Shown here in pieces: positions 1-64,000 of a stretch of DNA of 64,000 nucleotides (the first letter of the stretch is position 1; each line of letters opens with the position of its first letter). The notes below the pieces were generated by a model. It did not search any database. It was not told where the DNA came from and worked only from the letters and a program-made list of their open reading frames with translations. Both the position numbers and the translations under genes were made by a program. The stretch comes from Chloroflexota bacterium (lineage in GTDB: Bacteria; Chloroflexota; Anaerolineae; Anaerolineales; Villigracilaceae). Location: the NCBI GenBank assembly GCA_024434165.1, contig QMIW01000001.1, positions 124,001-188,000 on the forward strand, in the 5' to 3' direction.

Positions 1-2188
1 GGAACGACGAGCGATGAAAGACCTCCAGTGCGCCCAGCAGTTGCCCTTTAACGATGAGCGGCGTGACGATAAGACCGACCACCCCTTCATCTGCCAGCAG
101 CCCGCCGCGCGGGAAAACATCGGGCTCCTCCTTCACGTTGGCGACCCGCAAAGTACGCCGTTCCAAAGCGGCGCGCCCGGCAATGCCCTGTCCCACCTGC
201 ACCTGGGATCGCTCCGCCTGGGACGAGCGAAAACCGCGTCCGGCGAAGTATTCCAGGCTTTGGGCGTGGGGAACAAACACCAGCACGTCGGCGGCGTCTG
301 CATTGAGCAGGGTGGTAACCTTCTCCAGCAGAATCCCCAATGACACTCGCAGGTCGAAGCTGGAAGTGATGGCGCGGTCAATGGCTTGCAGGGCTTGCAT
401 CTGGTTCAGGCGGCGCACCGTCTCTTCATACAGGGATAAACGATGCAGGGCAATGCCGGTCATTTCCGCCAGCGATTCGATCAGTTTCATCTCCTCCGGC
501 GTGACCTGACGCGGCAGGCGCGCCGAAATGAAGATGACGCCGAGGGTTGCGGCGGCTGAACGGATCGGCACGCATACCCCGCCCCAGCCGGTTGGAATCG
601 TCCTTCCGGCGGGCGCGCGGGCAAGGGGGTCGCTGGCAAACTCAGCCGAGCGGTGTGCCTCCCCGCTGGAGAAGACGCTCCCTGCGATGCCCTCGCCGGG
701 CTTGAGGGGCAGTTCCTGGAATTGCGCGAACCAGCCTCGGGCGACGGCGACGCGCAAGCGCTCTTTATCCGGGTGATATATCCAGACGGCGCCGTCCGTA
801 CAATCCAATGCGGCAAGGGTTTCATCCAACAGGGCGGGAAACATACTCTCCCCGGCTTGCGCCGTGCGCAAAACCGTGGAGACGCGGTTCAGTGCCTCCA
901 GTTCCGCCAGGTGGCGCTGGATTTTCTTCTCCGCCAGCCGGTGATCGGTAACATCCAGCGTCGAGACGATCACTTTGGCAAGGTTGTCCTCGTAGCCGGG
1001 TGCGACCGCCCAGCGAACGCTGACGATGATCTCACTGCCTGTGAGCGTGCGGTCCGTCTCCTCGCGTTCGAAGACGAGCCTGCCGTTTGCCATCTGAATC
1101 AGTTCTTGTTCGAACTGCTCCACCGAAAGGGTCGCCAGAGTATCCGCGAGGCTGCCCAGCAGTTCGCTTTTTTTCCTGGCGTGGTACAACTTCAACGCGG
1201 CGGAATTGACGTCCTGGATCTGCACCAGCGCGGCGCATTCATGGACAAAGCCGGGGTTGGCGCGGAAGTAGGCGGGAAGGTCCTTCACTCCGTTTCGTTT
1301 CAATTTATCCAGGCGCTGTTTTACCTTCGAGAAATCCTCCACCCACAAGGCGATGGGCGAATCTTCGAAAAGTTTGCGATATTCCTCCTCGCTTTTTCGC
1401 AAAGCCTCCTCCGCCTGTTTGCGTTCGGTCACATCGCGGAAGTTGGCGACCAGTGCGTTTGTGTGCGGCTCGGCGAGCAGGTTCGTGCCGGTCACGTCGA
1501 GCCAATGCCATGTTCCGTCCCTGTGAAGCGCGCGGCACTCGAAATGCACGCGGCTCGCTGCATGCCCAAGAATTTTCTCGAACTGCTCTCCCGCCCGCGC
1601 CTGATCGTCCGGATGGATGAAATCAAAGATGGATATGTGAATGGCTTCATTCGGCTGGGCGCCCATGACGTGAAAGGCAGAGGGGGAGACGTATGTGACG
1701 ACCCCCTCGGCGCTGACCAGCGCGATAACGTCGGCGCTGTTTTCGATCAGGGAGCGAAAACGCTTCTCGCTCTCGACCAGGGCCTGCTCGGCGTGCCAGA
1801 GTTCACGCTTCGCCCCGACTTCCTCCAGCGCGCGGCGCACCACCGGCGCCAGGCGCGAGAGACGCTGTTTCAACACATAATCGGTGGCGCCGTTCTTGAG
1901 CGCTTCGATGGCAACCTCTTCGCCGAGCGTTCCCGAAACAAAAATAAACGGCAGGTCGGGCGCAATGGAGCGTGAGTCGGCCAGGGCGTGCAAGCCGTTG
2001 TAATGCGGCATGGAATTATCTGCGAGGATGAGGTCGTACCCGCCCGTCTCGATCTCAGCGATGAAGCGGTGCCGCGAGGCAGCCACTGTCATTTCGCAGG
2101 AAATTCCCTCGGCGAGCAGCGTCTCGCGGATGAGTTCGACATCGCGGGGATCGTCTTCCAGGTGAAGGATGCGGAGGGTCTTTGTCAT
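1..2188 (-). CDS. REC-PAS-GAF sensory protein, C-terminus beyond window
   Basis: Open from an ATG at 2188 to the window edge, 729 codons visible. Residues 1-125 are a receiver domain (acidic pair in LHLEDDP, phospho-acceptor Asp in LILADNSMP, Lys in DYVLKQ). Two or three PAS domains follow (ENSADVIALVS; a second ending NFRDVTERK; a third ending STLDVTDHR), then two GAF domains, the last reaching the edge in GLIVTPLIVKGQLLGALEVF. The missing end could be a histidine kinase, GGDEF or HD-GYP domain; this cannot be decided here. Its ATG overlaps the stop of the upstream receiver gene by 4 bp (ATGA), so it is co-transcribed and translationally coupled. Likely a cytoplasmic phosphorelay output or hybrid sensor fed by the kinase at 2676-4931. 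Confidence 0.88.
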   Translation of the reverse strand, partial: MTKTLRILHLEDDPRDVELIRETLLAEGISCEMTVAASRHRFIAEIETGGYDLILADNSMPHYNGLHALADSRSIAPDLPFIFVSGTLGEEVAIEALKNGATDYVLKQRLSRLAPVVRRALEEVGAKRELWHAEQALVESEKRFRSLIENSADVIALVSAEGVVTYVSPSAFHVMGAQPNEAIHISIFDFIHPDDQARAGEQFEKILGHAASRVHFECRALHRDGTWHWLDVTGTNLLAEPHTNALVANFRDVTERKQAEEALRKSEEEYRKLFEDSPIALWVEDFSKVKQRLDKLKRNGVKDLPAYFRANPGFVHECAALVQIQDVNSAALKLYHARKKSELLGSLADTLATLSVEQFEQELIQMANGRLVFEREETDRTLTGSEIIVSVRWAVAPGYEDNLAKVIVSTLDVTDHRLAEKKIQRHLAELEALNRVSTVLRTAQAGESMFPALLDETLAALDCTDGAVWIYHPDKERLRVAVARGWFAQFQELPLKPGEGIAGSVFSSGEAHRSAEFASDPLARAPAGRTIPTGWGGVCVPIRSAAATLGVIFISARLPRQVTPEEMKLIESLAEMTGIALHRLSLYEETVRRLNQMQALQAIDRAITSSFDLRVSLGILLEKVTTLLNADAADVLVFVPHAQSLEYFAGRGFRSSQAERSQVQVGQGIAGRAALERRTLRVANVKEEPDVFPRGGLLADEGVVGLIVTPLIVKGQLLGALEVFHRSSF

Positions 2189-2667
2189 GGCGTCCGTTTT
2201 TTCAGGCTTCCCGTGTTTTGCTTCCTTATGCTGCCTGGCGGCGGTTCGTTGATCAGCGCCCAAAAGAGCGCCGTCTCCCGCATTGCCTTGATGAAGTCAT
2301 CGAACCCGACCGGCTTCACGACGTAGGCGTTCACGCCCAGTTTGTAGCTTTCGATCAGGTCGCTTTCCTCGCGGGAGGAGGTCAATACCACGATGGGGAT
2401 GAACTTCAGGTTCTCGTCGGATTTGATGCGGCGAAGCACGTCCAACCCGTCCATTTTTGGCATTTTCAAGTCGAGCAGAATGACCGCCGGGTTGCCTTCG
2501 CGGCGCAGCGCATATTCCCCGCGGTGGTAGAGATAATCCATCGCTTGAACGCCGTCATGGACGATCACCACTTCGTTGGCGAAGTTGTATTCATCGAGCG
2601 CCAGCAGGGTCAATTCCACATCTTTTGGGTCGTCTTCCACCAGCAGAACTCGTGCAAGGTCAATCAT
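2185..2667 (-). CDS. Stand-alone response regulator (Rcp1-like)
   Basis: 160-residue single receiver domain. The LLVEDDPKDVEL N-terminus, phospho-acceptor in ILLDLKMPKMDG, Thr/Ser in VLTSS and Lys in YVVKPVGFDDF are those of small regulators paired with phytochrome-like kinases (Rcp1 family). The start at 2667 is chosen over longer in-frame starts because AGGAGG lies 5-6 bases upstream and because residues before it are low-complexity Arg-rich. It begins 8 bp after the histidine kinase gene stops and its own stop overlaps the next gene, giving a three-gene kinase, receiver, REC-PAS-GAF operon. It probably carries the phosphoryl group from the kinase. Confidence 0.93.
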   Translation of the reverse strand: MIDLARVLLVEDDPKDVELTLLALDEYNFANEVVIVHDGVQAMDYLYHRGEYALRREGNPAVILLDLKMPKMDGLDVLRRIKSDENLKFIPIVVLTSSREESDLIESYKLGVNAYVVKPVGFDDFIKAMRETALFWALINEPPPGSIRKQNTGSLKKRTP

Positions 2668-2675
2668 GGTGCCTC

Positions 2676-4931
2676 CTATCCAGCGTCGTCGTCGTTTTTT
2701 TCGAGCCTCAACGGGTCCCGAGGCAATGAAAAATAGAATGCGGCGCCTTCGTTCACAGCCGCCTGCGCCCAAATCCTGCCGCCATGGCGGTGGATGATGC
2801 GGCGGACGTTTGCCAGTCCGACCCCGGTACCTTCGAATTCATCGGCGTGGTGCAGGCGCTGGAAGAGACCGAAGAGTTTGTCGGCGTATTGCATATCGAA
2901 GCCCACGCCGTTATCTCGCACGAAGTACGTGACCTCTCCGCCCCCCTCTGTCTCTCCCCATCCCGCTTTGGCGGGACGGGGAGAGTGTCCCGCAGGGACG
3001 AGGGGAGTAGAGGGGTGAGGCAGGAAGCCCACTGCGATCCTTGCCTGCGCCTGCGGCTTTGTGAACTTCACTGCGTTGGCTATCAGGTTGGTAAAGACCA
3101 GTTTCAGCATCGAGCGGTCGCCGTACACGGGCGGCAGAGGGGCGATCTCCCAAACGATGTCGCGCCCGGCGGTTTCCATGCGCAGATCGTTAATGGTTTC
3201 CCTCGCCAGTTCTTCCATGTGTACCAGGGTCTTCCGAATTTCAGCCCGCCCCATGCGTGAGAAGTTCAGCAGTTCGTCAATCAGGATTCCCATGCGGTTG
3301 GCGGAGGCGGAAACGACTTGGAGATAATGCTGATTTTTTTCGTCGAGCGAGGGCGCATTTTTGAGCAGCAGTTCCACATAACCGGCAACATGTCGCAGCG
3401 GCGCGCGCAGGTCGTGCGAGACGGAGTAGGCGAACGCCTCCAATTCCTTGTTGGCGGCTTCCAGTTCGAGCGCATGGGCTTGCAGGTCCTGGTTGAGGCG
3501 TTTGATCTCCTCTTCGGAGCGTTTGCGTTCGCTGATATCGAGCCAGTAGATTGAAATGCCCTCCGGCGTGGGGTATACGCGGATGTTGTATGTGCCGGGC
3601 GTCAGAACGCCTGTGATTTCAAAGTCCAGCGGCGTCCGCTCTTCCATGACCCTGCGGTAATGCGCCTCGTGCTCTGTGCCGAGGATCTCCGGGAATTTCT
3701 CCCACATGCTTTCCCCGATCAGTTCTTCGGGCGCGAAGCCGACGTTTTGCGCCGCGCGCTGATTGATGTAAGTGATGCGCCAGTCTCTATCCAGCGTAAG
3801 GAACCCGTCCTGAATGCTTTCGAGGATGTCAATGACGCGCTGGTTGCTCAGGTGAAGCGCATCCTGCGCGCGTTTGCGCTCGCCGACCTCCTCTTTCAGC
3901 GACTCGTTTACCTTTTTAAGTTGAACGGTGCGCTCGGCAACGCGCTGTTCCAGTTCCTGGTTCAAATGGCGGGCTTTCTCCTCCGCCTGCCTGCGCTCGG
4001 TAACGTCAATGACGGAAGATTGATAGCCGGTCGGATTCCCATTTTCATCCCACAGGGTTGTCGCTGTGCCGTGCGCGAAATATGTGCTTCCGTCCTTCTT
4101 TCTGGCGGTGTAATCGCCCTCCCAGACGCCGCGCGCGCTGAGCGACCCGAGGATGGCTGTGGCTTCTTCATCCCTTGCGAGGAAAAAGGGGATGGGCTTT
4201 CCGATGACTTCGTCCTTGTTGTCGTATCCCCATTGCTTAAGAAAAGCGTCGTTTACTTCGGTGAGAATGCCGTTGATATCGGCGATGCTGTTTGCCGCGA
4301 TCGAAGCGTCGAAGACGGAATTCTTCAGTTCCAGCGCTTTCTCCACCCGCTTGTGTTCAGTCACATCATGCAGGACGAAAATCAGTATTTCGACTTCGCC
4401 CGAACCGTCCAGCACCGGCACGAGAGCCCAGTCCCAGTATGTGATTCCGCGTTCGGGATGCCTGGGATAGGTGAAGGGTTTTGCAAATATCTGATAAGGC
4501 TTCTTTTCCTCCACCACCCGCTCGAAAATTTCCTTTGCATCGGAGGGGTAGAACTCGAAGTGGTTGTGCCCCGGAAATTCCGACACATCCCGTCCGTCGG
4601 CTTTTGCGTACGCTTCGTTCACGCGGATGAAGTTGAAATCCCTGTCGAGGAGAGCCGCCAGCGAAAGTGTGTGAGAAAAAAAGGATTCCGCGATGCGGGA
4701 CTGCTTCAGAACGGCGTCCACCGCTTCTTTCAGACCCGTTTCCGCCCGGTTTCGACCGGCGGTTTCCTGCGCCCGGTTTTTACCATGAGCCGCTTTGCGG
4801 ATGCCGGTCCGTTTCCCCGTTTTTTTTGAGGTAAGGCTTTTCTTTGTCCCGCCGTTCTTTGCGCGAAGGCGTCCTGCCGGATTGGCGGCGGGCTTTTTCT
4901 TCGGTGACCTGCCATCCTTCTGGGTTTTCAT
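2676..4931 (-). CDS. Multi-PAS sensor histidine kinase
   Basis: 751 residues. A Lys/Arg-rich tail (1-60) is followed by three PAS/PAC units (about 80-195, 200-325 and 365-480), a coiled coil, a HisKA domain with phospho-acceptor His506 in YSVSHDLRAPLRH, and an HATPase_c domain with N, G1 (DNGVGFD) and G2 (GTGVGLAN) boxes. The H-box type is the one found in phytochrome and other cyanobacterial-type kinases, though no GAF/PHY bilin domain is present. No membrane segment is seen, so it is soluble. About 28 codons inside the ATPase domain (between the N and G1 boxes) come from an inserted palindromic repeat. First gene of the sensory operon. Confidence in the class is high; the signal is unknown. 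Confidence 0.93.
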   Translation of the reverse strand: MKTQKDGRSPKKKPAANPAGRLRAKNGGTKKSLTSKKTGKRTGIRKAAHGKNRAQETAGRNRAETGLKEAVDAVLKQSRIAESFFSHTLSLAALLDRDFNFIRVNEAYAKADGRDVSEFPGHNHFEFYPSDAKEIFERVVEEKKPYQIFAKPFTYPRHPERGITYWDWALVPVLDGSGEVEILIFVLHDVTEHKRVEKALELKNSVFDASIAANSIADINGILTEVNDAFLKQWGYDNKDEVIGKPIPFFLARDEEATAILGSLSARGVWEGDYTARKKDGSTYFAHGTATTLWDENGNPTGYQSSVIDVTERRQAEEKARHLNQELEQRVAERTVQLKKVNESLKEEVGERKRAQDALHLSNQRVIDILESIQDGFLTLDRDWRITYINQRAAQNVGFAPEELIGESMWEKFPEILGTEHEAHYRRVMEERTPLDFEITGVLTPGTYNIRVYPTPEGISIYWLDISERKRSEEEIKRLNQDLQAHALELEAANKELEAFAYSVSHDLRAPLRHVAGYVELLLKNAPSLDEKNQHYLQVVSASANRMGILIDELLNFSRMGRAEIRKTLVHMEELARETINDLRMETAGRDIVWEIAPLPPVYGDRSMLKLVFTNLIANAVKFTKPQAQARIAVGFLPHPSTPLVPAGHSPRPAKAGWGETEGGGEVTYFVRDNGVGFDMQYADKLFGLFQRLHHADEFEGTGVGLANVRRIIHRHGGRIWAQAAVNEGAAFYFSLPRDPLRLEKNDDDAG
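2937..3028 (-). repeat. Palindromic repeat inserted in histidine kinase gene
   Basis: The DNA is rich in inverted CCCCTC/GAGGGG and GGGACGGGGAGAG-like pieces (for example TCCCGCTTTGGCGGGA, a perfect hairpin). In protein it gives a Pro/Gly-rich run absent from related kinases and lying in the loop before the G1 box. The reading frame is kept. Similar CCCTCTCC/GGAGAGGG hairpins are inserted in thiQ at 47937-48014. Confidence 0.7.
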
Positions 4932-4980
4932 AAAAAATGCCTTTCAAAGCCATGAGTCACTAAGGCTGAAGGCATTTTTT
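4932..4980 (-). terminator. Hairpin with T-run abutting the kinase start codon
   Basis: Inverted arms AAAAAATGCCTT and AAGGCATTTTTT flank an inner GCC/GGC pairing. Read on the minus strand, the T-run ends directly at the ATG of the kinase gene (4931). It may end transcripts coming from either side or act as an attenuator in the kinase leader; a TATACT box at about 5088-5093 (minus) could be the promoter of that leader. Confidence 0.5.
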
Positions 4981-5147
4981 CGGTGAGACGGGCCAACCTC
5001 TCTCGTTGCGCTCGCCCCAAATTGTTTGGATGGTCCGTATCACTCCCAGAGCGGTTAGGATCATGGATGCCGAGTTGGATACCACCTCCAGTATAGCACC
5101 ATTGGGGCGCGGGCAGGAGCCGTATTGCGCGCCGACTCCAGATTTTA

Positions 5148-5175
5148 TTGACACTCCGCCCCTTTGCGGTATAAT
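5148..5175 (+). promoter_or_regulatory. Promoter of tRNA-Lys
   Basis: TTGACA at 5148-5153, 16-bp spacer, TATAAT at 5170-5175: both boxes match the sigma-70 consensus exactly. The tRNA begins 19 bp after the -10 box. Confidence 0.9.
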
Positions 5176-5194
5176 ACCGCCCGCACAAATTTTT

Positions 5195-5269
5195 GGCTCC
5201 GTAGCTCAATGGCAGAGCAGTTGACTCTTAATCAATTGGTTGAGCGTTCGACCCGCTCCGGAGTCACCA
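5195..5269 (+). tRNA. tRNA-Lys (anticodon CUU)
   Basis: 75 nt folds into a full cloverleaf: acceptor GGCTCCG/CGGAGTC (one G-U), D stem GCTC/GAGC, anticodon stem GTTGA/TCAAT with loop CTCTTAA (anticodon CTT), variable loop TGGTT, T stem GAGCG/CGCTC with TTCGACC loop, discriminator A and encoded CCA (5267-5269). A single-gene transcription unit with its own promoter and terminator. Confidence 0.97.
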
Positions 5270-5270
5270 G

Positions 5271-5302
5271 AAAAAACATCCCGGTTCAGGGATGTTTTTT
5301 TG
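5271..5302 (+). terminator. Intrinsic terminator of tRNA-Lys
   Basis: AAAAAACATCCC / GGGATGTTTTTTT with a 6-nt loop, starting two bases after the encoded CCA. Confidence 0.93.
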
Positions 5303-5314
5303 ATTCAGGTTCCA

Positions 5315-5436
5315 CCGTTTTTAACGGGAAAACTATTTCCAAACACCAATCCCCTTTGTGCATTGGGTGTCATTTCGGCAGGCTCAATGCACCGCCTTTG
5401 CAGTGAGGCGTTTTCCCGTTCGTTACGGGAGAGCCA
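5315..5436. repeat. Dispersed repeat fragments (CCCGT..ACGGG palindrome)
   Basis: The gap between the tRNA and the DUF554 gene holds short palindromes: CCGTTTTTAACGGG at about 5317 and TTTCCCGTTCGTTACGGGAGAGCC at about 5412, the latter running into the 3' end of the DUF554 gene. The same unit, in the other orientation, lies at 15936-15964. No gene is seen here. Confidence 0.55.
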
Positions 5437-6133
5437 ACTTTTCCACCACCCACACAATCAACGGCGCGGCTGCCAGCGCAGGCAAAAAATTCCCCACGCG
5501 GATTTTCTTGATCTCCAAAAGGTTGCTGATCGCCAGCCCCACTAAAATCACGCCGCCGGCGGCGGTCATTTCGTTCATCATCGGCTCGCTGATGACGGCG
5601 CTCAACGTCCCCGCCAGCAGGCTGATGCCGCCCTGATACACGAGCACGACCAGCGAGGAGAACAACACCCCAACCCCCAGGGTGGACGCAAATGCAACCG
5701 CCGCGAATCCATCCAGCGTGGATTTGACCGCCAGCAGATTGTAATTGCCGGTCAAACCGTCCTGGATCGAGCCGAGGATGGTCATGGGTCCGACGCAGAA
5801 GAGCAGCGAGGCGACCATGAACCCGCGCACGAAGCGGGAGCCTGCGCCCTCCTCGGAGTCGCGGGAGAAGCGCTTTTCGAGAGTTTGTCCCAGCGCCTGC
5901 AAACCGTCTTCGATCCGCCACCATTCGCCGAGCAGTGTGCCGATGATGATCGCGCCCAGCACGATCAACTGGTTTTCGCTTTTCAGGAACATTTGCAAGC
6001 CCATCACGGCGGTGAACAGCCCCATGCCCGCGATGACCGTGCTCTTGAACCGCTCCGGGATGCGCGAGCCGAAGATCAACCCGATTGCGCCGCCCGTCAA
6101 CACGGCGATGACATTGATAATCGTTCCGGTCAT
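5423..6133 (-). CDS. DUF554 family integral membrane protein
   Basis: 236 residues, six to seven hydrophobic segments, starting MTGTIINVIAVLTGGAIG and containing the family's GPMTILGSIQDGL and STLDGFAAVAFASTLGVGVLFS stretches. Function of the family (YdfK-like) is not established; it is a transporter-like membrane protein. The start at 6133 is preferred to upstream in-frame codons because the family begins with this hydrophobic segment and an AAGGAAA ribosome site precedes it. The last codons overlap a dispersed repeat. Downstream of the adenosyltransferase gene on the same strand, separated by a palindrome at 6153-6183. Confidence 0.88.
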   Translation of the reverse strand: MTGTIINVIAVLTGGAIGLIFGSRIPERFKSTVIAGMGLFTAVMGLQMFLKSENQLIVLGAIIIGTLLGEWWRIEDGLQALGQTLEKRFSRDSEEGAGSRFVRGFMVASLLFCVGPMTILGSIQDGLTGNYNLLAVKSTLDGFAAVAFASTLGVGVLFSSLVVLVYQGGISLLAGTLSAVISEPMMNEMTAAGGVILVGLAISNLLEIKKIRVGNFLPALAAAPLIVWVVEKLALP

Positions 6134-6152
6134 GATTTTCCTTCGATACATG

Positions 6153-6183
6153 GACTTCGGAAGTCTCTGAGACTTCCGAAGTC
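6153..6183. repeat. 15-bp-arm palindrome
   Basis: Perfect inverted repeat, arms GACTTCGGAAGTCTC and GAGACTTCCGAAGTC around a single T, between the adenosyltransferase and DUF554 genes. No T-run follows, so a dispersed palindrome or processing site is likelier than a terminator. Confidence 0.75.
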
Positions 6184-6191
6184 TGGTCTCT

Positions 6192-6734
6192 TTACGGTTT
6201 TGCCAGCGAAGTCTTTCTGCCTTCGTGCTGGTTTTCCAGCAATTCAAGCACAAAGCACAGCGAGGATAAACGGTTGAGGTATCTTTGCAAATGCGGGTTG
6301 ACCACCACCTCGCCGTCATACAGTTCCACCACGCGCCGCTCCGCCCGGCGGATGACCGCGCGCGCCAGCGAGAGCGCCGCGCCGCCCAGGGTGTCGCCCG
6401 GCAGGATGAATTCCTTCGGCATCTCCACCACTTTGCTCAATTCGTCGGTCTCGCGCTCGAGCCACTTGACTCGTTCTTCATCGATGCTGCGGAACTTTTC
6501 CGCGTTCTCCGGCGTGGCGGCAACTTCCGCCATCAGCTTGTATAAATCCCGCTGGGCAGCAAGCAGGATGCGGGGCGTCTGAGGCGCGGCGCATTGGGCG
6601 CGGGCAAGCCCGAGCGCGGCAGAGGCTTCATCCAGCGTGCCGACCGTTTCCATCCGAACATGATATTTTGGCACGCGCCCCTCGCCGAGGAGTCCGGTCG
6701 TGCCGTCGTCGCCTTTGGCAGTGTAAAACGTCAT
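6192..6734 (-). CDS. pduO: Corrinoid adenosyltransferase, PduO type
   Basis: 180 residues, the full length of PduO-type ATP:cob(I)alamin adenosyltransferases, which attach the 5'-deoxyadenosyl group to cobalt to make coenzyme B12. Diagnostic pieces are the N-terminal ATP-binding TAKGDDGTTGLLGEGRV, the VGTLDEASAALG motif and the C-terminal RYLNRLSSLCFVLEL. Cytoplasmic. A TATAAT box ends 6 bp before the ATG, so the transcript is probably leaderless and the promoter is divergent from that of the gene at 6790. No other cobalamin gene is in the window. Confidence 0.95.
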   Translation of the reverse strand: MTFYTAKGDDGTTGLLGEGRVPKYHVRMETVGTLDEASAALGLARAQCAAPQTPRILLAAQRDLYKLMAEVAATPENAEKFRSIDEERVKWLERETDELSKVVEMPKEFILPGDTLGGAALSLARAVIRRAERRVVELYDGEVVVNPHLQRYLNRLSSLCFVLELLENQHEGRKTSLAKP

Positions 6735-6740
6735 GCGGGC

Positions 6741-6782
6741 ATTATAACCACTTAATCATTCCCGATGGGGACTGGGTATAAT
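6741..6782. promoter_or_regulatory. Divergent -10 boxes for two leaderless genes
   Basis: TATAAT on the minus strand at 6746-6741 lies 6 bp before the ATG at 6734; TATAAT on the plus strand at 6777-6782 lies 7 bp before the ATG at 6790. The whole intergenic space is 55 bp, so the two promoters must share or overlap their upstream elements. Confidence 0.75.
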
Positions 6783-6789
6783 GTCGCCC

Positions 6790-7413
6790 ATGCTTCTTCG
6801 ATACCATGTTGAAATGACCCGCGCGGCGCTCAGTCCGTATTTCAGCGAACGTGCTTTGGAGATCATCATCGCCGCGAACCTCAGGCAGGACGACCTGAAG
6901 AATCAATTCGGGCACGATGAAATCCATTACGACAACAACGCCATCGCAAAGGGCGACCGTTACATCATCGAGCAGCGCGGCTACGTGATTGCGACCCTGC
7001 TCTCGCCGGGCATCCTTTCGGCATGGATCGCGTTTGGCAGACTGCTGCACACGGCGCAGGATTTCTACTCTCATACCAATTACGTGACCCTGTGGCTGGA
7101 GCAGTTTGACGGAACGCCTCCCGCCCCGGCGGAGATTGATCCGCTTCAGATGGATCTGGTCAAAAGCCCGCGGCTGCATTCCGGCAAAATCTACCTGCCC
7201 ATGGATGCGCTGGCGTTCATCCCGTTCCTGCGCCCGCTGGCGTTGAGGTTGCTGCCAAAGGATTCGCACACGTGGATGAACCTCGACTCCCCCGCGCAGG
7301 GACCGAAGTTCCCTTACGCCATTGCCGCCGGGACGAAGCGCACCGAACACGAATTCGACCTGCTGTGGAAGATCCTCACCCCGGAGATGCTGGCGAAGTT
7401 TACAGACAAGTAG
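6790..7413 (+). CDS. HetC / zinc-phospholipase-C-like protein
   Basis: 207 residues. The segment GRLLHTAQDFYSHTNYVTLW matches the metal-binding helix of the Het-C/zinc-dependent phospholipase C fold (HTxxDxxxH), and an upstream GHDEIHYDN could supply further ligands. Function is unproven; a phospholipid-cleaving or stress role is possible. No signal peptide. An ATG at 6781 lies within the TATAAT box, so the ATG at 6790, 7 bp after the box, is taken as the start of a leaderless message. No partner gene. Confidence 0.72.
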   Translation: MLLRYHVEMTRAALSPYFSERALEIIIAANLRQDDLKNQFGHDEIHYDNNAIAKGDRYIIEQRGYVIATLLSPGILSAWIAFGRLLHTAQDFYSHTNYVTLWLEQFDGTPPAPAEIDPLQMDLVKSPRLHSGKIYLPMDALAFIPFLRPLALRLLPKDSHTWMNLDSPAQGPKFPYAIAAGTKRTEHEFDLLWKILTPEMLAKFTDK

Positions 7414-7510
7414 GGGCGACCCGTCAACACTGGATGCAGTTTCAATCTACAAGAAAGGGGCGCCCCTGCTGGCGCCGCATACCGTATCGCGCTGTATTTC
7501 TCAAGAAAGG

Positions 7511-7516
7511 TATAAT
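7511..7516 (+). promoter_or_regulatory. -10 box of leaderless yqeY
   Basis: TATAAT followed by exactly 7 bp and the ATG at 7524; no Shine-Dalgarno sequence fits between. Confidence 0.75.
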
Positions 7517-7523
7517 CAACCTC

Positions 7524-7970
7524 ATGGATACAAAAGCAAAATTAAACGAAGCGGTAAAAGAAGCGATGAAAAGCGGCGACGAAGTCCGCAAACGCACCAT
7601 CCGCATGGCGCTTGCCGCCGTGAAACAGGCGGAGGTGGATAAACGCGCCGAACTCGACGACATGACGGTCGTGGCGTTGATTCAGAAAGAGGTCAAGAAC
7701 CGGCGCGAAGCGCTGGAGGAGGCGAAGAAAGCCAACCGCGCCGATTTGGCTTCCGAGAACGAAGCCGAGATCAGGGTGCTGGAGGAATTCCTGCCCAAAG
7801 CCATGCCCATCGAGGAATTGCGCGCGCTGGTGCAAGCCGCCATTGCAGAGACGGGCGCATCCGCCCCGGGCGACATGGGCAAAGTGATGAAGGTCGTCAT
7901 GCCCAAAGTTGCCGGGCGCGCCCCGAACGACATGATCAGCGCAACCGTGAAGGAATTGCTCGCCAGGTGA
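7524..7970 (+). CDS. yqeY: GatB/YqeY domain protein
   Basis: 148 residues, the standard length of stand-alone YqeY proteins: helical N-terminal half (MRTIRMALAAVKQAEVDKR-like region, EEALEEAKKANR) and C-terminal EFLPKAMPIEELRALV plus GDMGKVMKVVMPKVAGRAPNDMISATVKELL. The family shares a tRNA-binding domain with the amidotransferase subunit GatB, but its own role is not settled. The ATG is taken because TATAAT lies 7 bp upstream (leaderless) and the family begins here. It is followed by its own terminator, so it is monocistronic. Confidence 0.94.
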   Translation: MDTKAKLNEAVKEAMKSGDEVRKRTIRMALAAVKQAEVDKRAELDDMTVVALIQKEVKNRREALEEAKKANRADLASENEAEIRVLEEFLPKAMPIEELRALVQAAIAETGASAPGDMGKVMKVVMPKVAGRAPNDMISATVKELLAR

Positions 7971-7976
7971 TTGAGC

Positions 7977-8030
7977 GCCGCAGAGCGGCAGGCGCGTTTC
8001 CAGCGTCCGCCGCTCTGCGGGCTGTTTTTT
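7977..8030 (+). terminator. Terminator after yqeY
   Basis: CCGCAGAGCGGC pairs with GCCGCTCTGCGG, inner GGCGC/GCG pairing, then GCTGTTTTTT. It ends directly at the ATG of the next gene (8031), which supports that ATG over the in-frame TTG at 7971. Confidence 0.88.
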
Positions 8031-10142
8031 ATGTCTGCACGAACCCCCGCTTCTCCCCGCGTTCGCGTCCTTCAAGCCAGTCTGATCGCAGCGGTCAGCC
8101 TTGTGTCGTTTGCCGTGCTTTCCGTTCCGTTTGGGCTGAGTCCCACCCCGCAGACGGTGGCGGTCGGCGAAGTGGCGCAGACCACCATCCAATCGCCGTT
8201 GGATATCGAATACGTCAGCGAAGTGCGTACCGAAGAGGCGCGCAAGGCGGCGGAAAGCGCCGTCCAGCCGGTGTACACCCAGCCGGACCCCGCCATCGCC
8301 CGCCAGCAGATCGAACGCCTGCGCACCACCCTGCAGAACATCACCTCCATCCGCAATGATCCTGAATTGACGGTGGAGGAAAAACGGACCAGCCTGCTTG
8401 CGCTCAGCGACGTGCGTCTGCAGATCGAAACTGTGGACTATCTGCTCAGCATCACCGACACCCGCTGGGAGATCGTCCAGGCGGAGGCGGTGCGCGTGCT
8501 GGAGCAGGTGATGCGGCGCGCCATCTATGAAGACAAACTGGATGTGGCGGCATCGGGCGTTTCCTCATCCGTCAGCCTGACGCTGAGCGAACAGCAGTCC
8601 GCGCTGGTGACGGAACTGGTCACGGCATTCGTCGTGCCGAACAGTTTCTTCAGCCAGGAGTTGACCGACGCGGCGAAACAGGCGGCGCGCGACACGGTCA
8701 AGCCGGTGGTGCAGACCTATAAGGCAGGGGAGACCATCGTTCCGGCGGGCGAGATCATCACCCCGGCGGATATGGAAGCCTTCCAGCAGTTGGGCATGAT
8801 TCGCCCCGGTCAACGCTGGGAGGAACTCGGCGCCGCCGCCGCGATTGTCATCATCTGCGCGGTCTTTGTCCCGTTGTATTTTTACCGCCGGCGGCGCTCC
8901 GTCGTTTTGAACGATTCCAAGAACATCCTCGTCATTGCACTGCTGTTCATCCTGTTCCTGGCGGGCGCGCGCCTGTTCATCGGGCGGACGCTCGCGCCCT
9001 ACGGGTATCCGATTCAATCCGCCGCGCTTTTGTTCACTGCCCTGTTCGGGCTGGAAGTGGGGCTGGTCTTTACCATTCCATTGTGCGTCCTCGCCGCGTT
9101 TGGCTTGCCCAACTCGTTCGACCTGATGCCCTATTACCTGTTCTCCTCCCTGATCGGGCTGCTGGCGTTGGGTCCCGCCAGGCGGTTCTGGGGATTTTTA
9201 CGCGCAGGTCTGGCGATCACCCTTTCCGGCGCGGCGGCTCTGCTGGCGTTCCGTATTCCGCTCATCACGCTGGATTGGGTCGGCATTCTGCAATACATCG
9301 GCGTACTGGCATTTGCGGGCTTTTCATCGGCGAGCATCGCGCTGCTTCTGCAATACCTGCTGGCGCAGATGCTCGGTCTCACCACCGCCCTGCAATTGCT
9401 CGACATTTCCCGCCCCGATTCACCGCTCCTGCAATTCTTCCTGCGCAGCGCCCCCGGCACCTACCAGCACAGTTTGCAGGTTGCCAACCTCGCCGAACAA
9501 GCCGCCGAAAAGATCGGCGCGGATCCCCTGCTCACGCGCGTCGGCGCGCTCTTCCACGATATTGGCAAGGCGCTCAACCCGACCTTCTTCATCGAAAACC
9601 AGATGCCCGGCAGCATGAACGCGCACCAGGACGCCGACCCGTTCGAGGTTTCGGCGACCATCATCCGCCACGTTACCGACGGCGTGCAATTGGCAAAGAA
9701 ACACCGCCTCCCGCGCCGCCTGCACGATTTCATCCTCGAACATCACGGCACGCTCATCACGCACTATCAATACAATCAAGCCATGGAAGCGGCGGGCGGC
9801 GATGTGACCAAAGTGGATATCGAAAAATTCCGTTACCCGGGTCCGCGCCCGGCTTCGCGCGAAACCGCCCTGCTCATGCTCGCCGACGCCACCGAAGCCC
9901 GCGCCCGCGCCGAACGCCCCGCCAGCGACGAAGAGATTCGCGCGCTCATCACCAGCGTCATCCAGACCGTCCAGAAATACAACCAGCTCGACGACACCCT
10001 CCTCACCCTGCGCGACCTCAACCTCATCACCGAGTCGTTCGTCACCACCCTGCGCGGCACCTATCACCCGCGCATCCAGTACCCCAAAGCCGTGGTGCCG
10101 GACCAGGATGTGACCATCCTTGCGCCAAAAAAGGAAAAATGA
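8031..10142 (+). CDS. 7TM-HD domain protein (PgpH/YqfF-like phosphodiesterase)
   Basis: 703 residues. One N-terminal membrane helix, an extracytoplasmic helical domain (about 45-270), seven membrane helices (about 275-470) and a cytoplasmic HD domain with His480 in YQHSLQ, HD509-510 in LFHDIGK and later conserved H residues (NAHQDADPF, LEHHGT). Such proteins hydrolyse c-di-AMP in Firmicutes (PgpH); the same activity here is inferred. It precedes ybeY and dgkA, an arrangement common in Gram-positive and Chloroflexota genomes, and overlaps ybeY by 4 bp. Start chosen at the ATG right after the yqeY terminator. Confidence 0.93.
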   Translation: MSARTPASPRVRVLQASLIAAVSLVSFAVLSVPFGLSPTPQTVAVGEVAQTTIQSPLDIEYVSEVRTEEARKAAESAVQPVYTQPDPAIARQQIERLRTTLQNITSIRNDPELTVEEKRTSLLALSDVRLQIETVDYLLSITDTRWEIVQAEAVRVLEQVMRRAIYEDKLDVAASGVSSSVSLTLSEQQSALVTELVTAFVVPNSFFSQELTDAAKQAARDTVKPVVQTYKAGETIVPAGEIITPADMEAFQQLGMIRPGQRWEELGAAAAIVIICAVFVPLYFYRRRRSVVLNDSKNILVIALLFILFLAGARLFIGRTLAPYGYPIQSAALLFTALFGLEVGLVFTIPLCVLAAFGLPNSFDLMPYYLFSSLIGLLALGPARRFWGFLRAGLAITLSGAAALLAFRIPLITLDWVGILQYIGVLAFAGFSSASIALLLQYLLAQMLGLTTALQLLDISRPDSPLLQFFLRSAPGTYQHSLQVANLAEQAAEKIGADPLLTRVGALFHDIGKALNPTFFIENQMPGSMNAHQDADPFEVSATIIRHVTDGVQLAKKHRLPRRLHDFILEHHGTLITHYQYNQAMEAAGGDVTKVDIEKFRYPGPRPASRETALLMLADATEARARAERPASDEEIRALITSVIQTVQKYNQLDDTLLTLRDLNLITESFVTTLRGTYHPRIQYPKAVVPDQDVTILAPKKEK

Positions 10143-10609
10143 TTTTCATAGACAACCCAATGAATTTTCGGGAAACGGCGCTGCTCGAACGCGCCGCCCT
10201 GTTCACACTGGAACTTGTCCCGCCTCTCAACCCGGACCTCGGAATTGATTCCGCAAACGCAGACCTGACCATCGTGCTGACCGACGACCGGCAGCTTCAC
10301 GAACTGAACCTGGATTATCTCGACGTGGATGCGCCCACGGACGTTCTCTCCTTCCCCGCCTCCGAAACGGACCCGGAAACGGGGACAACATACCTGGGCG
10401 ATATCGTCCTTTCAGTTCCCCGTGCCATGGAGCAGGCGCAGGCGGCGGGTCACAGCGTGGAAGCGGAAGCGCAATTGCTCGTCGTGCATGGGGTTCTCCA
10501 CCTGCTCGGCTACGACCACGCCGCCGAAGAGGAAAAAGCCGTCATGTGGGCGGAACAGGCGAAGGTGCTGGAAAGGCTGGGACTCTCGCGCATCAAAATA
10601 CAGGAATGA
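10139..10609 (+). CDS. ybeY: Endoribonuclease YbeY
   Basis: 156 residues. The zinc site HGVLHLLGYDH (His117, His121, His127) is intact, and the upstream PTDVLSFPASE and YLGDIVLS segments are typical. YbeY acts in 16S rRNA 3'-end maturation and ribosome quality control. ATG overlaps the stop of the 7TM-HD gene (ATGA) and dgkA starts one base after its stop, so the three genes form an operon. Confidence 0.97.
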   Translation: MIFIDNPMNFRETALLERAALFTLELVPPLNPDLGIDSANADLTIVLTDDRQLHELNLDYLDVDAPTDVLSFPASETDPETGTTYLGDIVLSVPRAMEQAQAAGHSVEAEAQLLVVHGVLHLLGYDHAAEEEKAVMWAEQAKVLERLGLSRIKIQE

Positions 10610-10610
10610 C

Positions 10611-10997
10611 ATGAAAGCCTTTCTGCTCTCGCGGATTCAGTCAGTTCGTCATGCCGTGCGCGGCTGGCTGTACGCCCTGCGCACCCAGCGCAACGCATGG
10701 ATTCACAGCGCCGTTGCAACGGTGGTTCTGATTCTGGGAATCTGGCTGGGGCTTTCGCCGCTCGATTGGGCGGTCATCATATTGACGATTGCGATGGTGT
10801 TTGCTGCGGAGTTTATGAACACCGCCATCGAAGCCGTGGTGGATTTAGCCAGCCCGGAAAGCCACCCGCTCGCAAAAATCGGCAAGGACGTGGGCGCGGC
10901 GGCGGTGCTGGTTGCCGCTCTTGCCGCCATTCTGGTGGGCTTGCTCATTCTCGGTCCGCCGCTTCTGATGAAACTTGCTGGAATATTCGGTTATTGA
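10611..10997 (+). CDS. dgkA: Diacylglycerol/undecaprenol kinase
   Basis: 128 residues, three membrane helices with an amphipathic N-terminus; the active-site run EFMNTAIEAVVDL and the DVGAAAVLVAA helix identify the DgkA family. It phosphorylates undecaprenol or diacylglycerol at the inner membrane face, recycling lipid carriers; which substrate is used cannot be told from sequence. Last gene of the 8031-10997 operon. Confidence 0.95.
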   Translation: MKAFLLSRIQSVRHAVRGWLYALRTQRNAWIHSAVATVVLILGIWLGLSPLDWAVIILTIAMVFAAEFMNTAIEAVVDLASPESHPLAKIGKDVGAAAVLVAALAAILVGLLILGPPLLMKLAGIFGY

Positions 10998-11072
10998 CTC
11001 ACCCTGCGCGGCAGGAGGACCCTTTGGGATCGGTCGTGTGTTTTGCCCTCGCTGGGCGGGCTGCCCCTGTGG

Positions 11073-11135
11073 TTTACTGATCACTGTCCGCTGCTTTTCA
11101 CTTCTCGCAACCTGCAACCTGATACCTGCAACCGG
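11073..11135 (+). repeat. Heptanucleotide array, nine units
   Basis: Nine consecutive 7-bp units keep register: TTTACTG, ATCACTG, TCCGCTG, CTTTTCA, CTTCTCG, CAACCTG, CAACCTG, ATACCTG, CAACCGG. It ends 7 bp before the start of the endonuclease IV gene and contributes the GGAG ribosome-site region. Confidence 0.85.
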
Positions 11136-11142
11136 AGTCCCC

Positions 11143-11994
11143 ATGTCTCTCTCTTTCAAATTTGGAACCGTCGGCTCGCCCATTGGAACGCCCAAAAAAC
11201 CGGGCGGGACGGTCGGCGCCATTGCGTTCAGCAAATCCATTGGGCTGGATGCGCTCGAACTCGGCTGGGTGCAATCCGTCCGCGTGACCGAAGCCACCTG
11301 TGCGGCGATCAAGGCTGCGGGTCAGCAAGAGGCGGTGGCGTTGAGCGTCCATGCGCCGTACTTCATCAATCTAAACGCTGCCGGCGAGGAGTGGCCCAAA
11401 TCCCGCAAGCGCCTGATGGATGCGGCGCACTATGGTTATCTTGCCGGTGCAACGGACATCATCTTCCATCCCGGTTCGTATTTCGGCAGCGATCCGGCGG
11501 AGGTGTTGAAGGCTGCCATCCCGCGTTTGGAAGGCTGCGTGAAGGAATTGCAGAAGAACGGCGACCAGGTCATACTGCGCCCGGAAACAATGGGCAAATC
11601 TGCCATGCTGGGTTCGTTCGAGGATGCGCTTGCCATGAGCAAAGCCATGGACATGGTTCAGCCCTGCCTCGATTTTGCCCACCTGCACGCGCGCCCCGGC
11701 GACGGCTCGATGAACACCTACGACGAATGGTCGCGCCTGCTGGAGAAATACGGCAAGGCGCTGGGCGGCAGGGCGTTGAAGCGTTTGCACATTCACCTTT
11801 CCGGCATCGAGTACGGACCGAAGGGCGAGAAAAATCATCTCCCGCTGGCGGAGGCGGACCTCAACCTCAAAGCCTTGTTCAAAGCCATGAAGGAGTTCGG
11901 CTGCGGCGGGCGCATCCTGTGCGAAAGCCCCGTCATGGAGGAGGATGCGCTGTTCATGAAAAAGACGTGGATGAAAGTGAGCGGCGAAAAGTAG
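11143..11994 (+). CDS. nfo: Endonuclease IV (AP endonuclease family 2)
   Basis: 283 residues, full family length. TIM-barrel metal ligands are visible: VHAPYF, FHPGSY, RPETMG, CLDFAHLHAR, HIHLSG and ILCESP. It cleaves DNA 5' of abasic sites in base-excision repair. The ATG at 11143 is chosen for the family N-terminus and a GGAG site; longer in-frame starts would translate the heptamer array. Monocistronic, ending in a terminator at 12010. Confidence 0.95.
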   Translation: MSLSFKFGTVGSPIGTPKKPGGTVGAIAFSKSIGLDALELGWVQSVRVTEATCAAIKAAGQQEAVALSVHAPYFINLNAAGEEWPKSRKRLMDAAHYGYLAGATDIIFHPGSYFGSDPAEVLKAAIPRLEGCVKELQKNGDQVILRPETMGKSAMLGSFEDALAMSKAMDMVQPCLDFAHLHARPGDGSMNTYDEWSRLLEKYGKALGGRALKRLHIHLSGIEYGPKGEKNHLPLAEADLNLKALFKAMKEFGCGGRILCESPVMEEDALFMKKTWMKVSGEK

Positions 11995-12009
11995 GGAAAT
12001 TCCAAAATA

Positions 12010-12054
12010 AAAACACATCCCGTTCAGTCTAGACGAACGGGATGTGTTTTTTTT
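12010..12054. terminator. Bidirectional terminator between nfo and protease gene
   Basis: Arms AACACATCCCGTTC and GAACGGGATGTGTT with T-runs on both strands, placed between convergent genes. Confidence 0.92.
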
Positions 12055-12062
12055 ACGGAGGA

Positions 12063-13715
12063 TTATCTGGTAAGCCCGACGTTCAATTCGTTCAAAGCCG
12101 GGTCGTCTGCATCAGCGATAAGGTTGTCTGCAAAGGAGTCGTAATAACCCTGCGCGGAGTAGACCACGGTGAACTGGGTGTTGCGCGGAATGCCGGTGAT
12201 GGCGTAGGAGCCGTCTGCGCCGGTTTGCAGGTAGGTGTTGATGTATTTCTCTGCAAAGTTTTCGTTGCGCCACTGTTCGTAGGTGGTGCCGGGCGTGAGG
12301 ACGAACACATACGCGCCGGAGATCGGGTTGTTGGTCGAGGCGTCGTAGACGATGCCGAAGAGGGTGATCGTATCGCCGCTTGGCTGGGTGGGCTGCTCGG
12401 TGGTGCCGCCGCCTCCCACCACCACTTCCTGCGATGAGCCGATGAGCCTGAGCGGTTCGCCCGCATAGAGCTCGACGCGGTACGTGCCGCCGGGCAGCGG
12501 GTTGCCTTCATTGGGCAGGTAGGTTCCGAAGAGACCCTGCTCGTCCCATTCCCAGGCGTAACTGTATTCGGCGACCTTTTGTCCGTCCTTGTACCAGTAT
12601 TCCACCAGCACTTCGCCGTTGGTCATGCCCGAATACGCGAAGCCGGAGGTAATGCACAAAGGACCGGCGGGATAGGAACCGACCGTGCTTTCCGTCCACT
12701 CGCACTTTTGCGGCGTGCTGGGCGAGGTATCCAGCCAGACGAAATCGGAAGCCGCTTCATTGCCGCTGCCAGGCTGACTCACCACACCGGGCAGGCTGTA
12801 GGGGCTGGTATATTGCCTGCCTGCCTGCGCCGCCTGAATCAAAGGCATGGCAAGGTTCACCGGGCGGATGCCGTTCAAAAAGCCGCCGATGGGAACGCAG
12901 CTGTCGTTTTGATCCACCACGCCGTCCCCGTTGGTATCCTGCACCAGACGGCAATCGGAAGTTTCCGAATCCCGGCTGGCGGCGGCAATGGTCGGCACGC
13001 CGATGATGTTCCCGTTGTTATCCGCCGCGAGCCCGCCGGAGTTGCCGCCGGAGATGGTCGCATCGGTCTTGATCCAGGCGCGGTCTCCAAGCTGGTCTTC
13101 GGAGGAGAACCCGGAGATGGTCCCTTTGGTGAAGGTGATGGTGTTCCCGCCGATGGATGGGAACCCGAAGATGTTGATGCTGTCGCCCACGTGGACGTTA
13201 TCCGAATTGCCCATTTCCACATAGGGCAGGTTCAGCGTGTTGGGGTCAACGGCTGTGCCGTTCACAGTGGAGGTGATTTGAATGACGGCAAGGTCGAGGA
13301 AGCCGTCCACCGCCAGGACTTGCGCCATGTAGGAAGGCACGGCGGGTTTATCCTCTGATACGATGATCGAAATGCCAAGCGCATCGGGTTCGTTTTCCGC
13401 ATCTCCCTGCGAGGCGGGGCTGGCGACGTGTGCATTGGTCAAAATCAAGCCGGTGGGGGTGAGGATGGTCCCGGAGCCGACATAACCGGGGACGAGCTCG
13501 CCGTTTTGATTGAACAAGCCCAGGATTTGCACGGTGGCGGAAATCAGCCTGGCGCGGTTGGCGGAGGAAAGGTCGCCCGCTTCGCTGCCCGGGGTATCGT
13601 TGGGCGTCACCGGCGTGACCGGCTCCACGGCGGGCGTGCCCCCGCGGCATGCCAGCGATACGATGACGAGCATGGTCAGCAGGAACCAGAAAGGTTTAAA
13701 TAATTTTGGTTTCAT
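12063..13715 (-). CDS. Secreted trypsin-like (S1C/HtrA-type) serine protease, lipoprotein
   Basis: 550 residues. A lipoprotein signal peptide ends at SLAC (Cys23). The protease domain has the triad His96 (LTNAHVAS), Asp141 (LDLAVIQ) and Ser226 (GGNSGG), but no PDZ domain follows. A DTNGDGVVDQND segment resembles a calcium loop and lies near two Cys. The tail (about 445-550) is a carboxypeptidase-regulatory-like beta sandwich (ITLFGIVYDASTNNPISGAYVFVL). Likely displayed outside the membrane for protein quality control or processing. It is third in a minus-strand operon after the PrsW-like and single-TM proteins, with AGAGG before its ATG. Confidence 0.9.
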   Translation of the reverse strand: MKPKLFKPFWFLLTMLVIVSLACRGGTPAVEPVTPVTPNDTPGSEAGDLSSANRARLISATVQILGLFNQNGELVPGYVGSGTILTPTGLILTNAHVASPASQGDAENEPDALGISIIVSEDKPAVPSYMAQVLAVDGFLDLAVIQITSTVNGTAVDPNTLNLPYVEMGNSDNVHVGDSINIFGFPSIGGNTITFTKGTISGFSSEDQLGDRAWIKTDATISGGNSGGLAADNNGNIIGVPTIAAASRDSETSDCRLVQDTNGDGVVDQNDSCVPIGGFLNGIRPVNLAMPLIQAAQAGRQYTSPYSLPGVVSQPGSGNEAASDFVWLDTSPSTPQKCEWTESTVGSYPAGPLCITSGFAYSGMTNGEVLVEYWYKDGQKVAEYSYAWEWDEQGLFGTYLPNEGNPLPGGTYRVELYAGEPLRLIGSSQEVVVGGGGTTEQPTQPSGDTITLFGIVYDASTNNPISGAYVFVLTPGTTYEQWRNENFAEKYINTYLQTGADGSYAITGIPRNTQFTVVYSAQGYYDSFADNLIADADDPALNELNVGLTR

Positions 13716-13727
13716 GTCTTGCCTCTG

Positions 13728-14300
13728 CTAGAAATTAAGAGACTGGAGGAAGAGGTGGAAGCGGTCCAGGTCGAGATCATAGTTCTTTTCATCCGCCTGG
13801 AAGGAAACCACAATGGCGTGGTCGCCGTTCAGGAAGACGTAATCCGTGCCGCGCACCACGCTGGGAATTTCCGTGTGGGTCAGGTCGGGATTGGACTCGA
13901 CGAAAACATAATTGATCTCGAACGCATTGCGCCCATAGACGGTCACTTCGCGCTGGTCCAACATGCGGAAGGCGAGCAGGTCGCGCGCATGTTCGAGCGA
14001 TACGAGACCGGCAACTTCAGCCGCGGTCGCTTCGCTGGTGACGACGACCTTGCGGATCGTGTACGTTGCGCCGAAACCGGTGGAGTTGATGTCGGTGGTG
14101 CGCAGGAGCACATCGCCCGAAGGCTCGGATTGCAGCCAGCCTTTCGGCGCTTCGGCGCTGATGCCCTCCGCGCTGAACGGGATGCTGGCGTTTTCGACGC
14201 TGGATTTGTAGAACCATCCTGCGGCGAGCGCGGCGATGGTCACGAGGACAACGGTGATTTCTGCAAAGCGGTCGCCGAGGGAACCTTGTTTGTTTGCCAT
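13728..14300 (-). CDS. Membrane-anchored protein of unknown function
   Basis: 190 residues. One membrane helix (about 17-32, VVLVTIAALAAGWFY) followed by an extracytoplasmic alpha/beta domain without recognised motifs; it contains ISAEAPKGWLQSEPSG and a C-terminal HAIVVSFQADEKNYD typical of secreted proteins that resemble PsbP/DUF1795 folds, but I would not assign it. It sits 12 bp before the protease gene and 10 bp after the PrsW-like gene, so it may be a partner or substrate of either. AGGAGA precedes its ATG. Confidence 0.75.
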   Translation of the reverse strand: MANKQGSLGDRFAEITVVLVTIAALAAGWFYKSSVENASIPFSAEGISAEAPKGWLQSEPSGDVLLRTTDINSTGFGATYTIRKVVVTSEATAAEVAGLVSLEHARDLLAFRMLDQREVTVYGRNAFEINYVFVESNPDLTHTEIPSVVRGTDYVFLNGDHAIVVSFQADEKNYDLDLDRFHLFLQSLNF

Positions 14301-14310
14301 GACTGCTCTC

Positions 14311-15171
14311 CTACTTCCCCGCCTGAATGGATCTGACGCTGCGGCGCACCAGCCACAGGATGACGCCGGTGGTGGCGAGGGCGACCACGGCGGCGAGCAC
14401 GAGTCCCATCCAGGTGTTGGTCGAGGCGCCGCTCAAGGTGATGGTGGGACGGGTGACGACGCCCTGCAGCCAGTTGAATACGCCGTTGAAGACCGCCGCC
14501 AGTGTGATGCCGAGCGGCATCCACCAGATCTGCTCGGATTCAAACTTGGCGCGCCCGAGGAAATACCCCGTAATGCCGGAGAACGCCGCCTGCGCCAGCG
14601 CGACCACCGCAATGCGGATGATGCCCGCGCCCAGGTCCACGCCTCCGTTCGAGACGACGAAGTTGATATTCAGGACGGTGGCGTATCCCAGCCCGGCGGC
14701 GGTGGCGTAGATGACGCCGTCCGTCGGTTCGTCGAATTCATCCGAGTTGTAGATGCTGTATCGCACGGCGGCATATTTCAGGAATTCCTGGGTGAAGCCG
14801 ACGACGAGGATGCCGCCCAGGATGGTGGTCAACGTATCGGCACGCAGCCAGTGGGAAACACGGAAAAGGTTTTCGACGACGGGGATGCCGGCTGCCGCCG
14901 CCAGCAAAGCCCCCAGCGCAAAGACACCCAGCACATAGCCTTTGGGTTCGGGTTCAGCCCGGTCCTGCATGTAGAAAAAGATCAACCAGATGGCGGCAGG
15001 CACAAGTGCAAGAAAAACGCCTGTCAATAATAGTGTGGTGTTCGTAAACACCGGCTGGACGGCGCCGTCCACTGCGTAGACGATGCCCACGAAAACAATC
15101 AGGCCGACGATCAGCAGGATTTCGTCGCGCCAGATGTGTTTCCGTTCGTGAATGGCTTTTGGCTCATTCAT
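14311..15171 (-). CDS. PrsW-like membrane protein with altered catalytic motifs
   Basis: 286 residues, eight to nine hydrophobic segments. The layout (FFYMQDRAEPEP loop, FTQEFLKYAAVRY, GLGYATVLNINFV, FSGITGYFLG) is that of the PrsW/CPBP intramembrane protease family. Key positions differ: the EExxK motif reads QEFLK, the usual Glu in GxGFAxxEN is Leu, and the His of the third motif is Gln. It may therefore be non-proteolytic. The start at 15171 has AAAGGAGG ten bases upstream; the longer open frame is not supported. First gene of an operon with the single-TM protein and the protease. Confidence 0.78.
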   Translation of the reverse strand: MNEPKAIHERKHIWRDEILLIVGLIVFVGIVYAVDGAVQPVFTNTTLLLTGVFLALVPAAIWLIFFYMQDRAEPEPKGYVLGVFALGALLAAAAGIPVVENLFRVSHWLRADTLTTILGGILVVGFTQEFLKYAAVRYSIYNSDEFDEPTDGVIYATAAGLGYATVLNINFVVSNGGVDLGAGIIRIAVVALAQAAFSGITGYFLGRAKFESEQIWWMPLGITLAAVFNGVFNWLQGVVTRPTITLSGASTNTWMGLVLAAVVALATTGVILWLVRRSVRSIQAGK

Positions 15172-15235
15172 ACGGTCGTTCCTCCTTTTGTTGGTATTTA
15201 TCACATTCATCATATTGTAAACCCGATGAATGTCA

Positions 15236-15330
15236 ATAGGAATGATGGGTTTGCGCCGCTGCCGCTTCGGGAGCGCAGCCGGTGGGGAGGACGATCTTGG
15301 GGTCGGAAAAGTTCCAGGGCGGCATCCGCT
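15236..15330. repeat. Repeat-derived spacer
   Basis: The stretch between the PrsW-like and GNAT genes includes GCCGCTGCCGCTTCGGGAGC and GGTGGGGAGGACGATC pieces resembling the GC-rich palindromic repeats at 2937 and 47937. No gene is seen. Confidence 0.35.
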
Positions 15331-15896
15331 CAGAGGCGGGCAGACAGCCCAAAGTCCGAGGGAAGAAGCGAGAACATGTGGGCGTCGTAGATGTTCTGCC
15401 GGACGGTCATCCGGTTGAGCAAGATTCCCTCGTAGTGCGCTCCAATCTTTTCGGCGACCCGTTTGCTGGCGTGATTTCCAACCGCGATGACGATCTCCGC
15501 CCGAATCAACCTCACCTGCTCGAAGGCGTAGCGGGCGGCGAGTTTTGCGGCGCGCCCGGCGAAACCGCACCCGTGATGGGAGGTGCGAATCCAATAGCCG
15601 AGGTTGCAGAATTTATAGACCGGGTGAATGTGACTCAAACCGCAGCCGCCGAGGAATTCCTGCGTGTTCGCATCGGTAACGGCGAAGGCATACAGCGAGC
15701 CGCGCGGCCACTCGGCGCGTGTGACGGCGATGAAGTTCTTTGCCGTTTCGCTCGTGTATCCTGCATGTGCCCACGACATCCACGGGCTGAGTTCGGGCAG
15801 GGAATCCTGTACGGCTTTGTGCAGGTCGTACTCGTCCCCAAATTCGTAGGGTCGCAGCGTGACGACCCCGTCGGTGAGTTTTGCGTATGGAAACAT
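15330..15896 (-). CDS. GNAT acetyltransferase, RimJ/RimL type
   Basis: 188 residues. Starts MFPYAKLTDGVVTLRPYEFGDE and has the RimJ/RimL acetyl-CoA layout: HPVYKFCNLGYWIRTSHHGCGFAGRAAKLAARYAFEQ and VGNHASKRVAEKIGAHYEG. It acetylates an amine, often an N-terminus of a ribosomal protein or a small molecule; the substrate is unknown. Start at 15896 is the family start; upstream residues come from repeat DNA. No ribosome site is obvious. Confidence 0.88.
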   Translation of the reverse strand: MFPYAKLTDGVVTLRPYEFGDEYDLHKAVQDSLPELSPWMSWAHAGYTSETAKNFIAVTRAEWPRGSLYAFAVTDANTQEFLGGCGLSHIHPVYKFCNLGYWIRTSHHGCGFAGRAAKLAARYAFEQVRLIRAEIVIAVGNHASKRVAEKIGAHYEGILLNRMTVRQNIYDAHMFSLLPSDFGLSARL

Positions 15897-16229
15897 AAGG
15901 GCGTCAACCGGCGGTGAACAGAGTTGAACAAAGACGGCTCTCCCGTAATTAACGGGAAAGAGCCTTAACACGAAGGACACAAAGTGCACAAAGGGGGGAA
16001 AGAGCCCTTGATTTTATGGGTTTTTCCTTTGTGACCGTCGTGTCCTTTGTATTTGCCAGTACCTGGCACAGGTGAAAAGAGTTGTCACTTTAAAAACGGT
16101 AGAGCCACAAAGACAAGATTTCCTTATCATCTCTGCCGCTCTTCGTTCATCCAGGCGAATTAAACAAAAAGAGACACTGGTTCACGAAATGATGATCCGT
16201 GTCTCCATATTTCTTTGCATGGCGGGGAA
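15897..16229. other. Intergenic region with repeats
   Basis: 333 bp without a gene. It holds a palindrome GGCTCTCCCGTAATTAACGG (continuing to AGAGCC, 15936-15964) matching the one near 5412, a 10-bp-period run (CACGAAGGAC ACAAAGTGCA CAAAGG at about 15969-15994) whose inverted copy CCTTTGTGACCGTCGTGTCC lies at 16026-16045, and a GAGACAC/GTGTCTC hairpin at about 16170-16205. Confidence 0.6.
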
Positions 16230-16886
16230 TCAGGAAATGTAATCTCTCAAATTGTGTTCCACCGCGTAAGCCGCCGCTTCGGCGCGGTTGTTCACGTTCA
16301 ACTTCGAGAGAATGCTCGAAACGTAATTTCGCACCGTGCCTTCGCCGAGGAAGAGCGTCTTGGCGATCTCGCGGTTGGTCTTGCCTTCCGAAACGAGCAG
16401 GAGCACGTGTTTTTCCTGCTGGCTCAGGTGGGCAAACGCCGAAGCCTCCTCCTCCTTCACGGCGCGCCGCACTTCCTGGAAGACGCGCTGAGTCACTGCC
16501 GGATCGAGCAGGGCTTCGCCGCGCCCGACGGATTCGAGCGCCTTGACCAGGTCTTCGCTGCCGATCTGCTTGAGGATATACCCCGACGCCCCCGCGCGAA
16601 TGGCGGAAAAGAGCATTTCATCCTCCGCATAGGAGGTGAGCATGATGACCTTCGTGTTGGGGAACTGGTTTACGATTTGTTCGCAGGCTTCGATGCCCGA
16701 TGTTCCGGGCAGGCGAATATCCATCACGACCACATCGGGTTTGAGCGCGGCGGTTTGTTCGAGCGCCTCGCGCGCCGACCCGGCTTCTCCCACCACATCG
16801 AATTGGGGGTGCCGCTCCAACAGCGATTTCAAACCGAGCCGCACCACCTCATGATCGTCCACAAGGATGATTCGTTGTTTTTTCAT
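16230..16886 (-). CDS. NarL/LuxR-type response regulator
   Basis: 218 residues. Receiver domain 1-120 with acidic DDHE and phospho-acceptor Asp56 ([13 protein letters not shown]), Lys in YILKQIG; LuxR-type helix-turn-helix at about 150-212 ([41 protein letters not shown]). A DNA-binding transcription regulator controlled by an unlinked kinase; it is an orphan here. The start at 16886 is chosen because TAAAAT ends 7 bp upstream (leaderless); an ATG two codons earlier is the alternative. Confidence 0.95.
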
Positions 16887-16893
16887 GCGCATT

Positions 16894-16899
16894 ATTTTA
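16894..16899 (-). promoter_or_regulatory. -10 box of leaderless LuxR regulator
   Basis: TAAAAT on the minus strand, 7 bp before the ATG at 16886. Confidence 0.6.
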
Positions 16900-16929
16900 C
16901 CCCAGGAATATACAAAAAACGGGCGAAAT

Positions 16930-17400
16930 TCACGGTTTTTCGGCTTTTTTCAGGGTCTGCAAATGCTCTTCGATGTGCGCCAGGCTGCGTTCCACCCACG
17001 ATTGCAGAGTCAATTCGCCGCCCAGCGTTTCGTGACGGCTCAGGCGCGACCAGCCCTCCGCCGACATCGTCTTCAACAGGTCGAGCATTTCATTCACGCT
17101 GGCGGAAAACTCGCTCAAAATTTTTTCCAGCGGCTCTTCGCGCTGGTAGTGTTCCGCCATCCACTGATCGGCGTCGAAGCGCTTGAACTCCGGCGTCGCT
17201 TCGTTCAGCGTGCGGCGGATGCGCCCGCCATAAATGACACTGTTCACATCGCGCACGTGCGACGCCATCTGGTGCGCCGTCCATTCGCCTGCAGGTACGA
17301 CAAACGGGCTGCCAACCGACTCGCACGCGGCGCAAAACTCACGCGCGGCTTCGGCAAAGCGGTCGAGCAGTTTCTCGCGGTACTCGAACAACTCCTTCAT
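16930..17400 (-). CDS. DinB-like four-helix protein
   Basis: 156 residues. A four-helix bundle with the DinB/MDMPI N-terminal metal-site pattern: [15 protein letters not shown] and a C-terminal [12 protein letters not shown], which supply His ligands. The family includes thiol-dependent transferases of the bacillithiol/mycothiol type, but a substrate cannot be named. Its ATG overlaps the stop of the SDR gene by 4 bp, so the two are translationally coupled. Confidence 0.85.
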
Positions 17401-17987
17401 GCGTCCTCCAGAATTTGCAAAGCCTCTTCGAACGATGCCGCCGCATGGACGCGAACCCCGTGCGGACTGAGTTCCGCATCCGCCTGGCGGGATAACTCTC
17501 GCAGCCCCGCCTTGCTCGCGAAGTACGCCCCCGCCTCTTTTTCGGACCCGTCGGCTGTTCCCGCGACGAGATTCAGAATCACCCCTTTGCCTTTGGACTT
17601 CATCACGCGCCCCGCCGATTGGAGCGTCACGAACGCGCCCGTCAGGTTGACGTCCAGTGTGCGGTGCCAGTCCCATTCATCCATCGCCAGCAGGGGAACA
17701 TGCGGCTCCACCGCCGCATGGTTGATGAGGATGTCAATCGTTCCGAAATCATCCTCCGCGTTCTTGATGACGGTCTGCGCGCCGACCTTTTTGGCGACGT
17801 CTTCAATGTAGGTTTTGACCGTCCCGCCTTTCGCATGGATGCCCGCCGCGAGTTCCTCCACATTCAAAGGGGAAATGTCGTTGAGGGCGACGAATGCGCC
17901 GCGCGCGGCGAGTTCCTCCGCCAGCCTGCGTCCGATTCCCTTCCCTGCTCCCGTGATCAAAACAACCTTGCCATTCAATTCAGTCAC
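17397..17987 (-). CDS. Short-chain dehydrogenase/reductase
   Basis: 196 residues. Rossmann motif TGAGKGIG (12-19), NAG-like INHAAV (89-93), active-site YFASK (Tyr155, Lys159). About 50 residues shorter than classical SDRs: the C-terminal substrate loop is missing, so specificity and even full activity are uncertain. GTG start with AGG upstream. Operon with the DinB gene; the intergenic side is a heptamer array. Confidence 0.9.
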   Translation of the reverse strand: MTELNGKVVLITGAGKGIGRRLAEELAARGAFVALNDISPLNVEELAAGIHAKGGTVKTYIEDVAKKVGAQTVIKNAEDDFGTIDILINHAAVEPHVPLLAMDEWDWHRTLDVNLTGAFVTLQSAGRVMKSKGKGVILNLVAGTADGSEKEAGAYFASKAGLRELSRQADAELSPHGVRVHAAASFEEALQILEDA

Positions 17988-17990
17988 TGT

Positions 17991-18037
17991 GTACCTGCCG
18001 CCTTAACCTTGCAACCTGCAACCTTCAACCTGCCCCC
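17991..18037. repeat. Heptanucleotide array, six to seven units
   Basis: GTACCTG, CCGCCTT, AACCTTG, CAACCTG, CAACCTT, CAACCTG, CCCCCTA in register, filling the space between the SDR start and the M23 peptidase stop codon. Confidence 0.8.
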
Positions 18038-18741
18038 TACCCGCACACCGGAATAACATCCGGGTTTTCGTTGGCGTTCAACGGCAGACCGAAATACGGC
18101 GAAGGGTCGTAGGTGTTTTCGATCTCCAGTTCGTTTTTGAAGTTCCCAAAGCCGTCATCTTTCACAATCGAAATATGCAGGTGGACTCCAACCGGACTGT
18201 TCGGGTCGCCGGAGTAGTTGCCCTGATACCCCAGGAACGTCCCCGCCTCCACGAATACATCCTTTGTTCCCGGCGGGAATTGCTCTGAGACAAACGAATT
18301 CCCGTTCGGGTCCGCCATGTGAGTATAGTACACCCAAATCTGGCGGGAAGCGTCGAGCGGGTCTTCCGGCACGCGGATGATGACCGTGGATTTCCAGTCC
18401 GCTTCGCGGGTGAGGTAGCCGGGATACGCCGCGACGATGGGCGTCACGCCCGCCTCCGTCCCGGCGAAAATATCCAAGCCGGAGTGACGGTGACCGGGTC
18501 GGAATGAATCGTCCCAGATGAAGCCGATCAAACCGTCGGTGGGGAAGATGAACGGAGCATCGCCGCAGACCGCACCGGCGGTCGTCCTCAAATCGGGTCT
18601 GGTGGAAGGGTTGCGGATATATTCGATCACCTGCGCGGTGCGGGCGGCGCTCGCGCCATAAGTAAAATACAGATAAATCCCCGCCGCGGCGACCGCTACA
18701 GGGAGGGCAATAATGAGAAGTTTGTTTGGGCTTTTTGACAT
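18037..18741 (-). CDS. M23-family peptidoglycan endopeptidase
   Basis: 234 residues. N-terminal membrane anchor or uncleaved signal (8-28), then an M23 (LytM-like) domain: HSGLDIF gives the HxxxD zinc ligands, YYTHMAD and VHLHIS the remaining His. Two Cys (in AVCGDAP and the C-terminal VCG) may form a disulfide. Likely a periplasmic or surface peptidoglycan hydrolase. A TATAAT box ends 7 bp before its ATG, so a leaderless transcript is expected. The stop abuts a heptamer array. Confidence 0.9.
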   Translation of the reverse strand: MSKSPNKLLIIALPVAVAAAGIYLYFTYGASAARTAQVIEYIRNPSTRPDLRTTAGAVCGDAPFIFPTDGLIGFIWDDSFRPGHRHSGLDIFAGTEAGVTPIVAAYPGYLTREADWKSTVIIRVPEDPLDASRQIWVYYTHMADPNGNSFVSEQFPPGTKDVFVEAGTFLGYQGNYSGDPNSPVGVHLHISIVKDDGFGNFKNELEIENTYDPSPYFGLPLNANENPDVIPVCG

Positions 18742-18748
18742 TGGGTAA

Positions 18749-18754
18749 ATTATA
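18749..18754 (-). promoter_or_regulatory. -10 box of leaderless M23 peptidase gene
   Basis: TATAAT on the minus strand, 7 bp before the ATG at 18741. Confidence 0.75.
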
Positions 18755-18950
18755 CCCAGCGCAGCGGCAAATTACGCTCATTCATGATGTGAACAAGTGC
18801 AATTTGTGCCTGTGAACGTCAGGCGCGCGCCTGGTTTCTGTAAAGAAAGTTCGTTCCCCCTTGAATTTGTCCAAAAAATTTGCCATAATAAGACCGCCAA
18901 CACAAAACAAGCTCCACCACAAGCCGCGCCAGCGGCGATGTGAATTCGTA

Positions 18951-19042
18951 TCGAAAGGGCAAACCCGTCGCGAGGCGGGGACGCAAAGTCATGGGTCTTC
19001 AACCCTCGATGTTTGGAGTTCGAAGATCGCCAGGCCGCCGAA
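18951..19042 (+). ncRNA. Cyclic di-GMP-I (GEMM-I) riboswitch
   Basis: The conserved core is present in order: GGGCAAACC, a CCCGTC/GGCGGG stem closed by a GCGA tetraloop, GGACGCAAAG with the tetraloop receptor, TCATGGGTCTT, and the 3' segment GATCGCCAGGCCGCCG. This is the GEMM-I consensus almost base for base. It lies about 140 bp upstream of the secreted subtilase gene. The 3' strand of P1 (CCGCCGAA) is also the 5' arm of the terminator at 19034, so ligand binding should prevent termination. Confidence 0.88.
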
Positions 19043-19065
19043 GAGAATTCGGCGGCTGTTGTTTT
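19034..19065 (+). terminator. Riboswitch-linked terminator
   Basis: GCCGCCGAA / TTCGGCGGC with a 5-nt loop, then TGTTGTTTT. Its 5' arm overlaps the P1 3' strand of the c-di-GMP aptamer, giving an ON-switch layout. Confidence 0.75.
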
Positions 19066-19180
19066 AAGGAAAGGAGGCGCCTCTCGAACGAAAGCAAGCG
19101 GATGAACGGTTCCACAAACGATAACAAACTGCATGAATGTATTTCACCAATCTTATGGACCTCCAGAGGAGAAGTATCCA

Positions 19181-20590
19181 ATGAAACGTATGGTAACAAT
19201 TTTTGTGTTGGTTGCGTTTTTAGCCGCCATTTTTGCGGTACCTGCCGGGGCGTCAACATCACGTTCCTATATCCTGATGGCGAAAGGCAACTCCCTGCCC
19301 AAGGGACTGGAAGCAAAGGTTCGAGCCGCGGGCGGAACGATTGACCGCTATATTTCGCAGATTGGTCTGGTTGTCGTCTCCTCCAGCGACCCTGGTTTTC
19401 CCGCCAAAGCCGCTAGGATCGCCGGCATTAGCGATGTGATGCCCAACGTTGTCCTGCAATGGGTGACCCCCATTGGCGAAGTCAATATCGAAGATATAAC
19501 CTTGAACGAGGAGTTCGGCAACCCGCCCAACAGCGGCGATGACGACACGCGCTTCAACCTCCAGTGGGGGCACGATGCGGTGGATGCGCCCGAAGCCTGG
19601 AATGAAGGCTATCGCGGCGCAGGTGTGCGCGTGGCTGTGCTGGACAGCGGATTCGATCTCGATCATCCCGACCTTGCGCCCAATATCAATTTTGCCCTGA
19701 GCACGAACTTCGTCGCCGGGGAAACCCTTTCCTATGCCCTGCCCGATCCGTTCAGTCACGGATCGCATACGGCGGGCACCATCGCCGCAGCGGATAACGG
19801 CTTTGGGACGATTGGCGTCGCCCCCGAAGCCGAACTGGTGCTGGTGAAGGTCCTTGGCGATGGAGGCTCCGGCTCGTTCGCGGATGTGATCTCGGGCATC
19901 GTATATGCCGCCGATGTTGATGCGGATGTCATCAACATGAGCCTGGGCGCCGCCCTCGAGAAGAACGGTTTCTGCGATGAAGAGGGTTGCGTGACCGCAA
20001 ACGAGGTTGCAGCGCTGGTGAACGCCATCAAACGGGCAACCACCTATGCCGACCAGCAGGGCACCACGATCATTGCCTCCGCCGGTAACGATGCGATTGA
20101 CCTCGACCATACGGATAACCTCATCCACGTTCCCTCCGCCCTGCCGAAGGTGATCTCCATCTCCGCCACGGCTCCGATTGGCTGGGCTACAGACCCTGGC
20201 AATATCTTCCTCGATAACCTTGCCAGCTACAGCAACTTCGGGCAGTCGGCAATTGATTTCGGCGCGCCCGGCGGTGATTTTGTTTACCCCGGCAACGAGC
20301 TATGCACCATCTCCGGTGTTACACGCCCCTGCTGGGTGTTCGACCTCGTCTTCAGCACCGGCAGCAACCTGAACCCGGCCATTGCAAGTTACTACTGGTC
20401 GGCTGGCACCAGTATGGCGGCGCCGCATGCCTCCGGCGTGGCGGCGATCATCATCGGCAAGAACGGAGGCGATATGCCTCCGGCGCAGGTCGAAGCCGCG
20501 CTGCGCGCTTCCGCCGATGACCTCGGCAAACCCGGCAACGACGACGCCTACGGCGCGGGCCGCGTCAACGCCTACAATGCAGTGAGATAA
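19181..20590 (+). CDS. Secreted subtilisin-like serine protease (S8)
   Basis: 469 residues. Cleavable signal peptide (1-24, ending PAGA), propeptide of the inhibitor-I9 type (about 25-110), then the S8 catalytic domain with Asp155 (VLDSGFDLDHPD), His193 (HGSHTAGTIAA) and Ser411 (GTSMAAPHASGVAAI). It degrades proteins outside the cell. Start at 19181 follows AGAGGAGAAG at the proper distance. Expression is under a c-di-GMP-I riboswitch, linking extracellular proteolysis to the sessile/motile second messenger. A strong terminator follows, so it is monocistronic. Confidence 0.95.
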   Translation: MKRMVTIFVLVAFLAAIFAVPAGASTSRSYILMAKGNSLPKGLEAKVRAAGGTIDRYISQIGLVVVSSSDPGFPAKAARIAGISDVMPNVVLQWVTPIGEVNIEDITLNEEFGNPPNSGDDDTRFNLQWGHDAVDAPEAWNEGYRGAGVRVAVLDSGFDLDHPDLAPNINFALSTNFVAGETLSYALPDPFSHGSHTAGTIAAADNGFGTIGVAPEAELVLVKVLGDGGSGSFADVISGIVYAADVDADVINMSLGAALEKNGFCDEEGCVTANEVAALVNAIKRATTYADQQGTTIIASAGNDAIDLDHTDNLIHVPSALPKVISISATAPIGWATDPGNIFLDNLASYSNFGQSAIDFGAPGGDFVYPGNELCTISGVTRPCWVFDLVFSTGSNLNPAIASYYWSAGTSMAAPHASGVAAIIIGKNGGDMPPAQVEAALRASADDLGKPGNDDAYGAGRVNAYNAVR

Positions 20591-20610
20591 CCAGCGTTCG
20601 GCGTTCTTTG

Positions 20611-20645
20611 CAGGCTGGCGGAATTTCCGCCAGCCTGTTTTTTTG
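20611..20645 (+). terminator. Terminator after subtilase
   Basis: CAGGCTGGCGGAA / TTTCCGCCAGCCTG then seven T residues. Confidence 0.95.
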
Positions 20646-20772
20646 AACCAAAGTCTTGAAAATCTGGAAGACGGGAAAATTCTTACAAAAAATCAACCAA
20701 GCGTTATCCGTTTTCTTATACTCCCGGCTTAACATGGGCGCATCGTTATCAAAGAAAAAAGGAGATCGAACC

Positions 20773-21177
20773 ATGACGCTCTATATCCAACCTTATCCCT
20801 TCGCTCAGGGCAGACCGTTTCGGCGCACCGCCGTCCAGCATTGGGCGCTGCAACCCCAGCGCCGCGCGCTTGGCGTCAACGTCCGCGAGGAAGAAGACGC
20901 TTTTCTGCTTACCGCGCTCGTGCCTGGCTTGAAAGCCGAGGACCTCAATATTCAGGTGCTGGGAGACGAGGTCAGCATCGAAGGTGAATACAAAGCGGAG
21001 GAGGCGGACTACCTCCTGAATGAACTTCCGCAAGGCGCTTTCCGCCGCACGTTGAGGATGCCCGCAGAGATTGACCCCGAACACGTGGAAGCGAAGATCG
21101 CCGACGGCGTTCTGACCCTTACCCTGCCCAAGGCGGAATCCGCCCGTCCCAGGAAGATCAAGGTAAACGTCCGCTAA
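20773..21177 (+). CDS. Hsp20/alpha-crystallin small heat-shock protein
   Basis: 134 residues. The alpha-crystallin domain spans about 35-130 (GVNVREEEDAFLLTALVPGLKAEDLNIQ... EIDPEHVEAKIADGVLTLTLPKAE). An ATP-independent holdase that keeps unfolding proteins soluble. A TATACT box at 20717-20722 could drive it; GGAGATCG lies upstream of the ATG. No CIRCE element is visible. Single gene with its own terminator. Confidence 0.94.
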   Translation: MTLYIQPYPFAQGRPFRRTAVQHWALQPQRRALGVNVREEEDAFLLTALVPGLKAEDLNIQVLGDEVSIEGEYKAEEADYLLNELPQGAFRRTLRMPAEIDPEHVEAKIADGVLTLTLPKAESARPRKIKVNVR

Positions 21178-21199
21178 ACCCATCGTTCGACGGAACTTG

Positions 21200-21230
21200 A
21201 ATACCGCGCCTCGAGGCGCGGTATTTTTGT
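21200..21230 (+). terminator. Terminator after hsp20
   Basis: ATACCGCGCC / GGCGCGGTAT with TCGA loop and a TTTTT tail. Confidence 0.95.
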
Positions 21231-21295
21231 TCTCCGCAATTTTTCAAATTTTTTACCGGTATAATTCCGAAACTCTCATATTTCGGAGAACTCCA

Positions 21296-22315
21296 GTGCG
21301 CGTCAAACAGACACTTTTTGCCATCCTGATAATTTCCTTGTTGACTGCCTGCGGTGGAAACGATGCGGCAGACATCCCCGCTCCCACCGTCGTCCCATCC
21401 GAGACTCCCCCGCCCACAGCCACCATCATCCCCACTTCGTCCTCTCCGCTGGCGATTCTCGTCCTTCCGACGGATATGGATAAAACTTCCTTCGACCTGT
21501 ATCAAAAAACGGTCTATGACCTCGCCCAGGCATCGGGATTTCGCTTCCAGGTGCGCAACGCCCTGACCCCCCAGGATGTTGCCGACCCCACGCTCAAAGT
21601 GGTCATCGCGCTTCCACCGGACCCGGGAATTGCCTCTCTTGCCCCAGCCGCGCCAACCGTACAGTTTCTGGCGGTCAACATCCCCAACCTGACGGCGGGC
21701 GGAAACGTCAGCGTCCTCGCGCCGAACACGCAGGTGGAACTGCCCGCCTTCCTCGCCGGGTACACTCTGGCGATGCTGGTCGAGGAGTATCATATCGGCA
21801 TGTTATACCCGGAGGGCGACGCGAATGCAGGTGCGGCGGCCAACGCCTTCAACAATGGGATGCGGTATTTTTGCGGTCTGTGCAAACGGATTTACTTCAC
21901 AGCGATTGATTACCCGACCTTTCTGGCGATTCCCCCCAACGAAGACCCCGGTAAATACGGCGGCTACGCCAACGTCCTCATCAACGACCGCGACGTGGAT
22001 GCGCTCTATATCTACCCCTCTCTTGCCAGCGACGATTTTCTGACCTACGTCGGCACACAGGGGGTATACCTGGTCGGCACATCCATGCCCGAACAGCGCC
22101 CCGGCGGCTGGGTGATGACCATCAGCCCGGATACGGTCAAGGCGATTCAAACCTCATGGCCCAGCCTGATCGCCGGGCAGGGCGGCATCAACGTTCAATC
22201 TCCGCTCGGGCTTGCAGACGTGGATCCGGAAATTCTCACGCCCGGGAAACTTCGCCTGGTGCAGGAAACACTGGACGGTCTTTTGGCGGGACGCATACTA
22301 ACCTCGAACCCGTAA
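21296..22315 (+). CDS. Lipoprotein with periplasmic-binding-protein-like fold
   Basis: 339 residues. GTG start; signal peptide ending at the lipobox LLTAC. A Pro/Thr/Ser linker (about 25-60) leads to a two-lobed alpha/beta domain reminiscent of BMP/Med (type 1 periplasmic binding) proteins: FDLYQKTVYDLAQASGF, EEYHIGMLYPEGDANAGAAANAFNNGM. No transporter genes are next to it, so a sensory or scavenging role is possible. A TATAAT box at 21260-21265 and CGGAGAA ribosome site precede it. Confidence 0.7.
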   Translation: MRVKQTLFAILIISLLTACGGNDAADIPAPTVVPSETPPPTATIIPTSSSPLAILVLPTDMDKTSFDLYQKTVYDLAQASGFRFQVRNALTPQDVADPTLKVVIALPPDPGIASLAPAAPTVQFLAVNIPNLTAGGNVSVLAPNTQVELPAFLAGYTLAMLVEEYHIGMLYPEGDANAGAAANAFNNGMRYFCGLCKRIYFTAIDYPTFLAIPPNEDPGKYGGYANVLINDRDVDALYIYPSLASDDFLTYVGTQGVYLVGTSMPEQRPGGWVMTISPDTVKAIQTSWPSLIAGQGGINVQSPLGLADVDPEILTPGKLRLVQETLDGLLAGRILTSNP

Positions 22316-22319
22316 CGAT

Positions 22320-22748
22320 TTATGCCAGTGCCTGCATAATCTGCCTGCGCGGAACGACCCAGTCCTGCCGCGCCAGCCATGCCATGCACTTGATCAACAA
22401 AGCCATCGGGTTGACGGAGGCGGGGATGTACTCGTCCACGCCGGCGAGGGCATATTTGTTGATATCCGGCTTCGTTTTCTCTCCGGCAAACAGGAGCAGT
22501 GTACCGTCGGTGGCGGCGCGCAGTTCGCGGCAAACGCTTAATTGTTCGTCGTCCGGCAGGTCGAGGGCACACAGGATCAACGCCGGGGCATGCAGGCGCG
22601 CGGTTTGCAGCCCCTCCTCGGCGGTGGTCTCGCTTATGACGCGGTACTTCTTCTGCTCGAAATAGGTTTCCCAAAGCGAAACCATTTCGGCATCCCCCGA
22701 AATGATAAGGATGGTCTGTACTTCCTGATTCGGGTCCTGGGCGTTCAT
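22320..22748 (-). CDS. Receiver-domain-like protein
   Basis: 142 residues with one receiver-like domain: ILIISGDAEMVSLW, putative acceptor Asp in LILCALDLPDDEQ, and VDEYIPASVNPMALL where the conserved Lys of active receivers is replaced, so phosphorylation is doubtful. Start at 22748 has AAGGA upstream; a longer form to 22829 is possible but would translate hairpin-rich leader DNA. Convergent with the lipoprotein gene, 4 bp apart. Function unknown. Confidence 0.7.
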   Translation of the reverse strand: MNAQDPNQEVQTILIISGDAEMVSLWETYFEQKKYRVISETTAEEGLQTARLHAPALILCALDLPDDEQLSVCRELRAATDGTLLLFAGEKTKPDINKYALAGVDEYIPASVNPMALLIKCMAWLARQDWVVPRRQIMQALA

Positions 22749-23092
22749 TGGGTCCTTCTTTCCGAAAAGAAATGGCTGCCAGCTGCGCAGCGGACGTTTC
22801 CTCTGGCTGTCCGTCTGAGACGGATCCATGTCCGCTTGCGCATTGTTTTTTTATGAACGAGCCGCGAACTTTATTAATCACTCGCCTTGCGCAGTACCGT
22901 GAGATTCATCTCGTCTTTGCGGTTGGGCAAACTGCGAAACACCAGTTTATTATTATGTGTTTGAGAAGAGAAAAACGGGTCTGACCCTTTGGTACTATCT
23001 GGACAGGAATTCTCCTTGACCGCATTACGATTCGCATGATAAACTCGCTTCACCTTGAAAAAAGGAATTCTAAAGAAAGGAGCGCACTACCC
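22749..23092. other. Intergenic region
   Basis: 344 bp. Contains a CCGTCTCAGACGG hairpin near 22810-22825 on the receiver gene's leader side and a sigma-70-like promoter at 23016-23043 for the leader peptide. No other gene is seen. Confidence 0.5.
23016..23043 (+). promoter_or_regulatory. Promoter for leader peptide and GNAT genes
   Basis: TTGACC, 16-bp spacer, GATAAA; transcription would start about 40 bp before the leader peptide ATG. Confidence 0.55.
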
Positions 23093-23176
23093 ATGATGTT
23101 GTTCAAGTTCGATTTGACCCCCTCTTGCGGCGGTATTGCCGTTGTTGATTCTCGTAGTGCGCCTGTACGTCGTTAG
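23093..23176 (+). CDS. Putative 27-residue leader peptide
   Basis: ATGATG start with AGGAG ten bases upstream, 27 codons, stop TAG. The peptide has a hydrophobic start (MMLFKF), a PSCGG centre and an Arg-rich end (PVRR). It is preceded by a promoter and followed within 25 bp by two successive intrinsic terminators and then four acetyltransferase genes. This layout fits an attenuation leader in which ribosome stalling lets transcription through. It does not match a leader I recognise, and it lacks runs of one amino acid that would suggest amino-acid sensing, so an antibiotic or other ribosome-targeted signal is conceivable. Confidence 0.55.
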   Translation: MMLFKFDLTPSCGGIAVVDSRSAPVRR

Positions 23177-23197
23177 GCTTTCTCGATTCTGCCCTGC

Positions 23198-23233
23198 GAC
23201 CACGGCGCGCCAAGCCCCGTGGTCGTTTTCTTT
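23198..23233 (+). terminator. First terminator after leader peptide
   Basis: GACCACGG / CCGTGGTC stem with GTTTTCTTT tail. Confidence 0.8.
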
Positions 23234-23243
23234 ATACCGTTAA

Positions 23244-23279
23244 GCGGTCACGGGAACATTCTCTCGTGACCGCTTTTTG
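23244..23279 (+). terminator. Second terminator before GNAT array
   Basis: GCGGTCACG / CGTGACCGC stem with TTTTT tail, 21 bp before the first GNAT gene. Confidence 0.85.
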
Positions 23280-23299
23280 TTTGCTCAAGGATAAACATC

Positions 23300-23884
23300 A
23301 TGTACGACATACAAGCCCAGTTATTCGAAGCGCAGGATATTCGTTTCGGTCCCATTGACCATGAAACGCATCCCGCAATTGAATCCAGATGGACGCATGA
23401 CGCCGAATTCATGCGCCTGATGGAGTTGAAGCCTGTGCGTCCGCTTTCGCCTGCGATGGTGAGGAGGAAATACGAAACCATCGAAAAGGAAATGGACGAG
23501 CAGAAGAACCTGTTCTATTTCACCATCCGTGCCCGCCAGGGCGACCGCTTGATCGGCAAGGCGTTGATCGAGTGGGTGGATTGGGCGAACGGCAACGGCT
23601 ACATCCAGATCGGCATCGGCGAACCGGAATTCCGCCGCAAAGGCTGCGGTTCGCAGGCGCTGGGGCTGTTGCTGCGCTACGCCTTCGGCGAGCTCAACCT
23701 GTTCCGCGTCACGGCGGTGGTGCCCGCCTACAACCAGGGCGCGATCCGCCTCTTCCAGAAGTTCGGCTTCATGGAGGAAGTGCGCCGCCGCAACGCGCTG
23801 CATCGCGACGGCGGGGTCTGGGACATCATCGGCTTCGGCTTGCTGAATGCCGAATGGCGCGAACAAATCAACGGTCGAGGGTGA
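23300..23884 (+). CDS. GNAT acetyltransferase (RimL-like) 1
   Basis: 194 residues. RimJ/RimL-type fold with the acetyl-CoA loop RRKGCGSQALGLLLRYAFGELN and the late VPAYNQGAIRLFQKFGF. Substrate unknown. AAGGA precedes the ATG. First of four tandem GNAT genes behind a terminator-bearing leader. It is related to the next gene (shared TxELMRL, NRxRR and FxELNLxRVT pieces), so the pair is likely a duplication. Confidence 0.88.
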   Translation: MYDIQAQLFEAQDIRFGPIDHETHPAIESRWTHDAEFMRLMELKPVRPLSPAMVRRKYETIEKEMDEQKNLFYFTIRARQGDRLIGKALIEWVDWANGNGYIQIGIGEPEFRRKGCGSQALGLLLRYAFGELNLFRVTAVVPAYNQGAIRLFQKFGFMEEVRRRNALHRDGGVWDIIGFGLLNAEWREQINGRG

Positions 23885-23888
23885 TGCG

Positions 23889-24464
23889 ATGAACGACATC
23901 TATCGCGGCTCCCTCGTCCGTTTGTCCGCCGCCGATCCGGAAGAACTCGGCAAAACCCATCCCCAATGGGCGCGCGATACAGAATTGATGCGGCTGTTTG
24001 GGTCAGGACCTGCCCGCGTACACTCCGCGCGAGCCGGCATCGAATATTACGAAAAGATAGTGAAGGATGCGCCGCCCTCGCATTTTTATTTCAGCATTCG
24101 CCTGCTTGCCGGCGACCGCCTGCTGGGCGAGACCGACCTGGAAGTGACCCATTGGGCGGCGCGCGATGCTTTTGTGGGCATCGGCATTTACAACCGCGCA
24201 GATTGGGGCAAAGGCTACGGCACAGATGCGATGAAGATTATGCTGCGTTACGCCTTCACCGAACTCAACCTGCGCCGTGTCACGCTTTCGGTGTTCGGGT
24301 ACAACCCGCGCGCCGTTCGTTCCTACGAGAAGGCCGGCTTTCGCCATGAAGGTCGTTTGCGCGGGGCGCTGCTCAAGGATGGAAAACGCTGGGACATGCT
24401 TTACATGGGAATTATCTTCGACGAATGGAAGGAATTAAACAGTGACCACTCAACCGCTTCTTGA
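23889..24464 (+). CDS. GNAT acetyltransferase (RimL-like) 2
   Basis: 191 residues. Acetyl-CoA loop WGKGYGTDAMKIMLRYAFTELNLRRV and NPRAVRSYEKAGFRHEGRLR. Begins 5 bp after the previous stop; its own end overlaps the next gene by 23 bp. Paralogue of the preceding gene, about half identical by eye in the C-terminal half. Small-molecule or protein N-acetylation is expected; the target cannot be told. Confidence 0.88.
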   Translation: MNDIYRGSLVRLSAADPEELGKTHPQWARDTELMRLFGSGPARVHSARAGIEYYEKIVKDAPPSHFYFSIRLLAGDRLLGETDLEVTHWAARDAFVGIGIYNRADWGKGYGTDAMKIMLRYAFTELNLRRVTLSVFGYNPRAVRSYEKAGFRHEGRLRGALLKDGKRWDMLYMGIIFDEWKELNSDHSTAS

Positions 24465-25419
24465 TCTGGACCTGAAACTGCGCGCCGCGACCTGGGGCGA
24501 CGTCCGCGCTGTGACAGACCTCATCTACGCCGTCTGCGAAGCCGACGGCGATGTGACCGTGGCTGTCACGCCGGAGGAACTGGAACATGAATGGCGCAGC
24601 GAAGGCTTCAACCCCGAAACGGACGCCTTCGTGGTGCAAACCGCAGACGGACGCATTGTGGGGTATTCCGAATTGGTCAACGCCAAAGACCATGCGCATT
24701 TGAATGCGGACGCCTATTTTCACCCGGATTTCAAAAACATCGGCGAGAGGCTGTTGAGCCGCATCCTGGAGCGCGCCCGGCAGGAAGTGCCGCTCGCCGC
24801 GCCCGGCCTGCGCGTGTTCGTCCGCAGTACGATAGACGGCAGGGATGAAATTGGCAAGACGCTTCACGCCAGCCTGGGATTTTCGCCCGTGCGCCATCAC
24901 TGGCGCATGGAAATCAACCTGAGCGAAGCGCCGCCCGCCGCCGTCTTTCCCGCAGGCATCCAACTGCGTCCTTTCGACAAGGAGGCGCACGCCCGCCTTG
25001 TTTGGGAAGCCGAAAACGAAGCCTTCAGCGAGCACTGGGGCAGCCACGATGCGACTTTCGAAGAATGGTCATTCCGCAAATTCGGCAAACCCGAATTCGA
25101 CCCCGCGTTATGGCTAATCGCCTGGGATGGCGACCGGATCGCGGGTTTTTCCCAGAACCGCTATCGCATGGGCATCGGCTGGGTGGGTACACTCGGCGTC
25201 CGCAAGCCCTGGCGTAAAATGGGATTGGGGCTGGCGCTGCTGCGCCATTCTTTTGGCGAATTTTATAAACGCGGGATGAAAACCATCGGTCTCGGCGTGG
25301 ATGCTTCCAACGCCACCGGCGCCACCCGCCTGTATGAACGCGCGGGCATGTATATCGTCAGTGAGTTTGTCACCTGCGAAAGGGAACTCCGTCCTGGGCG
25401 AAGCGTGGAAGAAGAATAA
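24442..25419 (+). CDS. Tandem-GNAT acetyltransferase 3
   Basis: 325 residues with two GNAT domains, as in mycothiol synthase-like proteins: N-terminal half (10-160) is divergent in its CoA loop, C-terminal half has RKPWRKMGLGLALLRHSFGEFYKRG and NATGATRLYERAGM, a canonical site. GTG start with GGAAGGA upstream. Overlap with gene 2 shows co-translation. Paralogous to the next gene (same RKPWRK/RRPWRK loop and AGM end). Confidence 0.87.
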   Translation: MTTQPLLDLDLKLRAATWGDVRAVTDLIYAVCEADGDVTVAVTPEELEHEWRSEGFNPETDAFVVQTADGRIVGYSELVNAKDHAHLNADAYFHPDFKNIGERLLSRILERARQEVPLAAPGLRVFVRSTIDGRDEIGKTLHASLGFSPVRHHWRMEINLSEAPPAAVFPAGIQLRPFDKEAHARLVWEAENEAFSEHWGSHDATFEEWSFRKFGKPEFDPALWLIAWDGDRIAGFSQNRYRMGIGWVGTLGVRKPWRKMGLGLALLRHSFGEFYKRGMKTIGLGVDASNATGATRLYERAGMYIVSEFVTCERELRPGRSVEEE

Positions 25420-25494
25420 AGGACGCCGGACCACCCTGCTTTCGGCGGCGGGAATACTTTCGGATAACGAAACGTGAAAGAATGAGAGGACATC

Positions 25495-26523
25495 ATGAAG
25501 GAAAAACTGGAAACACAAATCGAATTGCCGGAAGGGTTCACCGCGCGCGGCGCAACCCTGGCAGATGCCGACATTGCATTCGAAATGTTCAATCTCTGGA
25601 TGCAGCGTTTGATCGGACAGGATGACATCACCAGCCCGAACATCCTGCGCGACGATTGGGCTTCCCCCAAATTCGACCCCGCGCGGGATATCCGCCTCGT
25701 GTTTTCGCCGGCGGGACAGTTGGTCGGGTACATCGAGGTGTGGACCACCTCCAACCCGCCCGTCCATCCGTGGATCTGGGGGCGCGTCCACCCGGACTTT
25801 GGCGGCTTGGGCATCGGCACCGCCCTGCTGACCTGGGCGGAGGAACACGCCAGCCGTGTATTGCCCGACCTGCCCGCGGACCTGCGTTTCGCGCCCCGCA
25901 CAGGTTCCCTGCGCGCTGCCGAAGGTTCGAAGAAACTATTTGAAGATTGCGGCTATCATCGCATTCGCAGTTCTTATCAGATGCGAATCGAAATGGATGA
26001 AGCGCCTCCCGCGCCGGTTTGGTCCGAAGGAATTACGCTCAAAACCGGCAGCCCTGGGGAGATTCCGGCGATCTATGCCGCATTCGAGGAATCCTTCCGC
26101 GACCATTTTGGTCATATCGAAGAGCCGTTCGAGGAAGGGCTTGCGCGTTTCACTCATTTCATGAAATCGGATGGGAACGATCCCGCTTTGTGGTTCCTTG
26201 CCATGGACGGTGAAGAGATCGCGGGCATCAGCCTGTGCCGTCCCGAGTCCTACGATGATGTGGACATGGGCTGGGTGAACGTCCTGGGAGTCCGCCGTCC
26301 GTGGCGCAAGCGCGGGCTTGGGCTGGCGCTGCTCCTGCACAGTTTCGGCGAATTTTACAGGCGCGGCAGGCGCAAGGCGGGTCTGGGCGTGGACGCGGAA
26401 AACCTGACCGGCGCCCTGCGGTTGTACGAAAAGGCAGGCATGCGCGTCCACATGGTGTTCGACACCTATGAAAAAACGATTCGCGGAGGACGTGAAATCA
26501 GTGTAGAATCACTGTCAGACTAA
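25495..26523 (+). CDS. Tandem-GNAT acetyltransferase 4
   Basis: 342 residues, two GNAT domains. Both keep recognisable CoA loops: HPDFGGLGIGTALLTWAEEH in the first and RRPWRKRGLGLALLLHSFGEF in the second, ending AGMRVHMVFDTYEKTIRGG. GAGAGG before the ATG; 75 bp separate it from gene 3. Closely similar to gene 3 in the C-terminal half, so genes 3 and 4 are a second duplicated pair. Confidence 0.87.
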   Translation: MKEKLETQIELPEGFTARGATLADADIAFEMFNLWMQRLIGQDDITSPNILRDDWASPKFDPARDIRLVFSPAGQLVGYIEVWTTSNPPVHPWIWGRVHPDFGGLGIGTALLTWAEEHASRVLPDLPADLRFAPRTGSLRAAEGSKKLFEDCGYHRIRSSYQMRIEMDEAPPAPVWSEGITLKTGSPGEIPAIYAAFEESFRDHFGHIEEPFEEGLARFTHFMKSDGNDPALWFLAMDGEEIAGISLCRPESYDDVDMGWVNVLGVRRPWRKRGLGLALLLHSFGEFYRRGRRKAGLGVDAENLTGALRLYEKAGMRVHMVFDTYEKTIRGGREISVESLSD

Positions 26524-26547
26524 GATTTTCCGAGTAAGGAGAAATTC

Positions 26548-26997
26548 ATGCTGAACCTGCGTTGTCTTTATTGCCAGACCCCCTTCACCGTTGGGCGCGC
26601 GGAAATGCTCACGGCGCTCGTTACCATGAGTGAGAAGAACCAGAACCATTACGATGCGCATTGTCCGCGCTGCCGCCGCGCTAACTCCATCTCCCGCCAG
26701 CGGATGGAACTCTTTTACCCGAACTGGCGCGAAGCCGCCAAACAGATGGCGTCCGCGCCGGCGCCGGAGCCTGCGCCCGTGTCTGCCGCCGCGTCCTTGA
26801 AGACGGAACCGCTTCCCAAAGCCGCCCGCGCGGCGCTCAAAACTGCGGCAACGAAACAGACCGCCGCAGGCACGGCAAAACCTCCAGCCTCCAAACGACA
26901 ACGCGCTTCGAAACCGGCTTCCGCCAAGAAGACGACGCCCTCCAAATCCTCTCCTTCCAGGACCGGCAAGACTTCTTCAAAGAGCAAGAAGAAGTGA
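26548..26997 (+). CDS. Zinc-ribbon protein with basic Lys/Ala-rich tail
   Basis: 149 residues. Residues 1-50 hold two CxxC pairs (LRCLYCQTPF and AHCPRCRRAN), a likely zinc ribbon; residues 70-149 are a disordered tail rich in Lys, Ala, Pro, Ser and Thr that resembles histone H1-like bacterial tails. Binding to nucleic acid or ribosomes is plausible but not shown. AAGGAG precedes the ATG; a terminator follows at 27018. Confidence 0.8.
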   Translation: MLNLRCLYCQTPFTVGRAEMLTALVTMSEKNQNHYDAHCPRCRRANSISRQRMELFYPNWREAAKQMASAPAPEPAPVSAAASLKTEPLPKAARAALKTAATKQTAAGTAKPPASKRQRASKPASAKKTTPSKSSPSRTGKTSSKSKKK

Positions 26998-27017
26998 TGG
27001 ATGGAATTCAAATTCCC

Positions 27018-27052
27018 GCCCGCAGGCGTGTTGCGCTCCTGCGGGCTTTTTT
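27018..27052 (+). terminator. Terminator after zinc-ribbon gene
   Basis: GCCCGCAGG / CCTGCGGGC with an 11-nt loop and six T residues. Confidence 0.93.
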
Positions 27053-27067
27053 ATGAATGGATGGAAA

Positions 27068-27670
27068 ATGAACATTCGAGCGGTATTTTTCGACTTCGGC
27101 GGCGTCATCCAGCGTACTGAATTTCAGGCTCCGCGCCAGCGCCTTGCCGAGCGCTTCGGCATGGATTATGACGACATGGACAGGCTGGTCTTCGCCGGAG
27201 AAACCGCCCGGCGCGCCTCGCTGGGCGAGATCAAGGAAGACGATCACTGGGCGCAGGTTTTACAGCGGCTCAAACGACCCGCCTCCGAATTGCAAGGCAT
27301 CAAGGATGAATTCTTCGGCGGCGATGTGATTGACTACGAACTCGTTGACTTCATCCGTTCCCTGCGCGGCAGGGCTGGCGTGGGGTTGATTTCGAACGCG
27401 TGGGATGGAATGCGCCCGCATCTTGCGCGGATCGGTCTGCTCGACCTGTTTCAGCCCGTCGTCATCTCGGCGGAGGTTGGCATGATGAAGCCCGAGGCGG
27501 GCATCTACCGTCTCGCGTTGGAACAGGCGCAGGTCAAGGCAAACGAGGCGGTTTTCGTTGACGACATGCCCGCCAACATCGAAGCCTGCGAGCAGGTTGG
27601 CATGAAAGGCATCCTGTTCAAGGATCCGCAGGAAGCCATGCAACAAATAAGGCGGCTCCTGAAACTTTGA
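27068..27670 (+). CDS. HAD-superfamily hydrolase
   Basis: 200 residues. Motif I is FFDFGGVI (nucleophile Asp, with Gly in place of the usual second Asp motif partner, as in YihX-type members), cap helices, motif II in GLISNAW, motif III Lys in GMMKPEAGIY, motif IV VFVDDMPANI. Expected to be a small phosphatase or dehalogenase-like enzyme. Start at 27068 is preferred for the family N-terminus. Downstream of the terminator, single gene. Confidence 0.9.
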   Translation: MNIRAVFFDFGGVIQRTEFQAPRQRLAERFGMDYDDMDRLVFAGETARRASLGEIKEDDHWAQVLQRLKRPASELQGIKDEFFGGDVIDYELVDFIRSLRGRAGVGLISNAWDGMRPHLARIGLLDLFQPVVISAEVGMMKPEAGIYRLALEQAQVKANEAVFVDDMPANIEACEQVGMKGILFKDPQEAMQQIRRLLKL

Positions 27671-27857
27671 AGGAACATCATGAACAAGACAGCCGTGAAT
27701 CCGTGAGCGGGTCCCTTGACGAATATATCCGCGCCGGCAATGCTTCTGGTTCGCCGAGCCAACTCCCAGTCTGAACCGGAGGCGGATGTGTTGGATGAGG
27801 CGTCCCAGCGGGGCGGGGTCCTTTTCATGTCCATAACAAGAGTGAAAAGAGGATTAA

Positions 27858-27887
27858 TTGACGCGCGCCAGACTTTGCATGTATAAT
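27858..27887 (+). promoter_or_regulatory. Promoter of DUF4388-GTPase operon
   Basis: TTGACG at 27858-27863, 18-bp spacer, TATAAT at 27882-27887. The 27671-27857 stretch before it holds no gene. Confidence 0.8.
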
Positions 27888-27925
27888 CTCCGGGACTATC
27901 CCTCTTTATGGGAAGTAGAGGCACA

Positions 27926-28732
27926 ATGGCTCTGCGTGGCAATTTACGCGATTTTACGATTACTCAACTTTTGAACCTGATCAACCTTGCCAGCAAGACC
28001 GGCACACTGGTCGTGGATGGGGCGTCGGAACAGGCGTACATCTCCTTCCGCGACGGTAAACTGGCGTATGCCCGCATCGGAAAGGAAGACGGCAGCCTGG
28101 CTTCGGTTCTGTACAAGGCGAACAAGATCAACGCGAACCAATACCGCGCCATTGCAGACCGCGCCGGGCAGATGACGGACAAGGAACTTGGTTTGCTGTT
28201 GATCAACGCAGGCTACGTAACGCAGGAGGATATCCTGCTGAATTTGCAGGCATATTTCACCGACCTGGTGCGGAAGTTGTTCACGTGGGTGGAGGGTATC
28301 TTCCGCTTCGAGAACGATATCCTGCCGCCCGACGACCGCATCAACGTGCGGATGGACCTCGAGAACATCATCATCGAAGGCTCGCGCCAACTGCGCGAAC
28401 TGGAGCAGCTGCAGGACGAAATCCCCAGCCTGGATATGGCGCTCAAGTTCACCGAACGCCCGCTGACCAACATCAACCTGAGCGTGGATGAATGGAAGGT
28501 GGTCAAGTTCGTGGACCCGAAGAACACCATGCGCCAGATCGCGAAGACGAACAAACTGACCGAGATCGAGATTCGCAGGATCGTCTACGGTCTGCTGCAG
28601 GCGGGTTTGGTGGAACTGGCGCGCCCTGCCAACGCCCCGGCTCCGGTGAGCGTGAAGACCTTCCAAACGCCGGACAAGGAAGAGCAGAAATCATTGATCA
28701 ACAAACTGATCGGCCGCATTCGTCAGCTTTAA
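27926..28732 (+). CDS. DUF4388 (PATAN-type) protein
   Basis: 268 residues. N-terminal DUF4388 domain (1-100): LRGNLRDFTITQLLNLINLASKTG, a typical opening, with GTLVVDG and a second helical segment EDILLNLQAYFTDLVRKLFTWVEG. C-terminal winged-helix-like part (about 190-240) including MRQIAKTNKLTEIEIRRIVYGLLQAGLVEL. Such proteins accompany MglA/Arf-like GTPases, as here, and are thought to act as regulators or scaffolds. Start at 27926 has AGAGG upstream. First gene of the operon. Confidence 0.88.
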   Translation: MALRGNLRDFTITQLLNLINLASKTGTLVVDGASEQAYISFRDGKLAYARIGKEDGSLASVLYKANKINANQYRAIADRAGQMTDKELGLLLINAGYVTQEDILLNLQAYFTDLVRKLFTWVEGIFRFENDILPPDDRINVRMDLENIIIEGSRQLRELEQLQDEIPSLDMALKFTERPLTNINLSVDEWKVVKFVDPKNTMRQIAKTNKLTEIEIRRIVYGLLQAGLVELARPANAPAPVSVKTFQTPDKEEQKSLINKLIGRIRQL

Positions 28733-28759
28733 TTTATCCGGGCCGAAAGGATAGGAATT

Positions 28760-29299
28760 ATGCAAACGGTCAAAATGGTAGTGACAGGTCCATTCAGCGC
28801 TGGCAAGACGCAGTTCATCCAGTCTGTCAGCGAAATTGATGTGGTTGCCACGGAGCGCAGGATCTCCTCCGAGGAGGAACGTACCGTGAAATCATCCACC
28901 ACGGTTGCGATGGATTTTGGGCGCATCACCGTGGACGAGGACCTGGTCCTCTACCTGTTCGGCACCCCCGGACAGAAACGCTTCGACTTCATGTGGGAGA
29001 TTCTCTCCGAAGGCATGTTGGGATTCATCGTGATGGTGGACAGCACCCGCCCGGAGACCTTCCGCGAAGCCCGTTCGATTCTCGAAACGTTCCGCGCCTA
29101 CGCGCCCACGCCGTATGTCGTCGCCGCCAACAAACAGGATATGGAAGACGCATGGGACCTGGAAGACATGGGTCATGCGCTCCGCCTGGACAAAAACACA
29201 AAACTGCTGCCCTGCGTTGCCACGGACCGCAACTCTGTCAAAACCATCCTGCTGGAATTGTTGTACAGCATTCTTCAGGAAATGGAATCAGGGAAATAG
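28760..29299 (+). CDS. MglA/Arf-like small GTPase
   Basis: 179 residues. P-loop GPFSAGKT (10-17), switch Thr region (SSTTVAMDFG), G3-like LFGTPGQKRF (66-75) with Gly instead of the usual Asp before TPGQ, and NKQD (G4). These bacterial Ras-like GTPases set polarity, motility or assembly in other bacteria. AGGAAT site; 27 bp after the DUF4388 gene and 20 bp before the hydrolase gene. Confidence 0.93.
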   Translation: MQTVKMVVTGPFSAGKTQFIQSVSEIDVVATERRISSEEERTVKSSTTVAMDFGRITVDEDLVLYLFGTPGQKRFDFMWEILSEGMLGFIVMVDSTRPETFREARSILETFRAYAPTPYVVAANKQDMEDAWDLEDMGHALRLDKNTKLLPCVATDRNSVKTILLELLYSILQEMESGK

Positions 29300-29319
29300 C
29301 AGTGGGATGATCTTCTGCT

Positions 29320-30120
29320 GTGTCGTCAATCACCACTGATCAGGGTATCGTTCATTATGAAGTCTACGGGCGCGGGCGCCCGGTAATCCTTTTGCACGGC
29401 TGGCTTGGCTCCTGGGGGCTTTGGCAGGAGACCATGGCGTACCTCGGCGCGTTCTACCGTACCTACGCGCTCGATTTTTGGGGGTTTGGGGAATCGGGAA
29501 AGAAACGCGAAACGTACGCCGTTTCCGATTTTGTAGACCTTGTCAACCAATTCATGGACCAGTTGGGCATCGTCCATGCGCCGCTGGTGGGACACAGCAT
29601 GGGCGGCACGGTCAGCCTTTCGGTGGCGATCAAGTATCCCGACCGCGTGAGCAAGGTGGTGGTGGTTGGCTCGCCGATGGTGGGGTCGTCGCTGGCGCCG
29701 CTGCTCAAACTGGCTGGCCAGCGCCCCATCGCCTTCATGCTGTTCAACATGATGGGTCCCTTCCGCGCTTTCATGAAATATTATTATTCGCGCGTCATTT
29801 GCAGCGACCCGCGCTTCCCGGAGATGATGGACCGCGATCTCTCCCGCACCACCGTCGAATCCTTCCTGCGTTCCATCGCTTCGCTCCGCCGCACCGACCT
29901 GACGCCCATGCTTCCGCAGATTCGCGTTCCGGCGATGGGCATTTACGGTGACAAGGATTTGATCGTCCATCCGAAGCAGTGGCAGCCGATGTTGAACGGC
30001 ATTTCGCACGCCGTGATCGAACGCTTCCCCGATGCGGGTCACTTCCCGATGCTGGAGGAACCGACCCGCTTCAGCCAGATGCTGAAAAGATTCCTCGATG
30101 ACGACTATCCAAACCCATGA
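29320..30120 (+). CDS. Alpha/beta hydrolase (Ser nucleophile)
   Basis: 266 residues. HGWLGSWGLW oxyanion region, nucleophile elbow GHSMGG with Ser93, acid in YGDKDLIV, His in DAGHFPM. GTG start. An esterase/lipase-like enzyme, probably acting on a lipid or ester. It resembles the hydrolase at 41947 along its whole length, but that protein has Asp93. ATGA overlap with the V4R gene. Confidence 0.92.
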   Translation: MSSITTDQGIVHYEVYGRGRPVILLHGWLGSWGLWQETMAYLGAFYRTYALDFWGFGESGKKRETYAVSDFVDLVNQFMDQLGIVHAPLVGHSMGGTVSLSVAIKYPDRVSKVVVVGSPMVGSSLAPLLKLAGQRPIAFMLFNMMGPFRAFMKYYYSRVICSDPRFPEMMDRDLSRTTVESFLRSIASLRRTDLTPMLPQIRVPAMGIYGDKDLIVHPKQWQPMLNGISHAVIERFPDAGHFPMLEEPTRFSQMLKRFLDDDYPNP

Positions 30121-30740
30121 GCAATGACGCCTTCTTCTACCCTCAGAAAATGGGGAAGATCATCTTCCTGGGCATGGAGGAGGTCATCGGTCAAAGCGGG
30201 GTGAACGCCGTCCTCCGCCTTGCCGGGCGCGAAGATTTGATCCACAACCATCCGCGTTCGAGTGCCGAACGCACGTTTTCCTTCGAGACGGTGAGCGCGC
30301 TTCAACGGTCGTTGGAGCAGGTCTACGGTCCACGCGGCGGACGCGGGCTGGCGCTGCGGACGGGACGTTCCTGCTTCAAGTACGGGCTCAAGGAATACGG
30401 GTCCATCATGGGCATCACGGAAACGGCGTTCCGCCTCCTGCCGCTTTCCACCAAACTGCATACCGGCGCGAAGACCTTTGCCGACCTGTTCAACAAACAT
30501 ACCGACCAGCGGGTGCGGCTGGAAGAGACCGAGACCCAGATTCTCTGGCACATCGAGCGCTGCCCGCTGTGCTGGGAGCGGCGGGAGACGGAGCCGGTCT
30601 GTCACCTGGCGGTGGGGCTGCTGCAGGAAGCCCTGTACTGGCTGAGCGGCGGCAAGGTTTTTAACGTGGAGGAGACCGCCTGCATCGCCAAAGGCGACCC
30701 GGCTTGTACGATTACGATAGATAAAATCCCGCTTTCGTGA
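30117..30740 (+). CDS. V4R-domain protein
   Basis: 207 residues. N-terminal helical part related to heme-NO/V4R proteins (SSAERTFSFETVSALQRSLEQVYG), then a V4R small-molecule-binding domain (about 130-205) with CPLCW, CHLAVGLLQEALYW, VEETACIAKGDPACTITI; four conserved Cys could bind a metal or ligand. V4R domains sense hydrocarbons or bind (bacterio)chlorophyll intermediates; here a lipid-like ligand is an inference from neighbours. Starts within the hydrolase stop codon. Confidence 0.87.
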   Translation: MSNDAFFYPQKMGKIIFLGMEEVIGQSGVNAVLRLAGREDLIHNHPRSSAERTFSFETVSALQRSLEQVYGPRGGRGLALRTGRSCFKYGLKEYGSIMGITETAFRLLPLSTKLHTGAKTFADLFNKHTDQRVRLEETETQILWHIERCPLCWERRETEPVCHLAVGLLQEALYWLSGGKVFNVEETACIAKGDPACTITIDKIPLS

Positions 30741-30826
30741 GCGGAAACCCGGGGGAAAGCGGGGGAAATTCGCCTGATTAACAATTTTGTTTTGCCCGAT
30801 AACGTGTGTTATCCCCTTCTTTGATT

Positions 30827-30832
30827 TATAAT
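30827..30832 (+). promoter_or_regulatory. -10 box of leaderless LbH gene
   Basis: TATAAT ending 7 bp before the ATG at 30840; heads the second transcription unit of the signalling island. Confidence 0.75.
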
Positions 30833-30839
30833 CCTGAAC

Positions 30840-32117
30840 ATGCACAAGATCATCCTGCACGCGCCCAACCCGGTGATGCCATTCTGCGAACCGGCGCGTG
30901 ATTTGCGGATTCAGAATTCGCCGCTCTGGCTGCACCAGCGCAACCTCCTCGCGCCCTATGTGACCAGCGAACGGGAGCTGAAGCAGGGGGAACGCATGCA
31001 GCCCGTACGCGAGCCAAGCATCGTCTACCGCGACAACCTTTTTTTCGACGAAGATTACATCACCGCCTTCATGGAAGAGGCGTTGAAGCGCAAACGCCCG
31101 GTGCGGGCCGCCTTCCGCGCCGACGACCCCGCCTTCCGCGAGCACGCCCTGCCGCTTTCCATCTCCTACACTCCGGCGGGAAGTTTATATCTTGCCGATT
31201 TGTGGTACTACCCCAACGGTCCGGTGGCGGGGGCGGAGCCGCTCGTGATTGATTTGCAGGCGCGCGAGATCGGCTACTACCACGTACCGACCTACATGGC
31301 AGACCAGAGCGGCGACCTCGTCTTCCAGGTTCCGCTGCGGGCGTTGATCGCCATTGATTCGTGGGTGCACGTATTCATTGCGGACATGGTCTTCGGTCAG
31401 TTCGCGCGCGGCGCGCGCTTCGAGAAGCGCCTTAAGGAAGATCTGGGCTTCAAACTGAAGATCGTCGGCAAAGCCATCTACGAGGGACGCCAGATCTTGG
31501 AGTGTTCCGAACTGGTGAAGGTCGGCAAAGGCTGCGTCATTGACCCCAGCGCCGTCATCCACGGACCGACCATCATCGGCGATAACGTCACCATCAATGC
31601 CGGGGCGGTCATCGAAAACTGCGTCATCGGCAGCAACGTCAACATCTCGCAGGACGTGCAGTTGATGCTCTCGGTCATCGGCGACGGCGCCTTCCTGCCG
31701 TTCCGCTCCGCCCTGTTCATGACCACCCTGATGGAGAACTCGATGGTGGCGCAGAACACCTGCCTGCAAATGTGCGTCATCGGCAGGAATACGTTCATTG
31801 GCGCAGGCTCCACCTTCACCGATTACAACCTCATCCCGATTCCCATGCGCGCCCGCGATGGAAACGGAAACCTGAGCCTCTCCAACCGTCCGGTGCTGGG
31901 CGGATGCGTGGGACATAACTGCCGCATCGGCTCCGGGATGATCATCTACCCGGCGCGCACCATTGAATCCGATGTGGTGCTGGCGGCTTCGGCGGAGCGG
32001 CGCGTGATTGACAGGGACGTCACCTTCGCCCAGAGCGACCATCACAAATGGAAGCTCGCCCACATGCACCAGACTCCGTACCACCGAAACCTGAAAGCAG
32101 AGGTCGAGTCCTGGTAA
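30840..32117 (+). CDS. Left-handed beta-helix (hexapeptide) transferase-like protein
   Basis: 425 residues. An N-terminal domain of unknown type (1-215; contains RDNLFFDEDYITAFMEEALK, found in sugar nucleotidyltransferase-like proteins) is followed by imperfect hexapeptide repeats (about 235-385: VGKGCVIDPSAVIHGPTIIG, NVTINAGAVIEN and so on) forming a left-handed beta helix. Acyl- or nucleotidyl-transfer is the usual role of such folds. The next gene starts on the base after its stop, indicating tight coupling with the acyl-ACP reductase homologue. Confidence 0.8.
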   Translation: MHKIILHAPNPVMPFCEPARDLRIQNSPLWLHQRNLLAPYVTSERELKQGERMQPVREPSIVYRDNLFFDEDYITAFMEEALKRKRPVRAAFRADDPAFREHALPLSISYTPAGSLYLADLWYYPNGPVAGAEPLVIDLQAREIGYYHVPTYMADQSGDLVFQVPLRALIAIDSWVHVFIADMVFGQFARGARFEKRLKEDLGFKLKIVGKAIYEGRQILECSELVKVGKGCVIDPSAVIHGPTIIGDNVTINAGAVIENCVIGSNVNISQDVQLMLSVIGDGAFLPFRSALFMTTLMENSMVAQNTCLQMCVIGRNTFIGAGSTFTDYNLIPIPMRARDGNGNLSLSNRPVLGGCVGHNCRIGSGMIIYPARTIESDVVLAASAERRVIDRDVTFAQSDHHKWKLAHMHQTPYHRNLKAEVESW

Positions 32118-33224
32118 ATGGCAGCCGAGCATAACATGGATACGTTTGCGTTCATCATCCACCCCATTGACCCCAAACGCGACGTGAGCAGAAAATTTCC
32201 ACTCCTTGGGAAAGTGCTGACAGAGAGACAGATTGATTTCTTCTCCACCTTCTTTCCTCCTGTGTACATTTCGGAGATCGAAGGCATCACCTCCCAGGCG
32301 ACCGGCAAAACCATCAAAGGCTGGTTCATTGCCTGTCCCTACACCCCGCGCCGCATGATGCAGTTGCCTGAGCGTACGGTCTATCGTAAAATTATCCAGA
32401 CGGGCCGCATGGCGGAGAGATTGGGCGCCGATATTCTCGGACTTGGCGCATTCACATCGGTGATCGGCGATGCCGGTGTGACGATTGCCAAAGCGCTGGA
32501 TGTCCCCGTCACCACCGGCGATTCGTACACGGTGATGGTCGCGGTGCAAGCCATCCGCGAGGCGGCGAATGCGATGGGCATTCGCATGGCGGATGCAACG
32601 GTTGCCGTCGTGGGTGCCACAGGTTCCATTGGGCGCGTCTGCGCTGAACTGATGGCGGGTGAAGCCGCCCGGACGCTGCTCATCGCCCGGGACGAGAAAA
32701 AACTGGAAGGCTTGCGAGACAGGCTTCAGGTCCATGCCAGAGGCGAACTGTGTGTGAGTACAAAATTGGACGTTCTCAAGGACGCCCAGTTGATCCTGAC
32801 GGTCACCAGCGCCATCCATGACATCATCCGCCCGGAGCACCTTCAACCGGGCAGTGTCGTGTGCGATGTAGCCCGCCCCCGCGATGTTTCTGCAATGGTG
32901 GCGGCGATGAGAGATGATATATTAGTGATTGACGGCGGCATGGTGGATGTGCCAGGCCCCGTGAATTTCCATTTTAATTTCGGCTTTCCGGAGGGCAAAG
33001 CCTACGCCTGCATGGCAGAGACGATTGCCCTCGCCCTGGAAGGACGATTTGAGGATTACACCGTTGGAAAGGATATTACGCTCGAACGGGTGCGGGAAAT
33101 CACCGCGATTGCGGAGCGTCACGGCTTTCGCTTGAGCGGGTTCCGTTCGTTCGAGCGCGAGATTACGGATGAACAGATCGAAGCCGTTCGAAAGAACGCC
33201 CGCAAGGGAACACGACGCGCGTAG
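32118..33224 (+). CDS. Long-chain acyl-ACP reductase (AAR) homologue
   Basis: 368 residues. Aligns by eye to cyanobacterial AAR along its whole length: TSQATGKTIKGWFIAC, LGLGAFTSVIG, the VTTGDSYT segment, Rossmann loop VAVVGATGSIGRV, VIDGGMVD, and KAYACMAE, whose Cys298 matches the catalytic Cys of AAR. AAR reduces acyl-ACP/CoA with NADPH to fatty aldehyde. No aldehyde-deformylating oxygenase is in the window. ATG follows the upstream stop directly; an alternative start is seven codons in. Confidence 0.85.
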   Translation: MAAEHNMDTFAFIIHPIDPKRDVSRKFPLLGKVLTERQIDFFSTFFPPVYISEIEGITSQATGKTIKGWFIACPYTPRRMMQLPERTVYRKIIQTGRMAERLGADILGLGAFTSVIGDAGVTIAKALDVPVTTGDSYTVMVAVQAIREAANAMGIRMADATVAVVGATGSIGRVCAELMAGEAARTLLIARDEKKLEGLRDRLQVHARGELCVSTKLDVLKDAQLILTVTSAIHDIIRPEHLQPGSVVCDVARPRDVSAMVAAMRDDILVIDGGMVDVPGPVNFHFNFGFPEGKAYACMAETIALALEGRFEDYTVGKDITLERVREITAIAERHGFRLSGFRSFEREITDEQIEAVRKNARKGTRRA

Positions 33225-33233
33225 GAGGCTTAC

Positions 33234-34136
33234 ATGGCTAATGCTCGCCTTTTGGTAGTGGAAGACGATTTGGATATCGCCAACATGCTCAAGATCTATT
33301 TCTCGGGCTTGCAGTACGATGTGGATGTGGCGAACCGCGGACGCGACGCCCTGGAAAAGACCCGCCAGGTCCTGCCGCATTTGATCGTGCTGGATATCAT
33401 GCTTCCCGATATTGACGGTTACGAAGTATGCCGGACCCTGCGCACAAACACGCGCACCAGCCACATTCCGGTCATCTTTCTGACCCAGAAAGACGAACGC
33501 AGCGACAAACTGCAGGGGCTCGAACTGGGCGCGGACGATTACATCACCAAGCCCTTCGACATCGAGGAGTTGAAACTGCGCGTGCAGGGCGCCATCCGCC
33601 GCTCGGAACGCGAGAGCCTCACCGACCCGCGCTCCGGGCTTCCGGCGGGACGTTTGATCGAGGAGCAGCTGCGCCGCATCATCCGCGAAAAGGACTGGGC
33701 GCTGTTGGACGTGCGCGTCAACAATTTCGAGCCGTTCAAGGATGTGTACGGATTCGTGGCGGGCGACGACGTCCTGCGCTTTGCGGCGATGCTGATCGGC
33801 GAAGTGGTGGACGAACTCGGTACGCCGAGCGATTTCATCGGTCATGCCGGGGGCGATAACTTCATCATCATCACCACGAACGAAGCCGCGCCGCAGATCC
33901 GCCAGAAGATCAAACAACGCTTTGCAGAGGAAGTGCAGACCCATTACAACTTCATTGACCGCCAGCAGGGGTTCATTCAGGCGCCCAAAGCCGAAGGCGG
34001 CGTGGAAAAAGTGGGATTCATGACCCTCTCGGCGGGGCTTGTCTCGCCGAATCTGCACACATTCGCGGATATTCGTGAAATTACCGAACTGGCGGCGGAG
34101 GCTCGCAGGCAGGATTCAGCGGCGCCCGCCGCATAA
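33234..34136 (+). CDS. Response regulator with degenerate GGDEF domain
   Basis: 300 residues. Receiver 1-122 with Asp54 and Lys106 (YITKPFD); GGDEF-like domain about 128-295 starting LTDPRSGLP. The signature reads GGDNF (206-210), with Asn for the catalytic Glu, so cyclic-di-GMP synthesis is unlikely; it may bind a nucleotide or act by protein contact. AGGAGG precedes its ATG. It lies between the AAR gene and the giant kinase, which probably phosphorylates it. Confidence 0.9.
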   Translation: MANARLLVVEDDLDIANMLKIYFSGLQYDVDVANRGRDALEKTRQVLPHLIVLDIMLPDIDGYEVCRTLRTNTRTSHIPVIFLTQKDERSDKLQGLELGADDYITKPFDIEELKLRVQGAIRRSERESLTDPRSGLPAGRLIEEQLRRIIREKDWALLDVRVNNFEPFKDVYGFVAGDDVLRFAAMLIGEVVDELGTPSDFIGHAGGDNFIIITTNEAAPQIRQKIKQRFAEEVQTHYNFIDRQQGFIQAPKAEGGVEKVGFMTLSAGLVSPNLHTFADIREITELAAEARRQDSAAPAA

Positions 34137-34155
34137 GGTTGCAGGTGAGTTTCCG

Positions 34156-37100
34156 ATGTTTCCCGGGTTGGGCATTAGCCTGTTCGTCGCTGGGCTGGTC
34201 ATTGTTGGATTAGCCTGGCTGACTCTGCGCATGCTGCCGAGGTCGCAGCGGGCGGCACAGGCGAACGAAATCCACCCGGTTTTCCCCGAAGCGACAAAAT
34301 CGAACGAAGCGGTCATTCTGCTCCAGCCCGGCGGACGGGTGGAGTATATGAGCGCGCAAGCCAGGTCTTATTTCGGCTTGCGTGAAAACGAGCCGTACGA
34401 TATCGAACGGCTCGCGCGTTACGTCCGCCCCTCAGACGACTTTCTGGATATATGCGCGCTCCCCGGCTCCAAGCGGGTTTCCATCGGCGGCAGGCTGGTG
34501 GAACTTGCCTCCTTTGAAGTGCCGGGCGCGTACCCGATGATGCTGGTCTCCCTGCGCAGCCGGGAGGGCGCGCTTGGGCTGGAAGAGGACGCCGGCGCAG
34601 GAAGCGAGATTCTGCGGCTTGCAACCGAGTTCAGCCAGGGCATCGCCACCAGCCTCGACCTGCACACCACCGTGCGCTCCATCCTGGACCACGTCAGCCG
34701 CCTCGTGCCTTCGGACGTTCTGGAGCTCAAATTGTGGAGCGAGGAACGCCGCGCGCTGGTGCCTTATCGCTTCCAGCAAAGCGGAAGCGGACGGGTGGTC
34801 ACGGCTTCGCTTTCGCAGTTTGGCAGCCTCACCCAGCGGCTGGCGGAACGCCGCGAACCCTTCATGCTGGGCAATGTGCGCGCCGAGTACGCCTCGAACG
34901 GCGAAATGCTTGCCATCCAATCCTATCTCGGCATCCCGCTGGTGGCGGGCGGCGAACTGGTGGGCACGCTCGAAGCGGGCCAGATGAACAGCGGCGCATT
35001 TGGGGCGCACGATCTCAACCTGCTGGTGTTGATCTCCGGGCAGGCGGCGGTCGCCATCCGCAATGCAAAACTGTATGAAGAGGAACAGAAACGCCGCGCC
35101 GAGTTGGCGGGTCTGGCAAACTTGAACCAGGCGCTGAGTTCCGTGCGCGATGTGCAGGATGTGTTCACGCGCCTGGTCGAAAGCGCCGCGCCGCTCTTTC
35201 AGGCGGAGATCATCGGCTTCATGCTTTTCGATGAAGACCGCCGCATCCTTGAAGGAAAAGTCCCGTTCCGCGGACTGCCCCCCCATGTAGTCGAAATCTA
35301 CCGCGCCTCCATCCTGCCGGAAAGCCCCGCCGAAAGAGTGCTTGCCAGCCAGCAAGCCATCATCACCATGAACGCCATGCAGGATGAACAATGGCGCGCG
35401 CTCGGTCTGGCGGATGTGGCAACCGCGGCAAGCCTGCGCGATAATGCGCTCATCCCGCTTCTTTCTTCGGGACGGATGCTCGGCTATTTTCAAGTGGGTC
35501 ATCACCACCGGGGTGTGATCTCCTTTACCACCGAAGAAGTGCGCCTGATGAACATCGTGGCGAACCAGGCAGCGGCGATCATCGAAAATGTTTTGCTCGT
35601 CCAGCAGGCGCGTGCCCGCGCCCTGCGCGCCGACGCCCTGCGCCGCATCGCCAGCCTTACCTCCTCATCCGCCGCGCTGGCAGAGATTCTCAAATACTCC
35701 GTGCAGGAACTTGCGCGTCTCTTCCAGGCGGATGCAGCGGCGATCTTCCTGCTGGATGAAACGCGCGGCGTCCTGCGCCTGAACCGTGAATCCACCTACG
35801 GAGTCTCTGAGGAGGTCAGCCGGGAGTTTCTCCAAATCCATGTGGAGGATGACAATTACCGCTTTACCGTTTCAGGCAGCCGGAAGCCTTTCCTCTCAGG
35901 GAGGCTCAGCATGGATCGGAGGGTTTTGCCCGCCTATCGGGCGTTGACCAATGCCCTGGCGGTCGAATCAGCCGTCGTCGTCCCGCTTGTGGCGCGTGAA
36001 CGCGGTCTCGGTGAATTGATGCTCGGAAGCCGCCGCATTGACCACTTCAATGCCTACGATCTTCAAATCGCCTCCACTGCGGCAGGGCAGATCGCAACGG
36101 CGATTGAATCTGCCGGCTTGCTCGCCCAAACGGATGACTCATTGCGCCGCCGCGTGGAACAGCTCTCCGCGGTTGCCCGCGCCGCCAGGGAATTTGGCGC
36201 TTCGCTGGATGTCCGGCAGTTATTGCAAACGCTTCACGACGAAGCGGTGCGGCTCTCCGGCGCGAACTGCGCCTCGGCGCTTCTGCTGGAGACGGGCGGC
36301 GCCCCCGAAGACATGCGCCCGCAGATGATCGTGGGCTGCCCGCGCCAGCCGGAACTCACCTCGGTGGAACGCACCGCCTTGAAACTGGGCGAGCCGCTTA
36401 CCGTCTCGGACTATATCCACGACGGGGTTCTCCCGCCGCACGAAGGTTCGCGCTCGGGCTTGATCGTCCCAATCTCCCATCAGGCGCGCGCCATCGGCGT
36501 AATCTCTCTGCACTCCAACTATTCCAATCATTTCTCCGCCGAAACCCGCGAACTCGCGCAAATGCTGGCTGCGCAGGCGGGCATTGCCATTCAAAATACC
36601 CAGCGGTACCAAGCCGAGAAACAGCGCAGCGAATTGATGCGCCGCCGCTCCGAGACGCTCATGCGCCTCACCGATGTCACCTACTCGATGGGGCACGACC
36701 AGCCGCTCGACCAGGCGCTGCAGATCATCGCGCGCGGCATCCGCGATGCGACCCCCTTCCGCGTGGTGCTCGTGAGCATCGTCGAGGTTGAAACCGGGTT
36801 GTTGAAGCGCATCAGCGCGGTGGGCGTTCCGCACGAGATGCTGAACGACCTGTTTTCCCGTAAACAGCCGTTGAACAGCGTCCGGCAATTGATGCGCCCG
36901 GAATTCAAAATCAGCCGCTCTTATTTCATCCCCGCCGACCAGACCCCCATCATCCCGCCGGACCTGCACAGCGTCACGCTGGATCTATCCGCGCCTGCGG
37001 TGAAGACCGCCAACATGTGGGACCCGAACGACTTCCTGATCATCCCGCTGGAGAACGCCGAGGGACAGATCGTCGGTCTCATCAGCCTGGATGACCCCTC

Positions 37101-40100
37101 GAACGGTCTGCGTCCCGATGTGGCAACGATTGAATCGGCGGAGATCTTCGCCTCCCAAGCCGCCCTGTTGATCGGCAACACCCTGCGCCAGAGCGAATTG
37201 CGCTCGCGTATTGACTCGCTTTCCGCCGCGCTGGAGCGCCAGCAAAAACTGCTGGATATGACCCAGAACGACCTGCCGGTGCTGCTCCGCAAAGACCTCG
37301 AACAGACCATCGCCCTGCACAACCTCGACCGCCGCGCCCAGCGCGTGCGCGCGGGGCTGGCGATCACCGAATCCGTCAGCCGCCAGCTGGATGCCTCCTC
37401 GGCGCTTCAGGCGCTTGGACGAGAGACGCTCACCCAACTCGGCATGTCGGTGGCGCTTGTCGCCGAGAACACGCCCGATGGACCGCACCTCCAGCATGTG
37501 ATGGGCAGCCTGCCGCGCGCCACGAACGTGGAAGCGCTGTTCGGGCAGCGCAACCCCCTGCGCGCCTGTTTGCAGACCGGCGTACCGATCCTCATCCCAA
37601 ACCTCGATGAAAACGACGAATGGCGCGACGCCACCCTGCTCACATCCCTGCGGGCGAAGGGCGTCATCTGTCTGCCCATCCTCGTGGAAAACAAACCCGT
37701 CGCCGCCATGCTCGCCGCCAGCCCGGAGCCGATGCCTTCCTTCACCGAGGAAGATATCCAGGTCTACACCCAGATCTCCCAGCAGACATCGCTCATCCTG
37801 CAAAACATCTCGCTCCTGAACCAGACCCGCCGCCGCCTGGACGAGGTGAACCTCCTGCTCGATTTCAGCCGCCAACTCTCCGGCATGGACGGCGACGCGA
37901 TTGTCAAATCCCTGCTGGATAGCGCGCGGCGCGTCATCCAGCATGCCCATGCCGGCGTGGTCCTGCTCTGGAACCCGAAGACCGAAATGCTTTCGCCGCG
38001 CGCCGTCTCCGGCTATGCCGATAACGAAAGCATGCTGCGCATCAACTACCGCGCCGGAGAAGCCCTGCCCGGCACCGCCTTCCTCAACCGCAAGGCGCGC
38101 CGCGTGGACGAGATCAATTTTGCGCGCGATTACAACCTGAGCGCCGAAAACCTCTCGCTGTACCGCCAGGCAACCGGCGGGCGTGTGCCGGTCTCCTGCC
38201 TGCTTGTGCCGATTCTCGCGCCCGACCAGACCCTCGGCTTGCTGGTGCTGGATAACTTCAACACCACCGGCGCCTTCCGCCCGGAGGATGAAACCCTGTT
38301 GATCTCGCTCGCCCAGCAGGTTGCCCTCTCGCTGGATAACCTGCGCCTCGTGCAGGCGACCCAGGAACGCGCCGGGCAGCTGCAAGCCCTCAACGACGCC
38401 TCGGTTTCCCTGACCTCGAGCCTGAGCAGCGACCAGTTGATCAATTCCCTGCTCGACCAGCTGCGGCCCATCCTGCCCTACGATACGGCCACGCTCTGGC
38501 TGCGCGAAAAGGACCGCCTGACCGTCGCCGCGACGCGCGGTTTTTCCGACGTCGAACAACGCCTCGGTCTGTCGGTTGCCGTCAGCGACAGCGCGCTTTT
38601 CAAGGAGATGGCGCAGTCGGGTCAGCCCATCCTCGTCAAGGACGTGCGCGAAGACCCGCGCTTCCCGCCGGTGGAGGCTCCGCGCCTTTCCTGGCTGGGC
38701 ATTCCGTTGATTTCAAAGGGTGAACTGGTCGGCGTGATTGCCGTGGAAAAATGGCAGGCAAACTACTACACCCGCGAACAAATTCAAGTAGGCTTGACCT
38801 TCGCCAGCCAATCCGCGGTTTCGCTGGATAACTCGCGCCTGTACGAAGACAGCGTGAAGCGCGCCACCGAATTGGACCAGCGTTCCCATCGTCTGACCGC
38901 CGTCAACCGCTTCACCTCCGCCTTGACCCGCTCGCTGGATACCGAACAGATTTTGAGCCTCACCGCCGAGGAGTTGTACCGCGGCTTGAACGCGAAGCGC
39001 GTCTCTGTTGTGACCTTTGAGCGCGGTCAGGCATACTGGAAGATTGCCGTCCCCCGCATTCGCGCCAAACTCCCGCGCATCCTGCCGGATGCGCCCATCT
39101 TCAGCCGCTTGCGCGAGTCGCTCGGCATCTTCAACACCGACGATGTCCGCAGCGAGCCGGACCTGACATCCCTGCTCGACATGTTCGGCGAAAGCGCCAC
39201 CGCGCTGCTCATCCTGCCCATCGTCAGCGGGCAGACGCTTACCGCCCTGCTGTTCGCTCAAATGACGGGCGATGCGCGTTTCGGCATCAACGAACTCGAA
39301 GTGGCGCGCACCATCACCAATCAAGCCACCATCGCCATGGAAAACGCCCGCCTGTACCAATCCTCCGTCCGCACGGCGGCGCGCTTTGCCATCCTCAACG
39401 AGACCAGCTCGCTGGTCAGCGCAAGCCTGAACCCGGAGGAGATCTACGTTTCCGTTCACAAGGCGGCGGAGCGGCTCATGCCGCTGGATTCCTTTGCCAT
39501 CACCCTGCTGGATCAGGAGACGAACGAGATCGAACCGGTCTATCTGTTCGACAAGGGCAGGCGGGTGTTCGCCCAGCGCATTCCGTTCGGGCAGGGCTTG
39601 AGCAGCGAAGTGATTCGCTCCGGCAGGAGCATCCTGGCTTCCAGTTCCGAAGAGATGAACCGCCTGGGGACGGTGCGCGCAGGCGACGGCGACGAGACGC
39701 AGTCGCTGGTGGCTGTTCCCATGATCGTAGGCGGCAGGGCGCTGGGCATGCTCTCGGCGCAAAGTTACCAGCCCGGCGTCTACAGCGAAGAGGATATGCA
39801 AATCCTCGGCACGCTGGCAAACCAGGCCATCGTCGCCATCCAGAACGGACGCCTCTTCAAGGAGACCCAAACGCTCGCTTCCGAACTCGAAGCGCGCGTG
39901 GCGGAACGCACGGCGCAGTTGCAGCGCGAACAGCAGAACACCGAGACCCTCCTGCGCATCCTCACGGAAGTTTCCTCCAGCCTCGACCTCGACCGCACCC
40001 TGAACCGTACATTGTCATTGCTGAACGACACCATCGGTGCGGAACAGGGTACCATCTTGCTGGTGAACCCGGAGGACAACCTCCTGCATTACCGCGCCGG

Positions 40101-41565
40101 GTACGGCTATCTTTCGGACCGGTCTGCCAGCCCGAACCGCGCCGGTTTCACCTTGAAGATCGGCGAAGGTCTTGCCGGTTGGGTGGTGAAAAACCGCGAA
40201 GCGGTTTTGATCCATGATCTGTACCAGGATCCGCGCTGGGTGCGCAACCCCGCCGCCGGGCAGGACCATCGCAGCGCGATTGCCGTGCCCATGATGGTGG
40301 GCGAGGATGTGATCGGCGTTCTCATGGTCTTCCAGCGTATGGCGAACTTCTTCAGCGCGGAAATGCTCAACCTCGTCAAGGCGATTGCCAGCCAGGTGGC
40401 GGTGGCGATCAACAATGCCCGCCTCTACGAATTGATCCGCGACCAGGCGGAGCGCCTCGGCTTGATGCTCCGCAAGGAGCAGGTGGAAGCCAGCCGCCAG
40501 CAGTCCATCCTCGAAGCGGTGGCGGATGGCGTGCTCGTCACCGGCGTGGATAACCGCATCACCTTCGTAAACTCCTCCGCCGCCAGAATCCTCGGCGTGG
40601 AGGAAGCCCGCCTGCTTGGCAACTCGCTGGAAGGTTTTGCAGGCTTGTTCGGAAAATCCGCCGCGGCGTGGACGGCGACCATCCGCAATTGGTCCGACGA
40701 TCCCTCCACGTACAAGCCGAGCCAGCTTTACGCCGAACAGTTGGAACTGGAGAACGGGCGTATCGTGCTCGTCCACCTGGCGCCGGTCATCCATCAAAGG
40801 GATTTTCTGGGTACGGTCTCCATCTTCCGCGACATCACCCGCGAAGTCGAAGTGGACCGCCTCAAGTCCGAATTTGTGGCGACGGTCAGTCACGAACTGC
40901 GCACGCCCATGACCGCGATCAAAGGCTACGTGGACATCCTCACCATGGGCGCAGCGGGACCGCTGAACGAAAACCAGGTGCATTTCCTCGATGTGGTGCG
41001 TAATAACATCGAACGTCTCAACATCCTGGTGAGTGACCTGTTGGATATTTCCCGCATCGAATCCGGACGGGTTGTCCTCGAACAACAGCCAGTCAACCTG
41101 CATGAGATCGCCGAGGAAGTCGTTGCCGAAACCCTGCGGCGTTCGCAGACCGAGAACAAACCCATCGCGTTGTCCCTCGAGTCGCAAAAGAACCTGCCGC
41201 TTGTCATAGGCGATAACGGGCGCGTGCGCCAGATCCTCAGCAACCTGGTCAACAACGCCTTTAATTACACGCCCGAAAACGGCACCATTCGCGTCAACAT
41301 CCACCAGGAAAATGGCGAGGTGCAGGTGGATGTGGAGGATAACGGCATCGGCGTCAAGCCCGAAGACCAGGCGCGCCTCTTCGACCGCTTCTTCCGCGGC
41401 GAACACCCGCTTGTGCTTGCCACCCCCGGGACCGGGCTGGGTTTGCCCATCGTCCGCCAGTTGGTGGAGATGCACAAGGGACGCATTTGGATGAGAAGCA
41501 CAGGTGTGCCGGGCGAGGGCAGCATGTTTTCCTTCACCCTGCCCATCTACAATAACGGAGAATAA
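34156..41565 (+). CDS. Giant multi-GAF sensor histidine kinase
   Basis: 2469 residues. One N-terminal membrane helix (5-25), a PAS-like region (about 45-130), then about eleven successive GAF domains (roughly 155-2105, about 175 residues each, every one ending in an ANQAAxAIxNARLY-type helix), a PAS domain (2115-2230), HisKA with phospho-acceptor His2246 (VSHELRTPMTAIKGY) and HATPase_c (N box NAFNYTP, G1 DNGIGV, G2 GTGLGLP). The gene is unbroken. Many GAFs suggest integration of several small ligands or oligomer contacts; none has the Cys of a bilin site that I can see. The CheY-like gene begins at the next base after the stop. Start at 34156 chosen over an out-of-context upstream codon. Confidence 0.94.
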   Translation: MFPGLGISLFVAGLVIVGLAWLTLRMLPRSQRAAQANEIHPVFPEATKSNEAVILLQPGGRVEYMSAQARSYFGLRENEPYDIERLARYVRPSDDFLDICALPGSKRVSIGGRLVELASFEVPGAYPMMLVSLRSREGALGLEEDAGAGSEILRLATEFSQGIATSLDLHTTVRSILDHVSRLVPSDVLELKLWSEERRALVPYRFQQSGSGRVVTASLSQFGSLTQRLAERREPFMLGNVRAEYASNGEMLAIQSYLGIPLVAGGELVGTLEAGQMNSGAFGAHDLNLLVLISGQAAVAIRNAKLYEEEQKRRAELAGLANLNQALSSVRDVQDVFTRLVESAAPLFQAEIIGFMLFDEDRRILEGKVPFRGLPPHVVEIYRASILPESPAERVLASQQAIITMNAMQDEQWRALGLADVATAASLRDNALIPLLSSGRMLGYFQVGHHHRGVISFTTEEVRLMNIVANQAAAIIENVLLVQQARARALRADALRRIASLTSSSAALAEILKYSVQELARLFQADAAAIFLLDETRGVLRLNRESTYGVSEEVSREFLQIHVEDDNYRFTVSGSRKPFLSGRLSMDRRVLPAYRALTNALAVESAVVVPLVARERGLGELMLGSRRIDHFNAYDLQIASTAAGQIATAIESAGLLAQTDDSLRRRVEQLSAVARAAREFGASLDVRQLLQTLHDEAVRLSGANCASALLLETGGAPEDMRPQMIVGCPRQPELTSVERTALKLGEPLTVSDYIHDGVLPPHEGSRSGLIVPISHQARAIGVISLHSNYSNHFSAETRELAQMLAAQAGIAIQNTQRYQAEKQRSELMRRRSETLMRLTDVTYSMGHDQPLDQALQIIARGIRDATPFRVVLVSIVEVETGLLKRISAVGVPHEMLNDLFSRKQPLNSVRQLMRPEFKISRSYFIPADQTPIIPPDLHSVTLDLSAPAVKTANMWDPNDFLIIPLENAEGQIVGLISLDDPSNGLRPDVATIESAEIFASQAALLIGNTLRQSELRSRIDSLSAALERQQKLLDMTQNDLPVLLRKDLEQTIALHNLDRRAQRVRAGLAITESVSRQLDASSALQALGRETLTQLGMSVALVAENTPDGPHLQHVMGSLPRATNVEALFGQRNPLRACLQTGVPILIPNLDENDEWRDATLLTSLRAKGVICLPILVENKPVAAMLAASPEPMPSFTEEDIQVYTQISQQTSLILQNISLLNQTRRRLDEVNLLLDFSRQLSGMDGDAIVKSLLDSARRVIQHAHAGVVLLWNPKTEMLSPRAVSGYADNESMLRINYRAGEALPGTAFLNRKARRVDEINFARDYNLSAENLSLYRQATGGRVPVSCLLVPILAPDQTLGLLVLDNFNTTGAFRPEDETLLISLAQQVALSLDNLRLVQATQERAGQLQALNDASVSLTSSLSSDQLINSLLDQLRPILPYDTATLWLREKDRLTVAATRGFSDVEQRLGLSVAVSDSALFKEMAQSGQPILVKDVREDPRFPPVEAPRLSWLGIPLISKGELVGVIAVEKWQANYYTREQIQVGLTFASQSAVSLDNSRLYEDSVKRATELDQRSHRLTAVNRFTSALTRSLDTEQILSLTAEELYRGLNAKRVSVVTFERGQAYWKIAVPRIRAKLPRILPDAPIFSRLRESLGIFNTDDVRSEPDLTSLLDMFGESATALLILPIVSGQTLTALLFAQMTGDARFGINELEVARTITNQATIAMENARLYQSSVRTAARFAILNETSSLVSASLNPEEIYVSVHKAAERLMPLDSFAITLLDQETNEIEPVYLFDKGRRVFAQRIPFGQGLSSEVIRSGRSILASSSEEMNRLGTVRAGDGDETQSLVAVPMIVGGRALGMLSAQSYQPGVYSEEDMQILGTLANQAIVAIQNGRLFKETQTLASELEARVAERTAQLQREQQNTETLLRILTEVSSSLDLDRTLNRTLSLLNDTIGAEQGTILLVNPEDNLLHYRAGYGYLSDRSASPNRAGFTLKIGEGLAGWVVKNREAVLIHDLYQDPRWVRNPAAGQDHRSAIAVPMMVGEDVIGVLMVFQRMANFFSAEMLNLVKAIASQVAVAINNARLYELIRDQAERLGLMLRKEQVEASRQQSILEAVADGVLVTGVDNRITFVNSSAARILGVEEARLLGNSLEGFAGLFGKSAAAWTATIRNWSDDPSTYKPSQLYAEQLELENGRIVLVHLAPVIHQRDFLGTVSIFRDITREVEVDRLKSEFVATVSHELRTPMTAIKGYVDILTMGAAGPLNENQVHFLDVVRNNIERLNILVSDLLDISRIESGRVVLEQQPVNLHEIAEEVVAETLRRSQTENKPIALSLESQKNLPLVIGDNGRVRQILSNLVNNAFNYTPENGTIRVNIHQENGEVQVDVEDNGIGVKPEDQARLFDRFFRGEHPLVLATPGTGLGLPIVRQLVEMHKGRIWMRSTGVPGEGSMFSFTLPIYNNGE

Positions 41566-41940
41566 ATGGCGAGAATTTTGATTGCAGAAGACGAACCCGA
41601 TATCCGCGAACTGGTTGCTTTTACCCTGCGGTTTGCAGGGCATGAGGTTGTCACCACCTCGAACGGGGAGGAGGCGCTCCATCAGGCAGGCCTGGTCGTA
41701 CCCGACCTCATCCTCATGGATGTGCGCATGCCCAAGATGACGGGCTACGACGCCTGCCGCGCCATGAAAGCCGACTCCGCCCTCAAGGATATTCCTGTGG
41801 TGTTCCTCTCCGCCAAGGGGCAGGATGCCGAAATTCAAACCGGTTTGGATGCGGGCGCGGAGGAATACCTGCTCAAACCCTTCGCTCCCGACCAACTGGT
41901 GGAACGCGTGCGCGCCATCCTCGGAAAGTTTGGAAAATAA
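41566..41940 (+). CDS. CheY-like response regulator
   Basis: 124 residues, one receiver domain: IAEDEPDI, Asp52 (LILMDVRMPKMTG), LSAKG and Lys in YLLKPFAPDQL. No output domain, so it relays or titrates phosphate from the giant kinase, whose stop codon it directly follows. Confidence 0.95.
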   Translation: MARILIAEDEPDIRELVAFTLRFAGHEVVTTSNGEEALHQAGLVVPDLILMDVRMPKMTGYDACRAMKADSALKDIPVVFLSAKGQDAEIQTGLDAGAEEYLLKPFAPDQLVERVRAILGKFGK

Positions 41941-41946
41941 CCCTCA

Positions 41947-42735
41947 ATGAGCGCAATCATTCTCGACGGTTCGATGGTGCATTATGAGGCGTTGGGGCGC
42001 GGACGCCCCATCATCTTCCTGCACGGCTGGGTCGGCTCATGGCGCTATTGGATCAACGCCATGCAGGTCGCATCCACATCGTTCCGCGCCTATGCGCTCG
42101 ACCTCTACGGCTTCGGCGACACCATCCGCGACCCCATGCGTTACCCGCTCGAAAAACAGGCGGAACTCATCCACGGCTTCCTGGAAGAAATGGGCATCGG
42201 CAAGGTGGCAATCGTCGGTCACGACCTGGGCGCGCTGGTTGGTTTCAACTTCATCAAGAAATGGCACGCCAGCGTAGACCGCATGATGGTCGTCAACTGC
42301 CCGATGGAATACGATACGGTCAATGCCCGGATGCGGACCGCTCCCGCCACAGAACTTGCCGAGTGGCTGACCGGACGCGTCCCCGAAGCCATGTCTGCCC
42401 TCGCAGACGCCTCCAAAGTGGACCCGAAAGCGGTTGCCGCTTCGATGGAGAGTCTCCAGGCGGATAACTTGTTCCCCAGCGTCCGCAACCTCGGCGTTCC
42501 CTGTCTGTTCGTCTACGGGGCGAACAACCCCGCCATCACCCTGCCCACGCAGGAACGGGTGGACGCCCTGCCCATGCACATGCACCAAATCAACCTCGAA
42601 GGCGCGGGTCACTTCCCCATGCTCGATAACCCTCCGCAGTTCAACCGTCTGCTGACGGACTTCCTTGCCCTCGACTCCGGGGTCAGCCCCAGGGAATTGC
42701 AGCTCAAGGAAGAATGGAAACGCCGCGTGCGTTAG
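41947..42735 (+). CDS. Alpha/beta hydrolase with Asp nucleophile
   Basis: 262 residues. Paralogue of the hydrolase at 29320 (VHYEALGRGRPIIFLHGWVGSW against VHYEVYGRGRPVILLHGWLG). The nucleophile elbow is GHDLG with Asp93, as in epoxide hydrolases and haloalkane dehalogenases; His in GAGHFPM, acid in YGANNPAIT is less clear. Last gene of the signalling island. Substrate unknown. Confidence 0.9.
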   Translation: MSAIILDGSMVHYEALGRGRPIIFLHGWVGSWRYWINAMQVASTSFRAYALDLYGFGDTIRDPMRYPLEKQAELIHGFLEEMGIGKVAIVGHDLGALVGFNFIKKWHASVDRMMVVNCPMEYDTVNARMRTAPATELAEWLTGRVPEAMSALADASKVDPKAVAASMESLQADNLFPSVRNLGVPCLFVYGANNPAITLPTQERVDALPMHMHQINLEGAGHFPMLDNPPQFNRLLTDFLALDSGVSPRELQLKEEWKRRVR

Positions 42736-42842
42736 TGCCGCAAAACTTATTTTGCGGTACTTTTCAGGCTCAAGCCGCCGTCCCCGGCGGCGATTTTATT
42801 ACTTGACATTCCATTCCCACCGTCCTATACTCTGAAACACAA

Positions 42843-42937
42843 CCGAACGGGGAGTCCCGCAAGACGGGACTGAGAGGAGCGTGAACGCGCTCGACCCGCA
42901 TCACCTGATCTGGTTCATGCCAGCGGAGGGATTCTCG
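42843..42937 (+). ncRNA. TPP riboswitch (THI element)
   Basis: Core segments GGGGAGTCCCGC, CTGAGAGG, GAACGCGCTCGACCC, ACCTGATCTGGTTCATGCCA, GCGGAGGGA occur in the TPP-aptamer order. A terminator follows at 42951, so thiamine pyrophosphate should turn transcription off. Confidence 0.96.
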
Positions 42938-42950
42938 AATACATTCGCCA

Positions 42951-42981
42951 ACATCCTCCGCTGTGGAGGATGTTTTTGTTT
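42951..42981 (+). terminator. TPP riboswitch terminator
   Basis: ACATCCTCC / GGAGGATGT with a GCTGT loop and TTTTGTTT tail. Confidence 0.9.
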
Positions 42982-43018
42982 AACCTTTGTGTACCTTCGT
43001 GATCCTTTGTGGTGAAAA

Positions 43019-43654
43019 ATGCGTATTATCATCTTTGCCAACGGCAGCCTGCCCGACCTCGAAAAAGCCCGCGCCCTCCTCCGTCCCGACGACTTCATCC
43101 TCTGCGCGGACGGCGGCACACGTCACGCCCTTGCCCTGGGACTCACCCCCAATCTCATCATTGGTGATTTGGATTCAACGACCTTAGACCTTCGACCTTT
43201 GACCCAAAAAGGAATGCAAGTCATCCGACATCCAGCCGACAAAAACGAAACCGACCTCGAACTCGCCATTGAACACGCACTCACCCTTAACCCGAATCAA
43301 ATTCTTATTCTTGCCGCCCTCGGCGGTCGTATGGACCAGACCCTCGCCAACATTTCATTACTCGGTAACTCGTCCCTCGTTACTCGTAACTTGAGAATCA
43401 CCGACGGTGTGGAAGAACTCTTCTTTTGCCGCGATCAGGTCCAGGTCGAAGGAAGAAGCGGAGACATCGTCTCACTCATTCCCTGGCAGGGCGAAGTGAC
43501 CGGCGTCTTCACCGAAAACCTGCGCTGGCATCTTCATCACGAAACGTTATACCCCGATAAAACGCGCGGCATCAGCAACGAAATGACCGCCGATGTTGCC
43601 ACGGTTTCAATCACGAGCGGATTACTGCTCATCATTCACACCACTGGTAACTGA
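43019..43654 (+). CDS. thiN: Thiamine pyrophosphokinase
   Basis: 211 residues. Family motifs CADGGTRHAL, NLIIGDLDST, HPADKNETDLELAIEHAL and LGGRMDQTLANI are all present. The enzyme makes TPP from thiamine and ATP. The protein carries two extra segments translated from heptamer arrays: after GDLDS (43179-43206) and after NISLLG (43357-43398). The gene is first behind the TPP riboswitch, followed by the thiamine transporter genes. Confidence 0.96.
   Translation: MRIIIFANGSLPDLEKARALLRPDDFILCADGGTRHALALGLTPNLIIGDLDSTTLDLRPLTQKGMQVIRHPADKNETDLELAIEHALTLNPNQILILAALGGRMDQTLANISLLGNSSLVTRNLRITDGVEELFFCRDQVQVEGRSGDIVSLIPWQGEVTGVFTENLRWHLHHETLYPDKTRGISNEMTADVATVSITSGLLLIIHTTGN
43179..43206 (+). repeat. 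Heptamer array inside thiN
   Basis: CGACCTT, AGACCTT, CGACCTT, TGACCCA. Four in-register units, translated in thiN. Confidence 0.8.
43357..43398 (+). repeat. Heptamer array inside thiN, second
   Basis: ATTACTC, GGTAACT, CGTCCCT, CGTTACT, CGTAACT, TGAGAAT. Six units in frame with the gene. Confidence 0.8.
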
Positions 43655-43683
43655 TTACTGATTACTGGTTACTGGTTACTAAA
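43642..43683 (+). repeat. Heptamer array between thiN and thiB
   Basis: CACTGGT, AACTGAT, TACTGAT, TACTGGT, TACTGGT, TACTAAA; it covers the thiN stop region and the spacer. Confidence 0.88.
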
Positions 43684-43695
43684 AAAGGAACACAC

Positions 43696-44724
43696 ATGAA
43701 AAAAATTCTACTGCTCACTGTTTACTGCTTACTGCTCTCCGCCTGCGCTTCCAAAGGACCCGCCACCCTCACCGTCATGACCCACGACTCCTTCGCCATC
43801 TCCGAGGATGTCATCACCGCTTTTGAGACCGCCAACAACGCCGATGTCGTCTTCCTCGCCAGCGGTGACACAGGCACCATGCTTAACAAAGCCATCCTCG
43901 CCAAAGACGCCCCGCTGGCGGACGTGCTGTTCGGCGTGGATAACACCTTCCTCTCCCGCGCCCTCGAAGCGGATATTTTCGAGCCTTATCAATCGCCCGC
44001 GCTGAGCGACGTGCCTGCCGAATTCGTGCTCGACCCATCCTTCCGCGCCCTGCCCGTGGACTATGGCGATGTGTGCATCAACTACGATAAAAAATATTTT
44101 AAAGAGAACAATCTGCCTGTGCCGCAGTCCTTCGAGGATTTGGCGAAACCCGAATACAAAGGCTTGCTCGTGGTGGAGCATCCTGCCACGTCATCGCCGG
44201 GTTTGGCGTTCATGCTTGCCACCCGTGCCCATTTCGGTGACGACTTCCTCGATTATTGGCAGAGCCTCAAAGACAATGGGGTGGTGGTAGTCGATAGCTG
44301 GGAGACGGCTTACTACACCAACTTCTCCGCCTCCTCCGGGCAGGGACCGCAGCCGATGGTCGTCTCGTACGCCTCCAGCCCTGCCGCGGAAGTGTTCTTC
44401 GCCTCCGAGCCGCTGAGCGAGTCCCCGACCGCATCGATCGTCGCTTCGGGCATGTGCTTCCGTCAGATCGAATTCGTCGGCATCCTCAAGAACGGACAGA
44501 ACCGCGACCTCGCCGAAAAATTTATAGACTTCATGCTCGGCAAGCAATTCCAGGAAGATATGCCGCTCAATATGTTCGTCTACCCCGTGAACCAGTCTGC
44601 GCAACTGCCGGAGGTATTCACGCAATACGCTCAAGTCGCTGAACAGCCTGCGAATATTTCCTACGATGATATTGCCGCCAACCGCGACGCCTGGATCGAG
44701 GCGTGGTCTGAGGTGATGAAGTAG
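43696..44724 (+). CDS. thiB: Thiamine ABC transporter substrate-binding protein
   Basis: 342 residues. Lipoprotein signal with LLLSAC lipobox; then a type-2 periplasmic binding fold with TVMTHDSFAISEDV, DTGTMLNKAILAKDAPLADVLFGVDN, VPVDYGDVCINYD-like, typical of ThiB/TbpA. It captures thiamine and its phosphates for ThiPQ. The signal peptide is itself encoded by a heptamer array (43710-43744). TA genes on the opposite strand now separate it from thiP. Confidence 0.95.
   Translation: MKKILLLTVYCLLLSACASKGPATLTVMTHDSFAISEDVITAFETANNADVVFLASGDTGTMLNKAILAKDAPLADVLFGVDNTFLSRALEADIFEPYQSPALSDVPAEFVLDPSFRALPVDYGDVCINYDKKYFKENNLPVPQSFEDLAKPEYKGLLVVEHPATSSPGLAFMLATRAHFGDDFLDYWQSLKDNGVVVVDSWETAYYTNFSASSGQGPQPMVVSYASSPAAEVFFASEPLSESPTASIVASGMCFRQIEFVGILKNGQNRDLAEKFIDFMLGKQFQEDMPLNMFVYPVNQSAQLPEVFTQYAQVAEQPANISYDDIAANRDAWIEAWSEVMK
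43710..43744 (+). repeat. Heptamer array in thiB signal peptide
   Basis: ACTGCTC, ACTGTTT, ACTGCTT, ACTGCTC, TCCGCCT. Encodes the hydrophobic core up to the lipobox. Confidence 0.75.
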
Positions 44725-44727
44725 GTC

Positions 44728-45024
44728 TTACTTTGTCGGCTTTACAACGTCCCAAACAATCTCCGGGTATCGTGCCGCCACTTGCAGTAATACACGGGCG
44801 GGGCCCTGCGGGGTACGCCTGCCTTGTTCCCAATTTCGCAGAGTTGCCGTGCTGATGCCAAGTAGTGAGGCAAAATCTTGCTGGGAGAGTTTATAGCCTG
44901 CGCGGATACGCTTGATATTTGGCGCAGTGATCTTGAAGGCACGAGAAGGTTTCTTTTCTCCGCGTAATATCGCCCCGCCTTCGCGAACGCTTTCCAAAAG
45001 GTCGTTGAACAATTCTTCTTTCAT
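44728..45024 (-). CDS. XRE-family antitoxin (HigA-like)
   Basis: 98 residues. Helix-turn-helix at about 40-92: IKRIRAGYKLSQQDFASLLGISTATLRNWEQGRRTPQGPA. It should bind and neutralise the adjacent toxin and repress its own operon. Its ATG overlaps the toxin stop by 4 bp; AGAGGA is upstream. Order toxin-antitoxin fits HigBA-type modules. Its 3' end is 3 bp from the end of thiB, so the module sits tightly inside the thiamine operon on the opposite strand. Confidence 0.92.
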   Translation of the reverse strand: MKEELFNDLLESVREGGAILRGEKKPSRAFKITAPNIKRIRAGYKLSQQDFASLLGISTATLRNWEQGRRTPQGPARVLLQVAARYPEIVWDVVKPTK

Positions 45025-45338
45025 CGAAATTCCTCTTTCACGATCTTCCGCAGGATTTTTAATTGTTCCTGGGTCATATCGTCTTTGACATTTTTCGGGT
45101 AAATCAGGAGCATCAAAATACGTTCCTGTTTTACCGCCCAATAATAGATCACACGCACCCCGCCGCGTTTTCCACGCCCGGTCATCCCCCAGCGCATTTT
45201 CCGCAAACCTCCGCTGGAGGGAATGATCACTCCTGCATCGGGTCGGTTGGCGAGCACGGATTGCAACAGGCGGTACTCTTCATCGCTCAAGAGCAGTAAA
45301 ACCTGGCGGGTAAAGATGTGTGTTTCAACAATGATCAT
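45021..45338 (-). CDS. RelE/HigB-like toxin
   Basis: 105 residues. RelE-fold hallmarks: SDEEYRLLQSVLANRPDAGVIIPSSGGLRKMRWGMTGRGKRGGVRVIYYW and MLLIYPKNVKDDMTQEQLKILRKIV. Such toxins cleave mRNA in the ribosome. First gene of the TA pair; divergent from thiP by 47 bp. Intact by length. Confidence 0.92.
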   Translation of the reverse strand: MIIVETHIFTRQVLLLLSDEEYRLLQSVLANRPDAGVIIPSSGGLRKMRWGMTGRGKRGGVRVIYYWAVKQERILMLLIYPKNVKDDMTQEQLKILRKIVKEEFR

Positions 45339-45385
45339 TTTAGATATTATACGCCAATGGCGTAGTAATTGGAAGAGCAGTAATA

Positions 45386-47083
45386 ATGACTATAGTAAAA
45401 AAAGACTTCACCGTATCAACAACTCGCCTTTTACTTTGGGTGCCTGTTGTCTTGTTTCTTCTTTCCTTTTTCTTCTTCCCCCTCTTCAAAATACTCGCCC
45501 TCACATTCAATCTCGAAACCTTTACTAACCTAAACAACTTACGCATTACGTATCACGCATTACTCTTCACTTTCTATCAAGCCGCACTTTCCACCCTCCT
45601 CACCTTCGCCCTCGGACTTCCCGCTGCCATCCTCTTTGCAAAATTCAACTTCCGCGGCAAATCCCTCCTTCGCGCCTTAACCGCCGTCCCCTTCATGCTG
45701 CCCACCGTCGTCGTCGCCGCCGCCTTCAACTCATTATTCAGTCAGCGCGGCTTTTTCCCTCTTCTTTCTTCTTTCCTCTGCCCCACTGATAACTGCTCAC
45801 TGCTCACTGCCTCACTGCCTCCTCCTTCCCCCTTCCTCCTTATCCTCATCGCCCACACCTTCTACAACACCACCATCGTCATCCGCATCGTCGGTAACGC
45901 CATCTCACGGCTCGACCCTAAACTCGAAGCCTCCGCCCGAGTTCTCGGTGCAGACACATTCCACGTCTGGAAAAATATAATCCTCCCAATTCTCCGCCCT
46001 TCCATTTTTGCCGCCGCTCTGCTCGTCTTCATGTTTGACTTCACCAGTTTCGGCGTCATCCTCCTGCTGGGCGGATCGAACTTCGCCACCCTCGAAGTGG
46101 AAATCTACATCCGCGCCCTGCAACTTCCCAACCTCAACCTCGCCGCGCTCTTATCCGTCATCCAACTCATCTTCACCCTCATTTTTTCCATTCTCTACTC
46201 GCGAACCATCAACCAAGTGAGCACTCAAACCGCCCCACGCTTTTCTACAGCAAGACCTCCTAAAACTTTCCGAGAAAAAATCTTCGTCATCACTGTTTAC
46301 TGGTTACTGCTCACTTTTTTTCTACTGCCCTTGCTCTCCCTCCCCATCCGCTCCCTCACCCGCCTCGAAGCCGACCGCGGACAACGTGCCGAAGTCCAAT
46401 ACGGCTTCACCACCGACTACTACCAAGAACTCTTCATCAACCGCCAAGGCTCGTTATTCTACGTCCCGCCGGTGCAAGCCGCCCTCAACTCATTGGGCTT
46501 TGCAGGCATCACCGTCATCCTTTCGCTGGCGCTTGGCTATCCCGCCGCATACGCTCTTGCCAAACCGACTCGTCTCGAAAGATTCCTCGACCCCTTCCTC
46601 ATGCTTCCGCTCGGTGCCTCCGCTGTGATGATGGGACTTGGCTTCATCCTCTCCTTTGGGCGACTCATCGCGTCACCGTTTTTCATTCCCATCGCACACA
46701 CACTCATTGCCTTGCCCTTTGTCATTCGAACCCTGCAACCCGCGCTCGCATCCATCCCAGAGCGATTACGCCAAGCCGCATCCACTCTCGGCGCATCGCC
46801 CCTGCGCGTTTGGCAAACCGTAGACTTTCCCATCCTCTCACGCGCCACACTCAGCGCCGCTACCTTCGCCTTCACCGTCTCACTCGGCGAATTCGGCGCC
46901 ACTCTGCTCATCACCCGCCCCGAATATCCCACCATCCCCATCGCCATCTCGCGCTTCCTCTCGCAGCCCGGCGGTCTCAACTACGGTCAAGCCATGGCAA
47001 TGGCAACCGTCCTCATGCTGCTGACCACGCTCAGCATTTTGCTCATCGAAAAATTGCGTTTCAACAACGCTGGAGAATTCTAA
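45386..47083 (+). CDS. thiP: Thiamine ABC transporter permease (fused halves)
   Basis: 565 residues, about twelve membrane helices, two permease halves each with an EAA loop (EASARVLGADTFHVWKNIILP and RQAASTLGASPLRVWQTVDFP). Transports thiamine captured by ThiB with ThiQ energy. Three heptamer arrays (45536, 45785, 46289) insert extra codons in loops. GGAAGAG before the ATG; thiQ begins within its stop codon (TAATG). Confidence 0.94.
   Translation: MTIVKKDFTVSTTRLLLWVPVVLFLLSFFFFPLFKILALTFNLETFTNLNNLRITYHALLFTFYQAALSTLLTFALGLPAAILFAKFNFRGKSLLRALTAVPFMLPTVVVAAAFNSLFSQRGFFPLLSSFLCPTDNCSLLTASLPPPSPFLLILIAHTFYNTTIVIRIVGNAISRLDPKLEASARVLGADTFHVWKNIILPILRPSIFAAALLVFMFDFTSFGVILLLGGSNFATLEVEIYIRALQLPNLNLAALLSVIQLIFTLIFSILYSRTINQVSTQTAPRFSTARPPKTFREKIFVITVYWLLLTFFLLPLLSLPIRSLTRLEADRGQRAEVQYGFTTDYYQELFINRQGSLFYVPPVQAALNSLGFAGITVILSLALGYPAAYALAKPTRLERFLDPFLMLPLGASAVMMGLGFILSFGRLIASPFFIPIAHTLIALPFVIRTLQPALASIPERLRQAASTLGASPLRVWQTVDFPILSRATLSAATFAFTVSLGEFGATLLITRPEYPTIPIAISRFLSQPGGLNYGQAMAMATVLMLLTTLSILLIEKLRFNNAGEF
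45536..45570 (+). repeat. Heptamer array inside thiP, first
   Basis: AACTTAC, GCATTAC, GTATCAC, GCATTAC, TCTTCAC. Confidence 0.8.
45785..45819 (+). repeat. Heptamer array inside thiP, second
   Basis: ACTGATA, ACTGCTC, ACTGCTC, ACTGCCT, CACTGCC. Translated in a periplasmic or cytoplasmic loop, adding a Ser/Leu/Pro-rich run. Confidence 0.82.
46289..46316 (+). repeat. Heptamer array inside thiP, third
   Basis: ATCACTG, TTTACTG, GTTACTG, CTCACTT. Adds codons at the start of the second half of the permease. Confidence 0.75.
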
Positions 47084-48168
47084 TGCTTGAACTTCGCAAC
47101 GTCGTCAAATCCTACGAGGGCAAGCCGCTGCTCACTGATATCTCCTTCACCGTCGCAGAGGGCGAAACCATCTGTCTGCTTGGCGCATCGGGCAGCGGCA
47201 AAAGCACTATTTTGAGGATGATCGCTGGATTGGATTTTCCTGAACGTGGAGCGATTCTGCTAAACGACCTTGACCTCGCCGGTACACCGCCTCACCTCCG
47301 CGACTTTGGCTTGGTCTTCCAAGACTATGGGCTTTTCCCTCACCTGAACGTTTTTGACAATGTCGCTTTCGGGTTGAGGATGAAGAATATGGAGTCAAGG
47401 AGCTTGCTCCTTGACAAACGGCAGCAAGCTGCCGCACTCCACAAACGTGTTGCCGAACTTCTAGAACAAGTCAATTTGAAGGGCTTTGACTCTCGCAAAG
47501 TGACCGACCTTTCCGGCGGCGAGCAGCAGCGCGTGGCTCTTGCGCGTGCGCTTGCACCGAGTCCGCGCCTGCTGATGTTCGATGAACCCCTCGGCGCATT
47601 GGACAGGTCACTGAAGGAAGACCTGCTCAACGAAATCCGCGACATTTTGCATAAGACAAAAATCCCCGCCATCTACGTCACCCACGACCAGGAAGAAGCC
47701 TTCACCATCGCAGACCGCATTTTAGTCTTGCATGATGGGGTCATCATCCACGATGCTACTCCGCAGGAAATTTGGCGCGAGCCCAAGTCCGCTGCGGTGG
47801 CGAAGCTGCTGGGAATTGGAAATGTCATTGATGGAGAAGTCGTTGCTGAAAACAAAATCAAAACGGCGTTTGGCACTTTTACTTTAAACTGCGTAAAAAA
47901 TATTGGAGAAAAAATTCAATTATTAATCCAACAGTCCCCCTCTCCCTCTGGGAGAGGGGCTAGGGGTGAGGGCAAGCCCCCCTCTCCATTAGGAGAGGGG
48001 CGGGGGGGAGAGGTCATAAACGAGATTCAACTCACAGTGGAAGATGTGCTTTTTAAGCAGGATCAGTTCCAAATCAAAGGGAGAGGCGGGCTTGTCATCC
48101 ACATGAAAAACGCGCCCCGCATCGGGGATGTCATCACCGTGCAGGTTCAGGTAAAATGCCTGTCATGA
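47083..48168 (+). CDS. thiQ: Thiamine ABC transporter ATPase
   Basis: 361 residues. Walker A LLGASGSGKST, Q-loop VFQDYG, signature LSGGEQQRVALARAL, Walker B LLMFDEPLGALD, and H-loop VTHDQEEA; C-terminal TOBE-like domain. Closest to the ThiQ/PotA import class and placed after thiP. Two palindromic elements are inserted in frame: 47390-47441 in the helical region before the signature, and 47937-48014 in the C-terminal domain. Both keep the frame, so the gene can still work. Confidence 0.93.
   Translation: MLELRNVVKSYEGKPLLTDISFTVAEGETICLLGASGSGKSTILRMIAGLDFPERGAILLNDLDLAGTPPHLRDFGLVFQDYGLFPHLNVFDNVAFGLRMKNMESRSLLLDKRQQAAALHKRVAELLEQVNLKGFDSRKVTDLSGGEQQRVALARALAPSPRLLMFDEPLGALDRSLKEDLLNEIRDILHKTKIPAIYVTHDQEEAFTIADRILVLHDGVIIHDATPQEIWREPKSAAVAKLLGIGNVIDGEVVAENKIKTAFGTFTLNCVKNIGEKIQLLIQQSPSPSGRGARGEGKPPSPLGEGRGGEVINEIQLTVEDVLFKQDQFQIKGRGGLVIHMKNAPRIGDVITVQVQVKCLS
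47390..47441 (+). repeat. Two-hairpin palindromic element inside thiQ
   Basis: GTCAAGGAGC/GCTCCTTGAC (47394-47415) and CGGCAGC/GCTGCCG (47419-47434) hairpins enclosed by GGAGT/ACTCC: a three-stem element of about 52 bp, translated in frame. Confidence 0.82.
47937..48014 (+). repeat. CCCTCTCC palindromic element inside thiQ
   Basis: Two hairpins, CCCCTCTCCC/GGGAGAGGGG (47937-47959) and CCCCTCTCC/GGAGAGGGG (47979-48000), translated as a Pro/Gly/Ser-rich insert of about 27 residues. Related to the insert at 2937. Confidence 0.82.
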
Positions 48169-48614
48169 AAATCCTGAAAAAGAATCTCGCCGATGAAGTG
48201 ACCTGGCAATACGACAGCGCAGTGCTGCGCCGCGATGAAAACTCGATCACCGTCGAAGCCTTCTTTAATCGAGATGATATGCCTTTTCAAGAAATTGTTT
48301 TGAAACGTAATGACCGTTTTGTGGAAACCTTTTACAGCGACAAGTGGTACAACATCTTCGAGATTTATGATCGCGATGATGGCAGGTTGAAAGGCTGGTA
48401 TTGCAACATTACCAAGCCCGCCGTTATTGAAGATGGCTCTGTCTCATATGTTGACCTTGCTCTCGACCTGTGGGTTTCCGCCGATGGCACGCGCAAAGTT
48501 TTGGATGAAGACGAGTTGGAGGAATTGGGATTGGATGAAGGATTGAAGCAACAAGCCTTTGCGGGCTTGCGTGAACTCGAACTTTATTTTGAATCAAAAA
48601 ATCCTCCGCTGTGA
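48156..48614 (+). CDS. DUF402 protein
   Basis: 152 residues from 48156, or 149 from the ATG at 48165, which overlaps the thiQ stop as ATGA and is perhaps the true start. DUF402 fold: ITVEAFFNRDDMPFQEIVLKRNDRFVETFYSDKWYNIFEIYDRDDGRLKGWYCNIT, with Asp/Tyr/Lys residues of the phosphate-binding site known in FomD-like nucleotide hydrolases. Likely a nucleotide phosphohydrolase; substrate unknown. Overlap couples it to the thiamine operon. Confidence 0.88.
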   Translation: MPVMKILKKNLADEVTWQYDSAVLRRDENSITVEAFFNRDDMPFQEIVLKRNDRFVETFYSDKWYNIFEIYDRDDGRLKGWYCNITKPAVIEDGSVSYVDLALDLWVSADGTRKVLDEDELEELGLDEGLKQQAFAGLRELELYFESKNPPL

Positions 48615-48629
48615 ACGGAGGATTTTTTG
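48596..48629 (+). terminator. Terminator ending the thiamine operon
   Basis: AAAAATCCTCCG / CGGAGGATTTTTT; overlaps the last codons of the DUF402 gene. Confidence 0.92.
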
Positions 48630-48642
48630 TGCCTTCTAAAAA

Positions 48643-48801
48643 TTACAAGCCAAGCGATTGGACGATGGTATCGCCGAAGAACCAGCCGCCGAGGACGAGG
48701 GAACAGCAGCAGCACAACAGTACGACAACCACGATGCCGATGATGAGACCTTGATTGCTTTTCTTGGGTTGTTCTTCGGGGGTGACAGGCATTTCAGACA
48801 T
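48643..48801 (-). CDS. Small single-TM protein with CCCC motif
   Basis: 52 residues, not an obvious ORF by length. Begins MSEMPVTPEEQPKKSNQG, then a membrane helix (19-38) with four consecutive Cys at 30-33 and ends GWFFGDTIVQSLGL. AAAAGGAG lies eight to ten bases upstream of the ATG, strongly supporting translation. The four membrane Cys could bind metal, be acylated or form disulfides. Function unknown. Upstream of it on the same strand lies the DUF4126 gene. Confidence 0.8.
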   Translation of the reverse strand: MSEMPVTPEEQPKKSNQGLIIGIVVVVLLCCCCSLVLGGWFFGDTIVQSLGL

Positions 48802-48858
48802 AATTTCTTCTCCTTTTATGAAAATGAAATGGCGCGATTTTTTGCATTATAAACGAAA

Positions 48859-49431
48859 TCAGGCGGTTTGCGATTTCTGATTTCGGCGCATCCACCACCA
48901 GACGATGAAGGCGAAAACCACAACGAGGAGGGTGCCCATGACGATGGGGATCATGACCGCCAGCACGGACGAAATGAAGGCGACAATGTCTTCGGCAATC
49001 GAAACAGGGATGTTGCCCGCGCCGCCTGTGGTGGCGGTGACGGCGGGACGCACCGCCGCGGCTTTGACCGTGTGCACGCTGCCCGCCACGAGCAGACCGC
49101 ATGCGAGCGCCAGCACGGGGTTGATGTCGGTGATGACGTTGGCGCTGGCGGCGAAAGCGATTGCTCCCGCTGCCGGGCGGACGACGGTCTGGATCACGTC
49201 GTTGATGTGGTTGACGGCGGGGACTTTATCCGCGACCATTTCGATGATGACAAGGATGCCGAGCAGGATCAGTATCCACGGGTTGGCGAGCAGGTCGAAG
49301 GGTTGGGCGAGGGTGAGCGTGTTTGGGAAGTAGTGTGCGATGACGCCGATCACCAGCAGGGGGATGTAAGCGTTGAGTCCGGCGCTGGCGGAAAGCCCGA
49401 ATGCGGAAAAGATTCCAAGCAAGAGTTCCAT
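48859..49431 (-). CDS. DUF4126 membrane protein
   Basis: 190 residues, five to six hydrophobic segments, starting LLLGIFSAFGLSASAGLNAYIPLL; NHINDVIQTVVRPAAGAIAFAA matches the family. Function unknown. AAAGGAGAAAG precedes the ATG. A 69-bp spacer with a repeat fragment (GGCGTCTCGACGCC) separates it from the DUF2085 gene. Confidence 0.88.
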   Translation of the reverse strand: MELLLGIFSAFGLSASAGLNAYIPLLVIGVIAHYFPNTLTLAQPFDLLANPWILILLGILVIIEMVADKVPAVNHINDVIQTVVRPAAGAIAFAASANVITDINPVLALACGLLVAGSVHTVKAAAVRPAVTATTGGAGNIPVSIAEDIVAFISSVLAVMIPIVMGTLLVVVFAFIVWWWMRRNQKSQTA

Positions 49432-49499
49432 TTCTTTCTCCTTTATTTCTTATGTCATTGCGAGGAGCGGCGTCTCGACGCCACACAACGACATGGATG

Positions 49500-50339
49500 C
49501 TAACCGGATACGCCGGGGAATCCGCTCCACGTGCCGGTGAATTGCAGCCGGAGCAGGTCAATCGTCAGGACGAGGAGCAGCGCCAGGGTCAAGCCGGAGG
49601 CGAGCGCCAGCCGGAGTTGACGCGGGTGTTCGAAGGTGTTGTCCTGCTTCATCATGATAATCCATAAAATTCCGAAGACCGAGACCAGCAGGGAGAGCGT
49701 TCCAAGCGCGCTGATGTAGGCAATCGGATACAGGACGAGAGGACTGTCGGTCAGGATAAGCAGGTTGATGGCGAGGATTATCACAGTCAGAATGCCAAGC
49801 TGCCTCCATTCCAATGCGGGACGGTTATCGAGGCTGCGCCAGAGCGTCTGGTTAATGATGGGGAACAGGATGGCGGCGAGCGCGATGCCCATGCCGGAAC
49901 CGGTGAACAGGCGCAGGGTGTTGTTGGGGATGTAAAGGTTGGGGATCTGCTCCAGCCCGCCGGACGTTTGTTTGAGGAGGTACACGTAGGAATTGACCCC
50001 GTCAATGCCGAAAGCAAGGAGGAAGAGGACGAGTACCGCCAGGATTCCGCGCGAGGGAAGTTTACTGCGCCTGCCGCTCACAACGGCTTGAAAGACCAGT
50101 GCAATGCCAGCGGCGTAGAATTCGCCGGTACAGCGCGCGCACAATGGAAGTTGGCGGTCGTTGATTTGGAAGGAGCGCGCGTCTATGCGGTGACAGACGG
50201 CGTAGCCGATGGCGTCCAGTTTGCCGAGCGCGCCTTCGGGCGCGATCACGAACCAGGCAATGACAGCCGCCAGCGCGGCAATGGGAACGATCCAACTGGC
50301 GATGGTTTCGAACTTCGAAGGTTGTGTGTTTGTTTGCAT
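49500..50339 (-). CDS. DUF2085 membrane protein
   Basis: 279 residues, seven membrane helices. The family signature GYAVCHRIDARSF and LPLCARCTGEFYAAG (conserved Cys/His cluster, maybe a metal site) is intact. Function unknown. Leaderless: TATAAT ends 7 bp before the ATG. Confidence 0.9.
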   Translation of the reverse strand: MQTNTQPSKFETIASWIVPIAALAAVIAWFVIAPEGALGKLDAIGYAVCHRIDARSFQINDRQLPLCARCTGEFYAAGIALVFQAVVSGRRSKLPSRGILAVLVLFLLAFGIDGVNSYVYLLKQTSGGLEQIPNLYIPNNTLRLFTGSGMGIALAAILFPIINQTLWRSLDNRPALEWRQLGILTVIILAINLLILTDSPLVLYPIAYISALGTLSLLVSVFGILWIIMMKQDNTFEHPRQLRLALASGLTLALLLVLTIDLLRLQFTGTWSGFPGVSG

Positions 50340-50346
50340 CGCTTAC

Positions 50347-50352
50347 ATTATA
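50347..50352 (-). promoter_or_regulatory. -10 box of leaderless DUF2085 gene
   Basis: TATAAT on the minus strand, 7 bp before the ATG at 50339. Confidence 0.72.
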
Positions 50353-50452
50353 CCCAGTGCGAGGGGGGCGATGAGGGATGAAAACGAATTGCAAGAAATG
50401 GAGGATTTGTGTAACAATAATAAGAAATGCACACAACGAAAAGAGGTGCCTG

Positions 50453-51535
50453 ATGAAGCGAATTGGAATCCTGACCGGCGGCGGCGACGCGCCGGGTTTG
50501 AACGCGGTCATCCGCGCGGCGGTGAAAACGGCGATCAATCAGTTCGGCTGCGAGGTGTTGGGAATCCGCAACGGCTACGACGGATTCCTGGAACCGGATG
50601 GCATCGTCCCGCTCGGCATGGAACAGGTGCGCGGGATTCTGCCGCGCGGCGGGACGATCCTCGGCGCGGCGAATCGCGGCAACCCGTATGCCCGCAAGGT
50701 GATTCGTAACGGGAAGGAAGTCACCATTGACGTTTCGGATGAGATCGTGCGCGGCATCCGGGAACAGAAACTGGATGCGCTGCTCGTTCTCGGCGGAGAT
50801 GGGACCCTGCACATTGCACACGAACTCGCCCGGAAAGGTGTGCCGGTCATCGGCGTGCCAAAGACGATTGACAACGACATCGGCGGGACGGAGATCACCT
50901 TCGGTTTCGACACCGCCCTGAACATTGCCACCGAAGCGCTCGACCGCCTGCACACCACAGCGGAGTCGCATCACCGCGCGATGGTCGTCGAGTTGATGGG
51001 ACGCGATGCGGGCTTCATCGCCTTGAATGCGGGCGTCTCCGGCGGCGCGGATGTGATTCTGATTCCCGAAATCCCGTTCAAGTTCGAGAGCGTGATGGCG
51101 AAGATCCGCGAGCGCGCCGAAAAGGGACGCAAGTTCAGCCTGCTGGCGGTTTCGGAGGGCGCGAAACCGCAAGGCGGGGCGCAGGTCTATTCCAGGAAAG
51201 GGGATGAAATCTATGTGCCGCGCCTCGGCGGGATCGGTCAGGTGGTGGCGGAGCATATCGAAGATCAGGGGTTCGAATCGCGCGTGACCGTGCTGGGGCA
51301 TGTCCAGCGCGGCGGAACCCCCACCGCCTTCGACCGCTGGCTTGCCACAAGGTACGGTGCGGCGGCGGTCCGTTTGGCGGCGCGCGGCGGCTTCGACCGC
51401 ATGGTCGCATTGCAAAGCGGCGAGATCACAGACATCACGCTGGCTGAAGCGGTTGCCAGACCCAAGCGGGTGAACCCAAACGGGGACGCAGTCATCACGG
51501 CGCGCAACATTGGCATTTCGTTTGGAGATGAATGA
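50453..51535 (+). CDS. pfkA: 6-phosphofructokinase
   Basis: 360 residues. ILTGGGDAPGLNAVIRA, GGDGT, PKTIDNDI, GRDAGFIAL and RVTVLGHVQRGGTPTAFDR are the PFK motifs. It phosphorylates fructose 6-phosphate in glycolysis. The donor is uncertain: Gly in GGDGT (E. coli position 104) points to ATP, Lys in PKTIDND (position 124) is the residue of PPi enzymes. Start at 50453 has AGAGGTG upstream; 75 bp of upstream frame is not coding-like. Single gene. Confidence 0.94.
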   Translation: MKRIGILTGGGDAPGLNAVIRAAVKTAINQFGCEVLGIRNGYDGFLEPDGIVPLGMEQVRGILPRGGTILGAANRGNPYARKVIRNGKEVTIDVSDEIVRGIREQKLDALLVLGGDGTLHIAHELARKGVPVIGVPKTIDNDIGGTEITFGFDTALNIATEALDRLHTTAESHHRAMVVELMGRDAGFIALNAGVSGGADVILIPEIPFKFESVMAKIRERAEKGRKFSLLAVSEGAKPQGGAQVYSRKGDEIYVPRLGGIGQVVAEHIEDQGFESRVTVLGHVQRGGTPTAFDRWLATRYGAAAVRLAARGGFDRMVALQSGEITDITLAEAVARPKRVNPNGDAVITARNIGISFGDE

Positions 51536-51655
51536 AGGGGTTAACTAACCCGTAGATAGTGACTTTTTTCACTTACGCACGCCCACTGAACGTGCTATGG
51601 TGTCTGCTGTTCCCAGAATCCGGTATTTCCAACACCAAGAAAGGATTGAACAGCA

Positions 51656-52444
51656 ATGAAACGTTTTTTGGGTTTGACGTCGCTTATCGTCCTTGTGAGC
51701 CTTCTGCTTGCCGCTTGCGGCGGCGCATCGGGCAGCCATCTGGACACGATCAAACAGAACGGGGTCATCAAAGTCGGCACCAGCGCAGACTACCCGCCCT
51801 TTGAGTACATTGACGAGAGCGGCAATCGGGTGGGGTTTGACATCGAGTTGATGGACGAAATTGCAAAGCGCCTCGGCGTGACCGTGGAGTGGGTGGATAT
51901 GCCCTTCGACAGTCTCATCGCCGGAGTGCAGGAAGGCAAGATTGACGCCTCCATCTCCGCCTTCAACTACACCGAAGAGCGCGACCAGGTGGTGGATTTC
52001 ACCGAACCCTATTACATGGGCGAGGATGCCTTCCTCGTCGCCGAGGGGTTCACCGGTGTAATCGCAAAGCCTGAAGATGTCGCCTCCTACAAAATTGGAG
52101 TTCAAACCGGCACGACGCAGGACGGCTGGCTGACGGATGTCCTCGTGGCGGATGGGCTGCTCTCCGAGGAAAACCTCTTCCGTTACGACCGCGCCGACCA
52201 GGCGGCGCTCGACCTCAAAAGCGGGCGCATTGACATCATGATGGCGGATTACATCCCCGCCGCCGCGCTCGCCGAGCAGATCGGCGGACTGAAGATCGCC
52301 TATCAGGGCGTCATCTCCAGCGGACCGACGAACATCGTCATCCCCGAGGGCGATGCGGAACTGAAACAAGCCATTGATGAGATCCTGGTTCAACTCGAAG
52401 CCGAGGGTTTCATCAAAGCGCTCGCGCTCAAATATTTCCAGTAA
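51656..52444 (+). CDS. Polar amino-acid ABC transporter substrate-binding lipoprotein
   Basis: 262 residues. Lipobox LLAAC; SBP_bac_3 family: IKVGTSADYPPFEYIDESGNRVGFDIELMDEIAKRLG, DASISAFNYTEERDQVVDFTEPYY, VGVQTGTTQ. Captures an amino acid outside the membrane. First gene of a four-gene transporter operon. Confidence 0.95.
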   Translation: MKRFLGLTSLIVLVSLLLAACGGASGSHLDTIKQNGVIKVGTSADYPPFEYIDESGNRVGFDIELMDEIAKRLGVTVEWVDMPFDSLIAGVQEGKIDASISAFNYTEERDQVVDFTEPYYMGEDAFLVAEGFTGVIAKPEDVASYKIGVQTGTTQDGWLTDVLVADGLLSEENLFRYDRADQAALDLKSGRIDIMMADYIPAAALAEQIGGLKIAYQGVISSGPTNIVIPEGDAELKQAIDEILVQLEAEGFIKALALKYFQ

Positions 52445-52455
52445 ACCGGCACACA

Positions 52456-52483
52456 CAGGGGCGGGTCTCACAGCCTGCCCCTG
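52456..52483 (+). terminator. Hairpin between binding protein and permease genes
   Basis: CAGGGGCGGG / CCTGCCCCTG without a T-run. Hairpins here commonly protect the binding-protein mRNA or reduce permease expression. Confidence 0.6.
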
Positions 52484-52495
52484 ACGTTTAACCCA

Positions 52496-53143
52496 ATGCT
52501 GTCGAATTTTGTTTTGTACATCGTGCAGGGCATCTCGGTCACGATTGCCGTGACGCTGGTGGCTCTGCCATCGGGCTTGTTGATCGGGCTGGGGCTGGCG
52601 CTGGTCTACAACTACGGCGGGAAATGGGCGGCGCGTTTCGCAGGGGTATACAGCCTGCTCATGCGCGGCGTGCCTCCCATCGTTTTGTTGTTCATTCTTT
52701 ATTTCATCCTTTCTGGAAGGTACATCAACCTCACGCCGTTCTGGGCGGGTTCGATCTCGCTGGGCATCGTCAGCAGCGCCTATCAGATGGAAATCCTGCG
52801 CGGCGCGTTGACCGCCGTCGGCGGCGGACAAATGACCGCCGCCCGCGCCATCGGCATGAGCCGCATGGATGCGATCCGCTTCATCATCATCCCGCAGGCG
52901 GTGCGGCTTGCCATCCCGCCGTGGTCGAACGAAGCCTCCATCGTCTTGAAGGATTCGTCGCTGGTCTACGCGCTTGGCGTCGAGGAGATTTTGAGGCGCG
53001 CGCAGCAGCTCAGCGCGACCACCCAGCAGCCGTTCCTTGCCTTTGGCACGGCGGCGCTGATCTACTTCGTGCTGGTCTTCTTTACCAATCGCGGTTTGGA
53101 TTATCTCTCCGGGAAACTCAAACTGCCCGCCAACCCGGTATAA
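52496..53143 (+). CDS. Amino-acid ABC transporter permease
   Basis: 215 residues, five membrane helices, HisM-type: [18 protein letters not shown] and EAA loop [33 protein letters not shown]. Pairs with the permease at 53916 around the ATPase. Starts 51 bp after the binding-protein stop. Confidence 0.94.
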
Positions 53144-53154
53144 GCGGAGCCTTT

Positions 53155-53919
53155 ATGGATACTCCTGTCATCCTGCAAGCCAGGAACCTGACCAAAATTT
53201 ACGGCGAGAACGTCATCTTCAAGGATGTTTCGCTCGATGTACATGAAGGCGAAACCATCGTCATCATCGGTCCGAGCGGGACGGGCAAAAGCACGCTCCT
53301 GCGCTGCATGAATTTGCTGACCCGCATCAACAGCGGGCAGATCTTCCTCGAAGGGCGTGAGATCACCGCCAAAGGCGTCAATGAAGATGAAGTGCGCCAG
53401 CACATGGGCATGGTCTTCCAAAACTTTTTGCTCTTCAACCATCTCACCGCGCTCGATAACGTTATGATCGGTCTGGTCAAGGTCAGGAAGATGCCGAAAG
53501 AAGCGGCGCGCGAAAAAGCCATGCGCGAACTCACGCGCGTCGGCTTGGCAGACCGCGCCAGCCATTACCCCGGTCAACTCTCCGGCGGGCAGCAGCAGCG
53601 CGTTGCCATTGCCCGCGCCCTCGCCATGGACCCGAAGGTGATGCTCTTCGATGAGCCCACTTCCGCGCTCGACCCGGAACTCATCGGCGAGGTGCTGGGC
53701 GTCATGTCTCAACTGGCGCGCGACCGCATGACCATGATCGTCGTCTCGCATGAGATGGGTTTCGCGCGTGAAGTCGCTGACCGGATTGTCTTCATGGAAA
53801 AGGGCAGCATTGTCGAACAAGGCACGCCGGATGACCTCTTCGAGCGTCCACAGCACGCGCGCACCCGCGAATTTTTGTGGAAGATCACCGAACTGTACGG
53901 CAAAAAAGAGAAGAAATGA
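53155..53919 (+). CDS. Amino-acid ABC transporter ATPase (GlnQ type)
   Basis: 254 residues. Walker [18 protein letters not shown]-loop, [16 protein letters not shown], Walker [13 protein letters not shown]-loop [11 protein letters not shown]; typical GlnQ. AGCGGAG ribosome site. Overlaps the second permease by 4 bp. Confidence 0.96.
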
Positions 53920-54596
53920 CGGACTTCCTTGAATTCTTCGCGCGCTTCCTGCCGGACCTGTTGAAGGGCGCCGGCATGACGCTTCTTCTCACCCTCGAGG
54001 GACTCGCCGCCGGGTTCGCGCTTGGGCTGGCTTCCGCGCTTGCCCGCGCCTATGGCGGCAAATTCTGGCGCGGACTCGCCGTCGCTTACATCGAACTTTT
54101 CCGCGGCACGCCGTTGTTGATGCAGCTCTTTTTGCTGTATTACGGCCTGCCCGGTTTGGGGGTTACGCTCTCGCGCGAATGGGCGGCGTTCCTTGCGCTG
54201 GGACTGAACTCCGGCGCATATCAAGCGGAGTATTTGCGCGGTTCCATCCTCGCCATTGGGGATGGACAAATGATGGCAGGACGAGCCATCGGCTTGTCCA
54301 AATGGGCGGCGGTTTTCAACATCATCCTGCCGCAGTCGCTGCGGTTGGCGATCCCCGCCTGGGCAAATGAACCGGTCTCGTTGTTGAAATCAACCTCGGT
54401 GGTTTTTCTCATCGCCGTCCCTGAGTTGATGGCGCGCGCCAAAACCATCGCCGCCAAGACCTACGACCCCATCGGCTCTTACATGGCGGTTGCGGTCGTC
54501 TATCTCGCCCTTGTCTTTGCCGTGGATTTTGCCATGAAATGGCTCGAACGGCGCACCCGCATCCCCGGCTTGGAATTGGAGGGCAGGAAAGCATGA
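53916..54596 (+). CDS. Amino-acid ABC transporter permease, second
   Basis: 226 residues. [23 protein letters not shown] and EAA loop [37 protein letters not shown] overlap with the ATPase gene. Two dissimilar permeases bracketing one ATPase suggest a heterodimeric channel. Last gene of the operon. Confidence 0.94.
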
Positions 54597-54712
54597 GTAA
54601 TTTAATCGCGAAGCGCGCTGACGCAAAGTTATAATTTTTGTCGTTCTTCGCATGCCTGGTGGTTTAAGAATCTTGCGAAGTCTGTGTATAAAAAAAGAAG
54701 GTCGGGGAATAT

Positions 54713-54752
54713 CCTCAACCTTCAACCTTCAATCCGTAACTTTCCACTCATT
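54713..54752 (+). repeat. Heptamer array at aminopeptidase stop
   Basis: CCTCAAC, CTTCAAC, CTTCAAT, CCGTAAC, TTTCCAC then the minus-strand stop codon (54748-54750). Region 54597-54712 has a CTTCGCA/TGCGAAG hairpin and no gene. Confidence 0.7.
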
Positions 54753-55872
54753 TCTCGAACACAAACTGCCCGTTCTTGTAGAACAACTCCCCATCCACAA
54801 GAATTTCAGAATCTGTGCGCATATCGCAGATCATATCCCAGTGGATGGCGCTCTTGTTCCTGGAGCCCGTTTCCGGGTAGCCTGCGCCGAGCGCCATGTG
54901 GAACGAGCCGCCGATCTTCTCATCGAACAGGATGTTGCCGGTGAAACGTTGAATATCGAAGTTCGTGCCGATGGCGAACTCGCCGAGATAGCGCGAACGT
55001 TCGTCGCTGTCGAGGGTCTTCAGCAGGAAGTCCAGGTTTTTCTCGGCGTTGGCGGAAGCCACGCGCCCGTTCGAGAAGGTCAACTCGGCGCCTTCCACGC
55101 TGGTGCCGCCGTAGTTGGCGGGGTAGGTGAACTTCACCCAGCCGTTGACCGATTCCTCCACCGGTCCCGTGTAGATTTCGCCGTCGGGCATATTGTGTAC
55201 GCCGTAGGAATTCATGAACGTGCGTCCCTTGACCGAGAGCGTCAAATCCACGTTCGGTCCGCGCAGGGTGACTTGATTCTTCCCTTTCATAAAATCCACA
55301 GCCGCCTGTTGTTTTTCCTTTACGCTTTGCCAGAAGGCGATTGGGTCGTCTTCATTCGCGTGCACTGCGCCGAAGACGAAATCCTCGTATTCCTTCAGGC
55401 TCATGCTGGCGTCCTGCGCATACGCCTCGGTGGGGTAGAGGGTCGTTACCCATTTGAAGGTATCCTCTGCGCCGCGGCGGAACTGCGCCTCGGTGATCAC
55501 GGAAGTGGCTTTGCTGCGCCGCTGGATTTTTGCCGGGTCAATGTTCGTCGTCCCTTTGGTGTTCGTCGCCGAATGAATGCGGATGCGCCCCTCGAACTGG
55601 TCGTAGGCTAATTTGTAAAAGGTCGGCACAAAGTCCAGCTGCGATTCGTTCGCGTAGGTCAGGTACAACTCGTCCTGGCTGAAGGGCATCGTCCCGGGCA
55701 GAGCCATCATCAGGTGCGGATGTCCCCCCTTCTCCAAAATCTGGATATAAAGTTCGCGCAGAAGCGGTTCGGCGGCGGTTGTGCCTTCGAGCAGGATGCG
55801 GTCGCCCGGCTTCAACCGTACCGAGTGTTCCACCAGGATTTTTGCGTATTTTGAAATGCGGATGTCTGCCAA
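54748..55872 (-). CDS. M29-family aminopeptidase
   Basis: 374 residues, usual length. Metal-binding dinuclear site residues are in VSANAEKN-like (ASANAEKN), LGEFAIGTN, NILFDEKIGGSFHMALGAGY and HWDMICDMR. Removes N-terminal residues from peptides; cytoplasmic. TTG start with GGAGAACC upstream; TATAAT box about 30 bp upstream. Opposite in direction to the amino-acid transporter operon, so convergent. Confidence 0.93.
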   Translation of the reverse strand: MADIRISKYAKILVEHSVRLKPGDRILLEGTTAAEPLLRELYIQILEKGGHPHLMMALPGTMPFSQDELYLTYANESQLDFVPTFYKLAYDQFEGRIRIHSATNTKGTTNIDPAKIQRRSKATSVITEAQFRRGAEDTFKWVTTLYPTEAYAQDASMSLKEYEDFVFGAVHANEDDPIAFWQSVKEKQQAAVDFMKGKNQVTLRGPNVDLTLSVKGRTFMNSYGVHNMPDGEIYTGPVEESVNGWVKFTYPANYGGTSVEGAELTFSNGRVASANAEKNLDFLLKTLDSDERSRYLGEFAIGTNFDIQRFTGNILFDEKIGGSFHMALGAGYPETGSRNKSAIHWDMICDMRTDSEILVDGELFYKNGQFVFEK

Positions 55873-56024
55873 TTTGGTTCTCCTATCTGGAATGGGAAAA
55901 TTATAACATTTTCGGTTTGCGCCCGCCTTTCACTTCCATAATGGTAAAAAGGTAACTTTTGTCACATGATTTTCCGGCGAAAATGGATATGATAGGTAGT
56001 AATTGTTCGATTGAAGGAGCGCGT

Positions 56025-57296
56025 ATGGCGACAGTTTCCACCAAATCAACCACTGCCTGGGCAGAGGTGGACGAACAGGGGCGCATCATTCTCCCGCCCG
56101 AAGTTGCCAGCCAATATGGGCTGAATCCCGGCTCGAAGGTCCGTCTCGACGAAGGGCATAACTTCCTCCGCATGCACCGCCCGGTGACGCACCTTACCAA
56201 AATCTACATCGAGCCCACCGTCGCCTGCAACCTCGACTGTATCACCTGCTTCCGCAACGCCTGGGACCAGCCCATTGGCCGCATGACCGAAGAGACCTTT
56301 GAGAACATCTTCAACGGTCTCAAACAAATGAACCCAGTTCCCAATGTTTACTTCGGCGGTATCGGAGAACCGCTGTTCCACGTCAAGACCATCGAATGGA
56401 TCCGGCGCATCAAGCGGGAATTGGGCGTCAAGGTGGAACTCATCACCAACGGCACCATCCTGACCGAGAAGAAATCCCGCGAACTGATAGACGCAGGGCT
56501 CGACACGCTCTGGGTTTCGCTGGATGGCGCCACCCCCGAAGGCTTTGCCGATGTGCGCCTCGGCGCGGAGCTGCCAGCCATCCTTGAAAACCTGCGCCGC
56601 CTCTTCAAAATGCGCGGACCGGGTCACTTCCCCAAGCCGGAGATCGGCGTGGCGTTCGTGGCGATGAAGCGCAATATCAACGATCTGCCGAAGATCATCA
56701 AACTCGGTCACACCTTCGGCGCGCGATATTATTCCGTCAGCAATGTGCAGCCCGCCACGCCCGAAATGCAGGCAGACCGGCTGTACAACCGCACCATGAG
56801 CAACATCGCCTACCTGCCTTCGCCCATGCTCCCCAAACTCAGCCTGCCCAAAATAGACTTCAACGAAGAGACGCAAGCCGCCCTCATCGAAGCCTTCAAC
56901 AGCGGGTGCAACGTCAGCTTTGCGGGCAACAACTGGGGCGGTGCGAACGACGTATGCAACTTCGTCGAAAGCGGCACCCTGTCCATCGCATGGACGGGGG
57001 AGGTCAGCCCGTGCTGGCCCCTGATGCACACGCACATGAGTTACCTGCACGGCAAACCGCGCCTATCGAAGAAACATATCGTCGGCAATGTGCGCGAGCG
57101 TTCGCTGGAGGAAATATGGCTCGATCCCGGCTACGTTGCCTATCGCGAACGCCTGCACAACTTCGTCTTTGCGCCCTGCACCTTCTGCGGCGGCTGCGAC
57201 CTCTCCGAAGCCAACGAAGAGGACTGCCTCGGCAACGACACCGCCCCGGTTTGCGGAGGGTGTCTGTGGGCGCAGGGTATCATCCAGTGCCCGTGA
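56025..57296 (+). CDS. Radical SAM maturase for tungsten oxidoreductase, AbrB-fused
   Basis: 423 residues. An N-terminal SpoVT/AbrB-like segment (13-50: EVDEQGRIILPPEVASQYGLNPGSKVRLDE) precedes a radical SAM domain with [4Fe-4S] motif CNLDCITC (Cys68, Cys72, Cys75), GGIGEP, ITNGT and a C-terminal SPASM-like Cys cluster (CTFCGGCDLSEANEEDCLG, CGGCLW). This matches the maturase family next to tungsten AOR enzymes. It likely modifies or assembles the AOR or its cofactor. GAAGGAG start. Downstream are two MoaD-like genes and the AOR. Confidence 0.85.
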   Translation: MATVSTKSTTAWAEVDEQGRIILPPEVASQYGLNPGSKVRLDEGHNFLRMHRPVTHLTKIYIEPTVACNLDCITCFRNAWDQPIGRMTEETFENIFNGLKQMNPVPNVYFGGIGEPLFHVKTIEWIRRIKRELGVKVELITNGTILTEKKSRELIDAGLDTLWVSLDGATPEGFADVRLGAELPAILENLRRLFKMRGPGHFPKPEIGVAFVAMKRNINDLPKIIKLGHTFGARYYSVSNVQPATPEMQADRLYNRTMSNIAYLPSPMLPKLSLPKIDFNEETQAALIEAFNSGCNVSFAGNNWGGANDVCNFVESGTLSIAWTGEVSPCWPLMHTHMSYLHGKPRLSKKHIVGNVRERSLEEIWLDPGYVAYRERLHNFVFAPCTFCGGCDLSEANEEDCLGNDTAPVCGGCLWAQGIIQCP

Positions 57297-57315
57297 AATA
57301 AGCGAAAAGACCGCC

Positions 57316-57345
57316 GCCCGGGTTGTGAAAAGCCCGGGCTTTTTG
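57316..57345 (+). terminator. Terminator after radical SAM gene
   Basis: GCCCGGG / CCCGGGC with an 10-nt loop and TTTTT tail. Confidence 0.88.
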
Positions 57346-57544
57346 TTATAGACTCAACTTACGGGCAGAGGCGGACCATCCATATTTTTGCCAAATGCCT
57401 GGTGCAGGGCGACCTCTCTTGCAGATTGGCTGCTGTTTTGCCCAAACGGGTCGCCCCTGCGATGAAATTGCGTAAGGTGAGTATAGATTAGCACCTTAAA
57501 TTGTGACCTTTTATAGTAAAATGTGGTCTCAAAGGAGTGTTGAC

Positions 57545-57820
57545 ATGGCTCAGTACACAATTGGCGTCCGCGATCTGAAAGCGCACCTTAGTTCATATCT
57601 TGAAAAGGTGCAAAACGGACATACGATCATCATTACTTCACACGGCAAGCCGATTGCCCAATTAACGCCCACCCGTGAGGAGTTGATGGATCGCGTCAAG
57701 GCGTTGCAGGCGGCGGGCCTGGTTGCATGGAGCGGGAAAAAGCCTATAATCAAAATGCCGAAGTTGGTTAACAAAAGCGATACGTTGATGTCTGATCTGG
57801 TGGTTGAACTTCGCAGATGA
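57545..57820 (+). CDS. Phd/YefM-type antitoxin
   Basis: 91 residues. N-terminal DNA-binding and dimer domain: IGVRDLKAHLSSYLEKVQNGHTIIITSHGKPIAQLTP. C-terminal half neutralises the adjacent PIN toxin. AAAGGAG start site; its stop overlaps the toxin ATG by 4 bp. The 57346-57544 spacer has inverted GGGCGACC pieces and no gene. Confidence 0.94.
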   Translation: MAQYTIGVRDLKAHLSSYLEKVQNGHTIIITSHGKPIAQLTPTREELMDRVKALQAAGLVAWSGKKPIIKMPKLVNKSDTLMSDLVVELRR

Positions 57821-58242
57821 TTCTGTATTTGGATACAAGCGCCCTGATCAAGCGTTATATCCTTGAGGATGGCTCGGCGGATGTGGTTGGATGGATGAAG
57901 GATGCTGAATTGATCGGGGTTTCTCTTGTTACACGGGTGGAAATGGTTTCCGCGCTGACCCGTGCCATTCGCGCGAATCGTCTTCCTTCCGATGAAGGCG
58001 TCGAAGCCCTGGATGAATTTCGCGCCCAATGGACGGATTTTCAGCATATCAACATTGACGATGCCTTGATTGTGCGCGCCGACTTGCTGGCGGTTGCCTA
58101 TGGGTTGAAAGGCTACGACGCTTTGCAACTCGCATGCGCCCTGGCATGGAAAGACCTGTTGAACGTCCCGGTCAAATTTGCAACCTACGATGTGGAACTT
58201 TACAGCGCTGCCCGCAGATCCGGGTTGGACATTCTTCCATAG
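57817..58242 (+). CDS. vapC: PIN-domain (VapC-type) toxin
   Basis: 141 residues. Acidic PIN residues: LYLDTSALIKRY (Asp), TRVEMVSALTRA (Glu), KGYDALQLACAL (Asp), ATYDVEL (Asp). A ribonuclease toxin, usually acting on tRNA or rRNA. ATGA overlap with its antitoxin. It lies between the maturase and MoaD-like genes of the tungsten cluster. Confidence 0.94.
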   Translation: MILYLDTSALIKRYILEDGSADVVGWMKDAELIGVSLVTRVEMVSALTRAIRANRLPSDEGVEALDEFRAQWTDFQHINIDDALIVRADLLAVAYGLKGYDALQLACALAWKDLLNVPVKFATYDVELYSAARRSGLDILP

Positions 58243-58250
58243 GGTATCTC

Positions 58251-58556
58251 ATGCAACTGCGCTTCTATGCCAACATGCGGACGGCGGTCGGCGCGGCATC
58301 GCTGGAAATCAGCGGCAGCGTTACTTCCTTCCGCGATTTGCTGGCGAAACTGGTCGAGCAATATCCTGACACGGCGTTTCATTTACTGGATGCGAACGGT
58401 AATTTACGTCCCGATGTGCCGGTCTACGTGGATGGACGCAACCCGCGTCTTTCCCCGGCGGGAATTGATACGCCCCTCAAGCCGGATTCTGTCGTCAGCT
58501 TTTTCTCTCCCATCTCCAGCGGACGGATGAATGTGGAAGTCTTGAAGAAACCCTGA
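58251..58556 (+). CDS. MoaD/ThiS-like protein, no C-terminal GG
   Basis: 101 residues. Beta-grasp MoaD fold: LRFYANMRTAVGAASLEISG, FRDLLAKLVEQYPDTAFHLLDANG, PDSVVSFFSPISSG. The expected terminal Gly-Gly is replaced by SG followed by about nine residues, the last of which come from a palindrome (58548-58580). It may therefore not serve as a sulphur carrier. 8 bp after vapC. Confidence 0.8.
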   Translation: MQLRFYANMRTAVGAASLEISGSVTSFRDLLAKLVEQYPDTAFHLLDANGNLRPDVPVYVDGRNPRLSPAGIDTPLKPDSVVSFFSPISSGRMNVEVLKKP

Positions 58557-58580
58557 AGGTTTCAGAAACCTTCAGGGTTT
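58548..58580. repeat. Palindrome between MoaD-like genes
   Basis: Arms AAACCCTGAAGGTTT and AAACCTTCAGGGTTT around CAG; supplies the last codons (KKP) and stop of the first MoaD-like gene. Confidence 0.85.
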
Positions 58581-58594
58581 GCAAGGAGTTCGAT

Positions 58595-58873
58595 ATGAAA
58601 GTTAATTTCTTTGCAACCCTGCGCGACATCGCCGGCGGGAAGACCGTCGAATTCGATGTGGATCACGGCATTACCGCCGGGGAACTTTTGGCTGCCATTG
58701 TCAGGCGGTTCCCGCTCATGGACAAGGAACTTCTGAACGAACACGGTCAGATGCACGGGCATGTCCATTTCTTTATCAACGGACGCGATGTGCAGTTCCT
58801 GGAAGAAGGGTTTCAAACGAAGATCATGCCGGGCGATGTGGTCAACGTCTTCCCTGCGGTGGGGGGCGGTTAA
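58595..58873 (+). CDS. MoaD-like sulphur carrier protein
   Basis: 92 residues, MoaD fold ending in VGGG, so the Gly-Gly tail needed for adenylation and thiocarboxylate formation is present. FFATLRDIAGGKTVEF, GELLAAIVRRFP, MPGDVVNVFPAV. It probably delivers sulphur to the tungstopterin of the neighbouring AOR. GCAAGGAG ribosome site. Opposes the AOR gene (convergent). Confidence 0.9.
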   Translation: MKVNFFATLRDIAGGKTVEFDVDHGITAGELLAAIVRRFPLMDKELLNEHGQMHGHVHFFINGRDVQFLEEGFQTKIMPGDVVNVFPAVGGG

Positions 58874-58994
58874 ATGCGTACCGCGGCATTTATGCCGCTC
58901 CGGGTGGAAACGATATAAATACGCGGTACGGGGTTTGTGATCGGGGAGATTCGATTTCAGGAAACAGAATCAGGTTTCGGTTAAGTCTGAAGCG

Positions 58995-60821
58995 TTAGAT
59001 GATCTCCAGTTCCTTCAGTTTGGATTCGGGCACCACGCCGTTCACCCATCCACGCTTCTCGTAGTATTCCTTGAGCATGTCGTCGAGCTCGCAGACATGG
59101 CCCTTGCTGCCGCCGTAGTTGGAGGGTTCGTCGGTAAAGCGTTTGGGCAGGTAATCGGAGCCTTCGCGGAAGCCGTTGATGTTGTTGTAGTGGCGTTCGA
59201 GGTTGTAAACGCGCTCGCCGACTTTGAGCAGGTGATTTGCGTCGCATGGAACGCCGGTCATGGCTTCGTATTGCATGGCGAAGGCGTCGAGCGATTCGGC
59301 GAAGGTGGCGAATTTGCAAACGTCGAGGCAGTCGGTGACGGCGTGGACGTTCTGGAAGATCATGGCGAGTTCGCCCTTGCCCTTCCACGCAAGCGGGTCG
59401 GTGATGGTGGATGGACCCAGCACGTTGCCGACGACTTCGGCAGCCGGGGTGTAACCGCGCAGGTGGCACGCGCCGCGGTTGGAGGTGGCGTAGCCGACGC
59501 CCATGCCCTTGATGCCGCGCGGGTCGTAAGCCGGCACGCCCTGTCCTTTGACGGTCATGGCGAGTTCGGGATGACCGAAATGTTTGGCGACCGCATCCGC
59601 GCCATCGGCGAGGACGTTGCCGAAGCCTTTGCGGAAGGCGATCATTTCAGCGGCTTCGACCATCTTTGCGCCGTCGCCCCAATCGAGTTTGCCGGAGCCG
59701 TTGGTGTAGCCTTTTTCGGTGGCTTCCATCCAAACCGAAAGCGGGTGCCCCACTTCGATGGCGTCGAAGCCGAAGTCGTTGGCGCAGTCAATCATCTTGG
59801 CGACGACGCGGATGTCGTCATTGCCGCAGTTTGTGCCAACCGACCAGGCGGGTTCGTATTCGACGGATTCCATGCGCAAGCCGGCATAGGGGCCGTCTTT
59901 GATTTCCACTTCCTTCTTGCAGGCAACGGGGCAGGCGTGACAGGTGGGGTTGTCAACCAAAATGTTGTCGTTGACATATTCGCCGCTCACCTTTTCCGCT
60001 TGATCCCAGCCGGTGAACTGGCTGTTCTTGGCAGGCAAACCGCCGATGACGTTGGTCATGTTCATGAGCACGTTCGTGCCGTAGACGGAGAGTCCGCCTT
60101 TGCGCGGCGAGGTGACGACGCGCTCGTCCATGATCTCGGCAAGCGCCTTCTTGTGGGCTTCCTTCCACTTATCGCGGTCGGCGGCTTTGACGATCTTCTT
60201 CTCCGCCTTGATGACGATGGCTTTGAGCATTTTGCTGCCGCCCACACAGCCCGTGCCGCCGCGCCCGGATGCGCGGTCATTTTCGTTGATCCAGCAGGCA
60301 AACTTGACCAGGTTTTCTCCCGCCGGACCGATGGCGATGACGGTGAGGTCCTTCTCACCGTATTTTTTCTGGAAGTGTTTGACGGTGTCGTGCACGCCCT
60401 TGCCCCACACTTCGGAGGCATCGAGCAGTTCGAGCCGGTCGTCGTGGATGTAGGCGTAGGTCGGCTTGGCGGCTTTACCTTTGAAGACCAGTCCGTCGAA
60501 ACCCGCCCAGCGCAACCGGGCGGCCGACCAGCCCCCATGGTGAGAATCAGTGACCGTTCCGGTGAGAGGCGATTTGGTCACAACCGCCATGCGTCCGCTC
60601 ATGTTGGCTTCCGAGCCGGTCAGCGGACCGTTCATAAAGCAGAGGATGTTATCGGGGGAGAGCGGATCCACGGCGGGTCCGTTATCGAAAACGAATTTCA
60701 CGCCTAATCCTCGTCCGCCGATGTACTTTCGGGCAAGGTCTTCAGGCACAGGTTTGAACTCCACGCTGCCTGCGCCCAAATCCACCCAAGCAATCCGATT
60801 TGCGTAACCTCCAAGCGCCAT
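58995..60821 (-). CDS. aor: Tungsten aldehyde ferredoxin oxidoreductase family enzyme
   Basis: 608 residues, full length. N-terminal WVDLGAGSVEFKPVPEDLARKYIGGRGLGVKF, pterin-binding GPLTGSEANMSGR, [4Fe-4S] ligands Cys294, Cys297, Cys301 in CHACPVACKK and the distal Cys of DCLDVCKF. Oxidises aldehydes to acids with ferredoxin (or the reverse) in the family; the exact substrate is unknown. MoaD-like and maturase genes are nearby. Promoter at 60881-60909; AAAGGAG before the ATG. Confidence 0.94.
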   Translation of the reverse strand: MALGGYANRIAWVDLGAGSVEFKPVPEDLARKYIGGRGLGVKFVFDNGPAVDPLSPDNILCFMNGPLTGSEANMSGRMAVVTKSPLTGTVTDSHHGGWSAARLRWAGFDGLVFKGKAAKPTYAYIHDDRLELLDASEVWGKGVHDTVKHFQKKYGEKDLTVIAIGPAGENLVKFACWINENDRASGRGGTGCVGGSKMLKAIVIKAEKKIVKAADRDKWKEAHKKALAEIMDERVVTSPRKGGLSVYGTNVLMNMTNVIGGLPAKNSQFTGWDQAEKVSGEYVNDNILVDNPTCHACPVACKKEVEIKDGPYAGLRMESVEYEPAWSVGTNCGNDDIRVVAKMIDCANDFGFDAIEVGHPLSVWMEATEKGYTNGSGKLDWGDGAKMVEAAEMIAFRKGFGNVLADGADAVAKHFGHPELAMTVKGQGVPAYDPRGIKGMGVGYATSNRGACHLRGYTPAAEVVGNVLGPSTITDPLAWKGKGELAMIFQNVHAVTDCLDVCKFATFAESLDAFAMQYEAMTGVPCDANHLLKVGERVYNLERHYNNINGFREGSDYLPKRFTDEPSNYGGSKGHVCELDDMLKEYYEKRGWVNGVVPESKLKELEII

Positions 60822-60880
60822 GGTCTTTTCTCCTTTCTTACAAATGAAAACAAACAGCCGCATGCTGTTTCGATAAAATC

Positions 60881-60909
60881 AGAATAGCATCCGTGAAAAA
60901 TCAAGTCAA
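60881..60909 (-). promoter_or_regulatory. Promoter of AOR gene
   Basis: TTGACT (60909-60904) and TATTCT (60886-60881) with 17-bp spacing on the minus strand. The leader contains an AACAGC/GCTGTT hairpin with TGTTTTC tail near 60851-60867. Confidence 0.7.
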
Positions 60910-61013
60910 TAATTAAGAGATTCCTTAACCGAAAAGATGACATCTGTCACGTTGTACCTCCATTCACAATAAAAATTCGGGAAACGAAGAACGCACGTTC
61001 CGACTGTAACGGG

Positions 61014-61019
61014 TATACT
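61014..61019 (+). promoter_or_regulatory. -10 box of leaderless oxidoreductase gene
   Basis: TATACT followed by 7 bp and the ATG at 61027. Confidence 0.7.
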
Positions 61020-61026
61020 TTTGGAC

Positions 61027-63168
61027 ATGAAGCAACTCCTTCAAAACATCAAAAACGGAAAAACCACCGTCGAAGATGTGCCAGTCCCAACGCCGCGCGA
61101 AGGACAGGCGCTGGTCAAGGTTGCGGCGAGCCTGGTCTCTGCTGGCACCGAACGCATGGTGGTCGAGTTTGCAGAAAAAAGTTATCTCGGCAAGGCGCGC
61201 TCACGCCCGGACCTGGTCAAACAAACGCTGGATAAAGCCAAACGCGAAGGCATCCTGCCGACCGTCCAGGCGGTCTTCAACCGCCTCGACCAGCCGATGG
61301 CGCTTGGGTATTCCTCCGCTGGCGTCATCGTTGCGCTTGGGAAGAACATGCAGGGCTTCCGGGTCGGTCAGCGTGTGGCGTGCGCGGGCGGGGGATATGC
61401 CGTCCATGCCGAATACAACGTCGTGCCCAAGAATCTCCTCACGCCGCTTCCCAAAAATGTGAACTTTGAATCCGCTGCCTTCACCACCCTCGGCGCGATT
61501 GCCCTGCACGGGTTTCGACTCGCCGAACCCCAACTCGGCGAGAACGTTGCCGTCATTGGCTTGGGTCTTTTGGGATTATTGACGATTCAAATGGCGTCTG
61601 CGGCGGGATGCCGTGTCCTCGGCATTGACCTCGACCCCAAGCGGGTTGCCCTCGCTTCTTCTCTTGGACTGGAGGCGGTACCACGTCCCCAAGCCGAATC
61701 TGCCGCCCAAGCCTTCACTCAGAATCGCGGCTTCGACTCCATCATCATCTGCGCGGATACTTCCTCGAATGACCCTGTCGAATTGGCTGGCGTCATCGCC
61801 CGTGACCGCGCCAAAGTCGTCGCAACGGGCGCAGTCGGTTTGACCTTCCCGCGAAAAATCTACTACGAAAAAGAAATCTCCTTTATCAATTCCCGCTCGT
61901 ACGGACCGGGGCGCTACGATGCAAATTACGAAGAGAACGGCAGCGACTATCCCATCGGTTACGTGCGTTGGACGGAGGGACGCAATTTTCAAGCGGTGGT
62001 GGATTTACTTTCGAGTCGAAAGTTGAAGGTCGAAAGTCTGATTTCGCATCGGTTTGATATTGAAGAGGGAGTGAAAGCGTATGATGTAATTACTGGGAAA
62101 AAGAAAGAGCCATTCCTGGGTGTCTTGCTCACGTATCCAGAAGGAAAGACAAAAGAGGAAAGAAGGATCGTTTTCCCATCCATCGTCCATCGTCCATCGT
62201 CAATTGTCAATCTCGGTGTTCTCGGCGCGGGCCTTTTTGCCAACTCCACGCTCCTGCCGATCCTCAAAAACAACAGGGATTTTCAACTGGTCGGTATTGC
62301 ATCGTCGGGCGGCTTGCACGCGCAACATGCGGGAAAGAAATTTGGCTTCCAATATGCCGCCTCCTCCGAAGATGAAATCATCAACGATCCGAATATCAAC
62401 ACCGTCGCCATCCTGACCCGTCACGACACCCATGCCGATCTGGTTGTGAGGGCATTGAAGGCTGGGAAACATGTCTTTGTGGAAAAACCACTGGCGATAA
62501 ACAGTGATCAGTTATCAGTGATCAGTAAGCAGTTACTGAAAACTGCTGATTGTTTACTGCTCGCTGGTTTTAATAGAAGATTTTCTTCCCTAATCCAAAA
62601 TCTCAAATCTCAAATCTCCAATTTCCAAGAACCCAAATACCTTCACTACCGTGTCAACGCGGGCTACATCCCCTCGAATCACTGGACTCAAGACCCAGCC
62701 GTCGGCGGCGGACGCATCATCGGCGAAGCGTGTCACTTCATTGACGTGCTGACCTTCCTTGTTGGCGCGCCGCCTGTCTCAGTGTCCGCACATGCCCTGT
62801 CCAATCATGGAAAATACAGCGAGGACAACGTCTCCATGACCTTCACTTTTCCCGACGGCTCGATCGGCATCGTGGATTATCTCGCCAATGGCGACAAGTC
62901 CATGCCCAAGGAGCGGCTGGAGGTTTTCTGTGAAGGGATGGTGGCGGTGCTGGATGATTATGTGTCGTTGGTTACGGTAAAAGACGGAAAGAAGAAAGAG
63001 GAAAGAAGGGCGCAGGACAAAGGCTGGAAGGGAGAAATGACTGCATTTGCCCGGGCAATTCAAGGCGGGGGCGAAGCGCCGATTCCCTACGAGCAACTCA
63101 TCGGCGTGACCAAATCCACGTTCGCGGCGGTGGAGTCGATTCGACAAAAGCGGTCAATTGACATCTAA
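61027..63168 (+). CDS. Two-domain oxidoreductase (MDR plus Gfo/Idh/MocA)
   Basis: 713 residues. Residues 1-350 are a zinc-alcohol-dehydrogenase-like MDR domain without clear catalytic zinc ligands (VIGLGLLGLLTIQMASAAG Rossmann); about 395-713 are a Gfo/Idh/MocA domain (GVLGAGLFANSTLLPILK, VFVEKPLAI). Such fusions occur in polysaccharide or sugar clusters; none is next to this one. Leaderless: TATACT box 7 bp before the ATG. Four heptamer arrays (62013-62625) add codons in the linker and second domain without breaking the frame. Confidence 0.9.
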   Translation: MKQLLQNIKNGKTTVEDVPVPTPREGQALVKVAASLVSAGTERMVVEFAEKSYLGKARSRPDLVKQTLDKAKREGILPTVQAVFNRLDQPMALGYSSAGVIVALGKNMQGFRVGQRVACAGGGYAVHAEYNVVPKNLLTPLPKNVNFESAAFTTLGAIALHGFRLAEPQLGENVAVIGLGLLGLLTIQMASAAGCRVLGIDLDPKRVALASSLGLEAVPRPQAESAAQAFTQNRGFDSIIICADTSSNDPVELAGVIARDRAKVVATGAVGLTFPRKIYYEKEISFINSRSYGPGRYDANYEENGSDYPIGYVRWTEGRNFQAVVDLLSSRKLKVESLISHRFDIEEGVKAYDVITGKKKEPFLGVLLTYPEGKTKEERRIVFPSIVHRPSSIVNLGVLGAGLFANSTLLPILKNNRDFQLVGIASSGGLHAQHAGKKFGFQYAASSEDEIINDPNINTVAILTRHDTHADLVVRALKAGKHVFVEKPLAINSDQLSVISKQLLKTADCLLLAGFNRRFSSLIQNLKSQISNFQEPKYLHYRVNAGYIPSNHWTQDPAVGGGRIIGEACHFIDVLTFLVGAPPVSVSAHALSNHGKYSEDNVSMTFTFPDGSIGIVDYLANGDKSMPKERLEVFCEGMVAVLDDYVSLVTVKDGKKKEERRAQDKGWKGEMTAFARAIQGGGEAPIPYEQLIGVTKSTFAAVESIRQKRSIDI
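62013..62040 (+). repeat. Heptamer array inside oxidoreductase, first
   Basis: GAGTCGA, AAGTTGA, AGGTCGA, AAGTCTG. Confidence 0.75.
62177..62211 (+). repeat. Heptamer array inside oxidoreductase, second
   Basis: CATCCAT, CGTCCAT, CGTCCAT, CGTCAAT, TGTCAAT; lies at the junction between the two domains. Confidence 0.85.
62502..62564 (+). repeat. Heptamer array inside oxidoreductase, third
   Basis: CAGTGAT, CAGTTAT, CAGTGAT, CAGTAAG, CAGTTAC, TGAAAAC, TGCTGAT, TGTTTAC, TGCTCGC: nine units, translated after KPLAI. Confidence 0.85.
62598..62625 (+). repeat. Heptamer array inside oxidoreductase, fourth
   Basis: AAATCTC, AAATCTC, AAATCTC, CAATTTC. Confidence 0.8.
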
Positions 63169-63202
63169 TTCTCTCGGAAGTATGATGCTTGCAAGGGTAA
63201 AA

Positions 63203-63430
63203 ATGGTTGAATTGACTTTAGGTATTACCGTTGATTCTTCTGTCCGTTTTGGCAAGCCCGTCATTAAAGGCACGCGCGTCCCCGCCGATACAGTTGTTGC
63301 ACGTGTCGCTTTGGGGTTGGGGATCAAGGAAGTTGCAGAGGAATACGACATCACTGAAAAGGACGTTTACAACGCCTTGAATTATGCCGCCCGCCGCCTT
63401 GCCGAAGAACAGATTTGGATAACGGCATGA
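63203..63430 (+). CDS. DUF433 antitoxin-like protein
   Basis: 75 residues. FGKPVIKGTRVPADTVVARVALGLGIKEVAEEYDITEKDVYNALNYAARRL is the DUF433 (VapB-like helix-turn-helix) domain. Start at 63203 has AAGGG upstream; longer forms reach back to 63158 across the oxidoreductase stop. ATGA overlap with the following DUF5615 remnant, the usual toxin-like partner. Confidence 0.9.
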   Translation: MVELTLGITVDSSVRFGKPVIKGTRVPADTVVARVALGLGIKEVAEEYDITEKDVYNALNYAARRLAEEQIWITA

Positions 63431-63704
63431 GTCTGCGTTTTATCACAGATGAAGATGTTCCCCGTTCGACTGCCCGCATTCTCCGTGACGCGAGTTTTGA
63501 TGCCGTGGATGTCCGTGATATCGGCTTGCGCGGAAAGAGCGATGCAGAGGTTTTCGATCTGGAATTCTGGTCGTCAGAATTCCAGATAGCGAGCCGATTG
63601 ATATTTTCAATCGAGAAGTGCTTCACGCGGTTCAAGAAGTGGGAGATAATTTGAGTCGGCGTCTTGCGATTGTCGAGGTTGGGAAAGTCCGCCTGCGCTG
63701 TTGA
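63427..63704 (+). pseudogene. Broken DUF5615 PIN-like gene
   Basis: Starts as a DUF5615 protein (LRFITDEDVPRSTARILRD, VDVRDIGLRGKSDAEVFD) and overlaps the DUF433 gene. After 45 codons the sequence meets a palindrome (63557-63587) and continues in a wrong frame to a stop at 63654. In another frame from 63588 comes a plausible C-terminus (EPIDIFNREVLHAVQEVGDN, RRLAIVEVGKVRLR) to 63704. The middle third of the domain is missing, so the toxin-like partner is inactive. Confidence 0.78.
63557..63587. repeat. Palindrome at the gene break
   Basis: 13-bp perfect arms ATCTGGAATTCTG and CAGAATTCCAGAT around GTCGT, exactly where the DUF5615 frame is lost. Confidence 0.88.
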
Positions 63705-63912
63705 ATCCAAAGATATAATCACGGAGACACAACCCAAATTCATCATTCATCCTTCTGATTTCATCCTTTCCAATAAACCGCTCCCTCCGCGTCTTCCTCT
63801 GCCGTTCCTCCCAAGATAAGCCCGCCGTCCCACAAGGGGATGATAAGCCATGGATTGATCCATGGTTGGATGAAGAAGAACTCTGCTTATTCCATGTTAA
63901 AATAACCTTACC

Positions 63913-64000
63913 ATGACCGATTACATCTTCACCAAACATGCCGCTGACATGATGGAAGAACGCAATATATCAGAGGCTTGGGTTTGGCGAACGATAAACG
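63913..64000 (+). CDS. DUF4258 protein, partial
   Basis: 29 codons before the window ends. TDYIFTKHAADMMEERNISEAWVWRTIN matches the start of DUF4258 proteins (a toxin-like fold, with HAxxxMxERxI and the WV motif). A TAAAAT box lies about 9 bp upstream. The 63705-63912 stretch before it has no gene. Confidence 0.75.
   Translation, partial: MTDYIFTKHAADMMEERNISEAWVWRTIN

Follow-up and report, generated by a model that had tools for sequence, protein, structure and literature searches.

The window analyzed here, a stretch of 64,000 nucleotides (64 kb) from a Chloroflexota bacterium, contains an island of ten genes, designated A to J, which all lie on the + strand between positions 27908 and 42735. 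Open reading frames together with Pfam matches confirm the common strand and the labels that the original prediction gave to the ten genes. The genes and the signals around them, in window coordinates, are as follows:

27858 to 27887, + strand: promoter-like site before gene A (consensus scan, 11 of 12 matches; not evidence of function)
27908 to 28732, + strand: A, DUF4388 protein (Pfam PF14332, 87.9 bits)
28760 to 29299, + strand: B, small Ras-superfamily GTPase, MglA/CvnD-like (Pfam ATP_bind_1, Ras, and Arf above cut-off)
29320 to 30120, + strand: C, alpha/beta-hydrolase with GHSMGG elbow (Ser93) and a catalytic triad predicted to be intact (Abhydrolase_1)
30117 to 30740, + strand: D, stand-alone V4R protein with candidate zinc site C162/E186/C189/C197 (Pfam V4R, 44.1 bits against a cut-off of 31)
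30827 to 30832, + strand: TATAAT, 7 nt 5' of the ATG of E, possible leaderless start of a second unit (read from the sequence)
30840 to 32117, + strand: E, left-handed beta-helix protein with a predicted sugar-nucleotidyltransferase-like fold (Hexapep and Hexapep_GlmU above cut-off)
32118 to 33224, + strand: F, single-domain acyl thioester reductase homologue (NCBIfam and PDB matches)
33234 to 34136, + strand: G, response regulator, REC plus degenerate GGDEF (GGDNF) (Pfam)
34156 to 41565, + strand: H, histidine kinase with 11 GAF stretches, PAS, HisKA, and HATPase (Pfam)
41566 to 41940, + strand: I, CheY-like receiver (Pfam)
41947 to 42735, + strand: J, alpha/beta-hydrolase fold with GHDLGA elbow (Asp93) and basic/aromatic C-terminal tail (Abhydrolase_6)
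42774 to 42791, + strand: terminator-like hairpin 3' of J (consensus scan)

The spacings from A to J are, in order, 27, 20, -4, 99, 0, 9, 19, 0, and 6 bp. These measured gaps agree with the earlier description of a 0- to 27-bp spacing with one exception, which is the 99-bp gap before E. The start of H was placed at the ATG at 34156, 19 bp after G; a longer frame from the TTG at 34039 overlaps G. The site at 27858 reads TTGACG-18-TATAAT, and the start that the original prediction set at 27858 is the -35 element of this site. Within the gap before E, the consensus promoter scan returned no site; the bare TATAAT is not among its hits. Single promoter-like sites mean little, because the whole scan found 7 of them compared with 4.2 (SD 2.2) in shuffles. 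Beyond J, a TPP riboswitch at 42838 opens the next unit.

To compare gene order, we used 41 loci from a scan of GTDB contigs with F, which finds close relatives only, and a further 40 regions of the same class, picked by hand from 90 reductase rows (31 single-domain and 9 of a second form described below); the two sets may overlap, with some loci possibly representing one species counted twice. Rows were dropped before counting if they contained internal stops (e.g., A of L024, B of L013, F of L034, G of L022 and L034, and H of L005 and L021), if query coverage was under 75 to 80%, or if identity fell under a threshold set per gene. In the 51 loci where F has at least 48% identity and more than 5.5 kb lies upstream, the order leading to F is A-B-C-D-E-F in 37, A-B-C-E-F in 9, E-F in 1, and F alone in 4 (two of them Bacillota). 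That is, A-B-C-(D)-E precedes F in 46 of the 51 loci with enough flank. Downstream, G-H-I-J follows F in 43 of the 53 loci with more than 9.5 kb on that side, the other ten having some or none of these genes. The recurrence of the A-to-J order, in dozens of loci, is more than chance. The order is conserved across relatives, so that the first ground for refutation named with the original prediction, an order unique to this genome, does not apply. The second ground, that relatives would have the parts separately and without co-occurrence, applies only to the extent that some parts do occur apart.

D is missing from nine of the 46 loci (L009, L019, L031, L054, L055, L058, L059, L060, and L067), where the gap between C and E is 52 to 265 bp, too short for D. 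Three of these (L054, L058, and L059) have A-B-C-E-F without G to J in the stretch. In other Chloroflexota classes, E-G-H is found in 11 of 12 loci with none of A, B, and F in the stretch, and among all 12 a hydrolase follows H in ten, D is present in six, and I in three. The twelfth locus, L098, instead combines A, B, D, and E with a hydrolase and a roadblock gene. Some of the relatives with the E-G-H core are, we assume, gliding filamentous Chloroflexi (Chloroflexus aurantiacus, Herpetosiphon aurantiacus, and Roseiflexus RS-1). In addition, the distances of A, B, C, E, F, and G correlate with one another (r of 0.84 to 0.96 over 42 loci, in a comparison with no housekeeping control).

At the 5' end of the island, B carries the motifs of a small GTPase: the P-loop (G15/K16/T17), G3 (G68-x-P70-G71), and NKxD (N124-K125-x-D127) residues are invariant in 55 rows, and MglA is among its PDB matches. 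Its neighbor A, which we take to be a PATAN-type protein by its DUF4388 domain, is the only DUF4388 match in its own genome. The same genome has two roadblock matches, neither of them in the window, and one of the two roadblock genes sits with a V4R gene (44% to D) and a REC/GGDEF gene (46% to G). We surveyed V4R paralogues in 100 genomes of the class and took the best 30 loci, 25 of which are not the island; in these 25, the own genome's included, a roadblock gene adjoins in 17 and a REC/GGDEF gene in 22, with some loci cut by contig ends. Inside the island, L068 and L085 have a roadblock gene between B and C, and together with L098 these two make up the 3 of 106 stretches searched that contain one. 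Precedents for such associations are described in passages of PMC4316618 and PMC8510531, namely PATAN proteins near some MglA genes, coupled MglA-roadblock pairs, conservons, and loci that combine a GTPase, a kinase, and a roadblock protein.

In G, the REC Asp54 is present in 58 of 58 rows; position 209, the Glu site of GGDEF, is N in 38, D in 18, and T in 2. We rejected G as a diguanylate cyclase, given that the active-site Glu occurs in 0 of 58. H has 2469 residues, with HisKA including the H-box, HATPase_c, and one N-terminal hydrophobic segment, and its length varies much between lineages, where 16, 12, or 6 GAF stretches are found. The receiver I keeps Asp52 and Lys104 in all 46 rows.

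For D, the structural model (pLDDT 94.9) matches H-NOX, MopR/PoxR, and TRAPPC3/Bet3, including palmitate-bound TRAPPC3. The fold Z scores are 14.8 for H-NOX, 14.6 for Thorarchaeal TRAPPC3, and 13.4 for mouse Bet3, where differences under 1 are ties. A heme-binding H-NOX reading was rejected: H-NOX ties with TRAPPC3, yet Pfam lists only V4R. C162 and C189 are invariant and E186 and C197 are at least 90% conserved (41 rows), and these four residues presumably match one-to-one the zinc-site positions in MopR numbering. The model thus predicts a V4R/TRAPPC3 fold, and the alignment gives a candidate zinc site. In MopR-type sensors, three Cys and one Glu hold zinc, as set out in parts of PMC10715001. 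The same fold holds hydrophobic ligands in other proteins, namely palmitate and phenols (passages of PMC10933270).

The model of E is less certain (pLDDT 80.3, much of the beta-helix being under 60). It matches ST0452 with a VIA Z of 27.7 over 319 residues, the GMPPA/GMPPB complex with a Z of 20.9, and eIF2B with a Z of 17.7. The GxGTR signature loop is absent from the first 60 residues of E in 61 of 61 orthologues. As modeled, E would combine a sugar-nucleotidyltransferase-like fold with a left-handed beta-helix and lack the signature loop.

The two hydrolases were separated by profile, dropping frames shorter than 200 or longer than 699 residues or scoring under 100 bits and excluding the window from the counts. 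With this split, the elbow residue of C is Ser in 67 of 67, and the aligned Asp213 and His241 are present in 58 of 58, by which C is predicted to be an intact serine hydrolase. The elbow of J is G in 31, D in 12, S in 8, N in 4, and A in 3 (n = 58), it is Gly in the seven readable loci of other classes (L097 and L099 to L104), and the basic/aromatic tail motif is found in 49 of 58. J is therefore a probable pseudo-hydrolase in most lineages and may be active in some, because Ser stands at the elbow in eight. A reading of J as a haloalkane dehalogenase or epoxide hydrolase, based on its GHD motif and PDB matches, was rejected with the Asp nucleophile in only 12 of 58. As such, of the contrast that had been drawn between two paralogous hydrolases with Ser93 and Asp93, the Ser of C is borne out, whereas the Asp93 of J is not conserved among orthologues.

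The reductase F (368 aa) aligns over most of its length to the N-terminal domain of PigE and to Synechococcus AAR (PDB 4ppm and 6jzq), and its catalytic Cys298 is found in 81 of 81 rows. It scores 131.7 bits against the long-chain acyl-ACP reductase profile TIGR04058, below the equivalog cut-off of 449.7, and 226 bits against the PigE profile NF053554, below 850 and covering only profile positions 2 to 359 of 837; the C-terminal aminotransferase domain of PigE is absent from F. According to passages of PMC8341465, AAR reduces thioesters to aldehydes via a conserved Cys (Cys294), and PigE does likewise on its authors' evidence; TamH is a related fusion (PMC9594044, in part). In the own genome, aldehyde-deformylating oxygenase (ADO, PF11266) had no match, while the positive control, Synechococcus elongatus, was matched. 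Therefore, an aldehyde would not become an alkane by the ADO route, and an AAR-ADO alkane pathway in this genome was rejected.

The distribution of F was followed in 199 genomes of the class, where single-domain F occurs in 59 and E in 67, and all 59 have E, although in G028 E amounts to no more than a fragment of 77 residues where the contig ends. The two genes are on one contig and at most 816 bp apart in 55 of the 59 and on different contigs in four; in two of these four, G055 and G146, the contigs are long enough to show that the genes are unlinked. That F does not occur without E covers these 199 class genomes only: in G208, from another class, F and E are on different contigs, and in Bacillota and Armatimonadota loci the stretches examined carry F-like genes but none of the other island genes. 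In L039, an F-like gene lies between genes read by eye as dusB, greA, and lysS. A second form of the reductase, at about 42% identity and mostly in frames of 690 to 900 codons, occurs in 27 of the 199 genomes. We set this form aside, as it co-occurs with E in only 8 of these 27 and the nine rows compared make up one side of a branch; the N-terminal half of one such protein matches no Pfam family at E 0.1. In the reductase tree, which carries long-branch warnings, four Bacillota/Armatimonadota rows fall among Anaerolineae rows, and a single origin of the island reductase is consequently not shown.

Conversely, E occurs without F in eight of the 199 genomes. In one of these, G058, the match to E is weak, and the stretch around it (L092) has only kinase- and receiver-like matches besides. 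The other seven keep island genes around E (L083 to L089), with L084 and L088 cut by a contig end and L084 and L089 also without C. Two further islands without F, L105 and L106, come from the taxonomic order to which the window belongs, the latter with A to E only. Of the nine genomes with such islands, six have no F match at E 0.001 and three have only the second form. Because F is absent from nine islands, and does not adjoin E-G-H in loci of other classes, the reductase is an accessory to the island and not its center; the earlier placement of the reductase at the heart of the system does not stand.

Altogether, we favor, with a probability of about one half, a reading of the island as a conservon-like module of two arms, where sensors of metabolites would provide the input to an MglA-type GTPase and a GAF-array phosphorelay. 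This reading builds on the conserved order, the active-site states, the predicted folds, and the occurrence of islands without F. The first arm would consist of A, B, C, usually D, and E, i.e., an adaptor, the GTPase, a hydrolase, a receptor for hydrophobic ligands, and the loop-less E. The second would consist of G, H, I, and J, i.e., the GAF-array kinase, two receivers (one of them on a dead GGDEF), and the pseudo-hydrolase. From these parts, we infer the ligands, phosphotransfer partners, GTPase coupling, and output as follows. D, J, and the GAF and PAS domains would bind hydrophobic acyl-type metabolites, and E would report the sugar-nucleotide state. H would integrate the sensor inputs and phosphorylate G and I, and the phosphorylated receivers, together with A, D, and a roadblock protein whose gene lies outside the island, would set the nucleotide state of B. 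C, and F where present, may produce, modify, or remove the acyl signal. The two arms need not form one machine, because they can separate (L054, L058, L059, and L106, as well as the loci of other classes with E-G-H and without A and B), and common regulation of products that have nothing else in common could also account for the conserved order.

A different view would make the island a metabolic operon, with C, E, and F catalyzing steps of a lipid or glycolipid pathway and the GTPase, kinase, and receivers having no role beyond its regulation. F and C do keep their catalytic residues, and the nucleotidyltransferase plus beta-helix fold of E also serves acyl and acetyl transfer. However, E lacks GxGTR throughout, the reductase is dispensable, and by Pfam there is no biosynthetic enzyme beyond C, E, and F among the ten conserved genes, so that we consider this account improbable. 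We likewise think it unlikely that the island is a controller of polarity or surface motility, with an MglA-roadblock switch driven by the phosphorelay and the lipid-like parts as side inputs. The MglA-type GTPase beside a DUF4388 protein and the roadblock links, for which passages of PMC4316618 give a precedent, point in this direction, as do the presumed gliding filamentous relatives with the E-G-H core, but neither A nor B is in the stretch at 11 of the 12 loci from other classes.

The original prediction proposed a system that makes or senses a fatty aldehyde or related lipid and couples it to a Ras-like switch and a phosphorelay. As a model, F would make a fatty aldehyde as the signal, and the whole island would serve its production and sensing. 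This is supported in part by the gene order, the Cys and Rossmann motif that F shares with AAR and PigE, the tight linkage of E and F, the hydrophobic ligands that the fold of D holds in other proteins, and the lack of an ADO match, by which an aldehyde would not be lost to an alkane on that route. It is at odds with the islands and genomes without F and with the E-G-H loci of other classes that have no F beside them; what fails is the leading role of the reductase, and we regard the model as a whole as quite unlikely.

There is also a bolder idea, namely that the island could encode an exchange-factor complex of bacterial type that acts on the MglA-type GTPase and is gated by metabolites. Two folds are shared with eukaryotic nucleotide-exchange complexes, that of D with TRAPPC3/Bet3 (TRAPP, Rab exchange) and that of E with eIF2B subunits. 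In such a complex, D would hold an acyl chain, E would read a sugar nucleotide, and the kinase and pseudo-hydrolase would tune the exchange. We give this idea only a slim chance; if true, it would place TRAPP-like logic in bacteria, in line with the proposal in PMC2253512 that Bet3 is likely to have descended from V4R. Finally, a chance neighborhood of unrelated genes would fit the parts found apart in some genomes, but the tightly spaced ten-gene order in many loci makes it extremely improbable.

An order of ten genes that is kept in many families of the class, and partly in other classes, marks a regulator. As one testable unit, it brings together a Ras-like GTPase, a protein with a predicted V4R/TRAPPC3 fold, two apparent pseudoenzymes, and a GAF-array kinase of 2469 residues, and the natural deletions (islands without the reductase, V4R, or the kinase arm) allow the roles to be separated. 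In the literature searched, from whose scope many subscription journals were excluded, we found no description of this island, nothing on an acyl-ACP reductase in Chloroflexi/Anaerolineae, and nothing on a Chloroflexi Ras-like GTPase with roadblock.

Individual parts of the island resemble known proteins to different degrees. F shares with cyanobacterial AAR and the N-terminal domain of PigE the Rossmann reductase and the conserved catalytic Cys, but differs in scoring under the curated cut-offs, in having no aminotransferase domain and no ADO match in its genome, and in lying in a signaling locus. The presence of an alpha/beta-hydrolase gene (J) near a PAS-containing signaling protein (H) recalls the RsbQ-RsbP-PAS sensing module; RsbQ, according to parts of PMC3183031, requires its catalytic triad, whereas J appears to have lost the nucleophile in the majority of lineages, and it is the GTPase that the intact hydrolase, C, adjoins. 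The predicted fold of D and its set of three Cys and one Glu are those of MopR, PoxR, and TRAPPC3/Bet3, with the difference that D is free-standing and adjoins a Ras-like GTPase gene in a bacterium. E has the two-domain fold, as modeled, of ST0452, GMPPA/GMPPB, and eIF2B subunits, yet it lacks GxGTR and exceeds the Pfam cut-off only for Hexapep and Hexapep_GlmU.

At the level of the whole locus, the conservon-like two-arm module that we favor has two nearest counterparts. With the MglA-MglB systems that have PATAN neighbors (passages of PMC4316618), it shares an MglA-type GTPase beside a DUF4388 protein and the two roadblock matches in the genome; it differs in its fixed ten-gene context with a giant kinase, and the likeness of B is by motifs and PDB matches. 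With the actinobacterial conservons (cvnA to cvnD), it shares the joint encoding of a Ras-like GTPase (CvnD), a kinase-type partner, and a small adaptor, with a roadblock gene (CvnB) in the locus in L068 and L085. In contrast to conservons, the window has no roadblock (CvnB) and no DUF742 (CvnC), the latter being absent from the matches of the ten island proteins at E 0.001. Moreover, the kinase of the island joins a GAF array to HisKA, its receivers being separate, and the island adds a hydrolase, a V4R protein, a beta-helix protein, and a reductase to the conservon theme.

Among the loci surveyed, one differs from the window's island (the ten same-strand genes A-J) in the size of its giant kinase and another in an extra gene:

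L094:643-11094, kinase of 3484 aa with 16 GAF stretches, occupying the gene place of the giant kinase H
G076:C2:3255-3836, additional V4R gene between those of the beta-helix protein (E) and the acyl-reductase homologue (F)

At a further locus, L067, F is followed about 11.8 kb further on by a homologue of G, the REC protein with a degenerate GGDEF domain.

The reductase is also found towards the C-terminal side of a longer protein, whose N-terminal half has no Pfam match at E 0.1; a gene at another locus, assigned by eye, may encode a similar half separately:

L073:9800-11989, 729-aa protein with the reductase
L040:2-727, candidate separate gene for the N-terminal half

In the window's own genome, the V4R protein D and G each have a paralogue at a second locus, which is likewise present in further genomes of the same class:

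L107:7571-9501, roadblock-V4R-REC/GGDEF locus

The window also holds the following features outside the island, of which the two sets of open reading frames were recognized by eye:

18949-19043, c-di-GMP-I-GGC riboswitch
23847-26523, GNAT acetyltransferase-like open reading frames in series, 5' of the island
42838-42948, TPP riboswitch, preceding a gene read as thiamine pyrophosphokinase
44728-45338, minus strand, two overlapping open reading frames, RelE-type toxin-like and HTH antitoxin-like

Of the 53 loci with more than 9.5 kb downstream, at least 15 carry a homologue of this putative thiamine pyrophosphokinase gene 3' of the island; many of the loci stop near that gene.
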